Below, piece by piece: positions 1 to 64,000 of a DNA stretch of 64,000 nucleotides. Position 1 is the first letter of the stretch. The number at the start of each line of letters is the position of its first letter. The notes beneath the pieces were generated by a model. The model saw nothing but the letters and a program-made list of their open reading frames with translations. It was not told the DNA's origin and made no database searches. Origin of the DNA: Robiginitomaculum sp. (GTDB lineage Bacteria; Pseudomonadota; Alphaproteobacteria; Caulobacterales; Maricaulaceae); contig JAJFFO010000020.1 in the NCBI GenBank assembly GCA_021776615.1, positions 62,001 to 126,000 of the forward strand, in the 5' to 3' direction. The position numbers and the translations under genes were made by a program.

Positions 1-1697
1 AGGAACCTGTGCTGCACACGTTGGTGCCGTCCCTCTTGGCGCAAATGGGCGATGCATATCCAGAGTTGGTGCGGGCGCAGGCACTTATCGAAAGCAATTT
101 GCTGCAAGAAGAAGAGCGCTTTTTACGCACATTGGGGCGTGGCATGGGGCTTTTGAATGAAGCCATCACCGGTCTTGGCGAGGGTGCACAGCTTTCTGGC
201 GACATTGCCTTCAAACTTTATGACACCTATGGCTTTCCGCTTGATTTGACCGAAGACGCCTTACGTGGCCATTCGATCGGGGTTGACCATGCCGGATTTG
301 AAGCGGCTATGGCGACGCAAAAAGCCGAAGGCCGGGCGAATTGGAAAGGCTCCGGCGATGCTGGTGCCGCCAGCCTTTGGGACGGTGCATATGGTGCGTC
401 CATTCCTGCCACAACATTTTTGGGATACGCCTGCGAAGCGGCAAAAGGGCGGCTATTGGCGTTGACCAAGAATGGGGTTTCGGCACCGGGTGCGCAGCCG
501 GGTGACGAGGTTGATCTGGTCTTTGACCAAACCCCGTTTTACGCGGAAGCAGGCGGTCAAACCGGCGATACCGGGCGGATAATTGCGGGCGCTGCTGAAG
601 TCGTTATTGCCAATACTACCAAGTCATCCAAAGGACATTTCATTCATAGTGGCAAAGTGCAAGGCGGCCCTGTTGAGACGGACTCCGAGGTCGAGCTGAT
701 TGTCGACCATGAGCGCCGCCGGGCCATTCGCGCCAATCATTCGGCAACGCATTTATTGCACGCGGCCATACGCACGCATCTTGGGTCTCATGTTGCGCAA
801 AAAGGCTCTTATGTTGGGCCCGATTATTTGCGCTTTGACTTCACCCATTCTGGCCCGATGACTGCGGAAGAATTGGAACGCATAGAATTGGAGGTCAATG
901 CAATTATACGACAAAATACTCCTGCTATTGTGCGCGAGACCAGCCATGAGGAAGCCATTGAGGCGGGTGCAGTGGCGCTGTTCGGTGAAAAATATGGCGA
1001 CAAGGTGCGGATGTTAAGCCTTGGGACAGATATCAATGATGATGGGCGTCATTATTCTTTAGAATTGTGTGGTGGTACCCATGTCGAGCGCACGGGCGAC
1101 ATCGCCTTGATCAAAATCACCGGCCAAAGCGGTGTGGCCGCCGGGATCAGGCGGATTGAAGCCATGACCGGCGCCAAAGCGCTGGAATATATGCGCGAAG
1201 AGGAAAAGGTACTGCAAGGCGCGGCGGAGATATTAAAATCACGGCCTGTGGACCTTGCCAAAAAGCTGCACAAGCTTGTTGAAGAGCGCCGGGCTTTGGA
1301 AAATGAAGTGTCATCATTGCGTAAGCAGATTGCCATTGGTGGCACCGGGCCAGAGCAGGATGCCAGTGAAGTTATAAACGGGGTGAAATTTATTGGCCGG
1401 GCAGTCGAGAATGTTCCGCCGCGAGATTTGCGTACCTTGGTGGATGAGAGCAAAAGCAAGCTTGGCTCTGGTATTGCCGTTTTTGCAACGAATAATGATG
1501 GAAAAGGTGCGCTTGCGGTTGGTGTCAGCGAAGATTTGCACGATCGGTTAAATGCTGTCGATTTGGTCCGCATTGGTGCCGTTGCCCTTGGTGGAAAAGG
1601 CGGCGGAGGACGGGCTGATTTCGCTCAAGCTGGCGGTCCTGATGGGCATTGCACCCAAGCGGCCATCGATAAAATCAAGGCGACGCTTGCCAGTTAA
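1..1697 (+). CDS. alaS: Alanine-tRNA ligase, C-terminal part (5' end outside window)
   Basis: Charges tRNA-Ala in the cytosol. The reading frame is open to the left edge of the window, so only about 565 C-terminal residues are present and the start and most of the aminoacylation domain lie upstream. What is visible is the end of the catalytic/tRNA-recognition part, then the editing domain with the zinc-type HSATHLLH motif and the partner CGGTH motif. After that come a helical linker and a C-terminal DHHA1-like domain ending in the glycine-rich GGKGGGGRADFAQAGG stretch typical of AlaRS C-Ala domains. The frame is intact. It converges on icd with a strong hairpin between them. Identification is secure. 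Confidence 0.97.
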   Translation, partial: EPVLHTLVPSLLAQMGDAYPELVRAQALIESNLLQEEERFLRTLGRGMGLLNEAITGLGEGAQLSGDIAFKLYDTYGFPLDLTEDALRGHSIGVDHAGFEAAMATQKAEGRANWKGSGDAGAASLWDGAYGASIPATTFLGYACEAAKGRLLALTKNGVSAPGAQPGDEVDLVFDQTPFYAEAGGQTGDTGRIIAGAAEVVIANTTKSSKGHFIHSGKVQGGPVETDSEVELIVDHERRRAIRANHSATHLLHAAIRTHLGSHVAQKGSYVGPDYLRFDFTHSGPMTAEELERIELEVNAIIRQNTPAIVRETSHEEAIEAGAVALFGEKYGDKVRMLSLGTDINDDGRHYSLELCGGTHVERTGDIALIKITGQSGVAAGIRRIEAMTGAKALEYMREEEKVLQGAAEILKSRPVDLAKKLHKLVEERRALENEVSSLRKQIAIGGTGPEQDASEVINGVKFIGRAVENVPPRDLRTLVDESKSKLGSGIAVFATNNDGKGALAVGVSEDLHDRLNAVDLVRIGAVALGGKGGGGRADFAQAGGPDGHCTQAAIDKIKATLAS

Positions 1698-1721
1698 ATA
1701 GATTATCTGACTTCAAAATGT

Positions 1722-1756
1722 ACATTAGCTGGCCTGCAGGGCAGGCCAGCTAATGT
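1722..1756. terminator. Perfect 16-bp hairpin between convergent alaS and icd
   Basis: The arms ACATTAGCTGGCCTGC (1722-1737) and its exact reverse complement (1741-1756) flank a 3-base loop. The hairpin lies between the stops of convergent alaS and icd, which suits a bidirectional terminator. No clean T-tract follows on the plus strand. On the minus strand a short TTTT occurs about 4 bases after the stem. Confidence 0.7.
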
Positions 1757-1778
1757 AGTGCTGAATTTTCCTGAGGCG

Positions 1779-2999
1779 TTATGCCTTGGCCATCTCATTT
1801 TCCAGGTTTTGCGCCACTTTTTCCAAGAATCCGGTGGTGGTGAGCCAACTTTGCTGTTCGCCAACCAACAGAGCGAGGTCCTTGGTCATGTGACCAGATT
1901 CAACCGTGCCGATGACTATTTTTTCCAAGATTTCCGCGAATTGTGTAACTTCTGGCGTCTTGTCCAAACGACCACGATGGGCCAAACCGCGAGTCCACGC
2001 AAAAATTGAGGCAATGGAGTTGGTTGAAGTCGCTTCGCCGCGCTGATGGGCGCGGTAATGGCGGGTGACCGTGCCGTGCGCCGCTTCACTTTCTAACGTT
2101 TTTCCATCGGGAGATAACAATACGGAGGTCATCAGGCCTAAGGAGCCAAATCCTTGTGCCACCGTGTCTGACTGGACATCGCCATCATAATTTTTGCATG
2201 CCCAAACAAAGCCGCCGGCCCATTTCATCGCACAAGCCACCATGTCGTCTATCAGGCGGTGCTCATACCATATTTCAGCCTCTTCAAATTTTTCTTTGAA
2301 TTCTGCTTCGTAAACTTCCTGAAACAGGTCTTTAAACCGTCCATCATACGCCTTGAGAATGGTGTTTTTGGTCGACAGATAAAGCGGCCATTTCCTTTGT
2401 AAGGCAAAGTTTAGCGAGGCCCGGGCAAAATCGACAATGGACGGGTCAATATTATACATGCCCATAGCGACGCCGCCGCTTTCAAAGTCAAAGATTTCTT
2501 CTTCTATAGTCTGATCGCCGTCCGAACTTTCCCATTTCATACTCAATTTGCCTTTGCCGGGAACAACAAAGTTGGTTGCCCTATATTGATCCCCATAGGC
2601 ATGGCGGCCAATAACAATGGGCTTGGTCCAGCCAGGCACGAGGCGCGGCACATTGGTGCAGATAATGGGTTCGCGAAAAATTACGCCACCGAGGATGTTG
2701 CGGATCGTGCCATTGGGGGATCTCCACATTTTCTTGAGGCCAAATTCCTCTACCCGTGCTTCGTCCGGTGTGATGGTGGCACACTTAATACCAACGCCGG
2801 ACTTTTTGATGGCATTTGCCGCGTCAATGGTGATTTGATCATCGGTGGCATCACGTGCCTCAATGCCCAAATCGAAATATTTCAGATCAACATCAAGATA
2901 AGGAAGGATCAGGGTCTTCTTGATCATATCCCACATGATGCGGGTCATTTCGTCGCCGTCGAGTTCGATGACCGGGTTTTTTACTACAATTTTTGTCAT
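1779..2999 (-). CDS. icd: NADP-dependent isocitrate dehydrogenase
   Basis: TCA-cycle enzyme converting isocitrate to 2-oxoglutarate and CO2 with NADP+. The 406-residue protein begins [20 protein letters not shown] and is the monofunctional homodimeric type seen in alphaproteobacteria and eukaryotes. The stretches with [10 protein letters not shown] and the substrate region [20 protein letters not shown] are intact, as is [13 protein letters not shown] towards the C-terminus. The ATG at 2999 was chosen because family members start there and a GGGAAAA element lies about 6 bases upstream. The frame remains open further upstream but that extension is antisense to trmJ and has no family similarity. 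It is transcribed divergently from trmJ. Confidence 0.97.
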
Positions 3000-3150
3000 A
3001 AGCGTTTTCCCATTTTTGCGCGCGCGGGGTTTATGCTGTTTTTGCCCCAAATATCGCCTGCGATGTAAAAGAACCTTTGAGCGAAGCGATAGCACCGCTA
3101 TCTGTTGGGGAAAAGAGCATATACTGTATGCATGCTCACAATTGCGAGAC
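3000..3150. promoter_or_regulatory. Divergent icd/trmJ promoter region with small palindrome
   Basis: A 151-base spacer between divergent starts. It contains a perfect inverted repeat GATAGC-ACC-GCTATC at 3088-3102 and a TATACT box at 3120-3125 that could serve trmJ as a -10, with no convincing -35. Promoter assignment is a guess; the palindrome is directly visible. Confidence 0.4.
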
Positions 3151-3897
3151 GTGTTAGTGATTACATCCACCATCAACCAACCGGCCATCATTCTTGTTAA
3201 ACCGCAAATGGGCGAAAATATTGGCGCCGCCGCGCGAGTCATGGCTAATTTTGGGCTGCACGACTTGCGGCTTGTGGCACCGCGCGACGGATGGCCAAAT
3301 CCGAAGGCGCAGGCCATGTCTGCCGGTGCGCTTAAGGATACGGGACCCGCGCGGGTCTATACCGATACCGCTGCTGCTATTGCAGATTGTGCCGTTGTTT
3401 ACGCCGTATCTGCGCGCGTAAGAGATATGGAAAAAGATATTTATGGACCGATTGAGGGGTGTGCCAAATTACGCGCTTTTACCGGGCAAAATACCAAAGT
3501 GGCATTGTTGTTTGGCGCGGAATCGTCCGGCTTGAATAATGAAGATGTTGCCTTGTGTGACGCTTTAATTAGCTATCCGGTCGACCCGGCTTTCAGTTCA
3601 CTAAATTTGGCGCAGGCGGTTGCGGTTTTTGCGTATGAGTGGGGGGCAAATCGCGTTGATGTGACGCCGCACACGCGGACGGCGGATATTGCCAATAAAA
3701 AAGATCAGATTGGCCTTTTCGAACATCTTGAAAGTGCATTGGCGGATGCCGGGTTTTTCTTCCCGCCGGAGAAAACCCCGGTGATGAAGCAAAATATACG
3801 AAATGCGTTGATTAAGGCTCGGTTGACGGCGCAAGAAGTGCGCACATTTCGTGGAATTATACGGACATTGGTAAAAGGGCGCGGCCGTCGCTCTTAG
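3151..3897 (+). CDS. trmJ: tRNA/rRNA 2'-O-methyltransferase of the TrmJ type (SPOUT family)
   Basis: S-adenosylmethionine-dependent SPOUT methyltransferase expected to methylate the ribose of tRNA position 32. The 248-residue product has the TrmH-family motif 1 ([18 protein letters not shown]), the SAM-knot motifs around [15 protein letters not shown] and [16 protein letters not shown], and a C-terminal helical extension ending [14 protein letters not shown] that is typical of TrmJ rather than TrmL. The start is taken as GTG at 3151; GTG at 3157 is an alternative. The open frame extends upstream into icd antisense and was trimmed. A good terminator follows. Substrate specificity is inferred from family only. 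Confidence 0.88.
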
Positions 3898-3944
3898 AAA
3901 GACGACCTAAATTCCAGCCACCAGAGGTTTTGAAAATTGATAAA

Positions 3945-3976
3945 AAAAAGCCCCCGCCAAACGGCAGGGGCTTTTT
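3945..3976. terminator. Bidirectional rho-independent terminator
   Basis: AAAAAGCCCC-rich arm and GGGGCTTTTT arm separated by an AAAC loop, with A- and T-tracts on opposite sides. It separates trmJ (+) from the convergent lipoprotein gene (-) and can serve both. Confidence 0.9.
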
Positions 3977-3991
3977 CAATAATGGTATGGA

Positions 3992-5179
3992 TTAATTTGG
4001 GCGTGGTATGCCTAAAGCATCCATGGTTTCGAAGGTCAATTGACCTACGATAAAGCCGTTATCACGTTGGAATTTTTCCATGGCACGCAAGGTTGACATG
4101 CCGAACACGCCGTCAACATTACCGGTGCTATAGCCGCGGCTGGTGAGCCCTTGTTGAACCGATGCAATCAACTCAGGTGTTGAGTTGGTGTCACAGATAA
4201 CTTCACGCCATTCCAAATTACCGCCACTGACAATGCTAATTTTCTCAATGGTTTTATAAGTTGCCGGAATGGTGATGGTTTCGGTCCGCATCGGCGTAAC
4301 TTCTCTACGCACGCGAATAGTGGTGTATTCTGCAGCAATGATTTCTTCTTCAACACGAGGCGGAACAGAAACAACCTGTTTGGTAATGGTTTCATACCGT
4401 GCTGGAATAACCGTGTCTTCGGTGCGCTCGCCAGAAACAAGACGCTTACGGGTCACTGTTTTGTATTTAGGCGGCACTTCAACTTTACAAAGGATTTCAC
4501 CGGTAGGCTGAACGATGGTTTGCAGCAAGGAACCATCGGGTCCGTACATGCGGCCATCATGATCCCGGCGATAACCGCCATCACCAATCAAACCAGCACC
4601 TGGCTTCCACGTGGTGAAAGCAGGGCGAACCAGAACTTGTTCTTCATACTCTTCATAGACCGCAGCAATAACCCGTGATTCGGTTTGTTGTTGCTGAACG
4701 AGAACCTGCTCGGTGATGGTTTCGTAGGTAGCTGGAATGACGCGGTAATGCGTTGAAGCTTCCTTGATCAGGATTTGCTCTTCAACCAGTTCATAGGTTG
4801 CAGCAGCAATGCGCAATTCCGTTGTTGCAGGCAGGTCAATAACCTGTTCGGACGTTGTTTCGGTCAGCTCAGGAATGAGTATCCGTGAAAAGCACTGGCC
4901 CGGAAGCGCGTTAGGCGGATAACCTGCCGCAATCGCGATATTGTCCGAAGATGAATACGAGCTTGAGCTGCTGACCTGGGTTTGCAAGGTGGAAACTTGC
5001 GACCGGGCGGCATTAAGCTCAGCTTCCAAGCGTGCAATTTCACTTGCGGAATAGCTGGAGCTGGATGTCGTTGTCGTCGATGACGTCGTAGATCCAGAAC
5101 TCGTCTGTGTCGTTTCGCAAGCTGCAAGCAAAAGGGCCGTAGTCCCTGCCGCAGCCATAAGAGCGCGTTTGTAAATCAT
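3992..5179 (-). CDS. Repeat lipoprotein with C-terminal peptidoglycan-binding domain
   Basis: A 395-residue envelope lipoprotein. It has a signal peptide with lipobox LLLAAC (lipidated Cys about 21), then a Ser/Thr-rich linker and a short coiled coil (about 45-70). The middle of roughly 200 residues holds at least six degenerate strands of the form PA-x-YETITEQVLV (also AATYELVEEQILI, AAVYEEYEEQVLV, PARYETITKQVVS, PATYKTIEKISIV). The last 65 residues form a PG_binding_1 domain (VQQGLTSRGYSTGNVDGVFG, then TLRAMEKFQRDNG). The ATG at 5179 has a GGGAGA ribosome site. The role is likely anchoring the outer membrane to peptidoglycan or acting as a scaffold; no experimentally known homologue is recognised. 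It stands alone between terminators. Confidence 0.75.
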   Translation of the reverse strand: MIYKRALMAAAGTTALLLAACETTQTSSGSTTSSTTTTSSSSYSASEIARLEAELNAARSQVSTLQTQVSSSSSYSSSDNIAIAAGYPPNALPGQCFSRILIPELTETTSEQVIDLPATTELRIAAATYELVEEQILIKEASTHYRVIPATYETITEQVLVQQQQTESRVIAAVYEEYEEQVLVRPAFTTWKPGAGLIGDGGYRRDHDGRMYGPDGSLLQTIVQPTGEILCKVEVPPKYKTVTRKRLVSGERTEDTVIPARYETITKQVVSVPPRVEEEIIAAEYTTIRVRREVTPMRTETITIPATYKTIEKISIVSGGNLEWREVICDTNSTPELIASVQQGLTSRGYSTGNVDGVFGMSTLRAMEKFQRDNGFIVGQLTFETMDALGIPRPN

Positions 5180-5633
5180 TACTATCTCCCCTTCACCCGT
5201 GTTGCAAACAGTTGCAAAACGGTCAGCCCTCATCGGCTACGCGGCAAGATGCCGCAAGTTATAAAAAGCGGGTTTCCCCAACTTCACGCTACTACACTCT
5301 ATCAATGTTTTGGTGCTGCGCTAGCGAATACGCCAAATAGTTGCACGGCAAATTTAAAAGTCTGCGCCGTTGGCGATTGGTCATCGTCCCCTGACCCGCT
5401 TTGGCACAGTTTCCCCCAAAACCTGCGATAGACCGCCCAACTGTACTGTCCTTGGCGTTTTTTTAAAAGGGTAAAAACGTACCTAAATTTATTTTTTTTC
5501 AAAATTTTTGAGTTTTTTTCAAAAATCAGTGAGCAAGAAGCTAAAAGGTGCTTAAGGAATTTGGACTTTTGGGTGGCCTAGGATAAGGGAGCGGGCGAAT
5601 GCTTGTTTACTGGTAGAGTTTAAGGAGATTCCT
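5180..5633. other. 454-base intergenic region upstream of purB and the repeat lipoprotein
   Basis: No credible gene or RNA gene is seen. The section 5455-5535 is very A+T-rich. It holds two neighbouring copies of a TTTTTTTCAAAA-type sequence each followed within a few bases by a GAG, and an inverted repeat CGTTTTT...AAAAACG around 5456-5480. It must carry the promoters of both divergent genes. The A/T tracts could act as UP elements or binding sites for a nucleoid protein, which is inference. Confidence 0.5.
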
Positions 5634-6941
5634 TTGATTTCTCGATACGCCCGGCCTGAAATGACGCAGATTTGGGATGCGCAAAGTAAATATCAAATCT
5701 GGTTTGAAATAGAAGCACACGCTTGCGATGCCATGGCAAATGCCGGAGTGATTCCGCAAGAAGCGGCGGAGCAAATATGGGCGGGCGGCAAAAATGTTCA
5801 ATTCGATGTTGAGCGTATTGACGAAATCGAGCGCGAAGTTAAGCACGATGTAATCGCATTTTTGACGCATCTGGCCGAGCATGTCGGTGAGCCAGCGAGA
5901 TTTGTCCATCAGGGGCTCACATCATCGGATGTATTGGACACTTGTTTGTCAGTACAATTAGAGCGTGCATCGGGTCTGTTGCTAAAGGGCATGGATCGGG
6001 TGTTGAGCGCGCTCAAAAAGCAGGCGTTTGAACATAAGAATTCAATTTGTATTGGTCGAAGCCACGGTATTCACGCCGAGCCCACTACTTTTGGATTGAA
6101 AATGGCGCAAGGCTTTGCCGAGTTCTCCAGAGGGCGGGAACGCTTGGAGGCCGCGCGCAAGGAAATCGCGGTTTGTGCAATATCCGGCGCGGTTGGGACT
6201 TTTGCCAATATTGACCCAATGGTGGAAACCCATGTGGCAAAGATGCTCAATTTGGCGGTGGAGCCGGTTTCAACACAGGTTATTCCGCGGGATCGCCATG
6301 CGGTATTCTTTTCTACCTTGGGGGTTATAGCGTCTTCCATCGAGCGCCTGGCCACCGAGATCAGGCATTTGCAACGCACGGAAGTTGCCGAGGCCGAAGA
6401 GTTTTTCGCCAAGGGGCAAAAGGGTTCATCGGCGATGCCGCATAAGCGCAACCCCATACTCACTGAAAACCTGACGGGGCTTGCTCGCCTTATTCGCGGG
6501 TGCGTAACCCCGGCACTAGAAAACGTCGCTTTATGGCATGAGCGCGATATTTCGCATTCCAGCGTTGAGCGGGCTATTGCCCCCGATGCCACCATTCATT
6601 TGGACTTTGCTTTACACCGAATGGCAGGCGTTATCGAAAATCTGGTCGTGCATAAAGAGAAAATGCTTGAAAACCTTAATCTTCATGGCGGTATACACAA
6701 TTCTCAACGGGTGTTGTTGGCGTTGACGCAAAAGGGCGCAAGCCGAGAAGAGGCCTATAGGTTGGTACAGCGCAACGCCATGGCGGCATGGGGAGGCAAA
6801 GGCGGCTTTGAAGACTTGTTGAGAGCGGATGAGGATGTCACTGCATTTTTGCGCGGGGAAGAAATCGCGGCGCTTTTTGACCTTGGCTATCATATCCGTC
6901 ATGTCGACACGATTTTTGCGCGGGTTTTTGACGATCGTTAA
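5634..6941 (+). CDS. purB: Adenylosuccinate lyase
   Basis: Catalyses two fumarate-releasing steps: SAICAR to AICAR in the shared purine pathway, and adenylosuccinate to AMP. The 435-residue protein has the fumarase/aspartase superfamily signature GSSAMPHKRNP near residue 265, and the HGIHAEPTTFGLKMA and TSSDVLDT motifs that build the active site. The start is TTG at 5634, with AAGGAGA five bases upstream and the family N-terminus (I-S-R-Y-A-R-P-E-M) immediately following. It lies a few genes from the purCSQL operon. Identification is secure. Confidence 0.97.
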   Translation: MISRYARPEMTQIWDAQSKYQIWFEIEAHACDAMANAGVIPQEAAEQIWAGGKNVQFDVERIDEIEREVKHDVIAFLTHLAEHVGEPARFVHQGLTSSDVLDTCLSVQLERASGLLLKGMDRVLSALKKQAFEHKNSICIGRSHGIHAEPTTFGLKMAQGFAEFSRGRERLEAARKEIAVCAISGAVGTFANIDPMVETHVAKMLNLAVEPVSTQVIPRDRHAVFFSTLGVIASSIERLATEIRHLQRTEVAEAEEFFAKGQKGSSAMPHKRNPILTENLTGLARLIRGCVTPALENVALWHERDISHSSVERAIAPDATIHLDFALHRMAGVIENLVVHKEKMLENLNLHGGIHNSQRVLLALTQKGASREEAYRLVQRNAMAAWGGKGGFEDLLRADEDVTAFLRGEEIAALFDLGYHIRHVDTIFARVFDDR

Positions 6942-7017
6942 AAATGCTCGCGGCAATGTGATTGGTGTTGTGGCGAGTTTTCTGAGATATCCCAATGGTA
7001 GAAATTAGGAGATGTCA

Positions 7018-7527
7018 TTGCGTTTTTATCCGGGATTGCTGGTTTTGCCGCTAATGATGGTGATGTTCCTAATGTTGGGCGTCTCTCAGCGTGCGTCGGC
7101 GAATGACCTATCTTCATCAACAATATCGGCTCCAGCAGCAGTGCAGGCGATATTGTTTCGCGCCGATTGGTGCTCAAATTGCCACATCCTTGAACCCATT
7201 TTGGAGCAGGCAATGGCACAGGTGAACGGGGTTCCCGTAGAATTAGTGGTACTTGATTTCACCAATGCGGAGCGCTGGGATCAGTCAATTGAAACTGCTC
7301 TCGATCATAATGTTGTGAAAATTTACAATGCCTATGCGGGCATTACCGGGCTGGTGGTGTTGACAGCCTCCGATACTGGTGAGCGTATTGGTTGTTTTAA
7401 TCGCACCTTTTCTGCCCCGGCAATGGTACATGCCATGAAACAGGCGGTGATAACCGCAGAATCGGCGCCGCCGGGCCAACGGGACGGGCAATCAATGTTT
7501 TGCCCACCGGGTCGTTCCCCGCTTTAA
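7018..7527 (+). CDS. Exported thioredoxin-fold protein (CSNC)
   Basis: About 169 residues. The N-terminal hydrophobic segment (GLLVLPLMMVMFLMLGV, then ASA) looks like a signal peptide, so the protein is probably periplasmic. It is followed by a thioredoxin-like motif FRADWCSNCHILEP. The in-frame ATG at 7012 touches the AGGAG box (7007-7011) directly, so the TTG at 7018, spaced six bases from it, is the better start. It is followed 21 bases later by a second related gene, so the two probably form a unit. The specific role (thiol oxidoreductase, apocytochrome reduction) cannot be told from sequence. Confidence 0.7.
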   Translation: MRFYPGLLVLPLMMVMFLMLGVSQRASANDLSSSTISAPAAVQAILFRADWCSNCHILEPILEQAMAQVNGVPVELVVLDFTNAERWDQSIETALDHNVVKIYNAYAGITGLVVLTASDTGERIGCFNRTFSAPAMVHAMKQAVITAESAPPGQRDGQSMFCPPGRSPL

Positions 7528-7548
7528 ATCGTATTTTTGGAGAAACTA

Positions 7549-8028
7549 ATGCTCAAGCACCCGTTTTTGTTATTTTTAATTGCGGCGGCAATATTGGTCC
7601 CCGCTTTACTGGCGCGCACCGGACAGGCGCAGCCGGACGCGGCGGCAACTACGATAAGTTCAGGCCCTGAGCAACCAGTTCTCGCGGTTATGTTTTACTC
7701 AAACTGGTGTGGCTCATGCCAAATACTGGACCCCAGAATTGAAGCGATAAAACCTGAATTTGCGGACCGCGCGGTAGATTTTGTGAAATTTGATTTCTCA
7801 TTTGCCTTGGTGCGCGGCAAAGCCCTGCAGGATTTGGCCAACGAAAAAGATATCCCGAATATCTATGCACAAAATAAAGGGCGTACGGGCTTTATGTTGA
7901 TCATTGACCCTGAGACAGAAGGGGTTTTAGAGATCATAACTATTCGCGATAGCAAAGAGGCTATCGCGGCCAAGCTTGAACGCGCCATGCACCGCCCGGT
8001 TGCACAAGCAACCGCTCGTGCTGGGTAA
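7549..8028 (+). CDS. Second exported thioredoxin-fold protein (CGSC)
   Basis: A 159-residue protein with an N-terminal hydrophobic segment (FLLFLIAAAILVPALLA) and a thioredoxin motif FYSNWCGSCQILDP at about residues 47-60. The ATG at 7549 follows a GGAG box by six bases. It resembles its upstream neighbour in layout (signal segment, short linker, WCxxC, similar total length) although the sequences diverge, which suggests an old tandem duplication. It has a C-terminal alanine-rich tail. It is likely periplasmic and redox-active, with unknown partner. Confidence 0.7.
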   Translation: MLKHPFLLFLIAAAILVPALLARTGQAQPDAAATTISSGPEQPVLAVMFYSNWCGSCQILDPRIEAIKPEFADRAVDFVKFDFSFALVRGKALQDLANEKDIPNIYAQNKGRTGFMLIIDPETEGVLEIITIRDSKEAIAAKLERAMHRPVAQATARAG

Positions 8029-8071
8029 AATGCTGCGCCATTAAGCGTCATCATGTCTGTGCAATTTTAAA

Positions 8072-8101
8072 AACGGGATCAGAGAAAAAACTGATCCCGT
8101 T
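8072..8101 (-). terminator. Rho-independent terminator for the ATPase zeta gene
   Basis: An 11-bp stem (AACGGGATCAG and its complement) with an 8-base A-rich loop lies between convergent genes. Read on the minus strand it is followed by TTTTAAAA, so it mainly serves the minus-strand gene at 8140-8463. Confidence 0.85.
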
Positions 8102-8139
8102 GTCATATGGTAATGGGGGCTTGCGGTTAAGTGCCGATA

Positions 8140-8463
8140 TTAAGACTCGTTATGAACCTGCTCGCGGGCCTGGGCCATTAATTCTTCCATTTTTTTGCGA
8201 ATTTGATGATCCGATAAATCTAACTCGGCCGCATCCGCATCGCCGCGTAGTTTGCGGAACACATCTTCATCACCAGCTTCTTCGAAGTCGGCAATGATTA
8301 CCTGCTTGGCGTAGCTTTCCGCTTCTTCTTGCGATTTGTTCATTAGCCCGCCTAGCCACAGGCCCAGCAATTTATTACGCCGGGCATTGGCTTTGAATTC
8401 CAGATTTTCGTCATGCGCGAACTTAGACTCAAACCCTTTTTCGCGATTGTCAAAACTGCTCAT
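8140..8463 (-). CDS. F1Fo-ATPase inhibitor, zeta subunit (DUF1476)
   Basis: A 107-residue DUF1476 protein starting MSSFDNREKGFESKFAHDEN. Members of this family in alphaproteobacteria were shown in Paracoccus to be the zeta subunit, which inserts into F1 and blocks ATP hydrolysis. The N-terminal inhibitory segment (FDNREKGFESKFAHDE) and the four-helix body are present and the length is typical. A GGAGAGG ribosome site precedes the ATG. It is divergent from purC with 187 bases between, an arrangement common in this class. Confidence 0.9.
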   Translation of the reverse strand: MSSFDNREKGFESKFAHDENLEFKANARRNKLLGLWLGGLMNKSQEEAESYAKQVIIADFEEAGDEDVFRKLRGDADAAELDLSDHQIRKKMEELMAQAREQVHNES

Positions 8464-8650
8464 TTGCCTCTCCTGATGGCCGACGCTTCATTTAAGGATG
8501 ACGTAGCGTGTGATGGGACAGGAATCAATAACCTTTACACATTGCCGCCGGTGGGTGGCTAAGGTATGGACAACCATGTTTGGCGCAGCGATTCTGCGTT
8601 CAACATACTCTTTTTTTGCTTTGATGCGTGCTGGAAAGGATCTGTCGAAG

Positions 8651-9415
8651 ATGAGCCGACGCAAAAAGTTGTATGAAGGCAAAGCCAAAATCCTTTATGA
8701 GGGTCCAGAGCCCGGCACTTTGGTGGCGCATTTTAAAGATGACGCCACCGCATTTAACGCTGAAAAGCATGATGTGCTCGAAGGCAAAGGTGTTCTGAAT
8801 AACCGCATTAGCGAATTCTTGATGGTGCATATTGCGCAAATGGGTATTCCCACCCATTTCATTCGCCGCCTTAATATGCGCGAGCAACTTATTCATGAAG
8901 TTGAGATCATCCCGCTGGAAGTCATATGTCGCAATATTTCCACCGGCTCGATCTGCAAACGACTTGGTCTTACTGATGGCGAGCGACTACCGCGCCCGAT
9001 TGTTGAGTTTTGCCTCAAAAATGACGAACTGGGTGACCCGGTAGTGGCCGAAGAGCATATTGCCGCCTTTAATTGGGCTGGCCCGCAAGAAGTTGAGGAT
9101 ATGATTTCCATGACCTTGCGGGTTAATGACTTTTTGAGCGGTATTTTCGCGGCCGTTGGTATCCGTCTGGTGGATTTCAAACTGGAATTTGGCCGGCAAT
9201 ATGACGGCGATATGGTGCGGACAATTCTGGCCGACGAAATCAGTCCCGATTCGTGCCGCCTGTGGGATATCGTTTCGGGGAAAAAACTCGACAAGGATCG
9301 CTTCCGCAAGGATCTGGGCGGCGTTACTGATGCTTACGCAGAAGTGGCGCGACGTTTGGGGGTTATGAAGGATCAGCCGAATTTGAAGGTGATCTCCAAC
9401 GGAGATGCCGAATGA
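8651..9415 (+). CDS. purC: SAICAR synthetase
   Basis: Phosphoribosylaminoimidazole-succinocarboxamide synthase, joining aspartate to CAIR using ATP. The 254-residue protein begins [24 protein letters not shown], the normal family start, with AAGGA ten bases upstream of ATG 8651. The frame is open further upstream to 8510 but that extension has no family counterpart. SAICAR signatures [13 protein letters not shown] and [14 protein letters not shown] are intact. It is the first gene of the purC-purS-purQ-purL run, and its stop overlaps the purS start (ATGA). Confidence 0.97.
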
Positions 9416-9654
9416 AAGCCATCGTCCATGTGCGGCCGCGCAGCGGCGTGCTTGACCCTCAGGGGCAGGCGGTGGCTGGCGCGCTGAAGCATTTGGGCTT
9501 TGATGAGGTTCTTGAGGCCCGGCAAGGCAAGGTCATCGAACTTGTTTTGGCGGATGGTGATGAAACCAAGGCGCGCGAACGTGTTGAGCAAATGTGCAAG
9601 CACCTGCTGGCCAACACCGTCATCGAAGATTATCAGGTCAGCATAGAGCCTTAA
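9412..9654 (+). CDS. purS: FGAM synthase subunit PurS
   Basis: Small 80-residue subunit of the three-part formylglycinamidine ribonucleotide synthetase, bridging PurQ and PurL and helping ammonia transfer. The sequence [20 protein letters not shown] and the core [21 protein letters not shown] are typical. The start overlaps the purC stop by four bases and the gene ends 17 bases before purQ, so translation is probably coupled. Confidence 0.95.
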
Positions 9655-9671
9655 GAAATTGGAGCACCGGC

Positions 9672-10346
9672 GTGAAAGCAGCGGTCATTGTTTTTCCGGG
9701 ATCTAATTGCGACCGCGACGCTGTCTGCGCATTACGCAATCATACAACGCGCCATGTACATCGTGTTTGGCATCGCGATTCACAGCTCCCCAAAGTCGAT
9801 TTGGTGTTTATCCCCGGCGGGTTCTCTTATGGTGATTATTTACGTTCCGGCGCCGTTGCCGCGCGCTCTCCCATTATGGCTGCCATTAAAGAACATGCAC
9901 TCAATGGTGGTTTGGTTGCTGGCATATGCAATGGATTTCAAATTCTGACCGAGGCGCGTTTATTGCCCGGCGCGCTGATGCGCAATGCCGGGTTGAAATT
10001 CGTTTGCAAGAGCGCCGCGCTGACGGTTGAAAATACCAAATCCTCCTTCACCAACGCCTATTTCGGGCAGCCCACCACTTCTATCCCCATAGCCCATCAT
10101 GACGGTAATTATTATGCCGATAATGAGACCCTGGACCGTCTCGAGGGCGAAGGGCAGGTGATATTTCGTTATGTGGACAACCCCAATGGGTCGGCGCGCG
10201 ATATTGCCGGCATATGTAATGCCAAAGGCAATGTGTTGGGCATGATGCCGCATCCGGAGCGGGCGATAGATGCCTTAACCGGCGAGACCGGTGGCTTGGG
10301 CTTTTTTGAAAGCCTGGCTAATGCTATGGCCGGGGCGCGCAAATGA
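9672..10346 (+). CDS. purQ: FGAM synthase glutaminase subunit PurQ
   Basis: Class I glutamine amidotransferase subunit that supplies ammonia to PurL. The 224-residue protein begins [15 protein letters not shown] after a GTG start at 9672 with GGAG eight bases upstream. The nucleophile elbow [10 protein letters not shown] carries the catalytic Cys and the C-terminal MPHPERA carries the catalytic His. The stop overlaps the purL ATG by four bases. The open frame upstream into purS is a different-frame shadow and was removed. Confidence 0.97.
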
Positions 10347-12556
10347 GCGGTGTGACAGATCAACTATCGCCAGCGAATTTGGCGCAAGCGCAAGAGCTGG
10401 GCCTTAGTGAAAGCGAATGGGGCGTTATTCTTGATCGCTTGGGTCGACCGCCAAACCAGGCCGAGCTTGGCATTTTCTCGGTTATGTGGTCGGAGCATTG
10501 TTCGTACAAATCCTCGCGGCGGCATTTGCGAAAACTGCCGACGACTGGTGATTGTGTGATTTGTGGCCCCGGTGAAAACGCGGGTGTCATTGATATTGGC
10601 GATGGGCAAGCCTGTATTTTTAAAATGGAAAGCCACAACCATCCCTCCTTTATTGAGCCGTACCAAGGGGCGGCGACTGGTGTTGGCGGCATTATGCGTG
10701 ATGTCTTCACCATGGGCGCGCGCCCGGTGGCACTTTTGAATGCATTGCGGTTTGGCGCGCCTGAGCACGCAAAAACCCGCGCACTGGTTTCCGGTGTGGT
10801 CGCCGGTATTGGCGGTTATGGCAATTGTGTTGGCGTGCCGACGGTGGGCGGGGAAACCAATTTCCATTCTGGCTATAATGGCAATATTTTGGTCAATGCC
10901 ATGTGCGTTGGTATTGCCGATCAGGACAGTATTTTTTACTCTGCGGCCAAGGGGGCTGGTAATCCGGTGCTTTATGTCGGGGCTAAAACTGGCCGCGACG
11001 GCATTCACGGCGCGACCATGGCTTCTGCGGAATTTGATGATGAAACCGAAGCTAAACGCCCAACCGTGCAGGTTGGCGATCCGTTTACCGAAAAGCGCCT
11101 GATAGAAGCCTGCCTAGAGCTTATGCAAACCGGTTGCATTATTGCCATTCAAGACATGGGGGCGGCGGGTTTGACCTCGTCTTCCGTGGAGATGGCCGAT
11201 AAGGGCGGTGTTGGCATCGCCCTCAATCTTGACCGCGTGCCGCAGCGCGAAACCGGCATGATGCCGGTTGAGATGATGTTGTCAGAAAGTCAGGAACGCA
11301 TGCTGATCGTGTTGCGGCAGGGCCAAGAGGCAATCGCCCGTGAAATTTTTGAGCGCTGGGAGCTTGACGTTGCGTTGATCGGGCGCACTACGGATACCGG
11401 CCATATGGTTCTTACCCATAAAGGCGAAGTGGTTTGTGACATCCCTATTGGGCCATTGGCTGATGATGCGCCTAATTATGACCGGCCTTGGCGCGAAGCG
11501 CCGTTACGCAGTGTTTTTTCATCAAAAGACCTGCCGCCCTGTAACCCGGCAAATGCGTTGCAAATACTGATGCAAAGCCCGGATATGGCTTCCAAACGCT
11601 GGATCTGGGAACAATATGACCGCCATGTTATGGCTGATACCATCAGGGCCTCCGGCGGCGCGGCTGATGCCGCCATTGTCCGGGTGCATGGCACCGATAA
11701 GGCATTGGCAATCTCGTCCGACTGTACTCCGCGTTATGTGGCGGCAGACGCTTTTGAAGGCGGTAAGCAGGCGGTGGCCGAAAGCTGGCGCAACATTTCA
11801 GCGTGTGGCGCAACGCCATTGGCGATTACGGATTGCCTGAATTTTGGCAATCCGGAGCGTCCTGAAATTATGGCGCAATTGGTGCGCGCGATTGATGGCA
11901 TGGCCGAAGCTTGCGCGGTGTTGGGTTTTCCGGTCGTGTCGGGCAATGTGTCGCTTTATAACGAAACCGCAGGCACTGCCATCCCGCCCACACCCGCAAT
12001 TGGCGGCGTCGGCTTGCTGGCCGACGCAAGCAAGGCAATGGGATTTGGCGGGGCGCAGGATGGTGACGCTTTAATTTTGCTCGGAAAGACAAAAGGGTGG
12101 CTTGGGTCGTCTTTGTATTTGCGCGAAATGGAAAACCGGGAAGAGGGCGCGCCGCCACCCGTTGATTTGGCCATGGAACGCTGCGCCGGTGATTTTGTGC
12201 GCAGCGTTGTTTTAGCCGGTGAATTAAGCGCCGTGCATGATCTGAGCGATGGCGGTTTGGCTTGCGCCGCGGCTGAAATGGCCTTGGCCAGCAAAATAGG
12301 GCTGCATTTACGTGGGGGTGACAGGCTCAGTGATGCGGCGTGGTTCTTTGGCGAAGATCAGGGGCGCTATTTGTTGGCAGTAAAGCCGTCGCAGGTCGAG
12401 GGTGTGTTGTCAGCTGCTAAAATGGCAGGGATTGAAGTGGAACAAATTGGTAGTGTCGGTGGAGATAAAATAGTGTTGAATGGCGCGCCATTGGCTCTTG
12501 ACGCTCTGCGCGATGGTCATGAAGGCTGGCTACCAAATTTGATGGAGAATGAATAA
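10343..12556 (+). CDS. purL: FGAM synthase subunit PurL (short type)
   Basis: ATP-dependent formylglycinamidine ribonucleotide synthetase, 737 residues, the small form that needs PurS and PurQ. Motifs [52 protein letters not shown] and the repeated second half ([24 protein letters not shown]) show the tandem AIRS-like duplicated fold. It starts with ATG overlapping the purQ stop, and its TAA shares one base with the following bolA start. Intact and of normal length. Confidence 0.97.
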
Positions 12557-12786
12557 TGGCAATGCGGGCCGAAGATATTGAAGCAATGATTAAAGCCGCG
12601 CTTCCTGACGCGCAGATTGAAATTGTCGACCTTGCCGGTGATGGCGACCATTATAAAGCCAAAGTGGTCTCAAAATTGTTTGAAGGTATGAGCCGCGTGC
12701 GCCAACACCAATTGGTTTACGCGGCGCTTAAAGGCAAGATGGGCGGCGAGCTTCACGCTTTGGCGCTGGAAACCGCGGCGCATTGA
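12556..12786 (+). CDS. bolA: BolA family protein
   Basis: A 76-residue BolA/IbaG-type protein with the conserved GDHYKAKVVSKLFEGMSRVRQHQLVY core in which the His serves as a possible iron-sulfur ligand. BolA proteins work with CGFS monothiol glutaredoxins in iron-sulfur handling. Such a partner (grxD) lies 0.9 kb downstream, which supports the assignment. It is coupled to purL by a TAATG overlap. Confidence 0.9.
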   Translation: MAMRAEDIEAMIKAALPDAQIEIVDLAGDGDHYKAKVVSKLFEGMSRVRQHQLVYAALKGKMGGELHALALETAAH

Positions 12787-12815
12787 TAATTTGTGCCGGT
12801 TTGGACAACTAAGGC

Positions 12816-13625
12816 GTGTTTGAAGCCCCCCCCGCGTTAAGCCGCATGGCCTTTGGAGTTGCCGGACCGCATGCAACCCCTATGGTTGCTAAGAATGACA
12901 CCATCACGCTCGTAGAGGCCGCCTATGAGGGCGGAATCACCGCGTTTGATACCGGGCCTTCATATGGGGCGGGCGCGGCTGAGGCGAGGCTTGGTGAGGC
13001 GCTAGCCCCCCTTGATCGCAACTCCGTGTTCATTTCTACCAAAGCTGGGATTAATGAGGCCAAGGCGAGAGATTTTTCTGTCGATGGGATACGGTTCTCA
13101 TTGGATCGTTCGTTGAAACGCCTTGGCTGCGATTATGTAGACACTGTTTTTTTGCATGGGCCCGGTGCTGCGGATTTGAGCGATCCGTTATTGCAGGCGC
13201 TGGAATACGAAAAAGACTGCGGTAGGGTTCGCGCGCTTGGCGTGGCGGGGCGCGGCACCGAGATTGACGCTGCCCTGGCCTTGGGCGTGTTTGACCTGCT
13301 TATGGCACCGGTTAATGCAACGATTGGTGAGGCGGCGTTGGTGCGCCTGCGCAATGCCCGCAGTGTCGGAATAGGGGTGTTTGGTATTGAGGTGTTGAGT
13401 GGGGCAAGTGCTGGCTTGCGCTGGCCGGGCTCGGCGGCGGATTTATGGTATAGCGCGCGCGCTATAGCCCAGCGTAAATGGAACGCTCCCTCTCATGACC
13501 CGGTGCACGCCTTACAAAATGCAGTATGTGGATCACTGGCCGACATAACCATGATTTCCACTACCAGAGTAAAGCACCTGCAAGAAGCGCTAAGGGTTCT
13601 TGACGAAGCACCTCAAAATACATAG
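12816..13625 (+). CDS. Aldo/keto reductase
   Basis: A 269-residue NAD(P)-dependent oxidoreductase of the AKR fold. The four catalytic residues are visible: Asp45 and Tyr50 in FDTGPSYGAGAAE, Lys76 in ISTKAG, and His114 in VFLHGP. It is shorter than the average AKR of about 310-330 residues. The start is GTG at 12816 with only a weak AAGG upstream. It sits between bolA and grxD, which are usually adjacent in related genomes, so its position may be an insertion. The substrate is unknown. Confidence 0.8.
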   Translation: MFEAPPALSRMAFGVAGPHATPMVAKNDTITLVEAAYEGGITAFDTGPSYGAGAAEARLGEALAPLDRNSVFISTKAGINEAKARDFSVDGIRFSLDRSLKRLGCDYVDTVFLHGPGAADLSDPLLQALEYEKDCGRVRALGVAGRGTEIDAALALGVFDLLMAPVNATIGEAALVRLRNARSVGIGVFGIEVLSGASAGLRWPGSAADLWYSARAIAQRKWNAPSHDPVHALQNAVCGSLADITMISTTRVKHLQEALRVLDEAPQNT

Positions 13626-13662
13626 CTGTCACCTATACCTCGTTTAAAAAGGACTTTCCGCC

Positions 13663-14001
13663 ATGACCGATCAAGCTATTATTGATCACATAAAAAATAC
13701 CGTCGACGGAGCCGATGTGGTTTTGTACATGAAAGGCACACCGGTCTTTCCCCAATGTGGATTTTCGTCCATGGCGGTAAAAATTCTTGAAATTACCGGC
13801 GTGGACTTCGCGTCTGAAAACGTGTTGGAAGATATGGCGGTGCGTGAAGGCATTAAAGAGTTTGCCCAATGGCCAACCATTCCGCAGCTTTATGTCAAAG
13901 GCGAATTTGTCGGTGGCAGCGATATTATGCGCGAAATGTTTGAAAGTGGTGAGCTAAAGACGCTGCTCAAAGAAAAGGGCGTGCTTAGCGAAGCTGCTTA
14001 A
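13663..14001 (+). CDS. grxD: Monothiol CGFS glutaredoxin
   Basis: A 112-residue Grx4-type protein that carries and transfers [2Fe-2S] clusters. It has the CGFS motif at residues 32-35, the KGTPVFPQCGFS context, the WPTIPQLYV cis-proline loop and the GGSDI glutathione-binding motif. The start at 13663 follows an AAAAAGGA box by about ten bases. Its functional partner bolA lies just upstream. A strong terminator follows. Confidence 0.96.
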   Translation: MTDQAIIDHIKNTVDGADVVLYMKGTPVFPQCGFSSMAVKILEITGVDFASENVLEDMAVREGIKEFAQWPTIPQLYVKGEFVGGSDIMREMFESGELKTLLKEKGVLSEAA

Positions 14002-14020
14002 TAATATCTAATTTTTGATA

Positions 14021-14051
14021 AAAAAAGGGGACCCATCGGGTCCCCTTTTTT
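14021..14051. terminator. Bidirectional rho-independent terminator
   Basis: A stem AAAAAAGGGGACCC paired with GGGTCCCCTTTTTT closes on a 3-base loop between convergent grxD and rpsD. A- and T-tracts lie on both sides, so it can stop transcription in both directions. Confidence 0.92.
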
Positions 14052-14067
14052 GTCCTGCGATATTCGA

Positions 14068-14685
14068 TCAGGACGTATAAAATTCGACCACGAGGTTTGG
14101 TTCCATTTGAACCGGGTAGGGTACGTCGGCAAGTTCAGGAATGCGCGTATAGGTCGCAGACATGGTTTTGCCTTCAACTTCGATATAGTCCGGCAAATCA
14201 CGTTCCGGGCTTTCAAGTGCTTCAAGCACGAGCGCCATGGAGCGGGATTTTTCGCGAATTTGGATGACATCGCCCGGCAGGCACCGATAGCTGGCAATGT
14301 TTACGCGCCGACCATTGACCATGACATGGCCATGGTTGACGAATTGGCGGGCTGCAAAAACTGTTGGTACAAATTTGGCACGGTAGACCACGGCATCAAG
14401 ACGCGATTCCAAAAGGCCGATCAGGTTTTCAGCCGTATTGCCTTTACGGCGTTGCGCAACGCCGTAAATATTGCGGAACTGTTTTTCCGAAATGTTGCCA
14501 TAATAGCCTTTAAGCTTTTGCTTGGCCATCAATTGCAGACCGAAGTCTGACATTTTGCCTTTGCGGCGCTGGCCATGTTGGCCAGGTCCATAAGAGCGTT
14601 TGTTGACGGGGCTTTTGGGGCGACCCCAAATGTTTTCGCCCATACGGCGATCGATTTTATATTTTGCACTCTGGCGCTTGGACAT
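14068..14685 (-). CDS. rpsD: 30S ribosomal protein S4
   Basis: A 205-residue primary 16S rRNA-binding protein that nucleates the 30S body. It starts [21 protein letters not shown]. The S4 RNA-binding domain is visible as [45 protein letters not shown] element precedes the ATG. As usual in alphaproteobacteria, it is monocistronic and away from the main ribosomal operons. The upstream spacer (14686-14869) has a near-palindrome CGCTAATG/CATCAGCG at 14773-14793 with one mismatch; its role is unknown. Confidence 0.98.
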
Positions 14686-14869
14686 ATCTGTCCCTTTATC
14701 GTGTCGCGGGCCGGCGTTTTTTCTTTGAAAAACGCAATTGCAACGGCGGGTTCGCGGCTATCCGTCATAAAGCGCTAATGATAAACATCAGCGAAATGGC
14801 GGCGGAACATAACGCGGCTCGTCGGCATGTCAATGCGCGAAGGCATAAGGGTAGGGTAATAGCAAGGGT

Positions 14870-15967
14870 TTAGGCAGCTTTGGCATCTTGGGTGGATTTG
14901 CGCATTTGCCAAAACCGCAAAGTGCGCTCGGCAGTGCTTTTGGGAATGCTATCATAGGCATCACTTATCGCCGAGATGGCGGATAGGCCGGTCGACTCAC
15001 TCTTGCTCATCAACACTGTTAATGTAGCATATAAGTCTCTTGGGAAATTGGTTGCCTTACAGACAATAGCGGCTGCCTCGCCCTTGCCTGGTGTCCAGAC
15101 CCGCATTGCCGTGTCATAGTCCAGTCCGGTTAATTCCGCAAAAGCCAAATAATACCGGGTCATATGATTTCGACGCGCGAGCTCTGCCAACAAAGCTGGG
15201 GTTAGCGTCTTGCGTAGTTTTTTAGCGTCCACAAAGGCGCGAGCCTCGTCAAAATCTGCGGGCTTTTGGTCCTTATCGCAAATCTGGTTTCTGGCCTGAG
15301 CAAATGCGCGATCCAATTCTGCTTCGGGAATTTTTGCATTACGCTCCATAATCCTTTCGCGCAAACGGTCTTCAACAAAAAAATACATTTCATTGAGTAA
15401 GTCCGGCGGCAGGTCTTTGTGATTGACCAACGGTGCTTGCAAAGCGTTTTGCTTTTCGGATTTGCTGACCAAAGTTTCCATTGAGTCGCGCGAAAAGCTG
15501 GCGCCGCTATTTTTAGTGAGGGCGATCAATGTGTTGGTGTCGCCTTTGGCGACGATGGCACCGGTAACTTCCTCACTCAATCGGGTCCGGGCAGAGATCG
15601 CCCGCATATGTATCTGGCCGCGATCGGCAACGATATTGGTAAGGTCAACATCACTTAAAACTGGCGAGTGCCGTAGCACCGGATCAGACACTTCAATGTC
15701 GTCATGGGCGAGTTGGCGGATTAGGCCCGGTGGTGCGGTGCTGGTACGCGCAAATCGAGTGGCAATTTCCTTGCGCAATTCGGTGTCCATCTCTTTGGTG
15801 ATGGTCGACAGAATATCGTCAAAATGTTTACCCGTACTGCCGAAGGATTGAGTTTCGTCGTCGAAAAAAAGGTCAGTCACTTCGCGCAAAAGCTCGCGCC
15901 GTCTTTCACTGGATTTTTCCTGGGCAAGATCTAATAGGCGATCAAAACGTTTTACCTTTTCGGTCAT
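14870..15967 (-). CDS. DUF2336 domain protein
   Basis: A 365-residue protein of the alphaproteobacterial DUF2336 family, largely helical with HEAT-like repeats (for example DIEVSDPVLRHSPVLSDVDL, then repeated VAKGDTNTLIALTKN units). There is no signal peptide or membrane segment, so it is cytoplasmic. Family members often occur near signalling or flagellar genes, but no function is assigned. It lies downstream of the penicillin-binding protein gene on the same strand, 86 bases away, separated by a weak terminator-like hairpin. Confidence 0.75.
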   Translation of the reverse strand: MTEKVKRFDRLLDLAQEKSSERRRELLREVTDLFFDDETQSFGSTGKHFDDILSTITKEMDTELRKEIATRFARTSTAPPGLIRQLAHDDIEVSDPVLRHSPVLSDVDLTNIVADRGQIHMRAISARTRLSEEVTGAIVAKGDTNTLIALTKNSGASFSRDSMETLVSKSEKQNALQAPLVNHKDLPPDLLNEMYFFVEDRLRERIMERNAKIPEAELDRAFAQARNQICDKDQKPADFDEARAFVDAKKLRKTLTPALLAELARRNHMTRYYLAFAELTGLDYDTAMRVWTPGKGEAAAIVCKATNFPRDLYATLTVLMSKSESTGLSAISAISDAYDSIPKSTAERTLRFWQMRKSTQDAKAA

Positions 15968-16031
15968 TGGGCATTTACCAGATAGTTTTTAGGTTAAGAA
16001 CGATATCAATCAACTATACTTTGAACCGCTT

Positions 16032-16055
16032 AAAAAAACCTCAATGAGATAGGTT
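16032..16055 (-). terminator. Weak terminator-like hairpin after the class A PBP gene
   Basis: On the minus strand AACCT and AGGTT form a 5-bp stem followed by seven T residues. The hairpin starts within the stop codon of the penicillin-binding protein gene. The stem is short, so read-through into the DUF2336 gene is possible. Confidence 0.35.
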
Positions 16056-18024
16056 AATTTGCATTATTTTCGGCAATGAGGGCTTCATTGCTCGCTTCTG
16101 CCGCTGTGCCAAATGCTTCGATCAGGCTTAAATAATAGGCGGCGAGGGTTTCATCGGATTCCGAGCGCAAATTTGGTGGCGGAGCATTTAGCGCTTTTAA
16201 TGGTCTCCCTTCCAGGGCCCGGCTCATCACCTTTTGCCATATTTGCGCTGGCAACCCGCCGCCAGTAACCCGTTTCATAGGCGTATTGTCATCATTGCCC
16301 ACCCAAACGCCGATAATGTATTCACCGGTGAACCCAACAAACCATGCATCGCGCCAATCCTGACTCGTGCCGGTTTTGCCGGCGGCCTGCCACCCGCCGA
16401 AGAGCGCGGCGCGGCGTCCGGTCCCCGCTAACACAACTTCCTGCATTAAAGAGGTCATTTGGCGTGCCAGAGCAGGGTCGTACACTTGTACGGGCTGAAC
16501 CTCTGGCCGGTCGTAAAGTACATCGCCTTTGGTGTTTTCCAGCCGGTTGATCAGGAAAGTTGGGTGGAGCAGGCCGTCATTAGCAAAGACACTGTAGGCG
16601 CGGGTTAGCGCCAGCAAATTGACCTCCTGCGCGCCTAAGGCAATTGACGGTAAAGGGGCGAGGTTTTGTTCAATGCCAAAGCGTTTTCCCAGACGGGCGA
16701 CGGCTGCTGGCGTGATCTGATCGGTCAATTGCGCGGCAATTGTGTTTACCGAACGCTTAAAGGCATCGCGCAGCGTCATACGTCCCCGAAACCCGCCGCC
16801 ATAATTTTGTGGCTCCCAACCGTCTATTTCCACCGGTTCATCATAACGAGTGGCGTCGAAATCAACACCGCTCTCCAAAGCGGCGGCATAGACGAAGGGT
16901 TTGAATGCCGAACCCGGTTGCCTTTTGGCTTGGACGGCGCGATTGAATTTGCTGTCTTCATAGGATCGCCCGCCGACCAGCGCTAAAATGGCCCCCTTAG
17001 GGTTTAAGATCACCATCGCTCCTTGGGCGACATTGAGGGTTTTGCCGTTCGCCGCCAGTTGTTCGGCAAGCACGGTTTCTGCAAGGCTTTGGAGTTTCGG
17101 GTCTATGGTGGCCGTGATTACCAGGTCTTTGGTGCCATTGCCGACAAGAGATTGTGCGTCGGCGGCAATTAAATCAAACGCATAGCCATATTCGCTCGGC
17201 GATGCATGCAGATGAAGTTCAGGCGGTGCGGCCAAGGCATTCGCGGCCTGTTCGGCTGAAATATAACCGGCAATTTGCATATTGCGCAGCACTAAATCGG
17301 CACGGGCTTGGGCCTGCACGCGATTTTGATTCGGGGCGAGGCGGCTTGGTGCTTTGGGCAATCCGGCCAGAATGGCAGCCTCGGGCAAGGTTAACTCGGT
17401 TGCCGGCTTGGAAAAATAGCGCCGTGCTGCCGCATCGACACCGTAAGCGCCGCTACCAAAATATACGCGGTTGAGATATAGCTCCAGGATTTCGGTTTTG
17501 CCGAGGCGTTTTTCCAATTGTGTGGCCAACAATACTTCTTGCAGCTTGCGCTTAAAGGTTTGTTGTGGGGACAATAAAAGCAATTTCACCAATTGCTGGG
17601 TAATGGTGGAGCCGCCCTGGACGGTTCGCCCGGACTTGAGGTTGGCGAAGGCGGCGCGGGCAATCGCACGAGTGTCGACGCCGCGATGAGAAAAATATTG
17701 CTGATCTTCAATGGCTAAAAAGGCCTGCGGGACAAAGGTCGGTAAATCCGCGATCTTTATAGCCCGTCCATAATGCGGGCCACGGGTTGCTAATTGCGTA
17801 CCGTCTTGATCCAGAAGCACCAGCGACACGGTGCGCTCCATCGCCCAAAGCTGGTCGAGATCCTCGGGCAAAGTGGGGATGTCAGCAAAAAAATGTCGCC
17901 AGGCGAGAAAGGAGCTAAACGCCAATCCAAAAATAAAAATTGAAAGGCTCAAGCCAAGCCACCGTAATACGGAGAGGCGGCGTGTGTGTTTTTCACTTAA
18001 GAGATCGGCGCGAAATGCTGGCAT
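16054..18024 (-). CDS. Class A penicillin-binding protein (PBP1A-like)
   Basis: A bifunctional peptidoglycan polymerase/cross-linker of 656 residues. An N-terminal membrane anchor spans about residues 22-41. The GT51 glycosyltransferase domain has catalytic Glu106 in AIEDQQYFSHRG and the GGSTITQQLVK motif. The transpeptidase domain has Ser372-x-x-Lys375 in PGSAFKPF, an SVN motif in KRSVNTIA and the KTGTS box in AAGKTGTSQDWRDAWFVG. It is shorter than PBP1A of enterics because it lacks large insert domains. The ribosome site is weak. It is divergent from the YcgN gene. Confidence 0.93.
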   Translation of the reverse strand: MPAFRADLLSEKHTRRLSVLRWLGLSLSIFIFGLAFSSFLAWRHFFADIPTLPEDLDQLWAMERTVSLVLLDQDGTQLATRGPHYGRAIKIADLPTFVPQAFLAIEDQQYFSHRGVDTRAIARAAFANLKSGRTVQGGSTITQQLVKLLLLSPQQTFKRKLQEVLLATQLEKRLGKTEILELYLNRVYFGSGAYGVDAAARRYFSKPATELTLPEAAILAGLPKAPSRLAPNQNRVQAQARADLVLRNMQIAGYISAEQAANALAAPPELHLHASPSEYGYAFDLIAADAQSLVGNGTKDLVITATIDPKLQSLAETVLAEQLAANGKTLNVAQGAMVILNPKGAILALVGGRSYEDSKFNRAVQAKRQPGSAFKPFVYAAALESGVDFDATRYDEPVEIDGWEPQNYGGGFRGRMTLRDAFKRSVNTIAAQLTDQITPAAVARLGKRFGIEQNLAPLPSIALGAQEVNLLALTRAYSVFANDGLLHPTFLINRLENTKGDVLYDRPEVQPVQVYDPALARQMTSLMQEVVLAGTGRRAALFGGWQAAGKTGTSQDWRDAWFVGFTGEYIIGVWVGNDDNTPMKRVTGGGLPAQIWQKVMSRALEGRPLKALNAPPPNLRSESDETLAAYYLSLIEAFGTAAEASNEALIAENNAN

Positions 18025-18088
18025 GAAGCGGTAAGACCACGTAAAAGCGGCGAGAAGTTGTTCGGATGTGATCTATACCATGAGGCCT

Positions 18089-18538
18089 ATGCAATCCAAT
18101 CCGTTTTGGCGGGAAAAACCACTCGACGAAATGACCAATGAGGAGTGGGAGTCCCTGTGTGACGGGTGCGGCAAATGCTGCATGATCCGGCTCGAAGATG
18201 AAGATAGCGGCAAGATTGCTGACACCAATATTGCCTGTAAATTATTTGAACGTACCGAATGCACCTGCTCTGACTATCTCAATCGCTGTACGCTGGTTCC
18301 AGATTGCGTGAAATTGACTCCCGATAATCTGGCCGCTTTGGACTGGATGCCTAAAACATGCACATACCGCTTGGTGTTTGAGGGCTATGAATTGCCGCCA
18401 TGGCACCATTTGATAACCGGCGACCGCGAAAGTATCCATCAGGCTGGCATGTCGGTTCGTGATCGCACCGTGAGCGAAGAGGAAGTGGCTCCGGATGATG
18501 CCGAGCAATACCTGATACAGTGGCCGGGCGAGGCGTGA
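18089..18538 (+). CDS. YcgN/UPF0260-type cysteine-cluster protein
   Basis: A 149-residue protein of the YkgJ/YcgN family, defined by clustered cysteines (LCDGCGKCC, then NIACKLFERTECTCSDY, then DCVKLT) that probably bind metal or an iron-sulfur centre. It aligns along its whole length with E. coli YcgN (PFW at the start, LDEMTNEEWESLCDGCGKCC, MPKTCTYRL, LITGDRE). The start was set at ATG 18089, which gives the family N-terminus; GTG 18068 and ATG 18080 are in-frame alternatives. Biochemical function is unknown. Confidence 0.85.
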   Translation: MQSNPFWREKPLDEMTNEEWESLCDGCGKCCMIRLEDEDSGKIADTNIACKLFERTECTCSDYLNRCTLVPDCVKLTPDNLAALDWMPKTCTYRLVFEGYELPPWHHLITGDRESIHQAGMSVRDRTVSEEEVAPDDAEQYLIQWPGEA

Positions 18539-18779
18539 CCGGGGATTGTTTTGCATAAACTCCCGCCTTCATAACGGTAAGGCGCTGAAAACAAGCCAAT
18601 AAATTTTCGAATGTGGAATGATATCCGAGGGGGGCGCTACTCGGGTAGACTACGTCCATGGTCAGGAAATGCGGTTGAGGCCGGATTTTTAATAAAACAT
18701 CCTGATCGTAGCCGCTTCTTTTAAGCGCAACAGTTATCAACATCACGATGGGAGATGGGCGGCTCCCAAAGGAGTGCGT
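18539..18779. promoter_or_regulatory. Leader region of the GTA cluster
   Basis: A 241-base gap between the YcgN gene and GTA g2 with no open frame long enough to be g1. It has a small hairpin CGCTT-N5-AAGCG at 18713-18727 and GGGAG-N8-CTCCC at 18750-18767 just before the AAAGGAG box. The cluster promoter must lie here or further upstream. No TTAA-N7-TTAA CtrA-type site was found. Confidence 0.45.
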
Positions 18780-20147
18780 TTGTCTGCCACAGCCCCGGTG
18801 CTTCATGCGGCCTTCATTGCGCGATTGGGGCTGCGCAAGGTGAAAACATTTGCCCAGAACCTGTCGACGGCGGAAGTGCGGTTTTTGACCTTTTATTGGC
18901 CGTTTTGGGCACGCGAAAATCAGCTCCCGCCCACCGGGGAATGGAAAACCTGGCTGTTGATGGGCGGCCGCGGGAGCGGCAAGACTCGGGCCGGGGCGGA
19001 GTGGATTCGCGCACAAGTGGAAGGTTCCAGCCCGCTGGCCAGTCCACGCAGCAATGGCGTTGGTGGCCATAAATGCCGCCGGGTCGCGCTGGTTGCGCCG
19101 ACACTACACGATGCCCGTGAAGTTATGATCGAAGGCGATTCTGGTTTGCGCCGGTGCAGCGCCCCGGATTTCCGTCCGGTGTTTAGCGCTTCGCGCCGGC
19201 GTCTGGAATGGCCTAATGGCGCGGTAGCGTACATTTATTCGTCCGAAGACCCAGATTCCTTGCGCGGGCCTCAGTTCGAGTGCGCGTGGTGTGACGAATT
19301 TTGCAGTTGGACCCATGTAGAACGCACATTGGACATGTTGCGCTTTGGTCTGCGCCTTGGCGACTTACCGCGCACGGTGGTTACCACGACGCCGCGGCCA
19401 ATTGCACCATTGCGGCAAATGTTGGCGGAGGCGTCAACCGTAGTGAGCCGGGCGCGCACGGGCGACAATTTACTACTGTCGAAAAGCTTTTTAAGCGAGA
19501 TTGAACACCGCTATGGCGGCTCGCTCCTCGGTCGACAAGAAATGGAAGGCGAGGTGATCGAAGACCCGGCAGGGGCTTTGTGGAATCGTGACCAGATTGC
19601 CGCTGCTTACGACCTGTCGCCGCCCGCCTTTGAACATATTGTGGTCGCGGTAGACCCGCCGGCCAGTATTGGCGAAAAGGCGGCGGAATGCGGCATTATT
19701 ATTGCCGGAATGAGCCGCCGATCGGGAGCGGCGCATGCCTGGGTTTTGGCGGATCGTTCTATTCAGGGCGTTAGCCCGGAAGCATGGGCCAAAGCGGTCA
19801 TGCAAGCTTATGTCGACTTTGAAGCCGATGGCGTGGTTGCCGAAGCCAATCAGGGCGGTGAAATGGTCCGTACTATTCTTAATCTCGCCGACCAAAATGC
19901 GCCAGTGAAGCTGGTCCATGCAAGTCGCGGTAAGCATGTGCGGGCGACGCCAGTGGCGGCGCTATACGAACAGAACCGGGTGCGCCATTGCGGCCGGTTC
20001 CCGGTTTTGGAAGACCAAATGTGTGCCTTTGGTGTCGACGGATTGGTCGCTGCCAAAAGCCCGGACCGGGTGGATGCTTTGGTTTGGGCCATTACGTCCC
20101 TGGTGCTGGATTTGAAAAATGGGCCGCGTTTGCGCGCCCTAATGTGA
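18780..20147 (+). CDS. GTA g2: large terminase subunit
   Basis: A DNA-packaging motor of about 455 residues. The ATPase part has a Walker A motif MGGRGSGKTRAG (near residues 61-72) and a Walker B region with AWCDEF. The C-terminal RNase H-like nuclease has acidic residues in IVVAVDPPAS, VVAEANQGGEMV and SPDRVDALVWAI. TTG at 18780 sits five bases after an AAAGGAG box. The in-frame GTG at 18774 overlaps that box and is less likely. No small terminase gene lies directly upstream. The frame ends eight bases before the portal gene. Confidence 0.9.
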   Translation: MSATAPVLHAAFIARLGLRKVKTFAQNLSTAEVRFLTFYWPFWARENQLPPTGEWKTWLLMGGRGSGKTRAGAEWIRAQVEGSSPLASPRSNGVGGHKCRRVALVAPTLHDAREVMIEGDSGLRRCSAPDFRPVFSASRRRLEWPNGAVAYIYSSEDPDSLRGPQFECAWCDEFCSWTHVERTLDMLRFGLRLGDLPRTVVTTTPRPIAPLRQMLAEASTVVSRARTGDNLLLSKSFLSEIEHRYGGSLLGRQEMEGEVIEDPAGALWNRDQIAAAYDLSPPAFEHIVVAVDPPASIGEKAAECGIIIAGMSRRSGAAHAWVLADRSIQGVSPEAWAKAVMQAYVDFEADGVVAEANQGGEMVRTILNLADQNAPVKLVHASRGKHVRATPVAALYEQNRVRHCGRFPVLEDQMCAFGVDGLVAAKSPDRVDALVWAITSLVLDLKNGPRLRALM

Positions 20148-20155
20148 GGAAGATA

Positions 20156-21313
20156 ATGTTCAATTTCTTTTCCAAGGTCTTCGCGCGTCCGCCTGAGGCA
20201 AAGCAGAGCGCCGCGCGCGGATTAATAACATTGAATTTGCAGGGCCAGGCCGCCTGGACGCCGCGTGACTATCTGGCCTTGTCGCGCGAGGGTTTTGCGC
20301 AAAATGCCATCGTCTATCGGTGTGTGCGCATGATTGCGGAGGCGGCCGCGTCGGTGCCATTGCAAACGGCCCACAACGACGTTAGCGCGCTTTTGCACAA
20401 GCCTAATGCAGAACAAGATCATGCCGAGTTTTTGGAGGCGCATTTCGGCTATTTGTTGCTCTCTGGCAACGGCTATATCGAGCTGGTAGCCTTGGATGGC
20501 GTGCCGCGGGAAATCTATACCTTGCGCCCTGACCGAATGAAGGTGGTGCCGGGTTCCAGCGGGCGACCGGGCGGGTGGGAGTATAGTGCCGGTGGTCGCA
20601 AACTAAGGTTTGACCGGCATTTGCATGCTGAACAAAGCCCAATATTGCATATGCGCTTGTTTAATCCCGCCAATGATTATTATGGGCAAAGCCCAATGGA
20701 GGCCGCGGCTTTTGCCGTGGATATTCATAATGCCGGGGCCAAGTGGAATAAGGCTTTGTTGGATAATGCCGCCCGCCCATCAGGGGCGTTAGTGTTGGCA
20801 GCGGCCAATAGCGACAGGCTAAGTGAAGAACAATTTGAACGCCTTAAGGCCGAACTTGCAGATGTGCATCAAGGGTCGCAAAATGCTGGACGCCCAATGT
20901 TGTTGGAGGGCGGGCTGGAATGGAAGCCCATGTCCCATGCGCCGGCGGATATGGAGTTTTTGCAATCGCGTAATGCCGCCGCCCGCGAAATCGCCCTCGC
21001 TTTTGGCGTGCCGCCAATGTTGCTGGGGATTCCGGGGGACAATACCTATGCCAATTACCGCGAGGCGAATTTGGCATTTTGGCGACAAACCATATTGCCA
21101 TTGGTGCGCAAGAATGCCCGCGCATTTGAAAATTGGCTGACACCGTGGGTTGGTGCCGATGTCTCTATTGAGGTTGCGGAGGAAAATATACCGGCGCTGT
21201 GCGAGGACGTTAGCGCCAGATGGCAGCGGATATCGCAAGCTGATTTTCTAAACGATAGTGAAAAGCGTGAACTTGCCGGATTAGCCAAAGAACCCAAAGG
21301 TGTCACGCTATGA
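20156..21313 (+). CDS. GTA g3: portal protein (HK97 family)
   Basis: A 385-residue portal subunit forming the dodecameric ring through which DNA enters the head. HK97-portal features include ITLNLQGQAAWTPRDYLALSREGFAQNAIVYRCVRMIAEAAASVP, a mid region with AKWNKALLDNAARPSG, and ALAFGVPPMLLGIPGDNTYANYREANLAFWR near the C-terminus. ATG 20156 has GAGGA upstream. The frame is open upstream inside g2, but that part is a shadow. Its TGA overlaps the g3.5 ATG. Confidence 0.93.
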   Translation: MFNFFSKVFARPPEAKQSAARGLITLNLQGQAAWTPRDYLALSREGFAQNAIVYRCVRMIAEAAASVPLQTAHNDVSALLHKPNAEQDHAEFLEAHFGYLLLSGNGYIELVALDGVPREIYTLRPDRMKVVPGSSGRPGGWEYSAGGRKLRFDRHLHAEQSPILHMRLFNPANDYYGQSPMEAAAFAVDIHNAGAKWNKALLDNAARPSGALVLAAANSDRLSEEQFERLKAELADVHQGSQNAGRPMLLEGGLEWKPMSHAPADMEFLQSRNAAAREIALAFGVPPMLLGIPGDNTYANYREANLAFWRQTILPLVRKNARAFENWLTPWVGADVSIEVAEENIPALCEDVSARWQRISQADFLNDSEKRELAGLAKEPKGVTL

Positions 21314-21561
21314 CGGAGAGCACCAAAGGCGCTCCGGCGTGGCGCGTGGACAGCCACGTGAACTTCGCCCTTATCGTCACCATTATCGCGCAAACTGCGG
21401 CGGCTTCATTGTGGGCCGGGGCGGCGGCTGAACGGATCAGCCAGTTGGAGCGTCGCACGGCCAATCAGGGCGCGGTTGCAGAACGGTTGACCCGTCTGGA
21501 AGAGCAAATGGATCAAGCGCGGGCATCGCTCACGCGGATCGAAGAACGCCTCAGCCGTTAG
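21310..21561 (+). CDS. GTA g3.5: small membrane/coiled-coil protein
   Basis: An 83-residue protein. It has a short hydrophilic N-terminus and one predicted membrane helix (about residues 18-38, FALIVTIIAQTAAASLWAGA), then a coiled coil (ISQLERRTANQGAVAERLTRLEEQMDQARASL). It occupies the g3.5 position between portal and protease, as in other RcGTA-like clusters. Layout resembles a small holin- or spanin-like protein, but no function is established. It overlaps the portal stop by four bases. Confidence 0.75.
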   Translation: MTESTKGAPAWRVDSHVNFALIVTIIAQTAAASLWAGAAAERISQLERRTANQGAVAERLTRLEEQMDQARASLTRIEERLSR

Positions 21562-21576
21562 GGTAATGACTCTCAA

Positions 21577-21605
21577 TATAATCCATATACGTAATAAGGT
21601 ATTAC
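21577..21605 (+). promoter_or_regulatory. TATAAT box and palindrome before GTA g4
   Basis: The 48-base gap between g3.5 and g4 contains TATAAT (21577-21582) and a perfect inverted repeat GTAATA-AGG-TATTAC (21591-21605). The AGG at its centre is part of the only plausible Shine-Dalgarno of g4, so the hairpin could hide the ribosome site, or the repeat could be an operator. No good -35 is visible. Confidence 0.5.
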
Positions 21606-21609
21606 AGAT

Positions 21610-22080
21610 ATGAAAGAAAATAAAAAAATCACGCATATCGCGGGGTATGCCTCACTATTTGATCAGCGAGACCTTTCCAACGATTTGGTGCGTCGCGGGG
21701 CCTATTCGGCTTCTTTGCTTGGTCGCGGATCAAGTGGAATTCGCATGTTGTTTCAACATGATGCAAGCGAACCTATTGGCGTTTGGGACTTGATTAAAGA
21801 GGACCATCGCGGACTATTTGTCCAAGGCAGGGTGTTCAATGAAGGCCCGGTAGGGCGCATGGCCGCCGCTTTGGTCAATCGCGGTGCCATTGATGGTTTG
21901 TCGATAGGGTTTCGCACAAAAAGGGCAAAAAAACACGCCCAAACCCGAGAGCTTCTCGAAATTGAATTGTGGGAAATATCCATTGTTACTTTTCCCATGT
22001 TGCCGCAAGCGCGCCTGAGCGTTGTGGCGAATGCCGGGCGTGCAGCGCCCCACCCCATGGCTGTTTCGATGGCCAGCTAA
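21610..22080 (+). CDS. GTA g4: prohead maturation protease (HK97, U35/S78)
   Basis: A 156-residue head maturation protease that cleaves the capsid N-terminal delta domain. Characteristic features are IAGYASLFDQRDLSNDLVRRGAY, MLFQHDASEPIGVW with the catalytic His, and GLSIGF with the likely catalytic Ser followed by LWEISIVTFPMLPQA. ATG 21610 follows AAGG by ten bases, with a palindrome over that box. The capsid gene follows by 20 bases. Confidence 0.92.
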   Translation: MKENKKITHIAGYASLFDQRDLSNDLVRRGAYSASLLGRGSSGIRMLFQHDASEPIGVWDLIKEDHRGLFVQGRVFNEGPVGRMAAALVNRGAIDGLSIGFRTKRAKKHAQTRELLEIELWEISIVTFPMLPQARLSVVANAGRAAPHPMAVSMAS

Positions 22081-22100
22081 CCCAGAAAATGAGGACTATT

Positions 22101-23327
22101 GTGAAAAAGGAAAACAAGATGGCGTCTACGCCGTCCGCACTGGCCTATGGAATGGACGAATTTCGTGGCGCCTTTGAAGCGTTTAAGGAAGCCAATGACC
22201 GACGGCTGGCCGAGATTGAGAAAAAACAATCTGCGGATGTTCTGAGCACCCAAAAGGTGGATAATATTGATCGTGCTCTTAACGAACAAAAGGCGGCGTT
22301 GGACCGTATCAGTCTCGACCGCCATCGTCCGGCGCTTGAAGCCCCAACCACCCACATGCAAAGCGAAAGTAAGCAGGCGTGGGGGCGGTATATGCGTCAA
22401 GGCGATGTCAGCCGATTGCTGGAATCCAAACAACTTTCTGCCGGTTCTGATCCCGATGGTGGTTTTGTCGCCCCCGATGAAACCGCACAGGAAATTACCC
22501 GGCTTTTGGAAGATTCTTCCCCTCTTCGGCGGATTGCTGAGGTGCGGCAGGTTGGTTCTTCCAACTTTAAAAAACCAATTAGCCGGGGCGGTGCGGCCGC
22601 TGGCTGGACTGGAGAGACAGATGCCAGGGCGGAAACACAAACCCCGACTTTGGATTTGATCGCCTTTCCGGCCGCAGAGCTATATGCGATGCCGGCGGCA
22701 ACCCAAACCTTGCTGGACGATAGCCTTTCCGACATCGACCAATGGCTGGCGGCAGAGGTGCAGGACGTATTTGCGGCGCAAGAAACCGCGGCTTTTGTCA
22801 ATGGTGATGGCATTGGCAAGCCCAAAGGGTTTTTATCCTATGTCAATGCCGCCGATGCGGCACAGCAATGGGGTGAAGTTGGTTATGTGGCTACCGGCGT
22901 GGATGGTGATTTCGCTGCCACCGACCCAGTAGATTCGCTCATTGATCTTATTTACGCACCCAAAGCCGTGTATCGGCCAAATGCGCGTTTTGTGATGAAC
23001 CGCCGCACGGTTTCGGCGGTTCGCAAGTTCAAAGACGCAGATGGTAATTATATCTGGCAGCCGGCAAATGCCGCCGGGCAACCCTCAACCCTTTTGGGCT
23101 ATGCGGTTACCGAGATTGAGGAAATGCCGGGCATTGCGACCGATACGACCGCCATTGCTTGTGGTGATTTTCGCCGTGGCTATCTGATCGTTGATCGGGC
23201 GGGCGTGCGGGTGGTGCGTGATCCCTATTCGTCCAAACCATTTGTGCTGTTCTACACCACCAAAAAAGTCGGCGGTGGGGTGCAGGACTTTAACGCCATC
23301 AAACTTCTGAAATTCGCTCTGAGCTAA
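22101..23327 (+). CDS. GTA g5: major capsid protein (HK97 fold)
   Basis: A 408-residue HK97-type capsid precursor. An N-terminal coiled delta domain (FRGAFEAFKEANDRRLAEIEKKQ) is followed by the mature shell domain starting near SKQAWGRYMRQGDV. Later motifs include LSAGSDPDGGFVAPDETAQEI, a typical N-arm start, and VVRDPYSSKPFVLFYTTKKVGGGVQDFNAIKLLKF at the end. GTG 22101 gives the family-like start KKENK and has GAGG six bases upstream; ATG 22119, after AAGGA, is the alternative. A hairpin follows the gene. Confidence 0.93.
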   Translation: MKKENKMASTPSALAYGMDEFRGAFEAFKEANDRRLAEIEKKQSADVLSTQKVDNIDRALNEQKAALDRISLDRHRPALEAPTTHMQSESKQAWGRYMRQGDVSRLLESKQLSAGSDPDGGFVAPDETAQEITRLLEDSSPLRRIAEVRQVGSSNFKKPISRGGAAAGWTGETDARAETQTPTLDLIAFPAAELYAMPAATQTLLDDSLSDIDQWLAAEVQDVFAAQETAAFVNGDGIGKPKGFLSYVNAADAAQQWGEVGYVATGVDGDFAATDPVDSLIDLIYAPKAVYRPNARFVMNRRTVSAVRKFKDADGNYIWQPANAAGQPSTLLGYAVTEIEEMPGIATDTTAIACGDFRRGYLIVDRAGVRVVRDPYSSKPFVLFYTTKKVGGGVQDFNAIKLLKFALS

Positions 23328-23348
23328 CCCCCCTAGGCTCAAGGTGAA

Positions 23349-23380
23349 GGGCGGACTGCTGGGTAAACTGGCGTCCGCCC
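23349..23380 (+). terminator. Hairpin after the capsid gene
   Basis: GGGCGGAC (23349-23356) pairs with GTCCGCCC (23373-23380) across a 16-base loop, followed by ATACTTTTAT. It sits in the 85-base gap between capsid g5 and adaptor g6, one of the largest gaps in the cluster. It may act as a partial terminator or as an mRNA 3'-end stabiliser that keeps capsid mRNA in excess. Confidence 0.55.
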
Positions 23381-23412
23381 ATACTTTTATATGATAAAAT
23401 AAGGATGGAGCG

Positions 23413-23970
23413 ATGAGCCTGCAAGTCGTGCTGCCGCCAGTTGCTGACCCGGTTTCGCTGGCCGAAACCAAAAAATTTTTACAAGTGGATTCCGACCATG
23501 AAGATGGGTTAATCGCCGACCTGATTGCTGCCGCCACCGAGGCAGTCGAGCGGCGCACCGGTCTGATCTTGATCAGCCGCACCTTGCGACAGACGGTTAA
23601 GGTTTGGCCAGAAAAAGGTGTTTTTGCCCTGCAAGCGGCCCCGCTCATTCAGCTATTACAGGTGCAATTTTTTGATGCTATGGGCGCGGCGCAGCTTGTC
23701 GACTCTACGGCCTATTATGTGGACGTTCAATTATCGCGCCTGATCGCGCTTGCCGCGTTTCCCTCTTTGCCTGTCAGCCATCCCGCGCAAGCCATTGAGA
23801 TCGATTTTACCGCCGGGTATGGCACCAGTCCAACTGCCCTGCCAGCCTCCTTACGCATCGCGGTTTTGTTGGTCGTGCGGGATATTTACGAGCACCGAGG
23901 CGAGCGAGACGGAACATTGCTGTTACGCGCGCAGGCCTTGTTGGCACCGTTCACACAGGTGCGCCTGTGA
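23413..23970 (+). CDS. GTA g6: head-tail adaptor (gp6/phiE125 gp8-like)
   Basis: A 185-residue connector subunit. The start MSLQVVLPPVADPVSLAETKKFLQVD, the segment IADLIAAATEAVERRTGLILISRTLRQTV and the later IEIDFTAGYGTSPTALPASLRIAVLLVVRDIYEHRG match head-tail connector proteins that bind under the portal. ATG 23413 has an AAGGATGGAG region just upstream. Its TGA overlaps the g7 GTG start. Confidence 0.88.
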   Translation: MSLQVVLPPVADPVSLAETKKFLQVDSDHEDGLIADLIAAATEAVERRTGLILISRTLRQTVKVWPEKGVFALQAAPLIQLLQVQFFDAMGAAQLVDSTAYYVDVQLSRLIALAAFPSLPVSHPAQAIEIDFTAGYGTSPTALPASLRIAVLLVVRDIYEHRGERDGTLLLRAQALLAPFTQVRL

Positions 23971-24290
23971 CGCCCCCGATCAAGCTTACTCACCGGGTGA
24001 TGGTGCAGCAATTGAGCACCGTGCCGGATCAAGGCGGTGGTCAGGCGCGGCTTTGGAGCGACTTTCGCGAAGTTTGGGCAAATGTGAAATGGAATTCGGT
24101 CGGTAGCAGCAGTGAAAATGGTGCGCTGGGGCAGGGGCGAAGGGCGTTGCTGACTCTGCGGTGGGCCAGCGATTTGCCAGATCCCCTGCGCCTGATCATT
24201 GGCGGCAAGACCTTCCGGTTTCGGGGTAGCACGCGATTGAAAATCGGTGCCGGTGAATTTTTGCAAATCGAATGTGAGGAAAGTTTCTAA
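23967..24290 (+). CDS. GTA g7: head-tail joining protein
   Basis: A 107-residue stopper-type adaptor of the phage head-tail joining family (LTHRVMVQQLSTVPDQGGGQARLWSDFREVWANVK, then LRLIIGGKTFRFRGSTRLK). It starts with GTG overlapping the g6 stop and ends with TAATG shared with g8, so all three adaptor genes are probably translated in a coupled way. Confidence 0.85.
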   Translation: MTPPIKLTHRVMVQQLSTVPDQGGGQARLWSDFREVWANVKWNSVGSSSENGALGQGRRALLTLRWASDLPDPLRLIIGGKTFRFRGSTRLKIGAGEFLQIECEESF

Positions 24291-24706
24291 TGGAAACAAA
24301 TGCGCAGTGGGCCGTGCAAAAGGCGCTGTTGGCAATGCTCAATGCGGATACCAGTCTTGGCCCGATTCTTGGCAGTCCGGTGCGGCTTTATGATGACATA
24401 CCAGATCAACCTCAATTTCCTTTCGCTACCTTTGATCGCGCTACCGCCAGTCCGATAGAAGCCGAGCGTCCCGGCGCTTTTGAGCATGTGATGACATTAA
24501 AATTGTGGTCGCGTTACGGCGGCAGGCGCGAAGCTTTGGAAGGCCTGCACGGTCTGCGAGATGCCATAGATGATGCCGCCCTTGTTCTCGATGGGCACCA
24601 TCTTGTCGGTATTAGGACGACTTTTTCAGATATTTTCCGGGTACGCAGCAGCCGTGTTTTTGAGGCAATTCTCACATTACGCGCTGTCACAGAACCCCTC
24701 ATTTAA
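24290..24706 (+). CDS. GTA g8: tail terminator/completion protein (DUF3168)
   Basis: A 138-residue DUF3168 protein that probably caps the tail tube at the head end. Family features are AVQKALLAMLNAD, RLYDDIPDQPQFPFATFDRATA, and LKLWSRYGGRREALEGLHGLRDAIDDA. It is the third of three tightly packed adaptor genes and is followed 18 bases later by the tail tube gene. Confidence 0.87.
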   Translation: METNAQWAVQKALLAMLNADTSLGPILGSPVRLYDDIPDQPQFPFATFDRATASPIEAERPGAFEHVMTLKLWSRYGGRREALEGLHGLRDAIDDAALVLDGHHLVGIRTTFSDIFRVRSSRVFEAILTLRAVTEPLI

Positions 24707-24724
24707 ACCAGAAGGAATTGCGCA

Positions 24725-25141
24725 ATGGCAATGCAGCGTGGCAAGGATATCTTGCTAAAAATGGAAGACCCGGCGGGGACCTCCGCCTATCTCACTGTCG
24801 CCGGGCTGCGCGCCCGCACCATTTCTCTTAACGCGAAGACTGTGGATACGACCAATGCCGACAGCGTCGGGGCCTGGCGAGAGCTGCTGCCCGGCGCCGG
24901 GGTGAAATCGGCCTCTATATCCGGGGCTGGCGTGTTTACCGATTCAGCGGCGGATACAGCCATTCGCGCGGTTTTCTTTGGGCAAGAGGCCCGAAAATGG
25001 CAAATCATCATACCGGATTTTGGCACGCTTGAAGGAGCCATGCTGATCGCCGCTCTGGAATATGCTGGCGAGTTTGATGGAGAGGCCGTGTATAGCCTTA
25101 CATTGGCCTCCGCTGGTGCCATCAGTTTCACCGCCTTATGA
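24725..25141 (+). CDS. GTA g9: major tail protein (TP901-1 family)
   Basis: A 138-residue tail-tube subunit. Hallmarks are the N-terminal MAMQRGKDILLKMEDPAG, DTTNADSVGAWRELLPGAGVKSASISGAGVFTD, and the terminal GEAVYSLTLASAGAISFTAL typical of TP901-1/RcGTA tube proteins. A clear AAGGAA ribosome site precedes ATG 24725. It overlaps g10 by four bases. Confidence 0.9.
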   Translation: MAMQRGKDILLKMEDPAGTSAYLTVAGLRARTISLNAKTVDTTNADSVGAWRELLPGAGVKSASISGAGVFTDSAADTAIRAVFFGQEARKWQIIIPDFGTLEGAMLIAALEYAGEFDGEAVYSLTLASAGAISFTAL

Positions 25142-25443
25142 GCGCTCTCAATCGCGCACGCGGCGAAACCTGCCTTAAAATCAATGGCAAAACTCATACG
25201 CTTTGCTTGACCATGGGCGCGCTGGCGCAGATCGAGGCATCGTTAGATGCGGATGGACTGGAAGCTTTATCACAACGTCTTCGCCATTTAAGCGCTGTGG
25301 ACATTCTGGCGGTGTTGGCGGCCTTGCTTATGGGCGGCGGCAATCCGCTGGACGATGAAAAATTGCGATCCGCACAAATTGATCCGCAAGAAACTGCCGA
25401 AGCGGTGGCCATGGCATTTTCTCTTGCGGTGCGTGAGGCGTGA
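25138..25443 (+). CDS. GTA g10: tail assembly protein (GTA gp10 family)
   Basis: A 101-residue protein in the conserved g10 place after the tail tube gene, with the family pattern GETCLKINGKTHTLCLTMGALAQIEASLDADGL. By position it resembles the first of the two tail assembly chaperones made before the tape measure in long-tailed phages. It starts within the g9 stop (ATGA) and its own stop overlaps g10.1 (GTGA). Confidence 0.82.
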   Translation: MSALNRARGETCLKINGKTHTLCLTMGALAQIEASLDADGLEALSQRLRHLSAVDILAVLAALLMGGGNPLDDEKLRSAQIDPQETAEAVAMAFSLAVREA

Positions 25444-25631
25444 GCACGGTGCCATGGGGGCAAATTCTGCAAAGCGCCCACCGAATGTTTGGCCTGCTTC
25501 CGGCGCAGTTTTGGGCGTTATCGGTCTATGAATGGCGGGCATTGCAGGCCCCGCAAAGCGGTTATGCCGATCGCCGGTCCCTTGGCAATTTGATGGGCCA
25601 ATACCCCGATAAACCTGAAGAGGTAAAGTGA
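25440..25631 (+). CDS. GTA g10.1: small tail assembly chaperone-like protein (DUF2376)
   Basis: A 63-residue protein starting from GTG inside the g10 stop. The pattern PWGQILQSAHRMFGLLPAQFWALSVYEWRAL is that of the small phage tail assembly chaperone family found just before the tape measure gene in RcGTA-like clusters. In many siphophages the two chaperones are joined by a programmed frameshift; here they are separate overlapping genes. Confidence 0.8.
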   Translation: MSTVPWGQILQSAHRMFGLLPAQFWALSVYEWRALQAPQSGYADRRSLGNLMGQYPDKPEEVK

Positions 25632-25632
25632 G

Positions 25633-26166
25633 ATGGATATTCCCGATACCGGCACTGCAAATGATCCGACCAAAGAGGCCGGTGAAGCTTTGCAGGCTTT
25701 TGCAAATGGCCCGGCGCGCAATGCCGCTGATGCCCTGTCTCAGGTGTTTTCCCGTGCCGGCAATCGTATTTCTGCGGAACTGGAAAAAGCGGCGCAAACC
25801 GGAGAGCTCTCTTTTCGCAATATGGTGGAGTCAATTTTAAACGACCTCGCCCGTGTCGCTATCAACGATGTGATTGGCGGCGTGCTGGGCGGTGTTTTGG
25901 GTCAAGCGCTTGGTAGCACATTTGCTGGTGCCCGGGCCGAGGGTGGGCCGGTTTTGCCCGGCGGTGCGTATTTGGTTGGTGAGCGCGGGCCAGAGGTTTT
26001 TACGCCGAGTAGTGCGGGCAATATTGAGGCCAATGTTTCCAAGCCTGGTCTGGTGGTGAATTTCAATCTTGGTGAAGGCGCGGACATTGACAGTTTTCGC
26101 CGCTCACAAGGGCAAATTTCTGCGCTGCTTGCCCGCGCGGTCGAGAATGGCAGGAAACGGTTATGA
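25633..26166 (+). CDS. GTA g11: short tape measure protein
   Basis: A 177-residue protein. It has a helical N-terminal two-thirds, a small hydrophobic glycine-rich segment (IGGVLGGVLGQALGSTFAG, near 85-103), and the tape-measure C-terminal motif EGGPVLPGGAYLVGERGPEVFTP. It is very short for a tape measure, in keeping with the short GTA tails, and somewhat shorter than the about 219 residues I recall for R. capsulatus. GAGG lies upstream of the ATG. Its stop overlaps g12. Confidence 0.85.
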   Translation: MDIPDTGTANDPTKEAGEALQAFANGPARNAADALSQVFSRAGNRISAELEKAAQTGELSFRNMVESILNDLARVAINDVIGGVLGGVLGQALGSTFAGARAEGGPVLPGGAYLVGERGPEVFTPSSAGNIEANVSKPGLVVNFNLGEGADIDSFRRSQGQISALLARAVENGRKRL

Positions 26167-26801
26167 GCAATTTTCACGAGATTCAATTTCCCGCTTCGGT
26201 GTCATTTGCCTCCACCGGCGGCCCACAACGGCGAACCGAGATTGTCAGTTTGGCGTCTGGCGCGGAGGAGCGAAATTCGCCCTGGGAACATGCCAAGCGC
26301 CGCTATGATGCCGGGCTGGGTATTCGCTCCATGGACGATCTTCATGCGGTGTTGGCGTTTTTCGAGGCGCGCCGTGGTCAGTTATACGGTTTTCGGTGGA
26401 AAGATTTCACCGATTTTACCTCCGCTTTGCCAACCGCCACACCAAATGCGCAGGACCAAAATATTGGTGTTGGCGACGGTGTGACTAATATTTATGCATT
26501 GTCGAAAACCTATGAGCAGGGCGTTCATAGTTATACGCGCCCGATTACCAAGCCGCGCGAAAACTCGGTGTTGCTGGCGCTTAACGGTACCCTGCAACAA
26601 GAAGGTGTGGATTATACCGTTGATCACGCACAGGGCAGCATTTCTTTTATCGGCGCCGCGCCGCCAAATGGGGCGCTGATTACTGCCGGTTTCGAATTTG
26701 ATGTGCCGGTGCGCTTTGATACTTCATTTTTGAATATCACTCTTGAAGCTTTCAATGCCGGTGCCTTGCCTTCAATCCCAATTGTTGAGGTGCAGGTCTA
26801 A
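26163..26801 (+). CDS. GTA g12: distal tail protein (DUF2460)
   Basis: A 212-residue DUF2460 protein that caps the tail tube and starts the baseplate. Family patterns are FHEIQFPASVSFASTGGPQRRTEIV, RRYDAGLGIRSMDDLHAVLAFFEARRGQLYGFRWKDFTDF and the terminal FDVPVRFDTSFLNITLEAFNAGALPSIPIVEV. It overlaps g11 by four bases and shares a base with the g13 start. Confidence 0.9.
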   Translation: MSNFHEIQFPASVSFASTGGPQRRTEIVSLASGAEERNSPWEHAKRRYDAGLGIRSMDDLHAVLAFFEARRGQLYGFRWKDFTDFTSALPTATPNAQDQNIGVGDGVTNIYALSKTYEQGVHSYTRPITKPRENSVLLALNGTLQQEGVDYTVDHAQGSISFIGAAPPNGALITAGFEFDVPVRFDTSFLNITLEAFNAGALPSIPIVEVQV

Positions 26802-27664
26802 TGCGTACGCTTCCCGACGGCATGCAAGCAAATTTGGATGCCGGTGCAACGACGCTTTGCTGGTGTTGGAAAATTGTCCGCAAAGATGGTGTGGCGCTGG
26901 GCTTCACCGAGCATGATAGTGATCTGGTTTTTGATAATCTGACATGGAAAGCCCAAATTGGTTTGCGGCCCGGCGTGTTTGAAAGCGCGGTTGGGTTCAC
27001 ACCCGATACCGGCTTGACGGCGGGCGCGCTGCAACAAAGCGGTATCGCAAGTGATGATATCGACGCCGGTAAATACGATCAGGCGAGCATTGAAGTTTGG
27101 CGGGTGGATTGGCAGAAGACTGAGCACCGCATTGGCATATGGTCTGGCGAAATTGGTGACATCACCCGAGGCGAACACGCCTTCGAAGCTGAAATTGCTG
27201 GCCCGGCGCGTAAACTTGGCCGTACTTTTGGCCGGGTGTTTACCAAGGTTTGCGATGCAGAATTGGGCGATGGGCGCTGTATGAAAGATATCTCCGCCGC
27301 CCCTTTTTTACGCCCATCAGTGGTGGCGCGGGTGATGAATCCGTCTCAATTTGCCATTGAGGCGCTTAATGCCCCGCAGGCGGATTGGTTTTCTTTTGGC
27401 ATAGTAAAGTGGCTCGATGGAGAAAATGTCGGGCAGACCCATCGCATCGTGCAGTATTTTCGAAGCGGCGTTGAAGATGTGGTGACATTGGCCGAGTTAC
27501 CGGCAAAACCGATTGCCATTGATGACACTTTGGAATTGCTTGCCGGTTGCAATAAGACGCTGGATCACTGCGCGGACAAATTTGCCAATAGCGTCAATTT
27601 TAGAGGTTGCCCGTTCATGCCCGGCAATGATCTGATTATTGCCGGACCCGTCGAAAATTCATGA
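26801..27664 (+). CDS. GTA g13: baseplate hub protein (DUF2163/BR0599)
   Basis: A 287-residue hub protein. The N-terminal DUF2163 part includes ITRGEHAFEAEIAGPARKLGRTFGRVF, and the C-terminal BR0599 part ends in NSVNFRGCPFMPGND. Five cysteines sit at 151, 160, 250, 257 and 270. I recall that the R. capsulatus hub binds an iron-sulfur cluster through such cysteines, so this one probably does too. It is coupled to g14 by an ATGA overlap. Confidence 0.88.
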   Translation: MRTLPDGMQANLDAGATTLCWCWKIVRKDGVALGFTEHDSDLVFDNLTWKAQIGLRPGVFESAVGFTPDTGLTAGALQQSGIASDDIDAGKYDQASIEVWRVDWQKTEHRIGIWSGEIGDITRGEHAFEAEIAGPARKLGRTFGRVFTKVCDAELGDGRCMKDISAAPFLRPSVVARVMNPSQFAIEALNAPQADWFSFGIVKWLDGENVGQTHRIVQYFRSGVEDVVTLAELPAKPIAIDDTLELLAGCNKTLDHCADKFANSVNFRGCPFMPGNDLIIAGPVENS

Positions 27665-28101
27665 ATGCGATTAATGCCGACACACGGCGATGCGCCTTGC
27701 AAGAAGCAAAGCGTTGGATCGGGACGCCCTATCAACATCAGGCCAGTCTGCGCGATGTTGGGTGCGATTGCCTTGGCTTGGTGCGTGGCGTTTGGCGTCA
27801 TTTATACGGTGCCGAGCCCTATAGCGTGCCCGCGTACAGCGTGCATTGGGCCGAGACTGGGGATGCGGAAACGCTAATGCTGGCGGCGCGGCAATATCTC
27901 GAGGAAATCCCTGCTGATACGGCACAGGCCGGAGATGTCTTATTGTTTCGGTTTTCCGCCCACCATATTGCCAAGCACTGCGTAATTTTATCGGCACCAA
28001 CGCGCATGGTCCATGCCTATTGGGGGCAATGTGTAAGTGAAACATCGCTGACCCCATGGTGGCGCAAGCGTATTGCCGCCGCTTTCCAATTTAGAAATTA
28101 A
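27661..28101 (+). CDS. GTA g14: NlpC/P60 cell-wall peptidase
   Basis: A 146-residue papain-like peptidase of the baseplate, expected to cut peptidoglycan stem peptides during DNA delivery. The catalytic Cys is Cys37 in GCDCLGLVRGVW and the likely His is His106 in HHIAKHCVIL. The size and position after g13 match RcGTA. It is followed 12 bases later by g15, with an AAGAG box. Confidence 0.9.
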   Translation: MNAINADTRRCALQEAKRWIGTPYQHQASLRDVGCDCLGLVRGVWRHLYGAEPYSVPAYSVHWAETGDAETLMLAARQYLEEIPADTAQAGDVLLFRFSAHHIAKHCVILSAPTRMVHAYWGQCVSETSLTPWWRKRIAAAFQFRN

Positions 28102-28113
28102 AAAGAGTTTTCA

Positions 28114-31100
28114 ATGGCTGAACTTGCGCTAACTTTTGCTCAGCGTGCCGCGACCAGTGTTGCGCAGGGCTTTGCCGCCCGAGCTATTTCCTCGCTCTTG
28201 GCTAAGCGTCAAGATACCGGTGCGCGGTTGGATGAATTACACGTTTTATCGTCGACTGATGGTGCGCCCATGCCAATCCCGTATGGGCGGGTGCGATTGG
28301 GCGGCCAGGTTATTTGGGTTGATCAGCCGGTAGAACACCAGATTAATAGCCGGGCCGGGGGAAAAGGCGGCCCTCGTGTTTCCGAGCGAAAATACACCGT
28401 AAGTTTTGCCGTTGGCCTGTGTGAAGGGGTGATTGATGGTGTAGGCCGCATGTGGGCAGACGGCGCGCTTCATAATGGCAGTGCGGTCAACATGCGGGTT
28501 TATCTGGGTGATGAGGACCAGCTGGTTGATCCGCTCATTGAAACCAAAGAAGGGAGTGCCCGCGCCCCGGCCTTTCGTGGCTTGGCCTACATCGTCTTTG
28601 AAGGCTTTGCATTGGAAGATTTTGGCAATCGGATTCCGCAAATTTCCATTGAAGTTTTTCGCACTCCCAAGGGGTTTGGCTCGGAAAATGTTGAGGAAAA
28701 GATTCGCGGCGTGTCGCTTATTCCCGGCTCCGGCGAGTTCATCTACGCCACCGAGCCGGTCATCACCAATTTGGGTCCGGGAAAATCAGTAACCGAAAAC
28801 GTGCATTCTTTTCGCGGGCGACCCGATGTCGACATAGCTTTGGATGATCTGCAAACCCATCTGCCAAATTGCGACACCGTCTCATTGGTTATCAGCTGGT
28901 TTGGCGATGATCTGCGTTGCGGGAATACGCGGCTACAGCCTGCCGTTGAGACCGATGAAAAACAGACGGTCGATCTCGAATGGATGGTGCAGGAATTGAC
29001 CCGCACTCAAGTCCCTGTGGTCTCGAAAGATGCGCTAGATCGCCCTATCTTTGGGGGCACGCCGTCGGACAACTCGGTTCTGCAAACCATCGCTTCGCTC
29101 AAAATCCGTGCCTTAGAGGTGGTTTTCTATCCATTCGTTTTGATGGATATTCCCGAGCAAAATGGACTGGCTGACCCTTATGGAGCGCCGGAGCAAGCGG
29201 CTTTCCCATGGCGCGGGCGGATTACCTGTTTTCCGGCGCCTGACCAAGCGGGCACTGTGGACAAGAGCGCCAATGTGATTGCACAAATTGATAACTTTTT
29301 TGGCACAGCCAATGCCGCAGATTTTCAGTTTGGTGAAGATACGATTGTCTATAACGGGCCAAATGAATGGTCATATCGGCGCTTTATTCTTCATTACGCA
29401 AAATTGTGCGCGCTCGCAGGTGGTGTTGATGCGTTTATTATCGGCTCCGAGCTTCGCGCGCTGACCTTATTGCGCGATGGGGTCGGAAATTTCCCCAGCG
29501 TAGCGCATTTGCGCTCATTAGCGGCAGAGGTGAGGGCGATTTTGCCGGACACCAAAATCTCATACGCTGCCGATTGGTCGGAATATTTTGGCTATCAACC
29601 GGCAGACGGCTCGAATGATGTGCTTTTTAATTTGGATGAGTTGTGGGCGGATGCCAATATCGATTTCGTTGCCATTGATTGGTATGTGCCGTTGTCCGAT
29701 TGGCGTGAAGGCAATCAACATACTGATGCGGGTAGTTATAAATCCATTTATGACACGGCCTACCTTTCCGCCAATATTGAAGGGGGCGAGGGCTATGACT
29801 GGTTTTATGCCAGTGATGACGACCGGCAAAACCAATTGCGAAGCCCCATTGTGGACGGGGAATATGGCAAGGATTGGGTGTTTCGCTATAAGGATTTGCG
29901 ATCATGGTGGACGAATGCGCATTTTGATCGTCCCGGCGGTATTGAAGCGACAAGCGCAACCTCTTGGGTGCCTCAATCAAAGCCTATCTGGTTTACGGAA
30001 ACCGGGTGCCCGGCCGTTGATAAAGGGGCAAATCAACCCAATGTTTTTTTTGACGCCAAAAGCTCTGAAAGTGCATTGCCGCATTTTTCCCAAGGCCGCC
30101 GGGACGATTTCATTCAACGCGAATATTTGAACGCCAATGCGTCTTATTGGGTGCCGCAAACCGGCAATAACCCCATTTCATCGCTCTATAGCGGCCCGAT
30201 GGTCGATGCCGGTAAAATTCTGGCATGGACGTGGGATGCAAGGCCGTTTCCGCAATTCCCCGCCTTGATTGATGTGTGGGCTGATGGGCCAAATTGGGCA
30301 AGAGGGCATTGGTTTAATGGCCGAATGGGGCTGTCGTCGCTGGCGGCCCTAATTCAAGACGTTTGTTGGCGTGCCGGCGTAGTAAATGTGGATGTGTCCA
30401 GTGTGGAAGGCTTGGTGCCGGGTTTTGTGGTGACCGGGCCAACGGATGTCCGGGCGGCACTTGAAGCTCTGTTGGCCGTCTATGGGGTAGAGAGCGTTGA
30501 GGTGTTTGATGGATTGCGTTTTCAACACATTGACCGGCAGGCGGAAATTATACCGGTTCCGGTCAATGGTCATGTCGTGGAAAAAACGGCAACAAAGTTA
30601 GCGTGTACCATGCCCGATATTGAGACGCCTCCCATAGAAACGCGTATTCAATTTTCCGATGAAAGCGCTGACTATCAACCGGCCTCCGCGAGCGCCCGGG
30701 GCACAATGCCCGCCAAACGCCGGGTATTGGATATTGCCCTGCCTTTGGTTTCTGACCGTGAATTTATCTCTATTGCTGCGCGCGATGTCTTGTCACGCGC
30801 TATTGCGACGGCGCGGTCCGCCGGAATTGCTCTGCCGCCATCTTTTTTGGCTATCGAGCCGGGAGATTTGGTGCGGCTTGATTCTCTTGACGCGCATAAG
30901 GCGTGGCGCGTGGAAAAGACCGACGATGCGGCTTTTCGAGAATTGTCATTGCGGGCGCAAAGCCCGGCGTCAACGCTGGCGGGTGTTGCCGGAAACCCTT
31001 CATTGGGGCCAATGCCGGTCACCAATCCCGGTCCGCCGGTGGTGGCGGTTTTGGACATTCCTTTATTGCCGGGAGAGGCCGAGCGTTCGGGACCAAAAAT

Positions 31101-31962
31101 TGCTGCGTTTTCAGAACCGTGGAATGGCAGTATCTTGATTTCAGAACAAGGCAGTTTGAACCAGCGGGCCCGCCTGCAAACGCCGGCGATTATGGGCGAA
31201 GTGCTGGACGCGGTAGAGGCCGGTGGGGTTTTAGGTCGCTGGGACAATGCTACAGTCCTGAATATATCCCTTTATGGTGGCACCTTGTCTTCTGCCTCGC
31301 CTGATGATGTGCTTCGCGGCGCTAACACTCTGGCCATCGAGCACGCTAATGGCTCGTGGGAGGTGTTACAGTTTCAAAATGCCATTTTGACCGGCGCGGA
31401 TACTTACGCATTGTCGGGGCTTTTGCGTGGTATTGCAGCGTCGGACGATGCCCTTACCACTACAATTGCACAAAATGCCCTCTGGGTTTTAGTCGATGAC
31501 GCCAGCCAAGCCATGCCAATGCACGATTTTGAAATTGGTACCAATTTGCAATGGGTTGCCAGGTCAGCCAATGCTGAAATTGGCGGATTGGAGGAGCTGA
31601 ATTTTGCATTCACCTTCGCGGATCGGGTGTCACGCCTGCCATCGCCAGTTCATTTGCGTGCGGCCATCGGGATAGATGGCGTGCTGATTTCGTGGATATG
31701 GCGGGCGCGCCGAGGCGGTGATTTTTGGGGTCCGGCTGATCTGCCATTGGTTTCTACGCCAGAACGCTATCGTTTTGTGGTGTATTCTGTGGATAGTATT
31801 GTGTGGGAAGACATTGTGAGCGCTCCACAAACCGTGATGACAGATACACAAATTGACGCCTTATTCCCCAATGGTCGCCCGGCCAAACTGGACATTGGTG
31901 TTGCGCAAATCTCTTCGGTGAGCGGTGCTGGTGTTGAAGCACGGCAATTTGTATACATTTAG
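28114..31962 (+). CDS. GTA g15: megatron-type baseplate/host-interaction protein with TIM barrel
   Basis: A 1282-residue protein, the largest in the cluster. It has an N-terminal tail-tip part (PIPYGRVRLGGQVIWVDQPVE, then KYTVSFAVGLCEG), then a GTA TIM-barrel domain (YCAALA-like ILHYAKLCALAGGVDAFIIGSELRALT, YAADWSEYFGYQPADGSNDV, WFTETGCPAVDKGANQPN). The C-terminal half contains the phage tail 3 and fibre-binding parts. RcGTA g15 attaches fibres and lines the channel for DNA exit. The frame is intact over 3.8 kb. The cluster ends here, with no obvious terminator hairpin. Confidence 0.92.
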   Translation: MAELALTFAQRAATSVAQGFAARAISSLLAKRQDTGARLDELHVLSSTDGAPMPIPYGRVRLGGQVIWVDQPVEHQINSRAGGKGGPRVSERKYTVSFAVGLCEGVIDGVGRMWADGALHNGSAVNMRVYLGDEDQLVDPLIETKEGSARAPAFRGLAYIVFEGFALEDFGNRIPQISIEVFRTPKGFGSENVEEKIRGVSLIPGSGEFIYATEPVITNLGPGKSVTENVHSFRGRPDVDIALDDLQTHLPNCDTVSLVISWFGDDLRCGNTRLQPAVETDEKQTVDLEWMVQELTRTQVPVVSKDALDRPIFGGTPSDNSVLQTIASLKIRALEVVFYPFVLMDIPEQNGLADPYGAPEQAAFPWRGRITCFPAPDQAGTVDKSANVIAQIDNFFGTANAADFQFGEDTIVYNGPNEWSYRRFILHYAKLCALAGGVDAFIIGSELRALTLLRDGVGNFPSVAHLRSLAAEVRAILPDTKISYAADWSEYFGYQPADGSNDVLFNLDELWADANIDFVAIDWYVPLSDWREGNQHTDAGSYKSIYDTAYLSANIEGGEGYDWFYASDDDRQNQLRSPIVDGEYGKDWVFRYKDLRSWWTNAHFDRPGGIEATSATSWVPQSKPIWFTETGCPAVDKGANQPNVFFDAKSSESALPHFSQGRRDDFIQREYLNANASYWVPQTGNNPISSLYSGPMVDAGKILAWTWDARPFPQFPALIDVWADGPNWARGHWFNGRMGLSSLAALIQDVCWRAGVVNVDVSSVEGLVPGFVVTGPTDVRAALEALLAVYGVESVEVFDGLRFQHIDRQAEIIPVPVNGHVVEKTATKLACTMPDIETPPIETRIQFSDESADYQPASASARGTMPAKRRVLDIALPLVSDREFISIAARDVLSRAIATARSAGIALPPSFLAIEPGDLVRLDSLDAHKAWRVEKTDDAAFRELSLRAQSPASTLAGVAGNPSLGPMPVTNPGPPVVAVLDIPLLPGEAERSGPKIAAFSEPWNGSILISEQGSLNQRARLQTPAIMGEVLDAVEAGGVLGRWDNATVLNISLYGGTLSSASPDDVLRGANTLAIEHANGSWEVLQFQNAILTGADTYALSGLLRGIAASDDALTTTIAQNALWVLVDDASQAMPMHDFEIGTNLQWVARSANAEIGGLEELNFAFTFADRVSRLPSPVHLRAAIGIDGVLISWIWRARRGGDFWGPADLPLVSTPERYRFVVYSVDSIVWEDIVSAPQTVMTDTQIDALFPNGRPAKLDIGVAQISSVSGAGVEARQFVYI

Positions 31963-32012
31963 CCCTTTTTTCTGACCGCTAACACGCATAGATGTGGTGG
32001 GGGAGAAATGAT

Positions 32013-32921
32013 ATGGCTAAAGACCCTTACAAAATTCTTGGTGTTACAAAATCAACAAGCAAGGATGATATCCGTAAGGCCTATCGCAAATTGGCAAAAA
32101 AATATCATCCCGATATACGTCCAGGCGATGAAGCGGCTGAAACCAAATTTAAAGAAGCCAGCACCGCCTTTGCTTTGCTTAATAATGATGAAGAGCGGGC
32201 GCGCTATGATCGCGGCGAGATAGATGCTGAGGGAAATCGCGCCGGTGGGCAGGGTTTTCCCGGACAGGGGCAAGGGCAAGGTTTTCCGGGCGGATTTGCC
32301 CCCGGTGGTTTTGACGATATTTCAGATATTCTCTCTGATCTTTTTGGCAATCAACCGCGCGGCCGCGGTCGGCAAGGCTTTGCTTTTCGTGGCGATGATG
32401 TTCGCTACACTCTTGAGGTTGAGTTTTTGGAGGCCGTTAATGGCGCTTCAAAACAAGTGCGCATGAGTGATGGTAAGCAGCTTAAAATCGCCATTCCGCT
32501 CGGCACCAAGGATGCCGACCTCCTACGTTTGCGCGGGCAGGGCAAAGCTGGCGTTGGCGGCGCCCCCAATGGCGATGCCATCGTTGAGATCAAGGTTAAA
32601 CCTCACCAGCATTTCAAACGTGAGGGCAGCACAATACGGCTGGACCTTCCTATTACGCTGCAAGAGGCGGTGCTTGGCGGTAAGGTTTCTGTGCCGACAC
32701 CCGCCGGTGCGGTGACGTTAACGTTGCCCCCGAACACTTCCTCTGGAAAAGTATTGCGGTTAAAGGCTAAGGGCGTTCCCTCGCAAAGGGGGAAAAGTGG
32801 TGATATGATGGTCAGGCTTTTGATTGTATTGCCGGACGAGGTTGATCCTGAGCTGAAGAAGTGCCTTGCTGCGTGGATGCCAAAAGCGAATTATAATCCA
32901 AGGAAAAGCTTGGGCGGATGA
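32013..32921 (+). CDS. DnaJ-class co-chaperone without zinc finger (CbpA-like)
   Basis: A 302-residue Hsp40. The J domain includes HPD at residues 32-34 (KKYHPDIRPGD), and a G/F-rich linker follows (GGQGFPGQGQGQGFPGG). The C-terminal substrate-binding domains CTD I and II (GDDVRYTLEVEFLEAVNGASKQV, then TLPPNTSSGKVLRLKAKGVP) lack the CXXCXGXG zinc repeats of DnaJ. ATG 32013 has GGGAGA seven bases upstream; upstream in-frame codons have no family similarity. It stimulates DnaK ATPase. Confidence 0.92.
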   Translation: MAKDPYKILGVTKSTSKDDIRKAYRKLAKKYHPDIRPGDEAAETKFKEASTAFALLNNDEERARYDRGEIDAEGNRAGGQGFPGQGQGQGFPGGFAPGGFDDISDILSDLFGNQPRGRGRQGFAFRGDDVRYTLEVEFLEAVNGASKQVRMSDGKQLKIAIPLGTKDADLLRLRGQGKAGVGGAPNGDAIVEIKVKPHQHFKREGSTIRLDLPITLQEAVLGGKVSVPTPAGAVTLTLPPNTSSGKVLRLKAKGVPSQRGKSGDMMVRLLIVLPDEVDPELKKCLAAWMPKANYNPRKSLGG

Positions 32922-32965
32922 TATGTTCACACACCGTTCAGGACTGTTAAGGCAATAAGTCAATC

Positions 32966-33304
32966 ATGAGGAAACTTAATACCATATTTGCGTTGATCGT
33001 CCTGCTGAGCAGCTTTGCATATTCGCAACCAGCTTTCGCGCAAGGCCGAACCGTTTTTGCACAGCGCCTAACCGGCGATCAGGCACGCAATGCCTGCAAA
33101 AGCGGCGATGTTTTGTGCGCTAAAGAGGCGTTGCGCATTGTTAAAAAACGCTATCCAGACCTCAGACACAGCAATACTTACTTAAAAAACGGCCCGAGCG
33201 GCAATCCGCAATATGTCGTGAAAATGATAAGTGCTGATGGCCGCATGGTTGAGGTTAGTGTAGATGCGCGATCGGGCAGAATTTTAGGTTCGCGGGGAAA
33301 TTGA
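32966..33304 (+). CDS. Small exported PepSY-domain protein upstream of a two-component system
   Basis: A 112-residue secreted protein with a signal peptide probably cut after AFA at residue 25. The C-terminal half fits a PepSY-like fold, ending YVVKMISADGRMVEVSVDARSGRILG. Two cysteines (in NACKSGDVLCAKEAL) could form a disulfide. It lies one base before the response regulator gene. In rhizobia a small periplasmic protein, FeuN, encoded just before feuP-feuQ, restrains the kinase FeuQ; order and size here are similar. Function is inferred. Confidence 0.7.
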   Translation: MRKLNTIFALIVLLSSFAYSQPAFAQGRTVFAQRLTGDQARNACKSGDVLCAKEALRIVKKRYPDLRHSNTYLKNGPSGNPQYVVKMISADGRMVEVSVDARSGRILGSRGN

Positions 33305-33305
33305 T

Positions 33306-33977
33306 ATGAGATTACTTGTTGTTGAAGACGATCCCGATCTGAACCGCCAGCTTGTTTCCGCTCTTGAGGATGCAGGTTATGTTGTCGATAAAGCCTTTGA
33401 TGGAGAGGAAGGACTGTTTCTTGGCGAGTCCGAACCTTATGACGCTGTGGTGTTGGATCTGGGGTTGCCCGAAATTGATGGCGTAACGGTATTGGAGCGG
33501 TGGCGGCGGGCCGGATTATCATTCCCAGTATTGATACTCACAGCGCGCGACCGCTGGAGCGAGAAAGTTGCTGGTTTTGACGCGGGCGCTGACGATTACC
33601 TTACCAAGCCTTTCCATACTGAAGAATTGCTGGCTCGATTAAGAGCGCTGGTGCGCAGAGCGGCGGGACATGTGACGTCGACCATCGAAATTGGCGATAT
33701 GTCAGTAGATACCAGAGGTTCACGGGTTTTTCTGGACGGTGCCCCGGTTAAGCTCACTTCTCATGAATTTAGACTGTTGAGCTATATGTCGCATCATGCA
33801 GACCGGGTTATTTCGCGCTCCGAGCTTACTGAGCATATTTATGATCAGGACTTCGACCGGGATTCGAACACAATTGAGGTGTTTATCGGTCGGCTTCGCA
33901 AAAAGATCGGGACGGACCGCATTCTTACGGTGCGTGGATTAGGGTATCGTTTGGTTGACCCATCATCGGTGTCGTGA
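33306..33977 (+). CDS. OmpR/PhoP-type response regulator (FeuP-like)
   Basis: A 223-residue transcription factor. The receiver domain has acidic residues E-D-D near the start, phospho-acceptor Asp51 in VVLDLGLPEIDG and the conserved Lys in TKPFHTEELLARL. The C-terminal winged helix ends SNTIEVFIGRLRKKIGTDRILTVRGLGYRLVD. The PhoP/FeuP subfamily is suggested by MRLLVVEDDPDLNRQL. It overlaps the kinase gene by four bases (GTGA). Confidence 0.93.
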   Translation: MRLLVVEDDPDLNRQLVSALEDAGYVVDKAFDGEEGLFLGESEPYDAVVLDLGLPEIDGVTVLERWRRAGLSFPVLILTARDRWSEKVAGFDAGADDYLTKPFHTEELLARLRALVRRAAGHVTSTIEIGDMSVDTRGSRVFLDGAPVKLTSHEFRLLSYMSHHADRVISRSELTEHIYDQDFDRDSNTIEVFIGRLRKKIGTDRILTVRGLGYRLVDPSSVS

Positions 33978-35356
33978 AGCTTAGAAAGTCACTGGCTGCT
34001 AGGTTAATCCTCGGTGCGGCCCTATGGACCGTCTCCTTGCTGATCGCCGGTGCTTTTGTTCTAACCACGCAATATCGCCAATCGGTTGATAGGGTGGGTG
34101 ATGAAAGGCTCAATGCTGTTATTGAATCTTTGGCCGCGTTTTCCGAGGTCAATGCGGATGGACAGTATTTTTTGGTCCGCTTGCCCGGCGATCCGCGCTT
34201 CGAGCGGGTGTTTTCTGGTCAATATTGGCAGATATCGTTAATTACCGACAAAGGTCCAATACCCGCCAATCGCTCTGAATCCTTGTACGATAGTGATTTG
34301 AATATTCCGCCGCAGATTATCGCGCAGGCCAAGGACGATGCCGGCAATAATGTTGAACTGGATCTGGTCGGGCCTGATAGCGAGCCACTACGATCGTTGA
34401 CACGGATAGTGCTGCTGGCCGATCAAGTCAGTTTGCTTGCCATTACGGCGGCAGCGGATCGAAGGCCTGGGGATTTAGAGATTGCCCGCTTTCGGATGGT
34501 GGTGGCGTGGACATTAGGTTTGTTTGCGACAGGCCTGGTCATTGCCGTTATTATTCAGGTGCGAATGGGGCTTGCGCCGATATATAAGATACGCAAAGCA
34601 ATTGCTCAGGTCAGGGAGGGGCAAACTGAAAAGGTGGAAGGCGAATACCCTGCCGAATTGGAGCCTCTGACGGAAGAGCTTAATAATCTTCTTGGGCATA
34701 ATAAAGAAGTTGTTGAGCGTGCGCGAACCCATGTGGGGAATTTGGCTCACGCTCTTAAGACCCCCATATCTGTATTGCTAAATGAAACCAGCCAGAATCG
34801 CGAAGGGCTTGAGCATTTAGTGCAAAAGCAGGCGTCATCAATGGCGCGACAGGTTGATCACCATTTGCGGCGCGCCAGCGCTGCGGCCCGTGCCCATGTT
34901 ATTGGCGCCCGCACGCCGGTGTCGGTGGCGGTCGCTGACATGCAGCGTACTCTGGCGCGCCTGTTTAAAGAAAAACAATTGCATTTTGAGCTCGAAATAC
35001 CAGAGAATTTGATGTTCCGCGGTGAACGTCAGGATTTGGACGAGCTTTTGGGTAATTTGTTGGAGAATGCCTGTAAGTGGGCCAACCGCGCGGTGCACAT
35101 TGGCGCGAAGCCGTTTTCAAAGTCAGAGTTAGATATTTGGGTCGAAGATGATGGCCCCGGACTCCCCGCACACAAACGTGATGCAGTTCTGGCGAGGGGT
35201 GAGCGACTTGATGAAAGCGCGCCGGGATCCGGCCTCGGCTTGTCAATTGTCAACGACCTTGTCGGCGCGTATGGCGGTGAATTTTGGCTCGAAGACAGCG
35301 CGCTTGGCGGACTTAAAGTTGTTTTGAGGCTGCCCTCGGTAACGCTCAATAATTAA
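33974..35356 (+). CDS. Sensor histidine kinase (PhoQ/FeuQ-like)
   Basis: A 460-residue inner-membrane kinase. It has a first membrane helix (about residues 10-32), a periplasmic sensor of about 140 residues, a second helix near 176-200 and a HAMP-like linker. The H-box is NLAHALKTP with His259, of the PhoQ type, followed by an ATPase with NLLENACKWA, EDDGPGL and GSGLGLSIV. It is coupled to the regulator gene and probably senses envelope state with the PepSY protein as a modulator. Confidence 0.9.
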   Translation: MKLRKSLAARLILGAALWTVSLLIAGAFVLTTQYRQSVDRVGDERLNAVIESLAAFSEVNADGQYFLVRLPGDPRFERVFSGQYWQISLITDKGPIPANRSESLYDSDLNIPPQIIAQAKDDAGNNVELDLVGPDSEPLRSLTRIVLLADQVSLLAITAAADRRPGDLEIARFRMVVAWTLGLFATGLVIAVIIQVRMGLAPIYKIRKAIAQVREGQTEKVEGEYPAELEPLTEELNNLLGHNKEVVERARTHVGNLAHALKTPISVLLNETSQNREGLEHLVQKQASSMARQVDHHLRRASAAARAHVIGARTPVSVAVADMQRTLARLFKEKQLHFELEIPENLMFRGERQDLDELLGNLLENACKWANRAVHIGAKPFSKSELDIWVEDDGPGLPAHKRDAVLARGERLDESAPGSGLGLSIVNDLVGAYGGEFWLEDSALGGLKVVLRLPSVTLNN

Positions 35357-35440
35357 CCACGCTCGCCATTAAGTATAAAGCGGGTGTTAACACAATATGG
35401 CTGATACTCATGACTAGTGTCCGGGCCATAGGGTGCCACA

Positions 35441-36763
35441 ATGTCTATTCCAGAAAAAAAATTAAAACAACTTGAGGCGTTTTTCTCTGTTCTTTCTGAG
35501 CGCCATCGGCAAGTTTTGGTTATGGCGATTAAGGCTGCGAAGGCAGATGGGGAAAAGGTGTTGCCGTGTGATGACCTTTTGATATTGCTTGGTCATGACG
35601 AAATTCCACAAGACCGGTGTCTGGAATTGTTTACCGTTGCGCAGCCATTAATGGTCGAGACTGCCAGACGTTGCGATCAGATTGAGGTTTCGTTGGTAAA
35701 AGATGTGTGGGACTTTTTTCTGCGTGACTTGAACCCAAAAATGGCGGCGGCATGGTTGTCAGATGACGTAGCTTTGGATGAAATTCGCCCATCCGTTGTT
35801 TCCATGTTCGGAGAATTGTTGGCAACCGACGACGGCCTGCAAACTTTGCAAGCCCGGTTTGGTGATGGTCGTATTGAACAACTCAAAATTCTTATTTCGT
35901 TAATGCAACGCCCGGACGATTTGCAGGATTTTTTCGCCGGATGGCCGGAGGTGGTAAAAAACTTAAACGAGGAATTAATCGCGCCTTTGCGGGATTTCAA
36001 CGACTTCCTAATGGCGGAGAATCCGGAAATAACGCCGCATTTATTGTTCCTGGTTGCGGCGCATTTGGAGCAGCCCTTTCAGGTCTTCAGGGCCGTAGAG
36101 AAGGTTACCGGCCACTCGAACGACCGGGTGATGGTAAAGACTGAACTAAAAGTGGTTGGCGACGCGCTTTTGGATCAAAACGATATTTTTCTTGATTCTT
36201 TCACCTGGGAAAAAGGGCAAGTTTGTGATGTTGAGGCCATGGTGTTGTCGCTGAGAAAGTTCGTAAAGTTGACCGCGGGCTGGATGAGTGAGTTTGAAAT
36301 TGACCCGGATGGCCCATGGGGAACGCGCTTGGCCTCTCAACGTTCACTTTGTGGGAAAAAATGGGGTGATCATATGGGCCGCGTCAGAAAAACGGTCGAT
36401 TTGGTTTTGCCTAGGAGGCGTGGGAAATTGACTGGCCGTCAAACTATGCCGGACCTTAATAAGGATATAGATGAAGCCAGCATTGCGCTCGCCGAAAATG
36501 AGATAGAGTTGTTGCTTACTGCCAGTTCCTATGCTTCGCAAAGCGGGTTTCAGGCCTCCAAAGACAAGGCCGCAAAAGCATTGGAAACCCGATTGGAGGA
36601 CCAAGGCAGAGATCTGTTAAGCCTGTTAGGCCGGGAAGATATCGAAGATTATCAGAAAGTTAGCGCCCACTTTGCGGTTCTTGTGCGCATCACGCATAGG
36701 TATTTAGGTGAAGAAGAGGCGAGCATCCTAACGCGCCGTAGTGTCGCCGCGATGGCGGCTTAG
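35441..36763 (+). CDS. Uncharacterised 440-residue protein, probably helical
   Basis: No family is recognised. The protein has no signal peptide or membrane helix, is rich in leucine, aspartate and glutamate, and looks mostly alpha-helical. A central stretch includes WMSEFEIDPDGPWGTRLASQRS, followed by a basic block RVRKTVDLVLPRRRGKLTGRQ. The last 100 residues (ALAENEIELLLTASSYASQSGFQASKDKAAKALE) look like a helical bundle. It is followed 15 bases later by the GGDEF-EAL gene and then a receiver protein, so a signalling role is likely by context only. Confidence 0.65.
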   Translation: MSIPEKKLKQLEAFFSVLSERHRQVLVMAIKAAKADGEKVLPCDDLLILLGHDEIPQDRCLELFTVAQPLMVETARRCDQIEVSLVKDVWDFFLRDLNPKMAAAWLSDDVALDEIRPSVVSMFGELLATDDGLQTLQARFGDGRIEQLKILISLMQRPDDLQDFFAGWPEVVKNLNEELIAPLRDFNDFLMAENPEITPHLLFLVAAHLEQPFQVFRAVEKVTGHSNDRVMVKTELKVVGDALLDQNDIFLDSFTWEKGQVCDVEAMVLSLRKFVKLTAGWMSEFEIDPDGPWGTRLASQRSLCGKKWGDHMGRVRKTVDLVLPRRRGKLTGRQTMPDLNKDIDEASIALAENEIELLLTASSYASQSGFQASKDKAAKALETRLEDQGRDLLSLLGREDIEDYQKVSAHFAVLVRITHRYLGEEEASILTRRSVAAMAA

Positions 36764-36778
36764 TCGCTGGGAGGTAAT

Positions 36779-38401
36779 ATGACGGGTACGGAAATTATTC
36801 AGCAGCGCAACCGGTTTATGGCATTCTCTTTTGCCAGTGCCGATTTGCTGTTGGAAGTGCAAAACGATGGCAATATTGGGTTTGCCCTGGGCGCGGCTAC
36901 ACCTTTCACCAAAAGTGAGGCGAGTGACCTTGTCGGGCGACAAGTTGCGGATCTGGTCGCGGTTAAAGACGCCAAATTGATGCAACACTTGATTGCTTCA
37001 ATAAGTGCAGGCCAAAGATTTGGCCCTATGACCGTGCGTAGTGCCGGGGACACGGCTCGCGATGTAATGGTGAGCGGGTGCCGGTTTCCGGGATATGAGG
37101 AAGTTCTTTGCCTGACCTTTTCCATTGAAGCGCGAAGTGGCCCGGCAACAGTAGTCGCCGAACGGGATTCGCACACCGGCTTGATTGAAGCTGGGGATTT
37201 TGAAGGCGTGGCCAAGGAAGCCTTGCAAAGCGCCAGAAAGGGCTCTCAAGATATAAAGCTCAGCTTGTTTTCGTTTGAGGGTCAGGAGGACTTTGCTTCG
37301 CGCGTCGACGGCGATGTTGCAGAAGAGTTTTTGGCGCAAACCGGCGCGATATTGCGGTCCGCAGCGTTTGCTGACGCTGCGGGACGACAGGGTGATGGCA
37401 AATACGCTATTTTGCATGCGAATGATGTTGAGGTTAACACCATTACAGACCGTCTCCGCCAAGCCTCAATAGAATTGGATCCCAAACGAGAGGGGATTCG
37501 TATTGAAGGCGGATCGATTGAGATTGAGCCAGAGATGAGTGCCAAAGATGCGGCTGCTGCTTTGGTTTTCGCTGTCAACCAATTTGCTTCTGACGATAAT
37601 GGTTTGCTGAGAGCCGAGGGCTTAACGACGTCGGTAGAAACCTTGATGAAAGAAACCGGCGCCAGAATGTCGCGTTTCAGAGAAGCGATCACGCAAGGAA
37701 AATTGAGCTTTCTCAAACAACCAATTGTTGATCTGCAGTCAAAACAAACTCATCATTATGAAGTGCTGGTGCGCTTTGAGGAGAATAAGTCGCCTTATGA
37801 AATGATCCGGTTTGCAGAGGGGACCGGACTTATCATGGAGCTTGATGATATTATTTTGAAACAAGCAATATCCTATCTATCTGGGTCGGAGGCAGATTCG
37901 AACACGAGCCTAGCGATCAATGTTTCTGGCAGATCGTTATCGTCGCCAACTTTTACGTCAAATTTATTCCGGGCCATGTCAGGCGTCACCTTTGCGCGCT
38001 CAAAACTGATGCTGGAAATAACCGAATCCGCGATCATCGAGGATTTGACGCAAGCTAACCAGATTATCCAGAAAGTGAGAAAACTCGGACATATGGTGTG
38101 TTTGGATGATTTTGGTGCCGGTGCCGCTTCTTTTCAATATTTGCGAGCATTGACGGTCGATTTCATCAAGATTGACGGCGCCTATGTACGTACTGCTTTG
38201 AAACGGGGGCGTGAGGCGACGCTGTTGAAAGGGATTGCAAGCTTGGCTCGCGATCTCGACACACGCACAATTGCGGAAAGCATTGAAACAAAGGAACAGA
38301 GCGCCATGTTGCTTGATCTGGGTATTGATCAAGGTCAGGGCTATTTATTCGGCCGCCCAGCACCGCTCAATTTTTCTCGTCAAGACGGGTATGCAGCATG
38401 A
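36779..38401 (+). CDS. Degenerate-GGDEF/EAL c-di-GMP phosphodiesterase
   Basis: A 540-residue cytoplasmic protein. The N-terminal PAS-like region spans about 1-125. A GGDEF-like region (125-275) has the signature replaced by GRQGDGKYAIL and is therefore unlikely to make c-di-GMP. An EAL domain covers 295-535. The EAL triad reads EVL (Glu328) but the other catalytic residues look present: N in INVSG, E in EITES, DD in LDDFGAG, K in FIKIDGAYV, E in IAESIET and Q in GQGYLFGRP. It probably hydrolyses c-di-GMP. The gene overlaps nothing and is followed 12 bases later by a receiver gene. Confidence 0.85.
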   Translation: MTGTEIIQQRNRFMAFSFASADLLLEVQNDGNIGFALGAATPFTKSEASDLVGRQVADLVAVKDAKLMQHLIASISAGQRFGPMTVRSAGDTARDVMVSGCRFPGYEEVLCLTFSIEARSGPATVVAERDSHTGLIEAGDFEGVAKEALQSARKGSQDIKLSLFSFEGQEDFASRVDGDVAEEFLAQTGAILRSAAFADAAGRQGDGKYAILHANDVEVNTITDRLRQASIELDPKREGIRIEGGSIEIEPEMSAKDAAAALVFAVNQFASDDNGLLRAEGLTTSVETLMKETGARMSRFREAITQGKLSFLKQPIVDLQSKQTHHYEVLVRFEENKSPYEMIRFAEGTGLIMELDDIILKQAISYLSGSEADSNTSLAINVSGRSLSSPTFTSNLFRAMSGVTFARSKLMLEITESAIIEDLTQANQIIQKVRKLGHMVCLDDFGAGAASFQYLRALTVDFIKIDGAYVRTALKRGREATLLKGIASLARDLDTRTIAESIETKEQSAMLLDLGIDQGQGYLFGRPAPLNFSRQDGYAA

Positions 38402-38413
38402 CAAGGTAGTACA

Positions 38414-38974
38414 ATGAAGTCGGGGTTGAAAGACGTGAGTGTGCTCATTATTGATGATAACACGCACATGATAAAAATTGTCAAAACGATCTTGAAGGGT
38501 TTCGGAGTTGCGACCTTTTTCGAGGCGACGGACGCGGCTGATGCGTTCGATCTCGTTCGCACAAACGGACCGGATATCATTATTGTTGATTATCAGATGA
38601 ATTTACTGGATGGCGTTGATTTCGTACGCCTTGTTCGAACTGGGCAAGATGTTTCTAATCCCTATGTCCCTATTATTATGCTTACTGCCTACTCGGAAAG
38701 AAAGCGTGTGTTGGCAGCCAGGGATGCTGGAATTACCGAATTTTGCTGTAAGCCGGTGACTGCAGAGGAATTATACAAAAAGTTTTGTTCCATCATAAAT
38801 TCGCCGCGCCAATTCGTAAGAACGTCGTCCTATTTTGGCCCGGATCGGCGGCGTCATGATGATACGCAGTTTGGTGGGCCGTTTTTGCGCAAAACCGACG
38901 AAAGGTGCGGGGCCGGTGAAGACGTGGCGGTAGGTGGGAATACCCAAAAAACCTTAGATTTTACGTCGAACTGA
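38414..38974 (+). CDS. Receiver-domain protein with FGPDRRR tail
   Basis: A 186-residue single-domain response regulator. The CheY-like receiver (about 8-130) has Asp59 in IIIVDYQMNLLDG as phospho-acceptor and the conserved Lys in CCKPVTAEELY. It is followed by a short tail with the YFGPDRRRHDD motif seen on many alphaproteobacterial receiver proteins. No DNA-binding domain is present. It lies downstream of the EAL gene and upstream of the PleC-like kinase, so it may be the kinase target or an EAL partner. Confidence 0.87.
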   Translation: MKSGLKDVSVLIIDDNTHMIKIVKTILKGFGVATFFEATDAADAFDLVRTNGPDIIIVDYQMNLLDGVDFVRLVRTGQDVSNPYVPIIMLTAYSERKRVLAARDAGITEFCCKPVTAEELYKKFCSIINSPRQFVRTSSYFGPDRRRHDDTQFGGPFLRKTDERCGAGEDVAVGGNTQKTLDFTSN

Positions 38975-39119
38975 AACATCTGACGGCCTGCTTTGCGTGC
39001 TTACACAATGACACGCTCGCTGTGCTCAATTGCACATTTTACCTCGACAGTGTTGACTCCGAAGGACTATCTTCGCGTCTAAGACGAAATACTGACGGGA
39101 AAGGGGCGCCGCTAAGTCG

Positions 39120-41810
39120 ATGGGGAATGTTAACACAACGCAGACTCCCCCAGATATTGCTGATGGCGGTGGTGCGCGCGATCAATCCCCTATGAAGAAA
39201 ACGGCGAAGCCTGGCGCAGCTGCAAAGCGTAAGGCGAAATCACGTAACCCAAACACTGATGCATCTGCCGTATTGAGCAATACCGGTGCTGAGGCACGAT
39301 TAGCCATTGGCGTCGTCATATTCTTTGTGATTGCTTTTATTCTCGTTATTGGCATGAAGCTTTTGCAGGAGCGTCGGGCGGCCCTTGCCAACGCTGTCCT
39401 TTCCCAAGCCTATTCGGCGACGATGACGGCGGAGCAAGTCCGTACCAAGTTAACGGATGTAAGGAGTTTTGCTAGCGCTCTTGCGCTCTCCACTCGTGAA
39501 ACATCAAACCGCCAGTCTAGCGCCCTTGTGCGTAGAGGCATGGCCGAACTTGTTGCCCGACCTGTGGTGCAAAGCGCGATAGTTTTCGCTGGTGATGGAC
39601 GTGTTGTGGATAGTGAAGGGGTTTTTGAGGATTCCGCAGCGCTTTGGAATGATCTCCCTGATTGGGTGAGGGGCGAGAAAGCGGCCGCATATTGGTTGCG
39701 CGAACAGGCCCAAAAAAATCAATTGCTCGTGGTAGCTCCCATCGGCAATGCGTCTCAGCCATCGATTATGGCGATCACAATATCTGGCGATTCGCTAGTG
39801 CCTCCTGCCTCGCCTGGTGGCATTGATACGGTTATTATTGACCGTACCGGTAATTTGCTTAGCAAGAGTTCCACGCAAATATCACCAGCTTTGCTGGAGC
39901 GGCTGGTTACGGAAGCCAAAAGTGCTGATCTTAGCGCTGATCAGCGCGCCATTAGTGGTTTCCCCCTTCGCGATGCCAAGGGCGAACATTTGATGGTCGG
40001 AGCCTCCAGCCTTCTTGGCGGTACGCTGAGAGTCTATAGGGTGATGCCGCTTAGCCTCAATGACGCAACGTGGACGCGAACCATCACTTTCTTTGTGTTG
40101 ATGACCATTGCGCCATTGCTGGTCGCCGCCGTTCTTTGCGTTATTTTACTGGTCCAGATGGATAGCCTTAAGGTTGCCCGACAAGCCTTGCTAGACAGCG
40201 AAAGACGGTTTCGCTTGGCGATTGAAGGTGCGCGTAGTGGCGTGTGGGATTGGGACACGTCTTCTGGTCAGGTTTTTGTCACGGATTCGCTGGCAAAAAT
40301 GTTTAGCTGGAAGAAGGGCGCGATTGTGCCGGTGGCTGAGTTTCTCAACCTTGTGCATAGAGATGATCGGCAAAAGCTTTCTGCGGCGATGGCTGCTGGC
40401 CCAGAGACTGGCGAGGTGGATGTTGAGTTTCGGGCGGCAAATTTACCCATATGGTTGCATGCGCGCGGCAGACCATGGCGTTCGGAAAATACGACATCGT
40501 CGGGCCGCATTGTTGGGGTGGCAATTGAGATCACCGAACAGAAAGGCGCACAGGCCCGTCTAAATGCTGCGGAGACGCGCCTGCGTGCGGCTTTGGAATC
40601 CATGTCGGAATCATTTGTTGTTTGGGACGTGAAGCGACGTCTGATCATGTGTAATCGAAAATTTAGTGATTTTTTTCGTATTGAACCATCGGCATTGCGT
40701 CCGGGCACACCATATGATGTGTTGGAGAAGGCCGCTGAGCCGGCGATTAAAGCGGTGCATGACGGTGCTGACGAAAATGCTATCGAGCTTGAATTGGCGG
40801 ACGGGCGATGGGTGCATCTCTCGGAGCGCCCCACGCGCGATGGTGGCCTGGTGGGCATTGGCACCGACATAACCGCCTTGAAAGTGCAAGAACAGCTATT
40901 GTTGGGTAAAGAAAAGGATTTGCGTGAAACTGTCGATGATTTGGAGTTAAGCAAGACTCGCATCTCTGAATTGGCGGAGAGTTACCAGCAAGAAAAGATA
41001 CGGGCAATTGAGGCCAATAGCTCCAAGAGCGAGTTTTTGGCAAATATGTCCCATGAGTTGCGCACGCCATTGAATGCCATCAATGGGTTTTCCGAGATTA
41101 TGCAAACCGAAATGTATGGGCCGCTCGGTGATGATCGCTATAAGGAATATGTGGGTGATATTTTGGGCAGTGGCCAACACCTTCTATCCTTGATCAACGA
41201 CATATTGGATATGTCCAAAATCGAAGCCGGGAAAATGTCCCTGCAAACCGAAACCGTCTATGTGGACGAGGTCATTGAACAATGCATGCGTATTGTGCGT
41301 GGCCGGGCGGTTGAAAGCGGCTTGAAACTTGATGTGAATATTGCTGCCCTGCCAACGATTAAAGCAGACCCTCGGGCCGTCAAGCAGGTGCTCATTAATC
41401 TAACGTCTAACGCCATCAAATTCACCCTTGAGGGTGGCACCGTGACGGTAAATGGACACGAGGAACGTGGCGGCGTGCGCTTGGATGTGGTTGATACCGG
41501 GATCGGTATTCCGGAAGAGCATTTGCCGCTGATCTGTAAGCCATTTGTGCAGGTTGAGAGCCAGCATTCAAAAAGCCACAAAGGTTCAGGGCTGGGGCTG
41601 GCGCTTTCGCAATCGCTGATTTTGCTACACGGCGGCGAATTTACGCTTACCAGCACTTTGGGCGTTGGCACTACGGTTTCGGTTTGGTTGCCCGCCATAG
41701 CTAAGGAAAGTGATGACGAGGCCCCGGACCCGGCTACGGCATCGGAAAACAGCGAAGATGGCGAAGCTGATACGCCTTCGGTTGATGATCAGTTGTTAGT
41801 CAACGGATAA
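39120..41810 (+). CDS. PleC/PdhS-type histidine kinase/phosphatase
   Basis: An 896-residue membrane kinase. A basic, disordered N-terminus (1-58) leads to membrane helix 1 (61-80), a periplasmic sensor (about 85-315) and membrane helix 2 (320-346). Two PAS domains follow (from about 360 and 487), then HisKA with His645 in NMSHELRTPLNA and an ATPase ending in QVESQHSKSHKGSGLGLALS. The sequence around GPLGDDRYKEY-GDILGSGQHLL and INDILDMSKIEAGK is characteristic of the PleC/DivJ/PdhS cell-polarity kinases, and the layout best fits PleC. These control DivK and CtrA. Orthology needs a tree. Confidence 0.82.
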   Translation: MGNVNTTQTPPDIADGGGARDQSPMKKTAKPGAAAKRKAKSRNPNTDASAVLSNTGAEARLAIGVVIFFVIAFILVIGMKLLQERRAALANAVLSQAYSATMTAEQVRTKLTDVRSFASALALSTRETSNRQSSALVRRGMAELVARPVVQSAIVFAGDGRVVDSEGVFEDSAALWNDLPDWVRGEKAAAYWLREQAQKNQLLVVAPIGNASQPSIMAITISGDSLVPPASPGGIDTVIIDRTGNLLSKSSTQISPALLERLVTEAKSADLSADQRAISGFPLRDAKGEHLMVGASSLLGGTLRVYRVMPLSLNDATWTRTITFFVLMTIAPLLVAAVLCVILLVQMDSLKVARQALLDSERRFRLAIEGARSGVWDWDTSSGQVFVTDSLAKMFSWKKGAIVPVAEFLNLVHRDDRQKLSAAMAAGPETGEVDVEFRAANLPIWLHARGRPWRSENTTSSGRIVGVAIEITEQKGAQARLNAAETRLRAALESMSESFVVWDVKRRLIMCNRKFSDFFRIEPSALRPGTPYDVLEKAAEPAIKAVHDGADENAIELELADGRWVHLSERPTRDGGLVGIGTDITALKVQEQLLLGKEKDLRETVDDLELSKTRISELAESYQQEKIRAIEANSSKSEFLANMSHELRTPLNAINGFSEIMQTEMYGPLGDDRYKEYVGDILGSGQHLLSLINDILDMSKIEAGKMSLQTETVYVDEVIEQCMRIVRGRAVESGLKLDVNIAALPTIKADPRAVKQVLINLTSNAIKFTLEGGTVTVNGHEERGGVRLDVVDTGIGIPEEHLPLICKPFVQVESQHSKSHKGSGLGLALSQSLILLHGGEFTLTSTLGVGTTVSVWLPAIAKESDDEAPDPATASENSEDGEADTPSVDDQLLVNG

Positions 41811-41844
41811 GCCTGTCGCGAGACCAGCGCGTTGTTCGGTTCTA

Positions 41845-42369
41845 TTATGGTTGTTGCGGTCGCCTTTGCGGCTTTCTTCCCTGTGTACGCTTTTTGCGAT
41901 ACTTTGGTATTCGACTGGCGGTCTGGATGACCCGCCGCCGCGTTTCAGGATCAAGGTCACGCAAAATATCCAACACGATTGCCTGTGCCAGTTTTTGAGA
42001 TTGCGCATCCAGATCCCTGACGCGGGCCAATACGGCTTCAATTTTAGCTTCATCTAACTGTTTGGCACTTAGCAAGCGCGCTAAATCTTCTTTGGTTAGC
42101 ATTGAGGCACGGTGAATTTCCTGATGCTTCCCTGCCGCTGCCTTGAGAGAGGCCATGGCTTTGCGGCGTTCGGTTTCAGGCAAAGCGCGGATGAAGGTGC
42201 GTGGATCGAACCGGAATTGCGCCGGCGGCCCGGTTCGCTGTATTTTTGCCGGTGGCGATTGATGGTGCCGCCCGGCCATGGCAATACCGCCAACTGCACC
42301 CAAGACAATCAGATTTATCGCCGCCGATGCCAAAAGGGCAATGGTAAGGCCTTTTTTTGAAATGTTCAT
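41845..42369 (-). CDS. Spy/CpxP-like periplasmic protein (metal-resistance family)
   Basis: A 174-residue protein with an N-terminal membrane segment (about 9-31) and a helical periplasmic part with RFDPRTFIRALPETERRKAMASLKAAAGKHQ and the LARLLSAKQLDEAKIEAVLARVRDLDAQSQ stretch. This matches the alphaproteobacterial 'periplasmic heavy metal sensor' or Metal_resist family related to Spy and CpxP. The tail is very basic. It overlaps the upstream membrane gene by four bases and ends the EF-hand/ECF sigma operon. Confidence 0.75.
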   Translation of the reverse strand: MNISKKGLTIALLASAAINLIVLGAVGGIAMAGRHHQSPPAKIQRTGPPAQFRFDPRTFIRALPETERRKAMASLKAAAGKHQEIHRASMLTKEDLARLLSAKQLDEAKIEAVLARVRDLDAQSQKLAQAIVLDILRDLDPETRRRVIQTASRIPKYRKKRTQGRKPQRRPQQP

Positions 42370-42857
42370 ATTGAGAAATCCTCGGCGAATACACTGTCAT
42401 CCTGACCAAAAGTATTTGTGAGAAGCTCAGTGGCAGGGTTTTCACGCAGCGTGTGTGCGTAACCGACATAGCCGCCGGTAAATCCGCAGACTAATAATAA
42501 CGCAAAGGTCACGCCCCATGCAGGAATGGCATTGGCAGGCTGCGCAAACATGGTCGAAAAAGCTTGGCGTAATGGCGAAAATAAGCGTGATTGCGTGGCG
42601 ATTTTTTGCTGCATGAAGCTGTCTAACACTTGCGCTTCCAGCTTTGAACATACCGGTTGAGCCGGCATTTGCGACAAAGCGCGGTCGATACCAATTTGCG
42701 TATCGAGAATGGCCTGTGCCCGCACCGGCTGCTGATTGATGAAATCAGTGGCTCGGGTTTGTCGAGCACATGGCCATTTATACACCGAACTGCCATAAGC
42801 GGCGGCAAGTGTTTTGAACTCTGTCTCGGTCATTGGAGCGCTCATGGTTTTCCTCAT
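42366..42857 (-). CDS. Single-pass membrane protein, candidate anti-sigma factor
   Basis: A 163-residue protein. The cytosolic N-terminal region of about 110 residues includes MTETEFKTLAAAYGSSVYKWP, then comes one membrane helix (about 113-132, WGVTFALLLVCGFTGGYVGY) and a short outer tail. The position directly after an ECF sigma gene, with start and sigma stop overlapping (ATGA), and the topology fit an anti-sigma factor. No zinc-binding HxxxCxxC motif is visible, so it would be an unusual type. ATG 42845 is an alternative start. Confidence 0.6.
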   Translation of the reverse strand: MRKTMSAPMTETEFKTLAAAYGSSVYKWPCARQTRATDFINQQPVRAQAILDTQIGIDRALSQMPAQPVCSKLEAQVLDSFMQQKIATQSRLFSPLRQAFSTMFAQPANAIPAWGVTFALLLVCGFTGGYVGYAHTLRENPATELLTNTFGQDDSVFAEDFSI

Positions 42858-43513
42858 TTCTCGAGCAGCATTTTTGCTTCGGCGAATAGTTGTCGGCGTA
42901 ATCCACGGCGTCCGCGAGCCAACAGAGATTCCAAAGCTTCAACACTGATTTCCATGATGCTGGCAGCATCAATATTGCTTATTTCGCGCAGGTGACAAAG
43001 TGTCAGCGCTGCGCGTTGACGGTCCGGAAGCTGCTTCATTGCTGCTTCAATTCGCCTCTTGGTTTGCAGATCGATAATGTTTTGATCTGCGGGTTGACTA
43101 TCCTCGTCCTCGCGATCCGGAATCGTGTCCAAATAAACTTCACGGCGGCGGCGTAGCCGATCATAGCATAGATTGATTGCAACCCTGTGTATCCAGGTTT
43201 CGAACCGCGCTCGTCCGGGCTCCCATTTGCCGGCGTTTTGCCAAACCTTTAAAAACACTTCCTGCGCAACATCCTCCGCTTCGCTTGCATCGCCCAACAT
43301 ATGGCGTGCCAAAGCGGTTATTTTGGGTAGATGGCGCTGTACCAGCTTGGTTGCGGCCCGCGTGTCGCCTTTGCCGACGCGCCGCACAAGAGGCGCGTCA
43401 GGGTCGTTCACGGTGCCGGGCTTGTTCGCCATCTGCGGGTCCTGAGTTGCTGCACCATTGCGCAAAATTGACGCTTGGGCGAGCAAGTGACTGGGCCGAG
43501 CAGTTAACACCAT
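42854..43513 (-). CDS. ECF-type RNA polymerase sigma factor
   Basis: A sigma-70 family member of about 219 residues with sigma2 (ATKLVQRHLPKITALARHMLGDASEAEDVAQEVFLKVW) and sigma4 (MKQLPDRQRAALTLCHLREISNIDAASIMEISVEALESLLARGRR). It has no sigma1.1 or sigma3 region. The ATG at 43513 has a strong GAGGGGG box six bases away. ATG 43432 would remove a poorly conserved 27-residue head. The larger open frame into the EF-hand gene is an antisense-like shadow. It lies 22 bases after the EF-hand gene on the same strand and probably controls this operon. Confidence 0.88.
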   Translation of the reverse strand: MVLTARPSHLLAQASILRNGAATQDPQMANKPGTVNDPDAPLVRRVGKGDTRAATKLVQRHLPKITALARHMLGDASEAEDVAQEVFLKVWQNAGKWEPGRARFETWIHRVAINLCYDRLRRRREVYLDTIPDREDEDSQPADQNIIDLQTKRRIEAAMKQLPDRQRAALTLCHLREISNIDAASIMEISVEALESLLARGRRGLRRQLFAEAKMLLEK

Positions 43514-43535
43514 ACCCGGCCCCCTCACCATCACT

Positions 43536-44282
43536 TTAGCGTTTTGGCGGCATTCTCTTGTGTGGACCCTTATGGCGGCGGGGCGCATTTTCGACCTCAT
43601 CCTTGGTGATTTTGCCATCTTTATTGGCATCCATATGGGCAAACATGCGGTCTTCAGCGTCAACAAACTCGCTACGGGAAACCTTGCCGTCGTCATTGGT
43701 GTCGACTGATTGGCGCGCCGGTCTTTCCTTTTGTCGTTTTTCTTTTGCGGCTTTGCGGTCATCAGCGGAAAGAAAGCCATCGCCATTCACATCCATACGC
43801 TTAAAGCGGTCACGCTTGGCGGCGTCGTGTTCTTCGGCGCTGATATTGCCATCGCCATTACTGTCGAGACGTTTAAACAGGGGCGAATTTTTCGTTGCAA
43901 ACTCGGCATAAGAAACCTTACCATCCTTGTCGGTATCCGCCTCTTGCTTGCGATCCAGTTTCCGCTCGGCTTGGTGGATCTTGCGTTTTGCCTTGTATTT
44001 TTGTCGACCTAGACGTTTTTCTTCACCTTCGAGATAGCCATCGTCATTACGATCCATCTTGTCAAATATTTGGCCGCGATGGGCTTTCATCTCATCTTGT
44101 GTGACAATGCCATCCTTATCGGCATCAATTTGTTCAAACATTTTTTTTTGGCCTTGGTTCGGGCCATGGTGACGGGCCGGTCCGGCCATATGCCTTTTCC
44201 CGTCTTGAGGTGGCATTTGTGCCAAGGCGCTTGTGCCGCCAAAGGTAGCCAAAATTGCCGTGGTGATTAGAAAACGTTTCAT
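43536..44282 (-). CDS. Exported EF-hand protein with seven calcium-binding loops
   Basis: A 248-residue protein with a signal peptide (MKRFLITTAILATFGGTSALA). It then has seven canonical or near-canonical EF loops, including DADKDGIVTQDE, DRNDDGYLEGEE, DTDKDGKVSYAE, DSNGDGNISAEE, DVNGDGFLSADD, DTNDDGKVSRSE and DANKDGKITKDE. It is rich in Lys and Arg outside the loops, with basic ends. It is probably a periplasmic calcium binder. AAGGAG precedes ATG 44282. It is the first gene of a run leading to an ECF sigma factor, a membrane protein and a Spy-like protein, suggesting an envelope or calcium stress circuit. Confidence 0.85.
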   Translation of the reverse strand: MKRFLITTAILATFGGTSALAQMPPQDGKRHMAGPARHHGPNQGQKKMFEQIDADKDGIVTQDEMKAHRGQIFDKMDRNDDGYLEGEEKRLGRQKYKAKRKIHQAERKLDRKQEADTDKDGKVSYAEFATKNSPLFKRLDSNGDGNISAEEHDAAKRDRFKRMDVNGDGFLSADDRKAAKEKRQKERPARQSVDTNDDGKVSRSEFVDAEDRMFAHMDANKDGKITKDEVENAPRRHKGPHKRMPPKR

Positions 44283-44350
44283 GGTGTACTCCTTGATTGT
44301 CCCGCCCAGTACAAATCAAACGTGCCGTGATATAAAAACCCGTCGCTATG

Positions 44351-46851
44351 CTATGTTAAAATTTGCTCACTAAGGGCGCGAACGCCGTTTTGGGCCGTTA
44401 TTAAAGCGTGTTCCAGTTCAGAAAAACTTTGCATTTTTGCCCGCCGGGCCAGTAAGTCTTGTAATGACGTGGGGAAGGCGGTGCCGTTTTTTTCCGGCCC
44501 CAAACATAAACCCAGGATTTGTAATAAAGTGAATTGCAAGGTGTGGGCAGATTGCAAGAAGCGCAAAGTTTCAGTGGCGCTTTTTTCATTAGCCATCACG
44601 CCTTTGGACAATCGCAAAAACTGTTGCATTAGCTCAATTTCAAGAAGGCCGCCGGGCGCGTGTTTTAAATCCCAAGGGGAGGTGTTTGAAAATTGCGCAT
44701 CAATGCGTTGGCGCATGTCGGTAATGTCGGCTTTGAGCTTCTCGGGGTCGCGTGGAGCCGCCAATATTTGCGCAATGTGCGCCGTAATCTTCTGCTGAAA
44801 GCCATCTGAAGAGGCGGCGACCACGCGGGCACGGCCAAGCGCCAATACTTCCCATGTCCATGCTTTTTCCGCATAATAGGCAATAAAGGCTGGCCAGCTT
44901 ACTGCCACCGGCCCGGCTTGCCCTGAGGGCCGTAATTTCATGTCGATCGCATAAAGCGAGCCTTCCTGCGTTTGTGCGCTTAGCGCACTGATCAGGCGCT
45001 GTGTGAAGCGCGAAAAATACGCCGCCGGCTCCAACTTGCTGGTCACGCTCGTAGATGCTTCATACAAGGTGAACAGATCAATATCTGAGCTATCATGCAT
45101 CTCTTTGGCTCCAAGGGAGCCCATGCCAAGAATGGCCCATTCTCCCGGCGGCGGGCCGAAGCGATGCTCCACCTGACGCTGGCATGCCTGCGCAAGGGTG
45201 CACACGGCGGCTTCGGCGAGCGCGCTATAGCTTTGCGCGGCATCAGCCGAACTGGCCTTATCGGTAAGAACCTGCACATTGATACGTAAGCGTTCTTCCA
45301 ACGCGGTGCGCCGCGTTTCATTCAGCAGCGTTTCAAAATCCGGGTTTTCCAGCGCGCATTGCTCCAAGCGCATTGCACCGGCATTAATGTCGTGTGCGAG
45401 AGGGGTGGAAAACCCGGGGTCCAGCATCGCATCTAATATGCTGACGCGGTTCGAAAAAGCTTTCGCCATTTTGGGGGCGGTGTTCAATAAATTCACCAGC
45501 AAGGATAATAGTTTCGACCGATTACAAAGAAGCGAAAGCGGCTGTACGCCCGCATTCAACGATTCAAAAAATTGTGTAAAAGCGGCGAAGGCGTGGTCAG
45601 GGCTTTGGGTTTCTGCCAATGCTGCCACCAAATCCGGCCCTAACCGGGTTAGTAAGGCGCGCGCTCTGGCCGACTGGGTGGCTCGGATTCTCCCGCCATG
45701 CCATTCGCGCATTCTTTTTAGAAATAGTGACGAATTTTCAAAACCGGCTTTGCGTAATGTCTCCAGCGTTGCTGGGTCGTCGTCCACCCCGGTGAAGACC
45801 AGACTGCCGCCTTGGGTCGAAAGAGGGGCGCTTTGCGGGAACAGCGCTGAATAAGTTGTATGCACCTGTCGGAATACTTGCTGCATTTCTTGGTCAAAGT
45901 CGTGCAGGCTTGGCGCGCCGGTAAGAGCCGCGATGGCGCCACGTTTTTTTGTGTTAACCGGTAAGGTGTGGGTTTGCTGATCATTGAACATTTGCGCACC
46001 GTGTTCTGCGCGGCGCAATATGCGATAATGCTGACAAAGTGTAGTCGCAGTTTGTGTGCTTAGATGTCCCGCTTTGGCCAGAGCCGGTAGGGCATCGCAG
46101 GTACGCGCGCGGCGCGTTCCCAATTTTGCCCGACGCTTTCATAATAGATATGGGCACCGGGTATTGATACGGCCGGATTGGTTGACCCGGGGTCCGGACG
46201 CAGGCGCAAGTCAGTGCGGAACACATAGCCATCTTCGGTAACCGCCTCCATGGCGTGTACCATCCGCCGTATCAACCGGCGGGTAATGCGCGATGGATCC
46301 TTACCCAACCAACTTTGGGCAATGTGTGGGTCAAAAAAAACGGTGAAGTCTACATCCGACGAATAATTGAGTTCCTGAGCTCCATATTTTCCCATGGCCA
46401 CAATAAAAAGCCCGGGCAATGGTCCGGCGTCAGGATTATCGGCCAAATGACTCGTCAGGTTGTCGTCGGCATCGCCGATCACACTTCGCGCGGCACCTAA
46501 AAGTGATGCTTGTAGAGCGGCGTCAGCAAAATCACTTAGACATCGCGTTGTTGTTTCCAAATCCCACACACCGCTAATATCCATCAAGGCAGTAAGCAAA
46601 TGTATGTCGGCTTTGGCGACGCGTAATATGCGGTGCAATATGTCGGGTTCGGCTTGCGCGGCGGCATCCGAAATGCGCGCATTGACCGCTTCCGCAATGG
46701 TTTCGGGCGCGGTCTGGTGCAATGCTTCTACAATTTGGCTTTGCCGTTCAATGAGTGTGCGCAGATAGGGCGAGTGTTCACCGGCGAAGGCGCACCATTG
46801 TGCGATCGGTGTTGAGCTGCGCGCACTGAATAAAACCTGTTCCACCGCCAT
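44351..46851 (-). pseudogene. glnE: Broken glutamine synthetase adenylyltransferase/removase (glnE)
   Basis: GlnE adds and removes AMP on glutamine synthetase. The N-terminal part (to about 46110) is normal through the removase domain: VAMGKYGAQELNYSSDVDFTVFFD, RTDLRLRPDPG and GQNWERAA. It then runs into a stop at 46060 in a junk tail. In another frame the C-terminal part resumes at ALPALAKAGHLS and continues through the adenylyltransferase domain (LGMGSLGAKEMHDSSDIDLFTLY) to 44351. Between WERAA and this point GlnE proteins have about 90 residues, including the K-LG-GGIREIEF segment, which are absent here. The break lies in a GCGCGCG run near 46103-46111. The start is ATG 46851, with GAGG six bases upstream. 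It is either a real deletion or an assembly collapse. Confidence 0.88.
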
Positions 46852-46883
46852 ACCTTGCCTCAACCTCATAGCGAGGGGAAGGG

Positions 46884-48353
46884 CTATAGTTTTGCCGGTG
46901 CAGATTTGCCTTCAGGCTCATTCGCGGCGCTGGTTTTGCGTTGTCGCGTGAGTGGAAAGACAAGGGCAATGTGGAGCCCCGGTCCGTCGCTACCTTCATT
47001 GTCGCCGGGGCCATCCTCGACAATCAATTCAGCCCCATGGGCGTTGGCCACCGCGCGCACCAATGCTAGCCCCAGCCCACTGCCAGATTGGGTGCGGCTT
47101 TCTTCCAAACGGACAAAACGCCGAAAAATTGCTTCGCGCATATCATCGGGTACGCCGGGGCCGGTATCGGTTACTGATATGGCGACCCGTCCATCGCGCT
47201 GGCGGCGCAAACGCAAGACCACGCCGCCGCCTTTGGGGGTGTATTTCAGCGCATTATCCAAAACATTGGACAAGGCCTGTGCCAATAGGCCGCGATCACC
47301 GCGAATAATCAAACCGTCATTGATTTCAGCTTCAAAATCCAGCCCAGAGTCCTCGGCGACCGGTTCGAATAATTCTTGCAAATCATGCAGTAGCGGGGCG
47401 GGGTCGATCTGGTCAAATGCTTCGCGCTGTTCCCCTGCCTCCAGCCGGGCAATACGAAGCACAGCATTAAAGGTCTTGAGCAATTCATCAGCATCATCGA
47501 GCGTGCGATGCAAGGCCGCATCGGCTTCCTCGGCGTTCAGGCTTTCGCCGTCGCGCAATTGCGCCTCCAGACGGTTTCTCATGCGGGTGAGCGGAGAGCG
47601 CAAATCATGGGCAATGGAATCACCCGCATGGCGGGTTGCGGCCATAAGCTGCTCAATTTTATTGAGCATGTCATTGAGATTTGAGGCCAGATCGTCAAGC
47701 TCATCGCCGCTATAATTACGCGGCGCACGGCGTTTCATGTCGCCGCCCATAACGTCGCGCGCCACACTGTTGAGCGCATCAAGCCGCGAGGCGAAGCGAC
47801 GGCTGATCAAAGCACCGGACACCAAGCCAAGCGCTAAAACCAGAGCTGCGGCAATCCATACGGCCCGGGAAATGCGGTCGATTAGTGCATCTTCTTCTTC
47901 TGTGTCTCTGGCGACCAACAACATGTATTCGCCCGGAAACTTGACCAAGGTGCCACGCGCCCTATGGGTCTCCTGCATGCGGGTTTTGGTATTGGTGATT
48001 TTGTAGGTGAAGTGACGTTGCGCACCGGATTTGGCCAGCGATTGTGGCATGGCACTTAGATTGCCGGAAACAAATTTCCCGCCGGGCCGGGTAAATACAT
48101 ATAAAAATGGGTCATATTCGATGCTATGCTCGACCACAATCTTGTTTACCGCATTGATGCCGCCTTTGTTAAAGGCGGTTTCAAACTCGGTAATCTGCAC
48201 GGCCAATAAGGCATCAGTTTGACGCGAAAACACCCCTGCTGTTGTTTGGTATACAAACACCAGCATGGCAAAAGCCGAAAAAGCAAAAAGTCCAGCCGCC
48301 AAAATGGTGAAGCGAAAAGTTGTTGTTCGCAAAAAGGCGGGCAAACGTTTCAT
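46884..48353 (-). CDS. Sensor histidine kinase with HAMP domain
   Basis: A 489-residue membrane kinase. TM1 spans about 13-35, a periplasmic part about 36-163, TM2 about 164-184 and HAMP about 185-237. The HisKA has His249 in DSIAHDLRSPLTRMRNRLE. The ATPase contains NVLDNALKYTPKGG, TDTGPGVPDD and SGSGLGLALVRAVANAHGAEL. It overlaps its response regulator gene by four bases and follows degP in the same direction, indicating an envelope-stress type circuit. Confidence 0.92.
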   Translation of the reverse strand: MKRLPAFLRTTTFRFTILAAGLFAFSAFAMLVFVYQTTAGVFSRQTDALLAVQITEFETAFNKGGINAVNKIVVEHSIEYDPFLYVFTRPGGKFVSGNLSAMPQSLAKSGAQRHFTYKITNTKTRMQETHRARGTLVKFPGEYMLLVARDTEEEDALIDRISRAVWIAAALVLALGLVSGALISRRFASRLDALNSVARDVMGGDMKRRAPRNYSGDELDDLASNLNDMLNKIEQLMAATRHAGDSIAHDLRSPLTRMRNRLEAQLRDGESLNAEEADAALHRTLDDADELLKTFNAVLRIARLEAGEQREAFDQIDPAPLLHDLQELFEPVAEDSGLDFEAEINDGLIIRGDRGLLAQALSNVLDNALKYTPKGGGVVLRLRRQRDGRVAISVTDTGPGVPDDMREAIFRRFVRLEESRTQSGSGLGLALVRAVANAHGAELIVEDGPGDNEGSDGPGLHIALVFPLTRQRKTSAANEPEGKSAPAKL

Positions 48354-49021
48354 GCTTGCAATCGGTATCCTGCGCCGCGCACCGTATGCAGTAGGGGGCG
48401 ATCAAAGGCTTTGTCGATCTTGCTGCGCAGGCGCGAAACGTGCACGTCAATAACGTTGGTTTGGGGGTCGAAATGATAATCCCAAACCTTTTCAAGCAAC
48501 ATGGTGCGTGTCACCACTTGTCCGGCATGTTTCATTAAAAACTCCAACAAGCGAAATTCACGCGGTTGCAGCAAAATCGTCTGGTCGGCGCGTTTTACCG
48601 TGCGTGCCAATAAATCCATTTCCAAATCCCCAACTTTGAGGTGGGTTTGGACGGCATCCGGGTCCTGCCGGCGCGCTTGCGCTTCAACGCGCGCCAAAAG
48701 TTCGGCAAAGGCGTAGGGCTTGGTCAAATAGTCGTCGCCGCCGGCCTTCAACCCTTCAATGCGGTGATCTACTTCCCCTAATGCGGAGAGGAATAATACC
48801 GGGGTTTTAGCGCCGCCATCGCGCAGGGTTTGGACCAGGGTTAACCCGTCCAGGCGCGGCAACATGCGATCCACAATTAGAACGTCATAATCCGCCGTTC
48901 GTGCCATTTCCAATCCGATCTCGCCGTCGGCCGCATGGTCGGCAACGTGACCCGATTCGCTGAGGCCTTTGCGTAAATAATGGGCGGCTTCCAGATCGTC
49001 TTCAATAATGAGGATACGCAT
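48350..49021 (-). CDS. OmpR-family response regulator
   Basis: A 223-residue regulator with receiver domain (acidic pocket IIEDD, Asp51 in VLIVDRMLPRLDG, Lys in TKPYAFAELLARVEAQ) and a winged-helix DNA-binding domain ending TNVIDVHVSRLRSKIDKAFDRPLLHTVRGAGYRLQA. It is in an operon with degP upstream (27-base gap) and its kinase downstream (4-base overlap). It may bind the palindrome at 50610-50624 before degP, which is inference. Confidence 0.93.
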   Translation of the reverse strand: MRILIIEDDLEAAHYLRKGLSESGHVADHAADGEIGLEMARTADYDVLIVDRMLPRLDGLTLVQTLRDGGAKTPVLFLSALGEVDHRIEGLKAGGDDYLTKPYAFAELLARVEAQARRQDPDAVQTHLKVGDLEMDLLARTVKRADQTILLQPREFRLLEFLMKHAGQVVTRTMLLEKVWDYHFDPQTNVIDVHVSRLRSKIDKAFDRPLLHTVRGAGYRLQA

Positions 49022-49048
49022 GTTGTTTTGCCTTATCTCTAGTTATTT

Positions 49049-50572
49049 CTATTTTTCGTCCAACCGCAAGGCCGTAAATAATTGGCCGTTGCGGGTTTGC
49101 ACAAGTACGCGGATGGCTTTGCGATTGGCTTTGCGGGCAGCTGCAATTGCGCTATCAAAATCCGCTGCGGTTTTGAGGTCAGTATTGCCCGCAGAAAGCA
49201 GTGCATTGCCGGCGCGAATGCCTTTCTCGAAAGCGCTGCCGTCTTGATCGACTTTCTCGACCAAAATACCGCGATCACCTTCCAAGCTCAGTCTCGCACG
49301 ATCATCGGCAGAAAGGCTGCCAAACGCCATGCCAAACTCGTTGAGTTTATTTTCTTCAGGCGTTGGCGTAGTGACCGCATTGATGTTATCGGGACGTTTG
49401 CCAATATCCACCGTCAATGTCTGGCGTTTGCCGTTTCTGCTGATTTGAAATCTTGCTTTTTGGCCGACGAGCAAATCGCCAACACGGCGGGTAAGGTCGC
49501 GATTATCGTCAACCTCTTCGCCATCAAGTGCCAGCACAATGTCACCAGCTATAAATCCGGCTTTATCGGCAGGGCTATCATCGACCACCGATTGCACGAC
49601 GGCACCTTTATCGTCTTTCAAGCCTTCGGCATCGGCCATATCGCGGGTTAGACTGTTTATGTTTACGCCAAGATAACCGCGGGTGATGGAGCCGTTTTCA
49701 ATGAGCTCTTTGGTTACTTTGGCGGCAGATTTGGCGGGGATGGCGAAGCCGATACCGATATTGCCGCCCGTTGGTGACAGGATTTGTGAGTTAACCCCAA
49801 CAACATTGCCATAAAGGTCAAAGGTTGGGCCGCCGGAATTGCCGCGATTGATCGAGGCATCAATCTGGATGAAATCACTATACGTGCTGTTGAGCATGTT
49901 CCGCCGACCGATCGCCGATACGATGCCGGCCGTGGCGGTGCCGCCAAGGCCGAACGGATTGCCGACAGCAACGACCCAGTCACCAACCCGCAAATTGACG
50001 TTCTCAGCGAATGACACATAAGGAATGGCGTCTTCACTCTCAATTTTCAAAACCGCTAGGTCAGTCGCTTCGTCGCGGCCAATCAATTCCGCGTCAAATT
50101 CGCGCCCGTCTTGTAATTCAACAGTGATTTTGGATGCATTTTCTATGACGTGATTATTGGTAACGATGTGGCCATCAGCCGATATGAAAAAACCTGTGCC
50201 TAAGGAGCGCCCCTCGCGCGGTTGCGGTTGCGGTTGCGGGTTTCCATTTTGGCCGGGTACTTGCCGCCGGAAGAGATCGCGAAATTGCTCAGGTAATTGA
50301 TCAAGTCCATCAGGCAGGCCGGCAATGGCCGGGGTTTCTTCGCGGGTTTCAACATTCACGCTCACCACAGCTGGGCTAACGTCTTCAATGAGGTCGGCAA
50401 AAGATAAAGGCGCGCCGGGCTTTAACGCTCCGGCCAGCGGAATAATGCGGTCTTTCGCCAATGCGGCGGGCGCTGGTCCGGCAAACACCAATATGGTGGC
50501 CATACCAATTGCCAAGGTGAGTCGAGAGAAAGCAGGAAGAGGGGTGTTGCTTCCAGTGAACCGTGATTTCAT
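49049..50572 (-). CDS. degP: Periplasmic serine protease/chaperone of the DegP (HtrA) family
   Basis: A 507-residue HtrA protease. The signal peptide ends near residue 39 (PAPAALA). The catalytic triad is His141 in VTNNHVIENA, Asp171 in DEATDLAVLKIE and Ser246 in NRGNSGGPTFD. Two PDZ domains follow (about 295-390 and 400-500). A proline/glutamine-rich linker (QPQPQPQPREGRS) precedes the protease core. It degrades or refolds misfolded envelope proteins. The start at 50572 gives proper spacing from AGGAT; ATG 50578 is only two bases from it. It is the first gene of the degP-regulator-kinase-glnE run. Confidence 0.95.
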   Translation of the reverse strand: MKSRFTGSNTPLPAFSRLTLAIGMATILVFAGPAPAALAKDRIIPLAGALKPGAPLSFADLIEDVSPAVVSVNVETREETPAIAGLPDGLDQLPEQFRDLFRRQVPGQNGNPQPQPQPREGRSLGTGFFISADGHIVTNNHVIENASKITVELQDGREFDAELIGRDEATDLAVLKIESEDAIPYVSFAENVNLRVGDWVVAVGNPFGLGGTATAGIVSAIGRRNMLNSTYSDFIQIDASINRGNSGGPTFDLYGNVVGVNSQILSPTGGNIGIGFAIPAKSAAKVTKELIENGSITRGYLGVNINSLTRDMADAEGLKDDKGAVVQSVVDDSPADKAGFIAGDIVLALDGEEVDDNRDLTRRVGDLLVGQKARFQISRNGKRQTLTVDIGKRPDNINAVTTPTPEENKLNEFGMAFGSLSADDRARLSLEGDRGILVEKVDQDGSAFEKGIRAGNALLSAGNTDLKTAADFDSAIAAARKANRKAIRVLVQTRNGQLFTALRLDEK

Positions 50573-50874
50573 AAACATATCCTCATCAAATTATCCAGCC
50601 GCCGTGACGGGGTGAACTTCACCCTTTTCGGCTTGCAGGTTTCTTACCAAAACATTACAGATCAGAAATAGTGGCATTACTAAGGCCGATCAAGGCTGGT
50701 TTTGATAACGCTTTCGGGAAAAATGGCAGGCAACGAGTCGAAATGACGTTTAGGGCCAGATATTGGCCAAGCGAAATATTCATCCTCATGGCGCGATGCA
50801 TTGGTGGTTGGCGCGGCGCACTATTCGTCATGGGGATAGCCGGTTATGGTCGGTACATAGAAAAGGGGTGGATC
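50573..50874. promoter_or_regulatory. Divergent region between degP and the M20 peptidase, with a perfect palindrome
   Basis: A 302-base spacer. GGGTGAA-C-TTCACCC at 50610-50624 is a perfect 7-bp inverted repeat with a single central base, 38 bases upstream of the degP start. It resembles an operator and would be suited for dimeric regulator binding. The rest of the spacer shows no clear gene; an open frame from 50671 runs into the M20 gene but lacks a ribosome site. Confidence 0.5.
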
Positions 50875-52341
50875 ATGAAACGCATATTATTGGTTGTTGG
50901 CGCAGGCGCTTTGGTGCTTATCGCTATTTTGGTGGTTCGGACAGGCCAGATAGGCGTGGCCCCACCGGCGTCTACGCAAAAACCGCCATTGATATCTGTA
51001 AATGCGCAGCAAACGGCCGCGCACTTGGCGCAAGCCGTACAGTTTCGAACCATATCCACCCAGGACCCAGCAGATTTCGACCCGGCACCCTTCATCGCTT
51101 TTCACCATTGGCTTGGCGAAACCTATCCCAATTTTTATGCCCGTGTGCAGACAGAAATGGTCGACAGCTATTCGCAGATGAGTGTTTGGCCCGGTAGCGA
51201 TGCGTCGCTTGCGCCAATTGTGTTTTTGGCGCATCAGGACGTGGTCCCGGCCAGCGAGGCGGCCGATTCAGGCTGGCAGAAACCGCCATTTGATGGCGTT
51301 ATTGATAATGGCTTTATCTGGGGGCGCGGGACGCTTGATGATAAGGGCTCGCTTATTGCAATAATGGAAGCGGCTGACCGGCTCGCGGCTTCCGGGTTTG
51401 TACCGAAAAGGACGTTGATTTTTGCTTTTGGCCATAATGAAGAAGTGTTGGGCAGCGGCGCAAAAACGATTGCCCAGCTTCTCAAGAAGCGAGGCATCAA
51501 GCCCTACGCGGTTATCGATGAGGGCGGTGCTATTACGACTAACATGCCCGATGCTGCGGGTCCGGTAGCGCGTATCGGTGTTGCAGAAAAGGGCTATGTC
51601 ACGTTGAAGTTAACGGCGCGCGCCGATGGCGGGCACTCGTCCACACCGCCGACGCGTACCGCTATCGGGGCCCTGTCCCGCGCGATTGTCGCCATTGAAG
51701 CGGCACCATTTGCGCAAAAAATTGATCCGGTGATCGCCAAAATGTTGCACGCCACTGCACCGGAGCAATCGTTTTTTGGGCGCCTGGCAATTGCCAATCT
51801 GTGGTTGTTTGAGCCAATGGTTAGTGGCAAAATGAAGAATAGCAAAACCGGCCGGGCGATGTTGGGTACAACTATTGCGCCGACAATTGTTCATGCCGGC
51901 TTTAAAGAGAATGCCTTGCCGCGTGAGGCCAGCGTGTATGTTAATTTTCGCCTGCACGCTCGTGATACGATTGAAGACGTGATTGCTCATGTGCGCGGTG
52001 CGGTTAACGATCCCGATATTGAAATCAGCTTTGATGAAGGACAGGGCACCGAACCCTCGCCGGTTTCGCAAATTGGCACTGGTCCCTATGCGTGGCTGGC
52101 TGGCGTAGTTGGCGATGTGTTTCCGGGCACAATTATCGCTCCGAATGTTGTGTTGGGCGGAACGGATTCGCGGTACTTTTCCATTGTCACGGATGACATT
52201 TACCGTTTCGCCCCCTTTACTTTTGATGCTGCGGACTTTGGTCGTCTTCATGGGCTGAATGAGCGCATTGCCGTTGATGATTTTGCCCGGGGAGTGCAGG
52301 CATATTATCTGATGTTGGAGCGTGCGGGTAAAATGTTATGA
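50875..52341 (+). CDS. M20-family metallopeptidase (CPG2/PM20D1-like)
   Basis: A 488-residue zinc peptidase with an N-terminal membrane anchor (ILLVVGAGALVLIAILVV), so probably facing the periplasm. Metal ligands and catalytic residues are visible in FLAHQDVVP, GRGTLDDKGSL (Asp), GHNEEVLGSGA (Glu pair), and the C-terminal FGRLHGLNERI (His). The dimerisation insert is present (GHSSTPPTRTAIGALSRAI). The family includes Gly-X carboxypeptidases and amidohydrolases; substrate is unknown. The ATG has GGGG seven bases upstream. Confidence 0.87.
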   Translation: MKRILLVVGAGALVLIAILVVRTGQIGVAPPASTQKPPLISVNAQQTAAHLAQAVQFRTISTQDPADFDPAPFIAFHHWLGETYPNFYARVQTEMVDSYSQMSVWPGSDASLAPIVFLAHQDVVPASEAADSGWQKPPFDGVIDNGFIWGRGTLDDKGSLIAIMEAADRLAASGFVPKRTLIFAFGHNEEVLGSGAKTIAQLLKKRGIKPYAVIDEGGAITTNMPDAAGPVARIGVAEKGYVTLKLTARADGGHSSTPPTRTAIGALSRAIVAIEAAPFAQKIDPVIAKMLHATAPEQSFFGRLAIANLWLFEPMVSGKMKNSKTGRAMLGTTIAPTIVHAGFKENALPREASVYVNFRLHARDTIEDVIAHVRGAVNDPDIEISFDEGQGTEPSPVSQIGTGPYAWLAGVVGDVFPGTIIAPNVVLGGTDSRYFSIVTDDIYRFAPFTFDAADFGRLHGLNERIAVDDFARGVQAYYLMLERAGKML

Positions 52342-52387
52342 TGCAAATTTTGCCTGCCATGCGTGCATAATTAAATATTTATATTTT

Positions 52388-52396
52388 TGGTATAAT
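52388..52396 (+). promoter_or_regulatory. Extended -10 promoter for the hybrid kinase gene
   Basis: TGG followed by a consensus TATAAT (52391-52396) forms a textbook extended -10 about 32 bases before the ATG at 52428. No consensus -35 lies at 17 bases, as is common with extended -10 promoters. The upstream 25 bases are A+T-rich. Confidence 0.6.
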
Positions 52397-52427
52397 GTCG
52401 GCCCTAAGAGACGGGGACCTATTGACC

Positions 52428-54494
52428 ATGAAACCTAACTATTTTTGGCGGGCAGTGCTCAATTGGTCACGCTCGAGGACCATATTTGAGCGTATTTTGG
52501 CCGTAAATTTTGCTATTATTGCGCTAATGTTAAGCTTGGGAGCAGCGACGCTGTTTCAGCTCAACCACGCCATCGTAATCGGCCAAAAAATTGAACAACA
52601 CCCTATGACGGTTAGTAATGCGGTGTTGAAAATTGAAAGCCAGTTCACCCAGCTATATAGTTTGCTCGACATTGCAACCGATGCACGCTCCGAGAAGGCG
52701 ATTGCACAGTATAATCGTCAGTTGACGGTGCTTGATCCAAGCATAATGGGAGAGATTGCGCTTATTAAGACGCTTTATCTCGGTAGCCCAAAAGTGCCTG
52801 AAGGTCTTGAAAGCCGGTATCAGGACTGGAAAGAAAAAAGCAGCGATATCTTCAAATCTATTGCCGCACACCAATCGAATGAGACGATCACCCTGCATAT
52901 GAGAAGCAGTTCTTTCTCCAAAGGTTTAATTACCGCACATTTGGTGGAAATCAACGATTTTGCCCAAAATATGGCCGGATTATTGATCGCGGATATGAAG
53001 CTCGAGCGGCGGGATGCCATTCTTAGCATTACCCTTTGTATTTCGACGGCAACACTGCTGGCGCTGCTGTTATCGGTGCTGGTTGGTAAGGCTATTGCCA
53101 ACCCAATCCGCGCTTTGCAACGCGTTATCAGTGAATTGGCAAATGGTAATTTTGACGTTGCTCTGCCTGATATTTCGTCACGTCGCTTTGAAGCCGGTGC
53201 GATTGCCCAGGCAGCCGCAGCATTTAAAGCTGACGCTTTGGAAAAAATGCGATTGATGGAACAGGCGGAGAGTGCGCGCGTTAAGGCGGAACATGCCAAT
53301 CAGGCGAAATCGCGGTTTTTGGCGATGATGAGCCATGAGTTGCGCACGCCAATGAACGCCATTTTGGGTTCCGCTCAGGTGTTGGATGCCATGGCCCTTG
53401 ATAGTGAAGTCCGAGAGCATGTTGAGACTCTTACTTCAGGCGGTGAAACCCTTACGGCGATTCTCAATGATGTATTGGATTTATCAAAAATTGAAGCAGG
53501 CAAGCTGACGGTTTCTACTGTTGATTTTGACTTTAAGAGCTTGTTGCAACAGACCCAAGCTTTGTGGGCTTCACGAGCCGAGGACAAGGCGCTGGATCTG
53601 AATTTTCATATTGAAGATGATTTGCCGCAGTGGATACGGAGTGACGAAACGCGGCTGCGTCAGATTCTTTTCAATCTATTGTCTAACGCCATTAAATTTA
53701 CCAGTTCGGGCAGCGTGGATGTTGATGTGCGCAGCATTGCTGGTGATGGCGCATTGGCCAGTTTTGAAATTGCTGTGCGTGACACAGGCATTGGCATTGA
53801 CGCTGAGAAATTGCGCTATTTGTTCAACCCATTTGAGCAGGCTGATGGATCAATTACCCGCCGGTTTGGCGGCACCGGCCTCGGCTTGGCGATTTCAAAG
53901 GAATTGGCCGGTCTTTTAGGCGGCACGCTGGATGTGGTCTCCTATAAAGGAACGGGTTCTACTTTTACCCTTCGGTTTGACGCCGGCATTGCCAATGCGC
54001 CGAAAGTGCGCCAAGCAGCCAAAATTACCGATGAAATTGCTGATCGCAGCTTAGCCATATTGGTCGCCGAAGATAATGGTCTGAATTTTAAAGTGTTGAG
54101 CGCGTTATTGAAGGTTTTTCCCTACGAATTGGTGCATGCAAAAGACGGTGCGATTGCGCTTTCCATGCTCGAGAAGCGTCATTTTGATGTGGTGCTCATG
54201 GATATCCAAATGCCGGTTCTTGATGGGGTTTCTGCAACGAAGCGACTGCGCGCTACGCCTGGTCCGAACCAGTTGGTGCCAGTCATCGCCATGACGGCCA
54301 ACGCCATGAGTGGTGATCGTGAAAGCTATCTTGCCGCGGGGATGACGGATTATGTTGCCAAGCCCATTGACGCGCGGCGGCTCTATACCGCCATTGCGCG
54401 CGCGGGCATTCAAGATAAAGCGGCGATTAGCGAAATGCTTTCCGGCACTGAAGCCGATGCTAAGGGTGAAGCAGAACAGACCGCTTGCGCTTAG
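52428..54494 (+). CDS. Hybrid sensor histidine kinase/response regulator
   Basis: A 688-residue membrane protein. TM1 spans about 24-46, a periplasmic four-helix-type sensor about 47-195, TM2 about 196-220 and HAMP about 220-275. The HisKA has His303 in MMSHELRTPMNAILGS, the ATPase includes NLLSNAIKFTSSG and GGTGLGLAISKELA, and the C-terminal receiver has Asp592 in VVLMDIQMPVLDG. No separate phosphotransfer domain is fused, so a partner Hpt protein is expected elsewhere. The in-frame ATG at 52395 lies inside the -10 box, so 52428 was chosen. Its stop overlaps the convergent gltX stop by four bases. Confidence 0.9.
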   Translation: MKPNYFWRAVLNWSRSRTIFERILAVNFAIIALMLSLGAATLFQLNHAIVIGQKIEQHPMTVSNAVLKIESQFTQLYSLLDIATDARSEKAIAQYNRQLTVLDPSIMGEIALIKTLYLGSPKVPEGLESRYQDWKEKSSDIFKSIAAHQSNETITLHMRSSSFSKGLITAHLVEINDFAQNMAGLLIADMKLERRDAILSITLCISTATLLALLLSVLVGKAIANPIRALQRVISELANGNFDVALPDISSRRFEAGAIAQAAAAFKADALEKMRLMEQAESARVKAEHANQAKSRFLAMMSHELRTPMNAILGSAQVLDAMALDSEVREHVETLTSGGETLTAILNDVLDLSKIEAGKLTVSTVDFDFKSLLQQTQALWASRAEDKALDLNFHIEDDLPQWIRSDETRLRQILFNLLSNAIKFTSSGSVDVDVRSIAGDGALASFEIAVRDTGIGIDAEKLRYLFNPFEQADGSITRRFGGTGLGLAISKELAGLLGGTLDVVSYKGTGSTFTLRFDAGIANAPKVRQAAKITDEIADRSLAILVAEDNGLNFKVLSALLKVFPYELVHAKDGAIALSMLEKRHFDVVLMDIQMPVLDGVSATKRLRATPGPNQLVPVIAMTANAMSGDRESYLAAGMTDYVAKPIDARRLYTAIARAGIQDKAAISEMLSGTEADAKGEAEQTACA

Positions 54495-55828
54495 GCACCA
54501 AGCCGGGTTTTGGCAATTTCATGGCCTATCAATGCCAGTAATGCCCCCATATCAGGGCCATGTTTTTCACCGGTCAGGGCCAGGCGTAGCGGCAAAAACA
54601 GACTGCGGCCTTTACGGCCGGTTTTTTCTTTTAAAATTGCGGTCCATTCCTGCCAACTTTGCGGGCCTAATGGCCCGGCCGGCAGAAGGCTTGCTGCTTG
54701 CGCAATATAGGCTTCATCTTCGCCATCAATGACGGGATTAATTGAGCCCGCCACAATGTTATGCCAATGGACAGTGTCGCGCAGGGTTTCAATATTGCCA
54801 CGAACGGCGTCCCAAAGTTTTTCACCGCCGCTAATGCCCATTGCGTCCAGACGCGATGAAATATCGGCATAGGGCGTTTCGTGCAACAGCTTTGCGTTGA
54901 GGGTTTTAAGCTCGGCCGGGTCAAACCGTGCCGGCGCCCGCCCAATTTTTGAAAATGAGAACTCTTCCGCCAATTGCGCCAAATCATGACGCGGCTCCAC
55001 CGGGTCGGAGGTGCCGATTTTGGCCAATAGAGAAAGAATGGCTTCTGCTTCCACACCTTCATCATCGCGCAGGCCCGCGATCGACAGCGTGCCGAGCCGC
55101 TTTGATAATTTGCTTCCATCGGCGCCGACTAATAATGGGTGGTGCCCCATAGCCGGGGCATCTGCACCAATAGCTTGGAAAATTTCAATTTGCGCGGCGG
55201 AATTGGTCACATGATCTTCGCCGCGAATAATGTGGGTAATGGCAAAATCTATATCATCAACAACGCTAGGCAGGGTGTAGAGATAACTGCCGTCGCCGCG
55301 AATGAGAATGGGGTCGGATAGCGAGGCGGTGTCAATGCTTTGCTTGCCGCGTATGTCATCTTCCCATTCAACATTGCCACCAGAGAGTTTGAAGCGCCAA
55401 TGGGCCTGCCGACCTTCGCTTTCCAGCTTGGCCCGCTCCGCATCGCTCAGGCTTAATGCCGCACGGTTATATACCGGCGGCTTATTCTGACTACGCTGGA
55501 TTTTGCGTTGGCGATCTAATTCATCAGCGGTTTCATAACAGGCATAAAGCAATCCACGAGCTTTTAGGTCTTCGGCGACCGCATTGTACCGATCAAAACG
55601 ATCAGACTGCTTGGCGGTTTCGTCATGGGTGAGGCCGAGCCATGCCATGTCGTCAAATATACCCTGCTCGAAAGCTTTGGTTGAGCGCTCTAAATCAGTG
55701 TCATCGATACGCAGCATGAATTTGCCACTTTGACTGCGGGCAAAGAGCCAGTTTATCAATGCCGGGCGGATATTGCCCACGTGCAATTGCCCGGTTGGGC
55801 TAGGCGCAAAACGGACCTTAACGGTCAT
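54491..55828 (-). CDS. gltX: Glutamate-tRNA ligase (shorter second type)
   Basis: A 445-residue class Ib synthetase. The nucleotide-binding motifs are HVGN (HIGH-type, residues 16-19) and KLSKR (KMSKS-type) in GADGSKLSKRLG. The length and RFAPSPTGQLHVGNIRPALINWLFARS start fit the second GluRS of alphaproteobacteria, which in some species prefers tRNA-Gln for the transamidation route. AGGAG lies eight bases before ATG 55828; the upstream TTG is too close to that box. It is convergent with the hybrid kinase. Confidence 0.93.
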   Translation of the reverse strand: MTVKVRFAPSPTGQLHVGNIRPALINWLFARSQSGKFMLRIDDTDLERSTKAFEQGIFDDMAWLGLTHDETAKQSDRFDRYNAVAEDLKARGLLYACYETADELDRQRKIQRSQNKPPVYNRAALSLSDAERAKLESEGRQAHWRFKLSGGNVEWEDDIRGKQSIDTASLSDPILIRGDGSYLYTLPSVVDDIDFAITHIIRGEDHVTNSAAQIEIFQAIGADAPAMGHHPLLVGADGSKLSKRLGTLSIAGLRDDEGVEAEAILSLLAKIGTSDPVEPRHDLAQLAEEFSFSKIGRAPARFDPAELKTLNAKLLHETPYADISSRLDAMGISGGEKLWDAVRGNIETLRDTVHWHNIVAGSINPVIDGEDEAYIAQAASLLPAGPLGPQSWQEWTAILKEKTGRKGRSLFLPLRLALTGEKHGPDMGALLALIGHEIAKTRLGA

Positions 55829-55991
55829 GCTCAAAACTCCTTGTGATCAGCCGCGCCTTGTGCGCTGCACATCTGCCTTCGTCAAGTTCAGGGCTGGAAA
55901 ATGCTTGCCCGGAAACGCATTGACGCTTGACTTTGGCAGGTTACACTCGCTTCAAATTCAAAGCCTTTTGGTGTAATTTGGGGAGAAAATC

Positions 55992-57851
55992 ATGAAAAAA
56001 CTTTTGTTAGGGGCGTCGGCATTCGCATTGCTTTCGGCCTGTTCTGGCGAAATGCCCAGTGGCAACTCGAAAGTTGCGCAAAACCAAGGCCCGGCTCAGG
56101 ACGCTAATCAAGTCAGTTCACCGGCCACGATTAAGGATGCACAGGCGTTTGTAGAAATGGCCGAAGCCGATTTCAAAGAAATGGGCGAATATGCCAGCCA
56201 TGTGTTTTGGGTGCAGGCAAACTTCATAACGCACGACACCAATTGGCTGGCGGCGAGGGTTGGCGCAGAAACTACTCAAATGGGCGTTGAATACGCCAAT
56301 GGTACCAAGCGGTTTAAAGATTTGCCGCTTAGCGGCGATTTGGCCCGTAAAATGAAAATGATTGCCCAAGGGCTAACGCTGCCCGCACCATCCAAAGACG
56401 GCGCGGCGGTAGAGCTTGCGAATATCACTACAGATTTGGAAAGCATGTATTCCTCAGGCACGATAAACCTTGATGATGAAAAGGTGGCGTTGGACGAGCT
56501 GGAAGTGCTGATGGGTACGCAACGCAATCCGCAACATCTCAAAGAAATGTGGGAAAAATGGCGTGAAGTATCCCCGCCAATGCGCGATAAATATGCCCGC
56601 ATGGTCGAGATTGCCAACGAAGGCGCGCGCGAGCTTGGGTTTAAAGATGTGGGCGAGTTATGGCTGTCGGGCTATGATATGCCAGCGGCAGACATGGCCG
56701 CAGAGGTTGATCGTCTTTGGGGACAGGTTGAGCCGCTTTATGACCAATTACACTGCTATACGCGGGCCAAATTAAACGCCCAATATGGCGATGAGGTTCA
56801 ACCCGATTCCAGTGGCATACGCGCCGATATGTTAGGCAATATGTGGGCGCAGACCTGGGGCAATATGTACGAGTTCGTAAAGCCCGAAGGTGCCAGTATT
56901 GATTATGACCTAACCGAGCTTTTGAAAGAAGCCGAATATACGCCGGAAAAAATGGTGAAAATAGGTGAAGCGTTTTACACCTCTCTGGGGCTGGCCCCGC
57001 TGCCCGACACTTTCTGGGACCGCTCATTAATTTCTAAGCCGCGCGACCGCACCGTAGTTTGTCATGCCTCGGCGTGGGATATTGATTCTGCGGATGATAT
57101 TCGTATCAAAATGTGCACTAAGGTGAATGCAGAAGATTTCAATACCGTGCACCATGAGCTTGGCCATAATTACTATCAACGAGCCTATAAGGATTTGTCG
57201 CCAATCTATCAAAGTGGCGCCCATGACGGTTTTCATGAGGCCATTGGTGATTTTATGGCCCTGTCGATTACGCCCGATTATCTGGTGCAAATCGGCCTGC
57301 TGGAAGAAAGCCAAATCCCGGATGCGTCCAAGGATATTGGCCTGTTGATGGAACGGGCATTGGACAAAGTGGCTTTCTTGCCATTTGGTTTGCTGATGGA
57401 CAAATGGCGCTGGAAAGTATTCTCCGGCGAGGTAACTCCCGAAAATTACAACCAAGCTTGGTGGGAACTACGTAAGCAGTATCAAGGTGTTGTGCCGCCG
57501 GGAGATCGCCCCGCTGATGCATTTGATCCGGGTGCGAAGTATCACATCCCCGGCAACACCCCGTATCTACGTTATTTTCTGTCCTACATTTTACAATTCC
57601 AATTCCAAAAAGCGGCGTGTGCGCAAGCCGGTTGGACCGGGCCCCTGCACCGGTGTTCAGTTTATGGCAATGAGGAAATTGGCAAGCGTTTCAATGCGAT
57701 GATGGAAATGGGTCAGTCCAAACCATGGCCGGAGGCGTTGGAAGCATTTACCGGAACCCGGCAAATGGATGGATCTGCCATTGTCGAATATTTCGCACCA
57801 TTGATGGAATATTTGCGCGAAGAAAATAAAGACCGCACTTGCGGCTGGTAA
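55992..57851 (+). CDS. M2-family peptidyl-dipeptidase (ACE-like) lipoprotein
   Basis: A 619-residue bacterial relative of angiotensin-converting enzyme that removes C-terminal dipeptides. It is a lipoprotein (LLSAC lipobox, Cys17). The zinc site is HELGH at residues 388-392, followed by HDGFHEAIGDFMALS with the third ligand Glu. The C-terminal region FQFQKAACAQAGWTGPLHRCSVYGN is typical of the family. It probably feeds on peptides at the outer membrane or periplasm. It is followed by pepN, so the pair may belong to peptide use. A GGGGAGA ribosome site precedes ATG. Confidence 0.93.
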   Translation: MKKLLLGASAFALLSACSGEMPSGNSKVAQNQGPAQDANQVSSPATIKDAQAFVEMAEADFKEMGEYASHVFWVQANFITHDTNWLAARVGAETTQMGVEYANGTKRFKDLPLSGDLARKMKMIAQGLTLPAPSKDGAAVELANITTDLESMYSSGTINLDDEKVALDELEVLMGTQRNPQHLKEMWEKWREVSPPMRDKYARMVEIANEGARELGFKDVGELWLSGYDMPAADMAAEVDRLWGQVEPLYDQLHCYTRAKLNAQYGDEVQPDSSGIRADMLGNMWAQTWGNMYEFVKPEGASIDYDLTELLKEAEYTPEKMVKIGEAFYTSLGLAPLPDTFWDRSLISKPRDRTVVCHASAWDIDSADDIRIKMCTKVNAEDFNTVHHELGHNYYQRAYKDLSPIYQSGAHDGFHEAIGDFMALSITPDYLVQIGLLEESQIPDASKDIGLLMERALDKVAFLPFGLLMDKWRWKVFSGEVTPENYNQAWWELRKQYQGVVPPGDRPADAFDPGAKYHIPGNTPYLRYFLSYILQFQFQKAACAQAGWTGPLHRCSVYGNEEIGKRFNAMMEMGQSKPWPEALEAFTGTRQMDGSAIVEYFAPLMEYLREENKDRTCGW

Positions 57852-57876
57852 TCAGCGCGTTTTTGCGACGGATAAG

Positions 57877-57903
57877 CGGCGGCCCTCGGGTCGCCGTTTT
57901 CTT
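57877..57903 (+). terminator. Rho-independent terminator after the M2 peptidase gene
   Basis: CGGCGGCC and its near complement GGTCGCCG (one G-T pair) form a tight stem with a CTCG tetraloop followed by TTTTCTT. It separates the M2 gene from pepN. Confidence 0.85.
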
Positions 57904-57932
57904 ATGTTTATCACCTGACAGGATGACGCGCC

Positions 57933-60644
57933 GTGTCTCGCCCCTTACATAGAGGCAAGACGTTTACCTCAGACAATAGCGTGGAAAGCAAAGCCCTTAT
58001 GCGTACTGATACTCCTCAACCAATTAAGCTCGCCAATTATGCCCCTTATCCGTTCACGATTGAGACGGTCGATCTGAACTTTATTCTCGATCCAGAAGCG
58101 ACCTTGGTGCGCTCAACTTTGAAAGTGCGCCGGTCTGATGCCGGGTCTGATGCTAGCAATGCGCCTTTGGTGCTTCATGGCGAAAATATTGAACTTGTTG
58201 GGTTGAAGCTTGATGGCGCGGTATTGGGTGAAGAGTCCTATGTGCTGGATGAAGGGTTTTTACGCGTATCAGGCCTGCCAACGGCCTTTATATTGGAAAT
58301 TGAAACACGCTTTTCGCCAAAGAAAAACCTGGCGTTAAGCGGGCTGTATATGTCTGCGGGGCGCTATACTACCCAATGTGAGGCGGAGGGGTTTCGCCGC
58401 ATTACTTTCTACCCGGACCGACCGGATGTGATGAGCCGCTTTACTACCCGTATTGAAGCGCCGATTGCCGGTTTTCCAACGCTGTTATCAAACGGCAATC
58501 TTATTGAGTCTGGCGCCCTTGATGGCGAACGGCATTTTGCGTGCTGGGAGGACCCATTTCCAAAACCGGCTTATCTCTTTGCGCTTGTTGCTGGTGGTTT
58601 CGATATGCTGGAGGATAGCTTTACCACCATGTCTGCGCGGGAAATTGCGCTTCGTATTTATGCGGATCCCGGTGATGCGCCGCGCGCTGTATTCGCTATG
58701 GATGCTCTGAAACGGGCGATGAAATGGGATGAGGAGGTTTTTGGCCGCGAGTATGATCTGGATTTGTTTATGATCGTTGCGGTTCGCGATTTTAACTTCG
58801 GAGCGATGGAGAATAAGGGGCTGAATATATTCAACTCATCGGCGCTGCTGGCCGATGCGCAAACCGCTACGGATACAAATTTTGAACGTATTGAATCGAT
58901 TGTTGCTCACGAATATTTTCATAATTGGACCGGCAATCGCATCACCTGTCGCGACTGGTTTCAGCTGTGCCTTAAAGAGGGCCTAACCGTATATCGCGAT
59001 CAAGAGTTCTCGGCGGATATGCGCGGCGCGGCCATTGCGCGCATTAAAGACGTTATTAGTTTGCGTGCTCGCCAGTTTCCTGAGGATGCGGGGCCGTTGG
59101 CGCATCCGGTGCGGCCAGAGGAATACGTAAAAATCGACAATTTCTATACCGCCACCATTTATGAAAAAGGTGCAGAGCTTATCCGTATGCTTAAAGTGCT
59201 TATTGGCGAAGACGGTTTTGCCAAAGGCATGGATCGGTATTTCGAGACCCTAGATGGCACCGCCGCGACCATGGAGCAATTTCTGCTTACTTTTGAAGCG
59301 GCTGCGGGCGTCGATCTTAGCGAGTTTCAACACTGGTATGCCCAAGCGGGAACGCCGTGTTTAAGTGCCAGTGAGGATTGGGATCCGACCACGGGCACGT
59401 TGACGCTGACATTGCGCCAGCAGACGGCACCAACGCCGGGGCAGGCCGATAAGCAAGCTTTGCCCATTCCGGTACGCATGGGCTTGTTGGGGAAAGATGG
59501 TCCGGTGCCGATCACCATGTTGGGTGAGGGCGTGAGGGGGCCATTGGAGCGGGTGATCATCCTCAACGATGCCCAACAAAGCTGGTTCCTTACCGGCTTG
59601 AAAGAACGGCCGCTGGTTTCCTTGCTGCGTGGGTTCTCTGCGCCGGTGAATCTGAAACAATCCCGAAAGCCGGAGGAACGCGCACGGCTAATGACCGCAG
59701 ATCCCGACCTTTTTAGTCGCTGGGAAGAGGCGCAGGCTTACGGCCTCGAAAATATTATAGATTTAACCAAAAAATTGATCGCTAATGAAGATGCCCATGT
59801 GGAACCCGCTTATTTGGACGCGCTGGGGGCCATGGTCGAAAACCCGGATATTGACCCGGCCTTTGCCGCCCTTGGCATTATGCCGCCATCCGAGCACGAT
59901 ATTTTCCAACATATGAAGCCAGCAGACCCCGGCCATATTCGCAAAGCGCGCGAATTGGTATTGTCGACATTCGCAGCTCGGCACAGACACACTCTTTTAG
60001 AGGCGCTGGCGCGTACCCATTCCGATGCGCCGTTTAGCCCCGACGCGGCCGATGCTGGCCGACGCGCCTTGCACGGTGCGGTATTAGGCGTGCTGGCGCG
60101 CCTGGATGCTGAAGAGGGCGGTGCGCTGGCCGCCAAGGCTTTTGCCAAAGCCGATAATATGACCGATAGCCTCGCCGCCTTGATTGCCCTGGACCGATCC
60201 GGGTCAACAGAGTTTGAAACGGCGTTGGAGGTATTTTTTGAGCGGTGGGAAGACAATCCGATGGTGCTGGACAAATGGTTTGCCGTGCAAGCGGGTTCGG
60301 TGCGCGATGACGCCATAGCGCGTACGCAAAAACTGCTGTCCCACCCTTTATACACCCACGATAATCCGAACCGGGTGCGCAGCGTCATTGGTGTGTTCAG
60401 CCAAGGCAATCAAGCGGCATTTCATGCGCTGAGCGGGCAGGGCTACGCGCTGTTGGCCGAAGAAATCGCTAGGATTGACCCGGTGAACCCGGCCCTTGCG
60501 GCACGTTTATTGGGCGCGTTTGAGGCGTGGCGGCAATTGGAGCCGCAAAGGGGCGCCTTGGCCAAAGCCGCAGTTTCAGGCATTTTGCAACGACCCGGCC
60601 TTTCCGCCAATTCATATGAAATCGCCAGCCGCCAACTTGGCTGA
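57933..60644 (+). CDS. pepN: Aminopeptidase N
   Basis: A 903-residue M1 metallo-aminopeptidase of the gamma-type seen in proteobacteria. The exopeptidase motif GAMEN is at residues 290-294 and the zinc motif HEYFH is at 326-330, followed by the downstream Glu in LKEGLTVYRDQEF. It removes N-terminal residues from peptides in the cytosol. GTG 57933 has AGGA eight bases upstream; ATG 57999 also gives a family-like beginning (QPIKLANYAPYPFTIETVDL) but has no ribosome site. Confidence 0.95.
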   Translation: MSRPLHRGKTFTSDNSVESKALMRTDTPQPIKLANYAPYPFTIETVDLNFILDPEATLVRSTLKVRRSDAGSDASNAPLVLHGENIELVGLKLDGAVLGEESYVLDEGFLRVSGLPTAFILEIETRFSPKKNLALSGLYMSAGRYTTQCEAEGFRRITFYPDRPDVMSRFTTRIEAPIAGFPTLLSNGNLIESGALDGERHFACWEDPFPKPAYLFALVAGGFDMLEDSFTTMSAREIALRIYADPGDAPRAVFAMDALKRAMKWDEEVFGREYDLDLFMIVAVRDFNFGAMENKGLNIFNSSALLADAQTATDTNFERIESIVAHEYFHNWTGNRITCRDWFQLCLKEGLTVYRDQEFSADMRGAAIARIKDVISLRARQFPEDAGPLAHPVRPEEYVKIDNFYTATIYEKGAELIRMLKVLIGEDGFAKGMDRYFETLDGTAATMEQFLLTFEAAAGVDLSEFQHWYAQAGTPCLSASEDWDPTTGTLTLTLRQQTAPTPGQADKQALPIPVRMGLLGKDGPVPITMLGEGVRGPLERVIILNDAQQSWFLTGLKERPLVSLLRGFSAPVNLKQSRKPEERARLMTADPDLFSRWEEAQAYGLENIIDLTKKLIANEDAHVEPAYLDALGAMVENPDIDPAFAALGIMPPSEHDIFQHMKPADPGHIRKARELVLSTFAARHRHTLLEALARTHSDAPFSPDAADAGRRALHGAVLGVLARLDAEEGGALAAKAFAKADNMTDSLAALIALDRSGSTEFETALEVFFERWEDNPMVLDKWFAVQAGSVRDDAIARTQKLLSHPLYTHDNPNRVRSVIGVFSQGNQAAFHALSGQGYALLAEEIARIDPVNPALAARLLGAFEAWRQLEPQRGALAKAAVSGILQRPGLSANSYEIASRQLG

Positions 60645-60657
60645 AAAGGGATATATC

Positions 60658-61128
60658 ATGAGCAATACCGACCATTCTGGCGTTGAAGTCAGCGAAACCG
60701 GCAATAGCCTTTATCAAAACAACATCCTTATCGGTGCGTATCAATTGTTCGCCGATGAACCGGCGAGCCTTGGTGGCGGAGACACCGGCCCGAACCCTAT
60801 GGATTTGGCGTGCGCAGCCTTGGGGTCTTGCACCACCATAACTTTGCGCATGTATGCCAATCGCAAAAAATGGCCCTTGGATCGCGTCAGCGCCACGGTG
60901 TGCCATTCCAAAGGGCCGGCAAGCGACTGTGAGCCCGGAGAAACCAAGCCCGGTGTAACCAAAAGTGGCGAAGCCAAATCCGGTATGGTGGATATCTTTA
61001 CGCGTGTCGTCACTTTGCACGGCGCGTTAAGCGATGACCAACGTCAACGCTTGATGGAAATCGCGGAAAAATGCCCGGTGCATAAAGCATTGTCTGGCAG
61101 TTCTTGTGTGGTGACGAATATCGGTTAG
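60658..61128 (+). CDS. OsmC-family protein with a Gly/Lys-rich insert
   Basis: A 156-residue OsmC/Ohr-type protein, presumably a thiol peroxidase or related hydrolase. The first catalytic Cys is in LGSCTTITLRMYA and the second in EKCPVHKALSG. Between them is an insertion of repeated GETKPG-VTKSG-EAKSG units that is absent from the usual family sequences. ATG 60658 follows an AAAAGGG box by about eight bases. It lies 13 bases after pepN and is probably co-transcribed. Confidence 0.85.
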   Translation: MSNTDHSGVEVSETGNSLYQNNILIGAYQLFADEPASLGGGDTGPNPMDLACAALGSCTTITLRMYANRKKWPLDRVSATVCHSKGPASDCEPGETKPGVTKSGEAKSGMVDIFTRVVTLHGALSDDQRQRLMEIAEKCPVHKALSGSSCVVTNIG

Positions 61129-61227
61129 CCCGGTAAATTTGCCTGCAATAAAAGATGTTTTGCATTGAACCATGCCAAATCATGGGTCACACAGGGAAAA
61201 TATCGCATCTTCAAAACGGGTATCCCC

Positions 61228-62334
61228 TTGTCAACTCCGTCATCCATTGCCGCCCCAATTCTCGAGCCTATACTGGCTCGTCTCGAAAAATTGGTGGCGT
61301 GCGACACGCGCAACCCACCGCGAGCGATTGATGTTGATCACCCGTTAATCGCGGAATTACGTGCGCAATTAGACGGGTTTTCCATTGACATAACAGACCT
61401 CGGCGATGGCTGCGTACAGATTTTGGCGGTGCGCGGCAGGCCAAAAACCTTGATCAATGTGCATATGGACACAGTTCCCCATGCGCCAGGGTGGACGCAC
61501 TCTCCCTTTGAAATGCAACGCGCAGAAGATCGGGTTATCGGCCTTGGTACGTGCGACATTAAAGGCGCAGCGGCTTGCGCTATGGAAGCGGCTTCCCGAT
61601 CCAAGGCACCAGCGGCATTTTTGTTTACCACCGACGAGGAAAACGGTGCCGGCCTGTGTGTACGCAAGTTCGCTGCCAGCGATCATGGATTTGCGCGCAT
61701 AATCGTGTCCGAACCGACGTGCGCTCAGGCGGTGTTCGCCCACCGGGGTATTGCCAGTTTTGAAGCAAAATTTGCAGGCACTTCCCTGCATGGCAGCGAT
61801 GCGCGTTGCATCGAGATGAGCGCTATTCAACGCGCGGCTCTATGGCTCAATGCGGCGGCAGGGCTGGCTCGTAGCAGTGAAAGCGAGGCGGCGGCACTGC
61901 CGGGGATTCGTTTCAATGCGGGGCGTATAGAAGGCGGGATAAAACCCAATATGTGCGCACCAAGCTGTGTGTTGCGTTTTGGAGTTCGCCCCGGTCCGCA
62001 ACACGCTATTGAGGACGTTGCACAATCGCTGCGGGCTTTAGCGCCCGCTGATCATTGGGAAGGGTTTGAAACGCTCTACACCTTACCTGCTTTGTCGCCC
62101 GAAGGTGCTGCAGGGCAAGCCGCGCGTGCCTATGCAAAGGCCTTGGCTTTACCAAGTGGGGATGCGGTTGATTTTTGGACGGAAGCGGCGCTGTTTGCGG
62201 CGCAAAATTCGCCGGTCTTTGTTTTTGGCCCTGGCGATATTGCGCAGGCGCATGCGGTGGATGAGTGGGTCAGCCACGCGCAACTCCTCAAGGCTTTTAC
62301 CATGTATGAAAAGGTGTTTGCCACCAATGACTGA
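61228..62334 (+). CDS. argE: ArgE-type M20 deacetylase (acetylornithine or acetylcitrulline)
   Basis: An M20 amidohydrolase of about 368 residues removing the acetyl group in arginine synthesis. Metal ligands are in NVHMDTVP, LGTCDIKGA, TTDEENGAG and SEPT; the late His is in AHAVDEW. The start is uncertain: TTG 61228 gives a family-like N-terminus before LVACDTRNPPRA but its ribosome site is poor; TTG 61165 is upstream. It overlaps the NAGS/K gene by eight bases. In xanthomonads the enzyme at this position acts on N-acetylcitrulline, so that possibility remains open. Confidence 0.85.
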   Translation: MSTPSSIAAPILEPILARLEKLVACDTRNPPRAIDVDHPLIAELRAQLDGFSIDITDLGDGCVQILAVRGRPKTLINVHMDTVPHAPGWTHSPFEMQRAEDRVIGLGTCDIKGAAACAMEAASRSKAPAAFLFTTDEENGAGLCVRKFAASDHGFARIIVSEPTCAQAVFAHRGIASFEAKFAGTSLHGSDARCIEMSAIQRAALWLNAAAGLARSSESEAAALPGIRFNAGRIEGGIKPNMCAPSCVLRFGVRPGPQHAIEDVAQSLRALAPADHWEGFETLYTLPALSPEGAAGQAARAYAKALALPSGDAVDFWTEAALFAAQNSPVFVFGPGDIAQAHAVDEWVSHAQLLKAFTMYEKVFATND

Positions 62335-63667
62335 TTATTTTGATGCGGAAGCAAAACAGACCCGCCGCGTGGTCCGCCAACTGCTGTCCGGCATGAGTGA
62401 GGGGCGCGAGGTGCGCGCGTATTTGCGAAAATTCTCGGAAATGGACCGCGCCCGTTTTGCCATTATCAAAGTCGGCGGCGCCATCTTGCACGAAGACATG
62501 GATGCTTTGGCTAATGCGTTGTCGTTTTTACAAAAGCTCGGTCTGGCACCAATAGTGGTGCATGGTGGCGGGCCGCAGATTGACGCGGCATTACAGGCAA
62601 AATCCATCACTACCAAGCGCCATGACGGACTGCGGGTGACCAGCGCCAATGCTATGGAAATTATTGCGCAGACCTTGCGTGGCTTAACCCTGGACGTGTT
62701 GGCGGCGGTGCGCAGCAAAGACGGCCATGCTACGGCGATCGGCGCAGGCGCCGTGACCGCCACATTGATCAACGCAGAAAAACTGGGCCGGGTTGGCGCG
62801 CCGACAGCGCTTGATTTGCGGGCGCTGCATGATGCGGCCAATGAGGGTTCTATTCCCGTACTCACCTGTGTTGGCGAAACCGAGGATGGGTGTTTGGTCA
62901 ATATTAATGCCGATGCTCTGGTGGCAGCGCTCACCCGCGAATTGCGCCCCGAGAAAATCATCTTCCTGACCGGCGCCGGGGCCATTTTGGATGGGGTGGG
63001 GAACCCGATTTCCTTTATTCATTTGGCCAATGATTATGCTAAATTGATGCAACAACAATGGCTCAATGGCGGCATGCGGCTCAAGCTTGCGGAAATCAAA
63101 GGCTTGTTGGACAATTTGCCGCTAAGCGCCTCCGTAGCGATTACACGGCCGGACGCTTTGGTGAAAGAGTTGTTCACTCACGGCGGTTCCGGCACTTTGG
63201 TACGCCGAGGTGAAGAAATATTGACGCGAAAAGATAAATCAACATTAGCGTTTCCGGCGTTGACCGGCTTGATTGAAACGGCCTTTGGTCGCACGCTAAA
63301 GCGCTCTTTTTGGAATGATTTGGCGCTTGAGCGCGCCATTGTTTCGAAACAAAACAGAGCGGCAGCGTTGCTGACATCTGTGGGTGATGCGCTCTATCTT
63401 GATAAGTTTGCCGTAGCCGAAGATGCGCGCGGGGAGGGCTTGGGCGGCGCGGTTTGGGAGCAGGTTATTAAAGCCGCACCGGTTTTGTTTTGGCGCTCCA
63501 AGCCGGACAATAATTTCAATGCTTTTTACCATGCCAATGCGCAGGGATCCGCCCATGAAGGGGCATGGCGGGTGTTTTGGGTTGGCACTAATGATTGGAC
63601 GCAAATTGCTCATCAAGTGCAGCAAATTTCGGCAATGCCCGCCTCATTTGTAGATGATGAAAGCTGA
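62327..63667 (+). CDS. argB: Bifunctional N-acetylglutamate synthase/kinase (NAGS/K)
   Basis: A 446-residue fusion. The amino acid kinase domain (about 45-290) has FAIIKVGGAILHED, VVHGGGPQIDAAL and EDGCLVNINADALVAAL. The C-terminal GNAT domain (about 300-446) contains KFAVAEDARGEGLGGAVWEQV and LFWRSKPDNNFNAFYHANAQGS, like vertebrate NAGS and the known Maricaulis maris and xanthomonad NAGS/K. It therefore acetylates glutamate and phosphorylates the product. Arginine feedback would be expected. The stop TGA shares one base with the argC ATG. Confidence 0.93.
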   Translation: MTDYFDAEAKQTRRVVRQLLSGMSEGREVRAYLRKFSEMDRARFAIIKVGGAILHEDMDALANALSFLQKLGLAPIVVHGGGPQIDAALQAKSITTKRHDGLRVTSANAMEIIAQTLRGLTLDVLAAVRSKDGHATAIGAGAVTATLINAEKLGRVGAPTALDLRALHDAANEGSIPVLTCVGETEDGCLVNINADALVAALTRELRPEKIIFLTGAGAILDGVGNPISFIHLANDYAKLMQQQWLNGGMRLKLAEIKGLLDNLPLSASVAITRPDALVKELFTHGGSGTLVRRGEEILTRKDKSTLAFPALTGLIETAFGRTLKRSFWNDLALERAIVSKQNRAAALLTSVGDALYLDKFAVAEDARGEGLGGAVWEQVIKAAPVLFWRSKPDNNFNAFYHANAQGSAHEGAWRVFWVGTNDWTQIAHQVQQISAMPASFVDDES

Positions 63668-64000
63668 TGAGTACCACACGCTCAATTGGCGTGGTTGGCG
63701 CGCGAGGCTTCGTTGGCGCTGAACTTTTGGCGCTTATCACCGCGCACCCGAATCTTGAGCTGGCTTACGCTTCCTCGCGCCAGCATGTCGGCAAATCGAT
63801 CGAAAACGTGCCGGGTAGAGTATTTGAAGAACTTGATCCCGAAAACGCTGCAGCACGCGGTGCTGACGCGGTGTTTTTGGCTTTGCCCAACGGACTGGCT
63901 GCAGACTGGGTTCGGGTTTTTCAACAAAAAGCACCCAATACGCTGCTTATTGATTTAAGCGCGGATTATCGCTTTGACGAGGAGTGGGCCTATGGCCTGC
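63667..64000 (+). CDS. argC: N-acetyl-gamma-glutamyl-phosphate reductase, N-terminal part (3' end outside window)
   Basis: The reading frame from ATG 63667 is open to the window edge (111 codons). It begins MSTTRSIGVVGARGFVGAEL, with the NADP-binding GxxGxxG in GARGFVG, then ADAVFLALPNGLAADWV and LIDLSADYRF, the usual ArgC patterns. It reduces N-acetylglutamyl phosphate made by the neighbouring NAGS/K. The tight spacing shows an argE-argB(A)-argC operon. Only the first third is present, so the catalytic Cys is not seen. Confidence 0.93.
   Translation, partial: MSTTRSIGVVGARGFVGAELLALITAHPNLELAYASSRQHVGKSIENVPGRVFEELDPENAAARGADAVFLALPNGLAADWVRVFQQKAPNTLLIDLSADYRFDEEWAYGL

Follow-up and report, generated by a model that had tools for sequence, protein, structure and literature searches.

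A gene transfer agent cluster in an uncultured Robiginitomaculum-like bacterium and a candidate operator common to activator and lysis genes in part of its genus

The head-tail cluster

The window analysed here is a stretch of 64,000 nucleotides from a Robiginitomaculum-like MAG, an uncultured marine relative of Caulobacter that GTDB assigns to the Maricaulaceae (Caulobacterales), a family that also includes Hyphobacterium indicum and Robiginitomaculum antarcticum. The genome assembly (G000) totals 2.16 Mb in 25 contigs and is 71% complete. The nearest named loci belong to MAGs labelled “Robiginitomaculum sp.”, with capsid identity of up to 86%, which agrees with the proposal, made from the sequence alone, of a host outside Rhodobacterales. 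Between positions 18780 and 31962, the ORF list of the window contains 16 open frames, all co-directional on the + strand, that follow the order of g2, g3, g3.5, g4-g10, g10.1 and g11-g15 of the Rhodobacter capsulatus gene transfer agent (RcGTA). They are listed below with the region upstream and the host gene that follows.

18539-18779, + strand: upstream region, expected GTA promoter site (footprint; putative function)
18780-20147, + strand: g2, large terminase, 455 aa; TTG start after AAAGGAG; Terminase_6N/6C (PF03237 6.7e-29, PF17289 1.4e-20)
20156-21313, + strand: g3, portal; ATG start (alternative GTG 20144); Phage_portal PF04860 1.8e-84; RcGTA portal 6tba 9.9e-118
21310-21561, + strand: g3.5, small membrane/coiled-coil protein, from position and genus orthologs; weak Rz-like spanin match (PHROG E 5.5e-4)
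21610-22080, + strand: g4, prohead protease S78; Peptidase_S78 PF04586 1.8e-29
22119-23327, + strand: g5, HK97 major capsid; Phage_capsid PF05065 2.1e-91; RcGTA capsid Rcc01687 3.5e-94
23413-23970, + strand: g6, head-tail connector; Phage_connect_1 PF05135 1e-9
23967-24290, + strand: g7, head completion/closure; Phage_HCP PF05521 7.3e-13
24290-24706, + strand: g8, tail completion; Tail_completion_gp17 PF11367 1.6e-22
24725-25141, + strand: g9, tail tube; Phage_tail_2 PF06199 1.3e-45; RcGTA Rcc01691 1.3e-44
25138-25443, + strand: g10, tail assembly chaperone-like (GTA-gp10); Phage_TAC_11 PF11836 2.3e-16
25440-25631, + strand: g10.1, TAC_6, 63 aa; Phage_TAC_6 PF09550 7e-10
25633-26166, + strand: g11, short tape measure, 177 aa; Tape_meas_lam_C PF09718 1.1e-10; PHROG tape measures
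26163-26801, + strand: g12, distal tail protein; DUF2460 PF09343 4.4e-80; RcGTA Rcc01695 5.3e-79
26801-27664, + strand: g13, baseplate hub; Phage_phiJL001_Gp84_N and BR0599 (PF09931 1.9e-50); 6tba 2.8e-44
27661-28101, + strand: g14, NlpC/P60 cell-wall peptidase; NLPC_P60 PF00877 1.7e-8
28114-31962, + strand: g15, megatron, 1282 aa; GTA_TIM 2.7e-146, Phage-tail_3, Rcc01698_C; RcGTA megatron 6tba 7.7e-273
31992-32921, + strand: dnaJ/cbpA-like host gene, 29 bp downstream of g15; PF00226/PF01556

The Pfam domain expected from the RcGTA counterpart was found in 15 of the 16 genes; the remaining one, g3.5, matched no Pfam family above the cut-off and was assigned from its position and orthologs. RcGTA virion proteins were the best PDB matches of g3, g5, g9, g12, g13 and g15, the last of which carries the GTA-specific domains GTA_TIM and Rcc01698_C. 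For g11 and g14 the PDB matches were general tape-measure and peptidase entries only, and the PDB sequence comparison gave no match for g8. These domains and PDB matches bear out the sequence-only reading, which had described sixteen co-directional genes following the RcGTA order from terminase to megatron and had proposed a comparison with the R. capsulatus proteins. Its coordinates and its frames open over 13 kb were also right, including the start of g2 at TTG 18780 (the mechanical ORF begins at GTG 18774), and its eight overlapping junctions were counted again, with overlaps of 1-4 nt each and a ninth if g3 begins at GTG 20144 instead of ATG 20156. Since order and frames are kept in sister genomes, the arrangement is not due to chance. 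The cluster had moreover been called complete: g2 to g15 are indeed all present, but g1 is absent from the ~240 bp that separate g2 from the upstream CxxCxxCC gene (end 18538), so that the term is too strong.

Partner genes and promoters away from the cluster

In some other Maricaulaceae, a g1-like gene lies directly upstream of g2. Searched with a profile of these genes, sister genomes yielded a gene of ~190-260 codons that is unlinked to the cluster and whose PHROG matches are terminase small subunits (E 8e-6 and 4e-7). A second search, with this TerS-like gene itself, found it in 16 of the 18 genus genomes and gave a single weak match (G042, 1.1e-5) elsewhere among the 61 relatives; it was not found in G000, where the search covered an assembly 71% complete, nor in G006, also an incomplete genome. 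It adjoins ruvC in four of five loci, which are the four whose contig reaches that far. Taken together, the weak profile scores and the genus-wide co-occurrence make it likely, without proving it, that the gene beside ruvC is a TerS and that g1 was relocated or replaced.

A search elsewhere in the genome, as the sequence-only reading had advised, recovered the activator, the candidate spike gene and two lysis genes, but not g1. The genes gafY (Bac_DnaA_C) and gafZ (DUF6456) are adjacent with a 4-nt overlap (G000:C14 50155-51266), and a DUF2793 spike-like gene is located at G000:C1, ~9857-10615. The DUF2793 family, which we take to be tied to GTA spikes or fibres by likeness to the RcGTA head spikes, was detected in 53 of the 61 relatives, and its link to the spike is supported by co-occurrence, five of the six genomes that lack GTA_TIM also lacking DUF2793. 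The lysis pair (G000:C2 ~41585-42519) consists of an M15_4 (PF13539) endopeptidase gene overlapping a GTA_holin_3TM (PF11351) gene, and its neighbours are host genes resembling, by eye, methylmalonyl-CoA mutase and serine dehydratase. Among the 61 relatives, 16 of the 18 genus genomes have the holin, as does one genome of the Caulobacteraceae (G046); M15_4 was found in the same 16 and in four Caulobacteraceae genomes, and the two as a pair in this genus only; in G038, G042 and G058 (Caulobacteraceae), M15_4 lies ~1.7 kb from the DUF2793 gene. An endolysin of family GH108, presumably the RcGTA type, was not found in the window's genome, and a literature search returned nothing on M15 lysis in this connection.

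Several of these loci share promoter motifs. Upstream of g2, CGGGGATA occurs in 10 of 13 genus loci, the window's version being CGGGGATTG, and the footprint of this region includes a conserved GGGGCGCT..TCGGGTAG block. CGGGGATA is also present upstream of the DUF2793 gene and, inverted, upstream of gafY, where it lies within the final coding stretch of the PAS gene that precedes gafY. It may be a GafY site, and differs from ACTATG, the core of the GafY site in Caulobacter (PMC11150451). A second, DnaA-box-like motif, AACTTATCCGAC, was found in TerS-like promoters (5/7), DUF2793 promoters (4/9), g2 promoters (2/13) and the lysis promoter of G017; being post hoc and patchy, it counts as a lead only.

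In the footprint of the gafY promoter, AGGA-N6-TCCT stands out as an inverted repeat; each of the 17 genus genomes checked has it, as do G023, G034, G018 and G030, four other Maricaulaceae, and it recurs in 7 of 15 genus lysis promoters. The gafYZ promoter of Caulobacter, to which RogA binds, has GGAA-N4-TTCC inverted repeats (PMC9632790), and the repeat described here has the same spacing. As candidate operator for a RogA homolog we put forward TGTAGGAATGTTATCCTACA. A scan of 18 genomes for TRTAGGA-N6-TCCTACA detected 10 exact sites in six sister genomes, 6 at the lysis pair and 4 at gafYZ, and none outside these two promoters; since the motif had been noticed in the promoters before the scan, the latter adds only the absence of other exact sites. 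By simple base-frequency arithmetic, chance alone would give fewer than one exact palindrome in the 18 genomes, and allowing one mismatch brings in a few unrelated sites, roughly as many as the reversed-pattern control gives. This distribution suggests that, in some members of the genus, activation is coupled to lysis by a putative RogA-like repressor. The window's genome, its two nearest relatives (G017 and G003) and five more distant genus genomes show no recognisable palindrome in their lysis promoters; as the first three carry the repeat at gafYZ and not at the lysis pair, the coupling is not claimable for the window's species.

The overall arrangement could be that of a dispersed GTA of ~5 loci (the head-tail cluster, the small terminase beside ruvC, gafYZ, the spike gene and the M15-endopeptidase/3TM-holin pair), in which gafYZ and the lysis pair are both under a RogA-like repressor, whose operator has no further exact copy in several genomes; we judge this proposal to be evenly poised between right and wrong. 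That the M15/holin pair lies apart from the cluster, and that its promoter lacks the palindrome in the window's own genome, would also fit a pair serving a non-GTA role, as a prophage remnant or in autolysis, with an incidental sharing of the palindrome. This alternative is unlikely, considering that the exact palindrome is confined to gafYZ and the M15/holin pair in six genomes, that the holin belongs to a Pfam family named for GTA release, and that in a Caulobacteraceae genus (g21) an M15 gene is located ~1.7 kb from a DUF2793 spike-like gene.

Selection on the cluster, its inheritance, and gene loss in relatives

Pairwise dN/dS ratios (NG86) were 0.04-0.25 for the GTA genes against 0.013-0.12 for the flanking host genes in L035-L040, the closest informative pair; g15, not scorable in this pair, gave 0.085 in L033-L034, and dS was saturated in many wider pairs. 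As judged from these ratios, the scored cluster genes are under purifying selection. The sequence-only reading had supposed a selection to keep the particles: values far below 1 agree with its first half, but dN/dS does not tell which function is selected. The same ratios bear on the possibility of a relic, with structural genes intact and particles no longer made, or made empty since the loss of the packaging gene g1. The absence of g1 from both the cluster and the window's assembly and the loss of the capsid in some Maricaulaceae (G021, G025, G028 and G029) point in that direction; purifying selection, the retention of gafYZ, spike and lysis genes and the TerS-like gene found elsewhere in 16 of the 18 genus genomes point the other way and leave a relic very improbable.

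Clusters lacking some of these genes were observed in members of the family. In L065/L248 (G021, 4116-6861) and L067 (G031, 13179-15876), apparently the same deletion joins TerL residues 21-174 to g15 from residue 515. The C-terminal half of g15 (~790 aa) is open in three genera, L068 (G029, 13468-15885) included, with 54-60% identity and a dN/dS of ~0.26-0.46; the genomes with this remnant retain gafZ and DUF2793, and a capsid ortholog was not found in them. In L247 (G028, 6568-15798), unrelated host-type genes stand in place of g3-g14, g2 and g15 being still open.

GTA_TIM (g15) was detected in 55 of the 61 relatives and in all 18 genus genomes. Where contigs of the genus are long enough to show the flanks, the cluster occupies the same chromosomal site, with mtgA and the CxxCxxCC gene upstream and dnaJ, PepSY, response regulator and histidine kinase genes downstream. 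In the capsid tree, sequences group by host family and phage capsids fall outside. Distances between GTA proteins and between flank proteins are strongly congruent over 21 genomes (r=0.972, a value reached by 0 of 2000 permutations), with the flank genes, being linked to the cluster, not constituting an independent host marker. Inside the window, the flanks of the cluster further contain purB, purC, purL, glutaredoxin, ribosomal protein S4 (rpsD), penicillin-binding protein, EAL, histidine-kinase and two-component genes, gltX and peptidase M1. No integrase or replication module, which had been named as counter-evidence to a domesticated system, was recognised among the flank ORFs scanned in the window, and the domesticated nature of the cluster is upheld by the housekeeping flanks and the host-like capsid tree.

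Among the genuine phage genomes examined, the nearest was a circular one of 45 kb, from a Manatee Spring siphophage. It contains a colinear module that includes a GTA TIM-barrel gene, and its tape measure is ~700 aa long, against 177 aa for g11 of the window. The two phage records with the closest capsids, L252 (MW091529.1) and L253 (MW462191.1), each hold a GTA-like locus with host genes next to it. A siphoprophage related to GTAs, recently integrated or still active, could invoke the phage origin of the cluster genes and the module of the Manatee Spring phage, but this reading, rejected on the host flanks, the host-like tree and the conserved locus, is extremely improbable given that the flank ORFs scanned showed no recognisable integrase and no replication or other phage module, that housekeeping genes lie on both sides, that the locus position is constant across the genus, that the tape measure is so much shorter than in the phage relative and that the two “phage” records resemble GTA loci carried by host contigs. 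The cluster is very probably a functional-looking gene transfer agent of the RcGTA type, vertically inherited in Caulobacterales.

Four further observations were made on the loci compared. The dnaJ gene adjoins g15 in nearly all Caulobacterales relatives examined, other families included, and a literature search found no paper on this linkage. GTA-like clusters have been deposited as phage genomes or viral contigs, as for L252, L253 and many IMG/VR contigs. In the capsid tree, a GTA locus labelled Pseudanabaena biceps (L216) sits among Brevundimonas, probably through alphaproteobacterial contamination. Finally, one genus MAG (G008) holds two different GTA g15 copies, on C21 and C23, and is likely a chimeric bin.

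Comparison with known agents and implications for release

RcGTA-type clusters outside Rhodobacterales are common and already published: GTA-Hunter reported RcGTA-like head-tail clusters in 78% of Caulobacterales OTUs (Kogay 2019; PMC6821227), from which the window's cluster is not different in kind and, on that count, is ordinary. A literature search found no paper linking Robiginitomaculum with gene transfer agents. With RcGTA the system described here shares the g2-g15 order, its head-tail genes being homologous to rcc01683-rcc01698, homologous capsid, portal, tail tube, Dit, hub and megatron, the PF11351 holin family and an equivalent of GafA. It differs from RcGTA in its host order (Caulobacterales), in a cluster without g1, in an activator split into GafY and GafZ, and in the PF13539 (M15) endopeptidase paired with the holin, no GH108 having been found in the window's genome. 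With the agent of Caulobacter crescentus (CcGTA) it shares the split gafY/gafZ operon (PMC9632790), a DUF2793 gene, for which the Caulobacter control was positive, and an inverted-repeat operator at the gafYZ promoter. The two differ in lysis, Caulobacter having LypABC whereas here the M15/holin pair is present and shares the gafYZ operator in several sister genomes. C. crescentus, which lacks a holin-endolysin pair, relies on LypABC, whose genes CdxB represses along with gafYZ, and LypABC is missing even from many Caulobacter (PMC13236601).

By analogy with Caulobacter and R. capsulatus, GafYZ would act on the region upstream of g2 to switch on the g2-g15 operon, and the particles would package host DNA by a headful mechanism, be released by lysis and inject their DNA into kin through the g13-g15 baseplate. 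To this scheme we would add a small terminase supplied by the unlinked gene beside ruvC and, for some members of the genus, a repressor resembling RogA that would hold gafYZ and the lysis pair off jointly via TRTAGGA-N6-TCCTACA.

The cluster extends the known range of RcGTA-type agents to an uncultured marine genus, and the side result on lysis and its operator weighs more than the cluster itself. If true, the proposed control would constitute a two-target switch joining GTA activation to lysis, parallel to and independent of CdxB-LypABC in Caulobacter crescentus. A conserved lysis pair sharing a nearly private operator with gafYZ represents, for one lineage, a concrete candidate answer on release, and suggests that the release machinery was swapped while the activator was kept.
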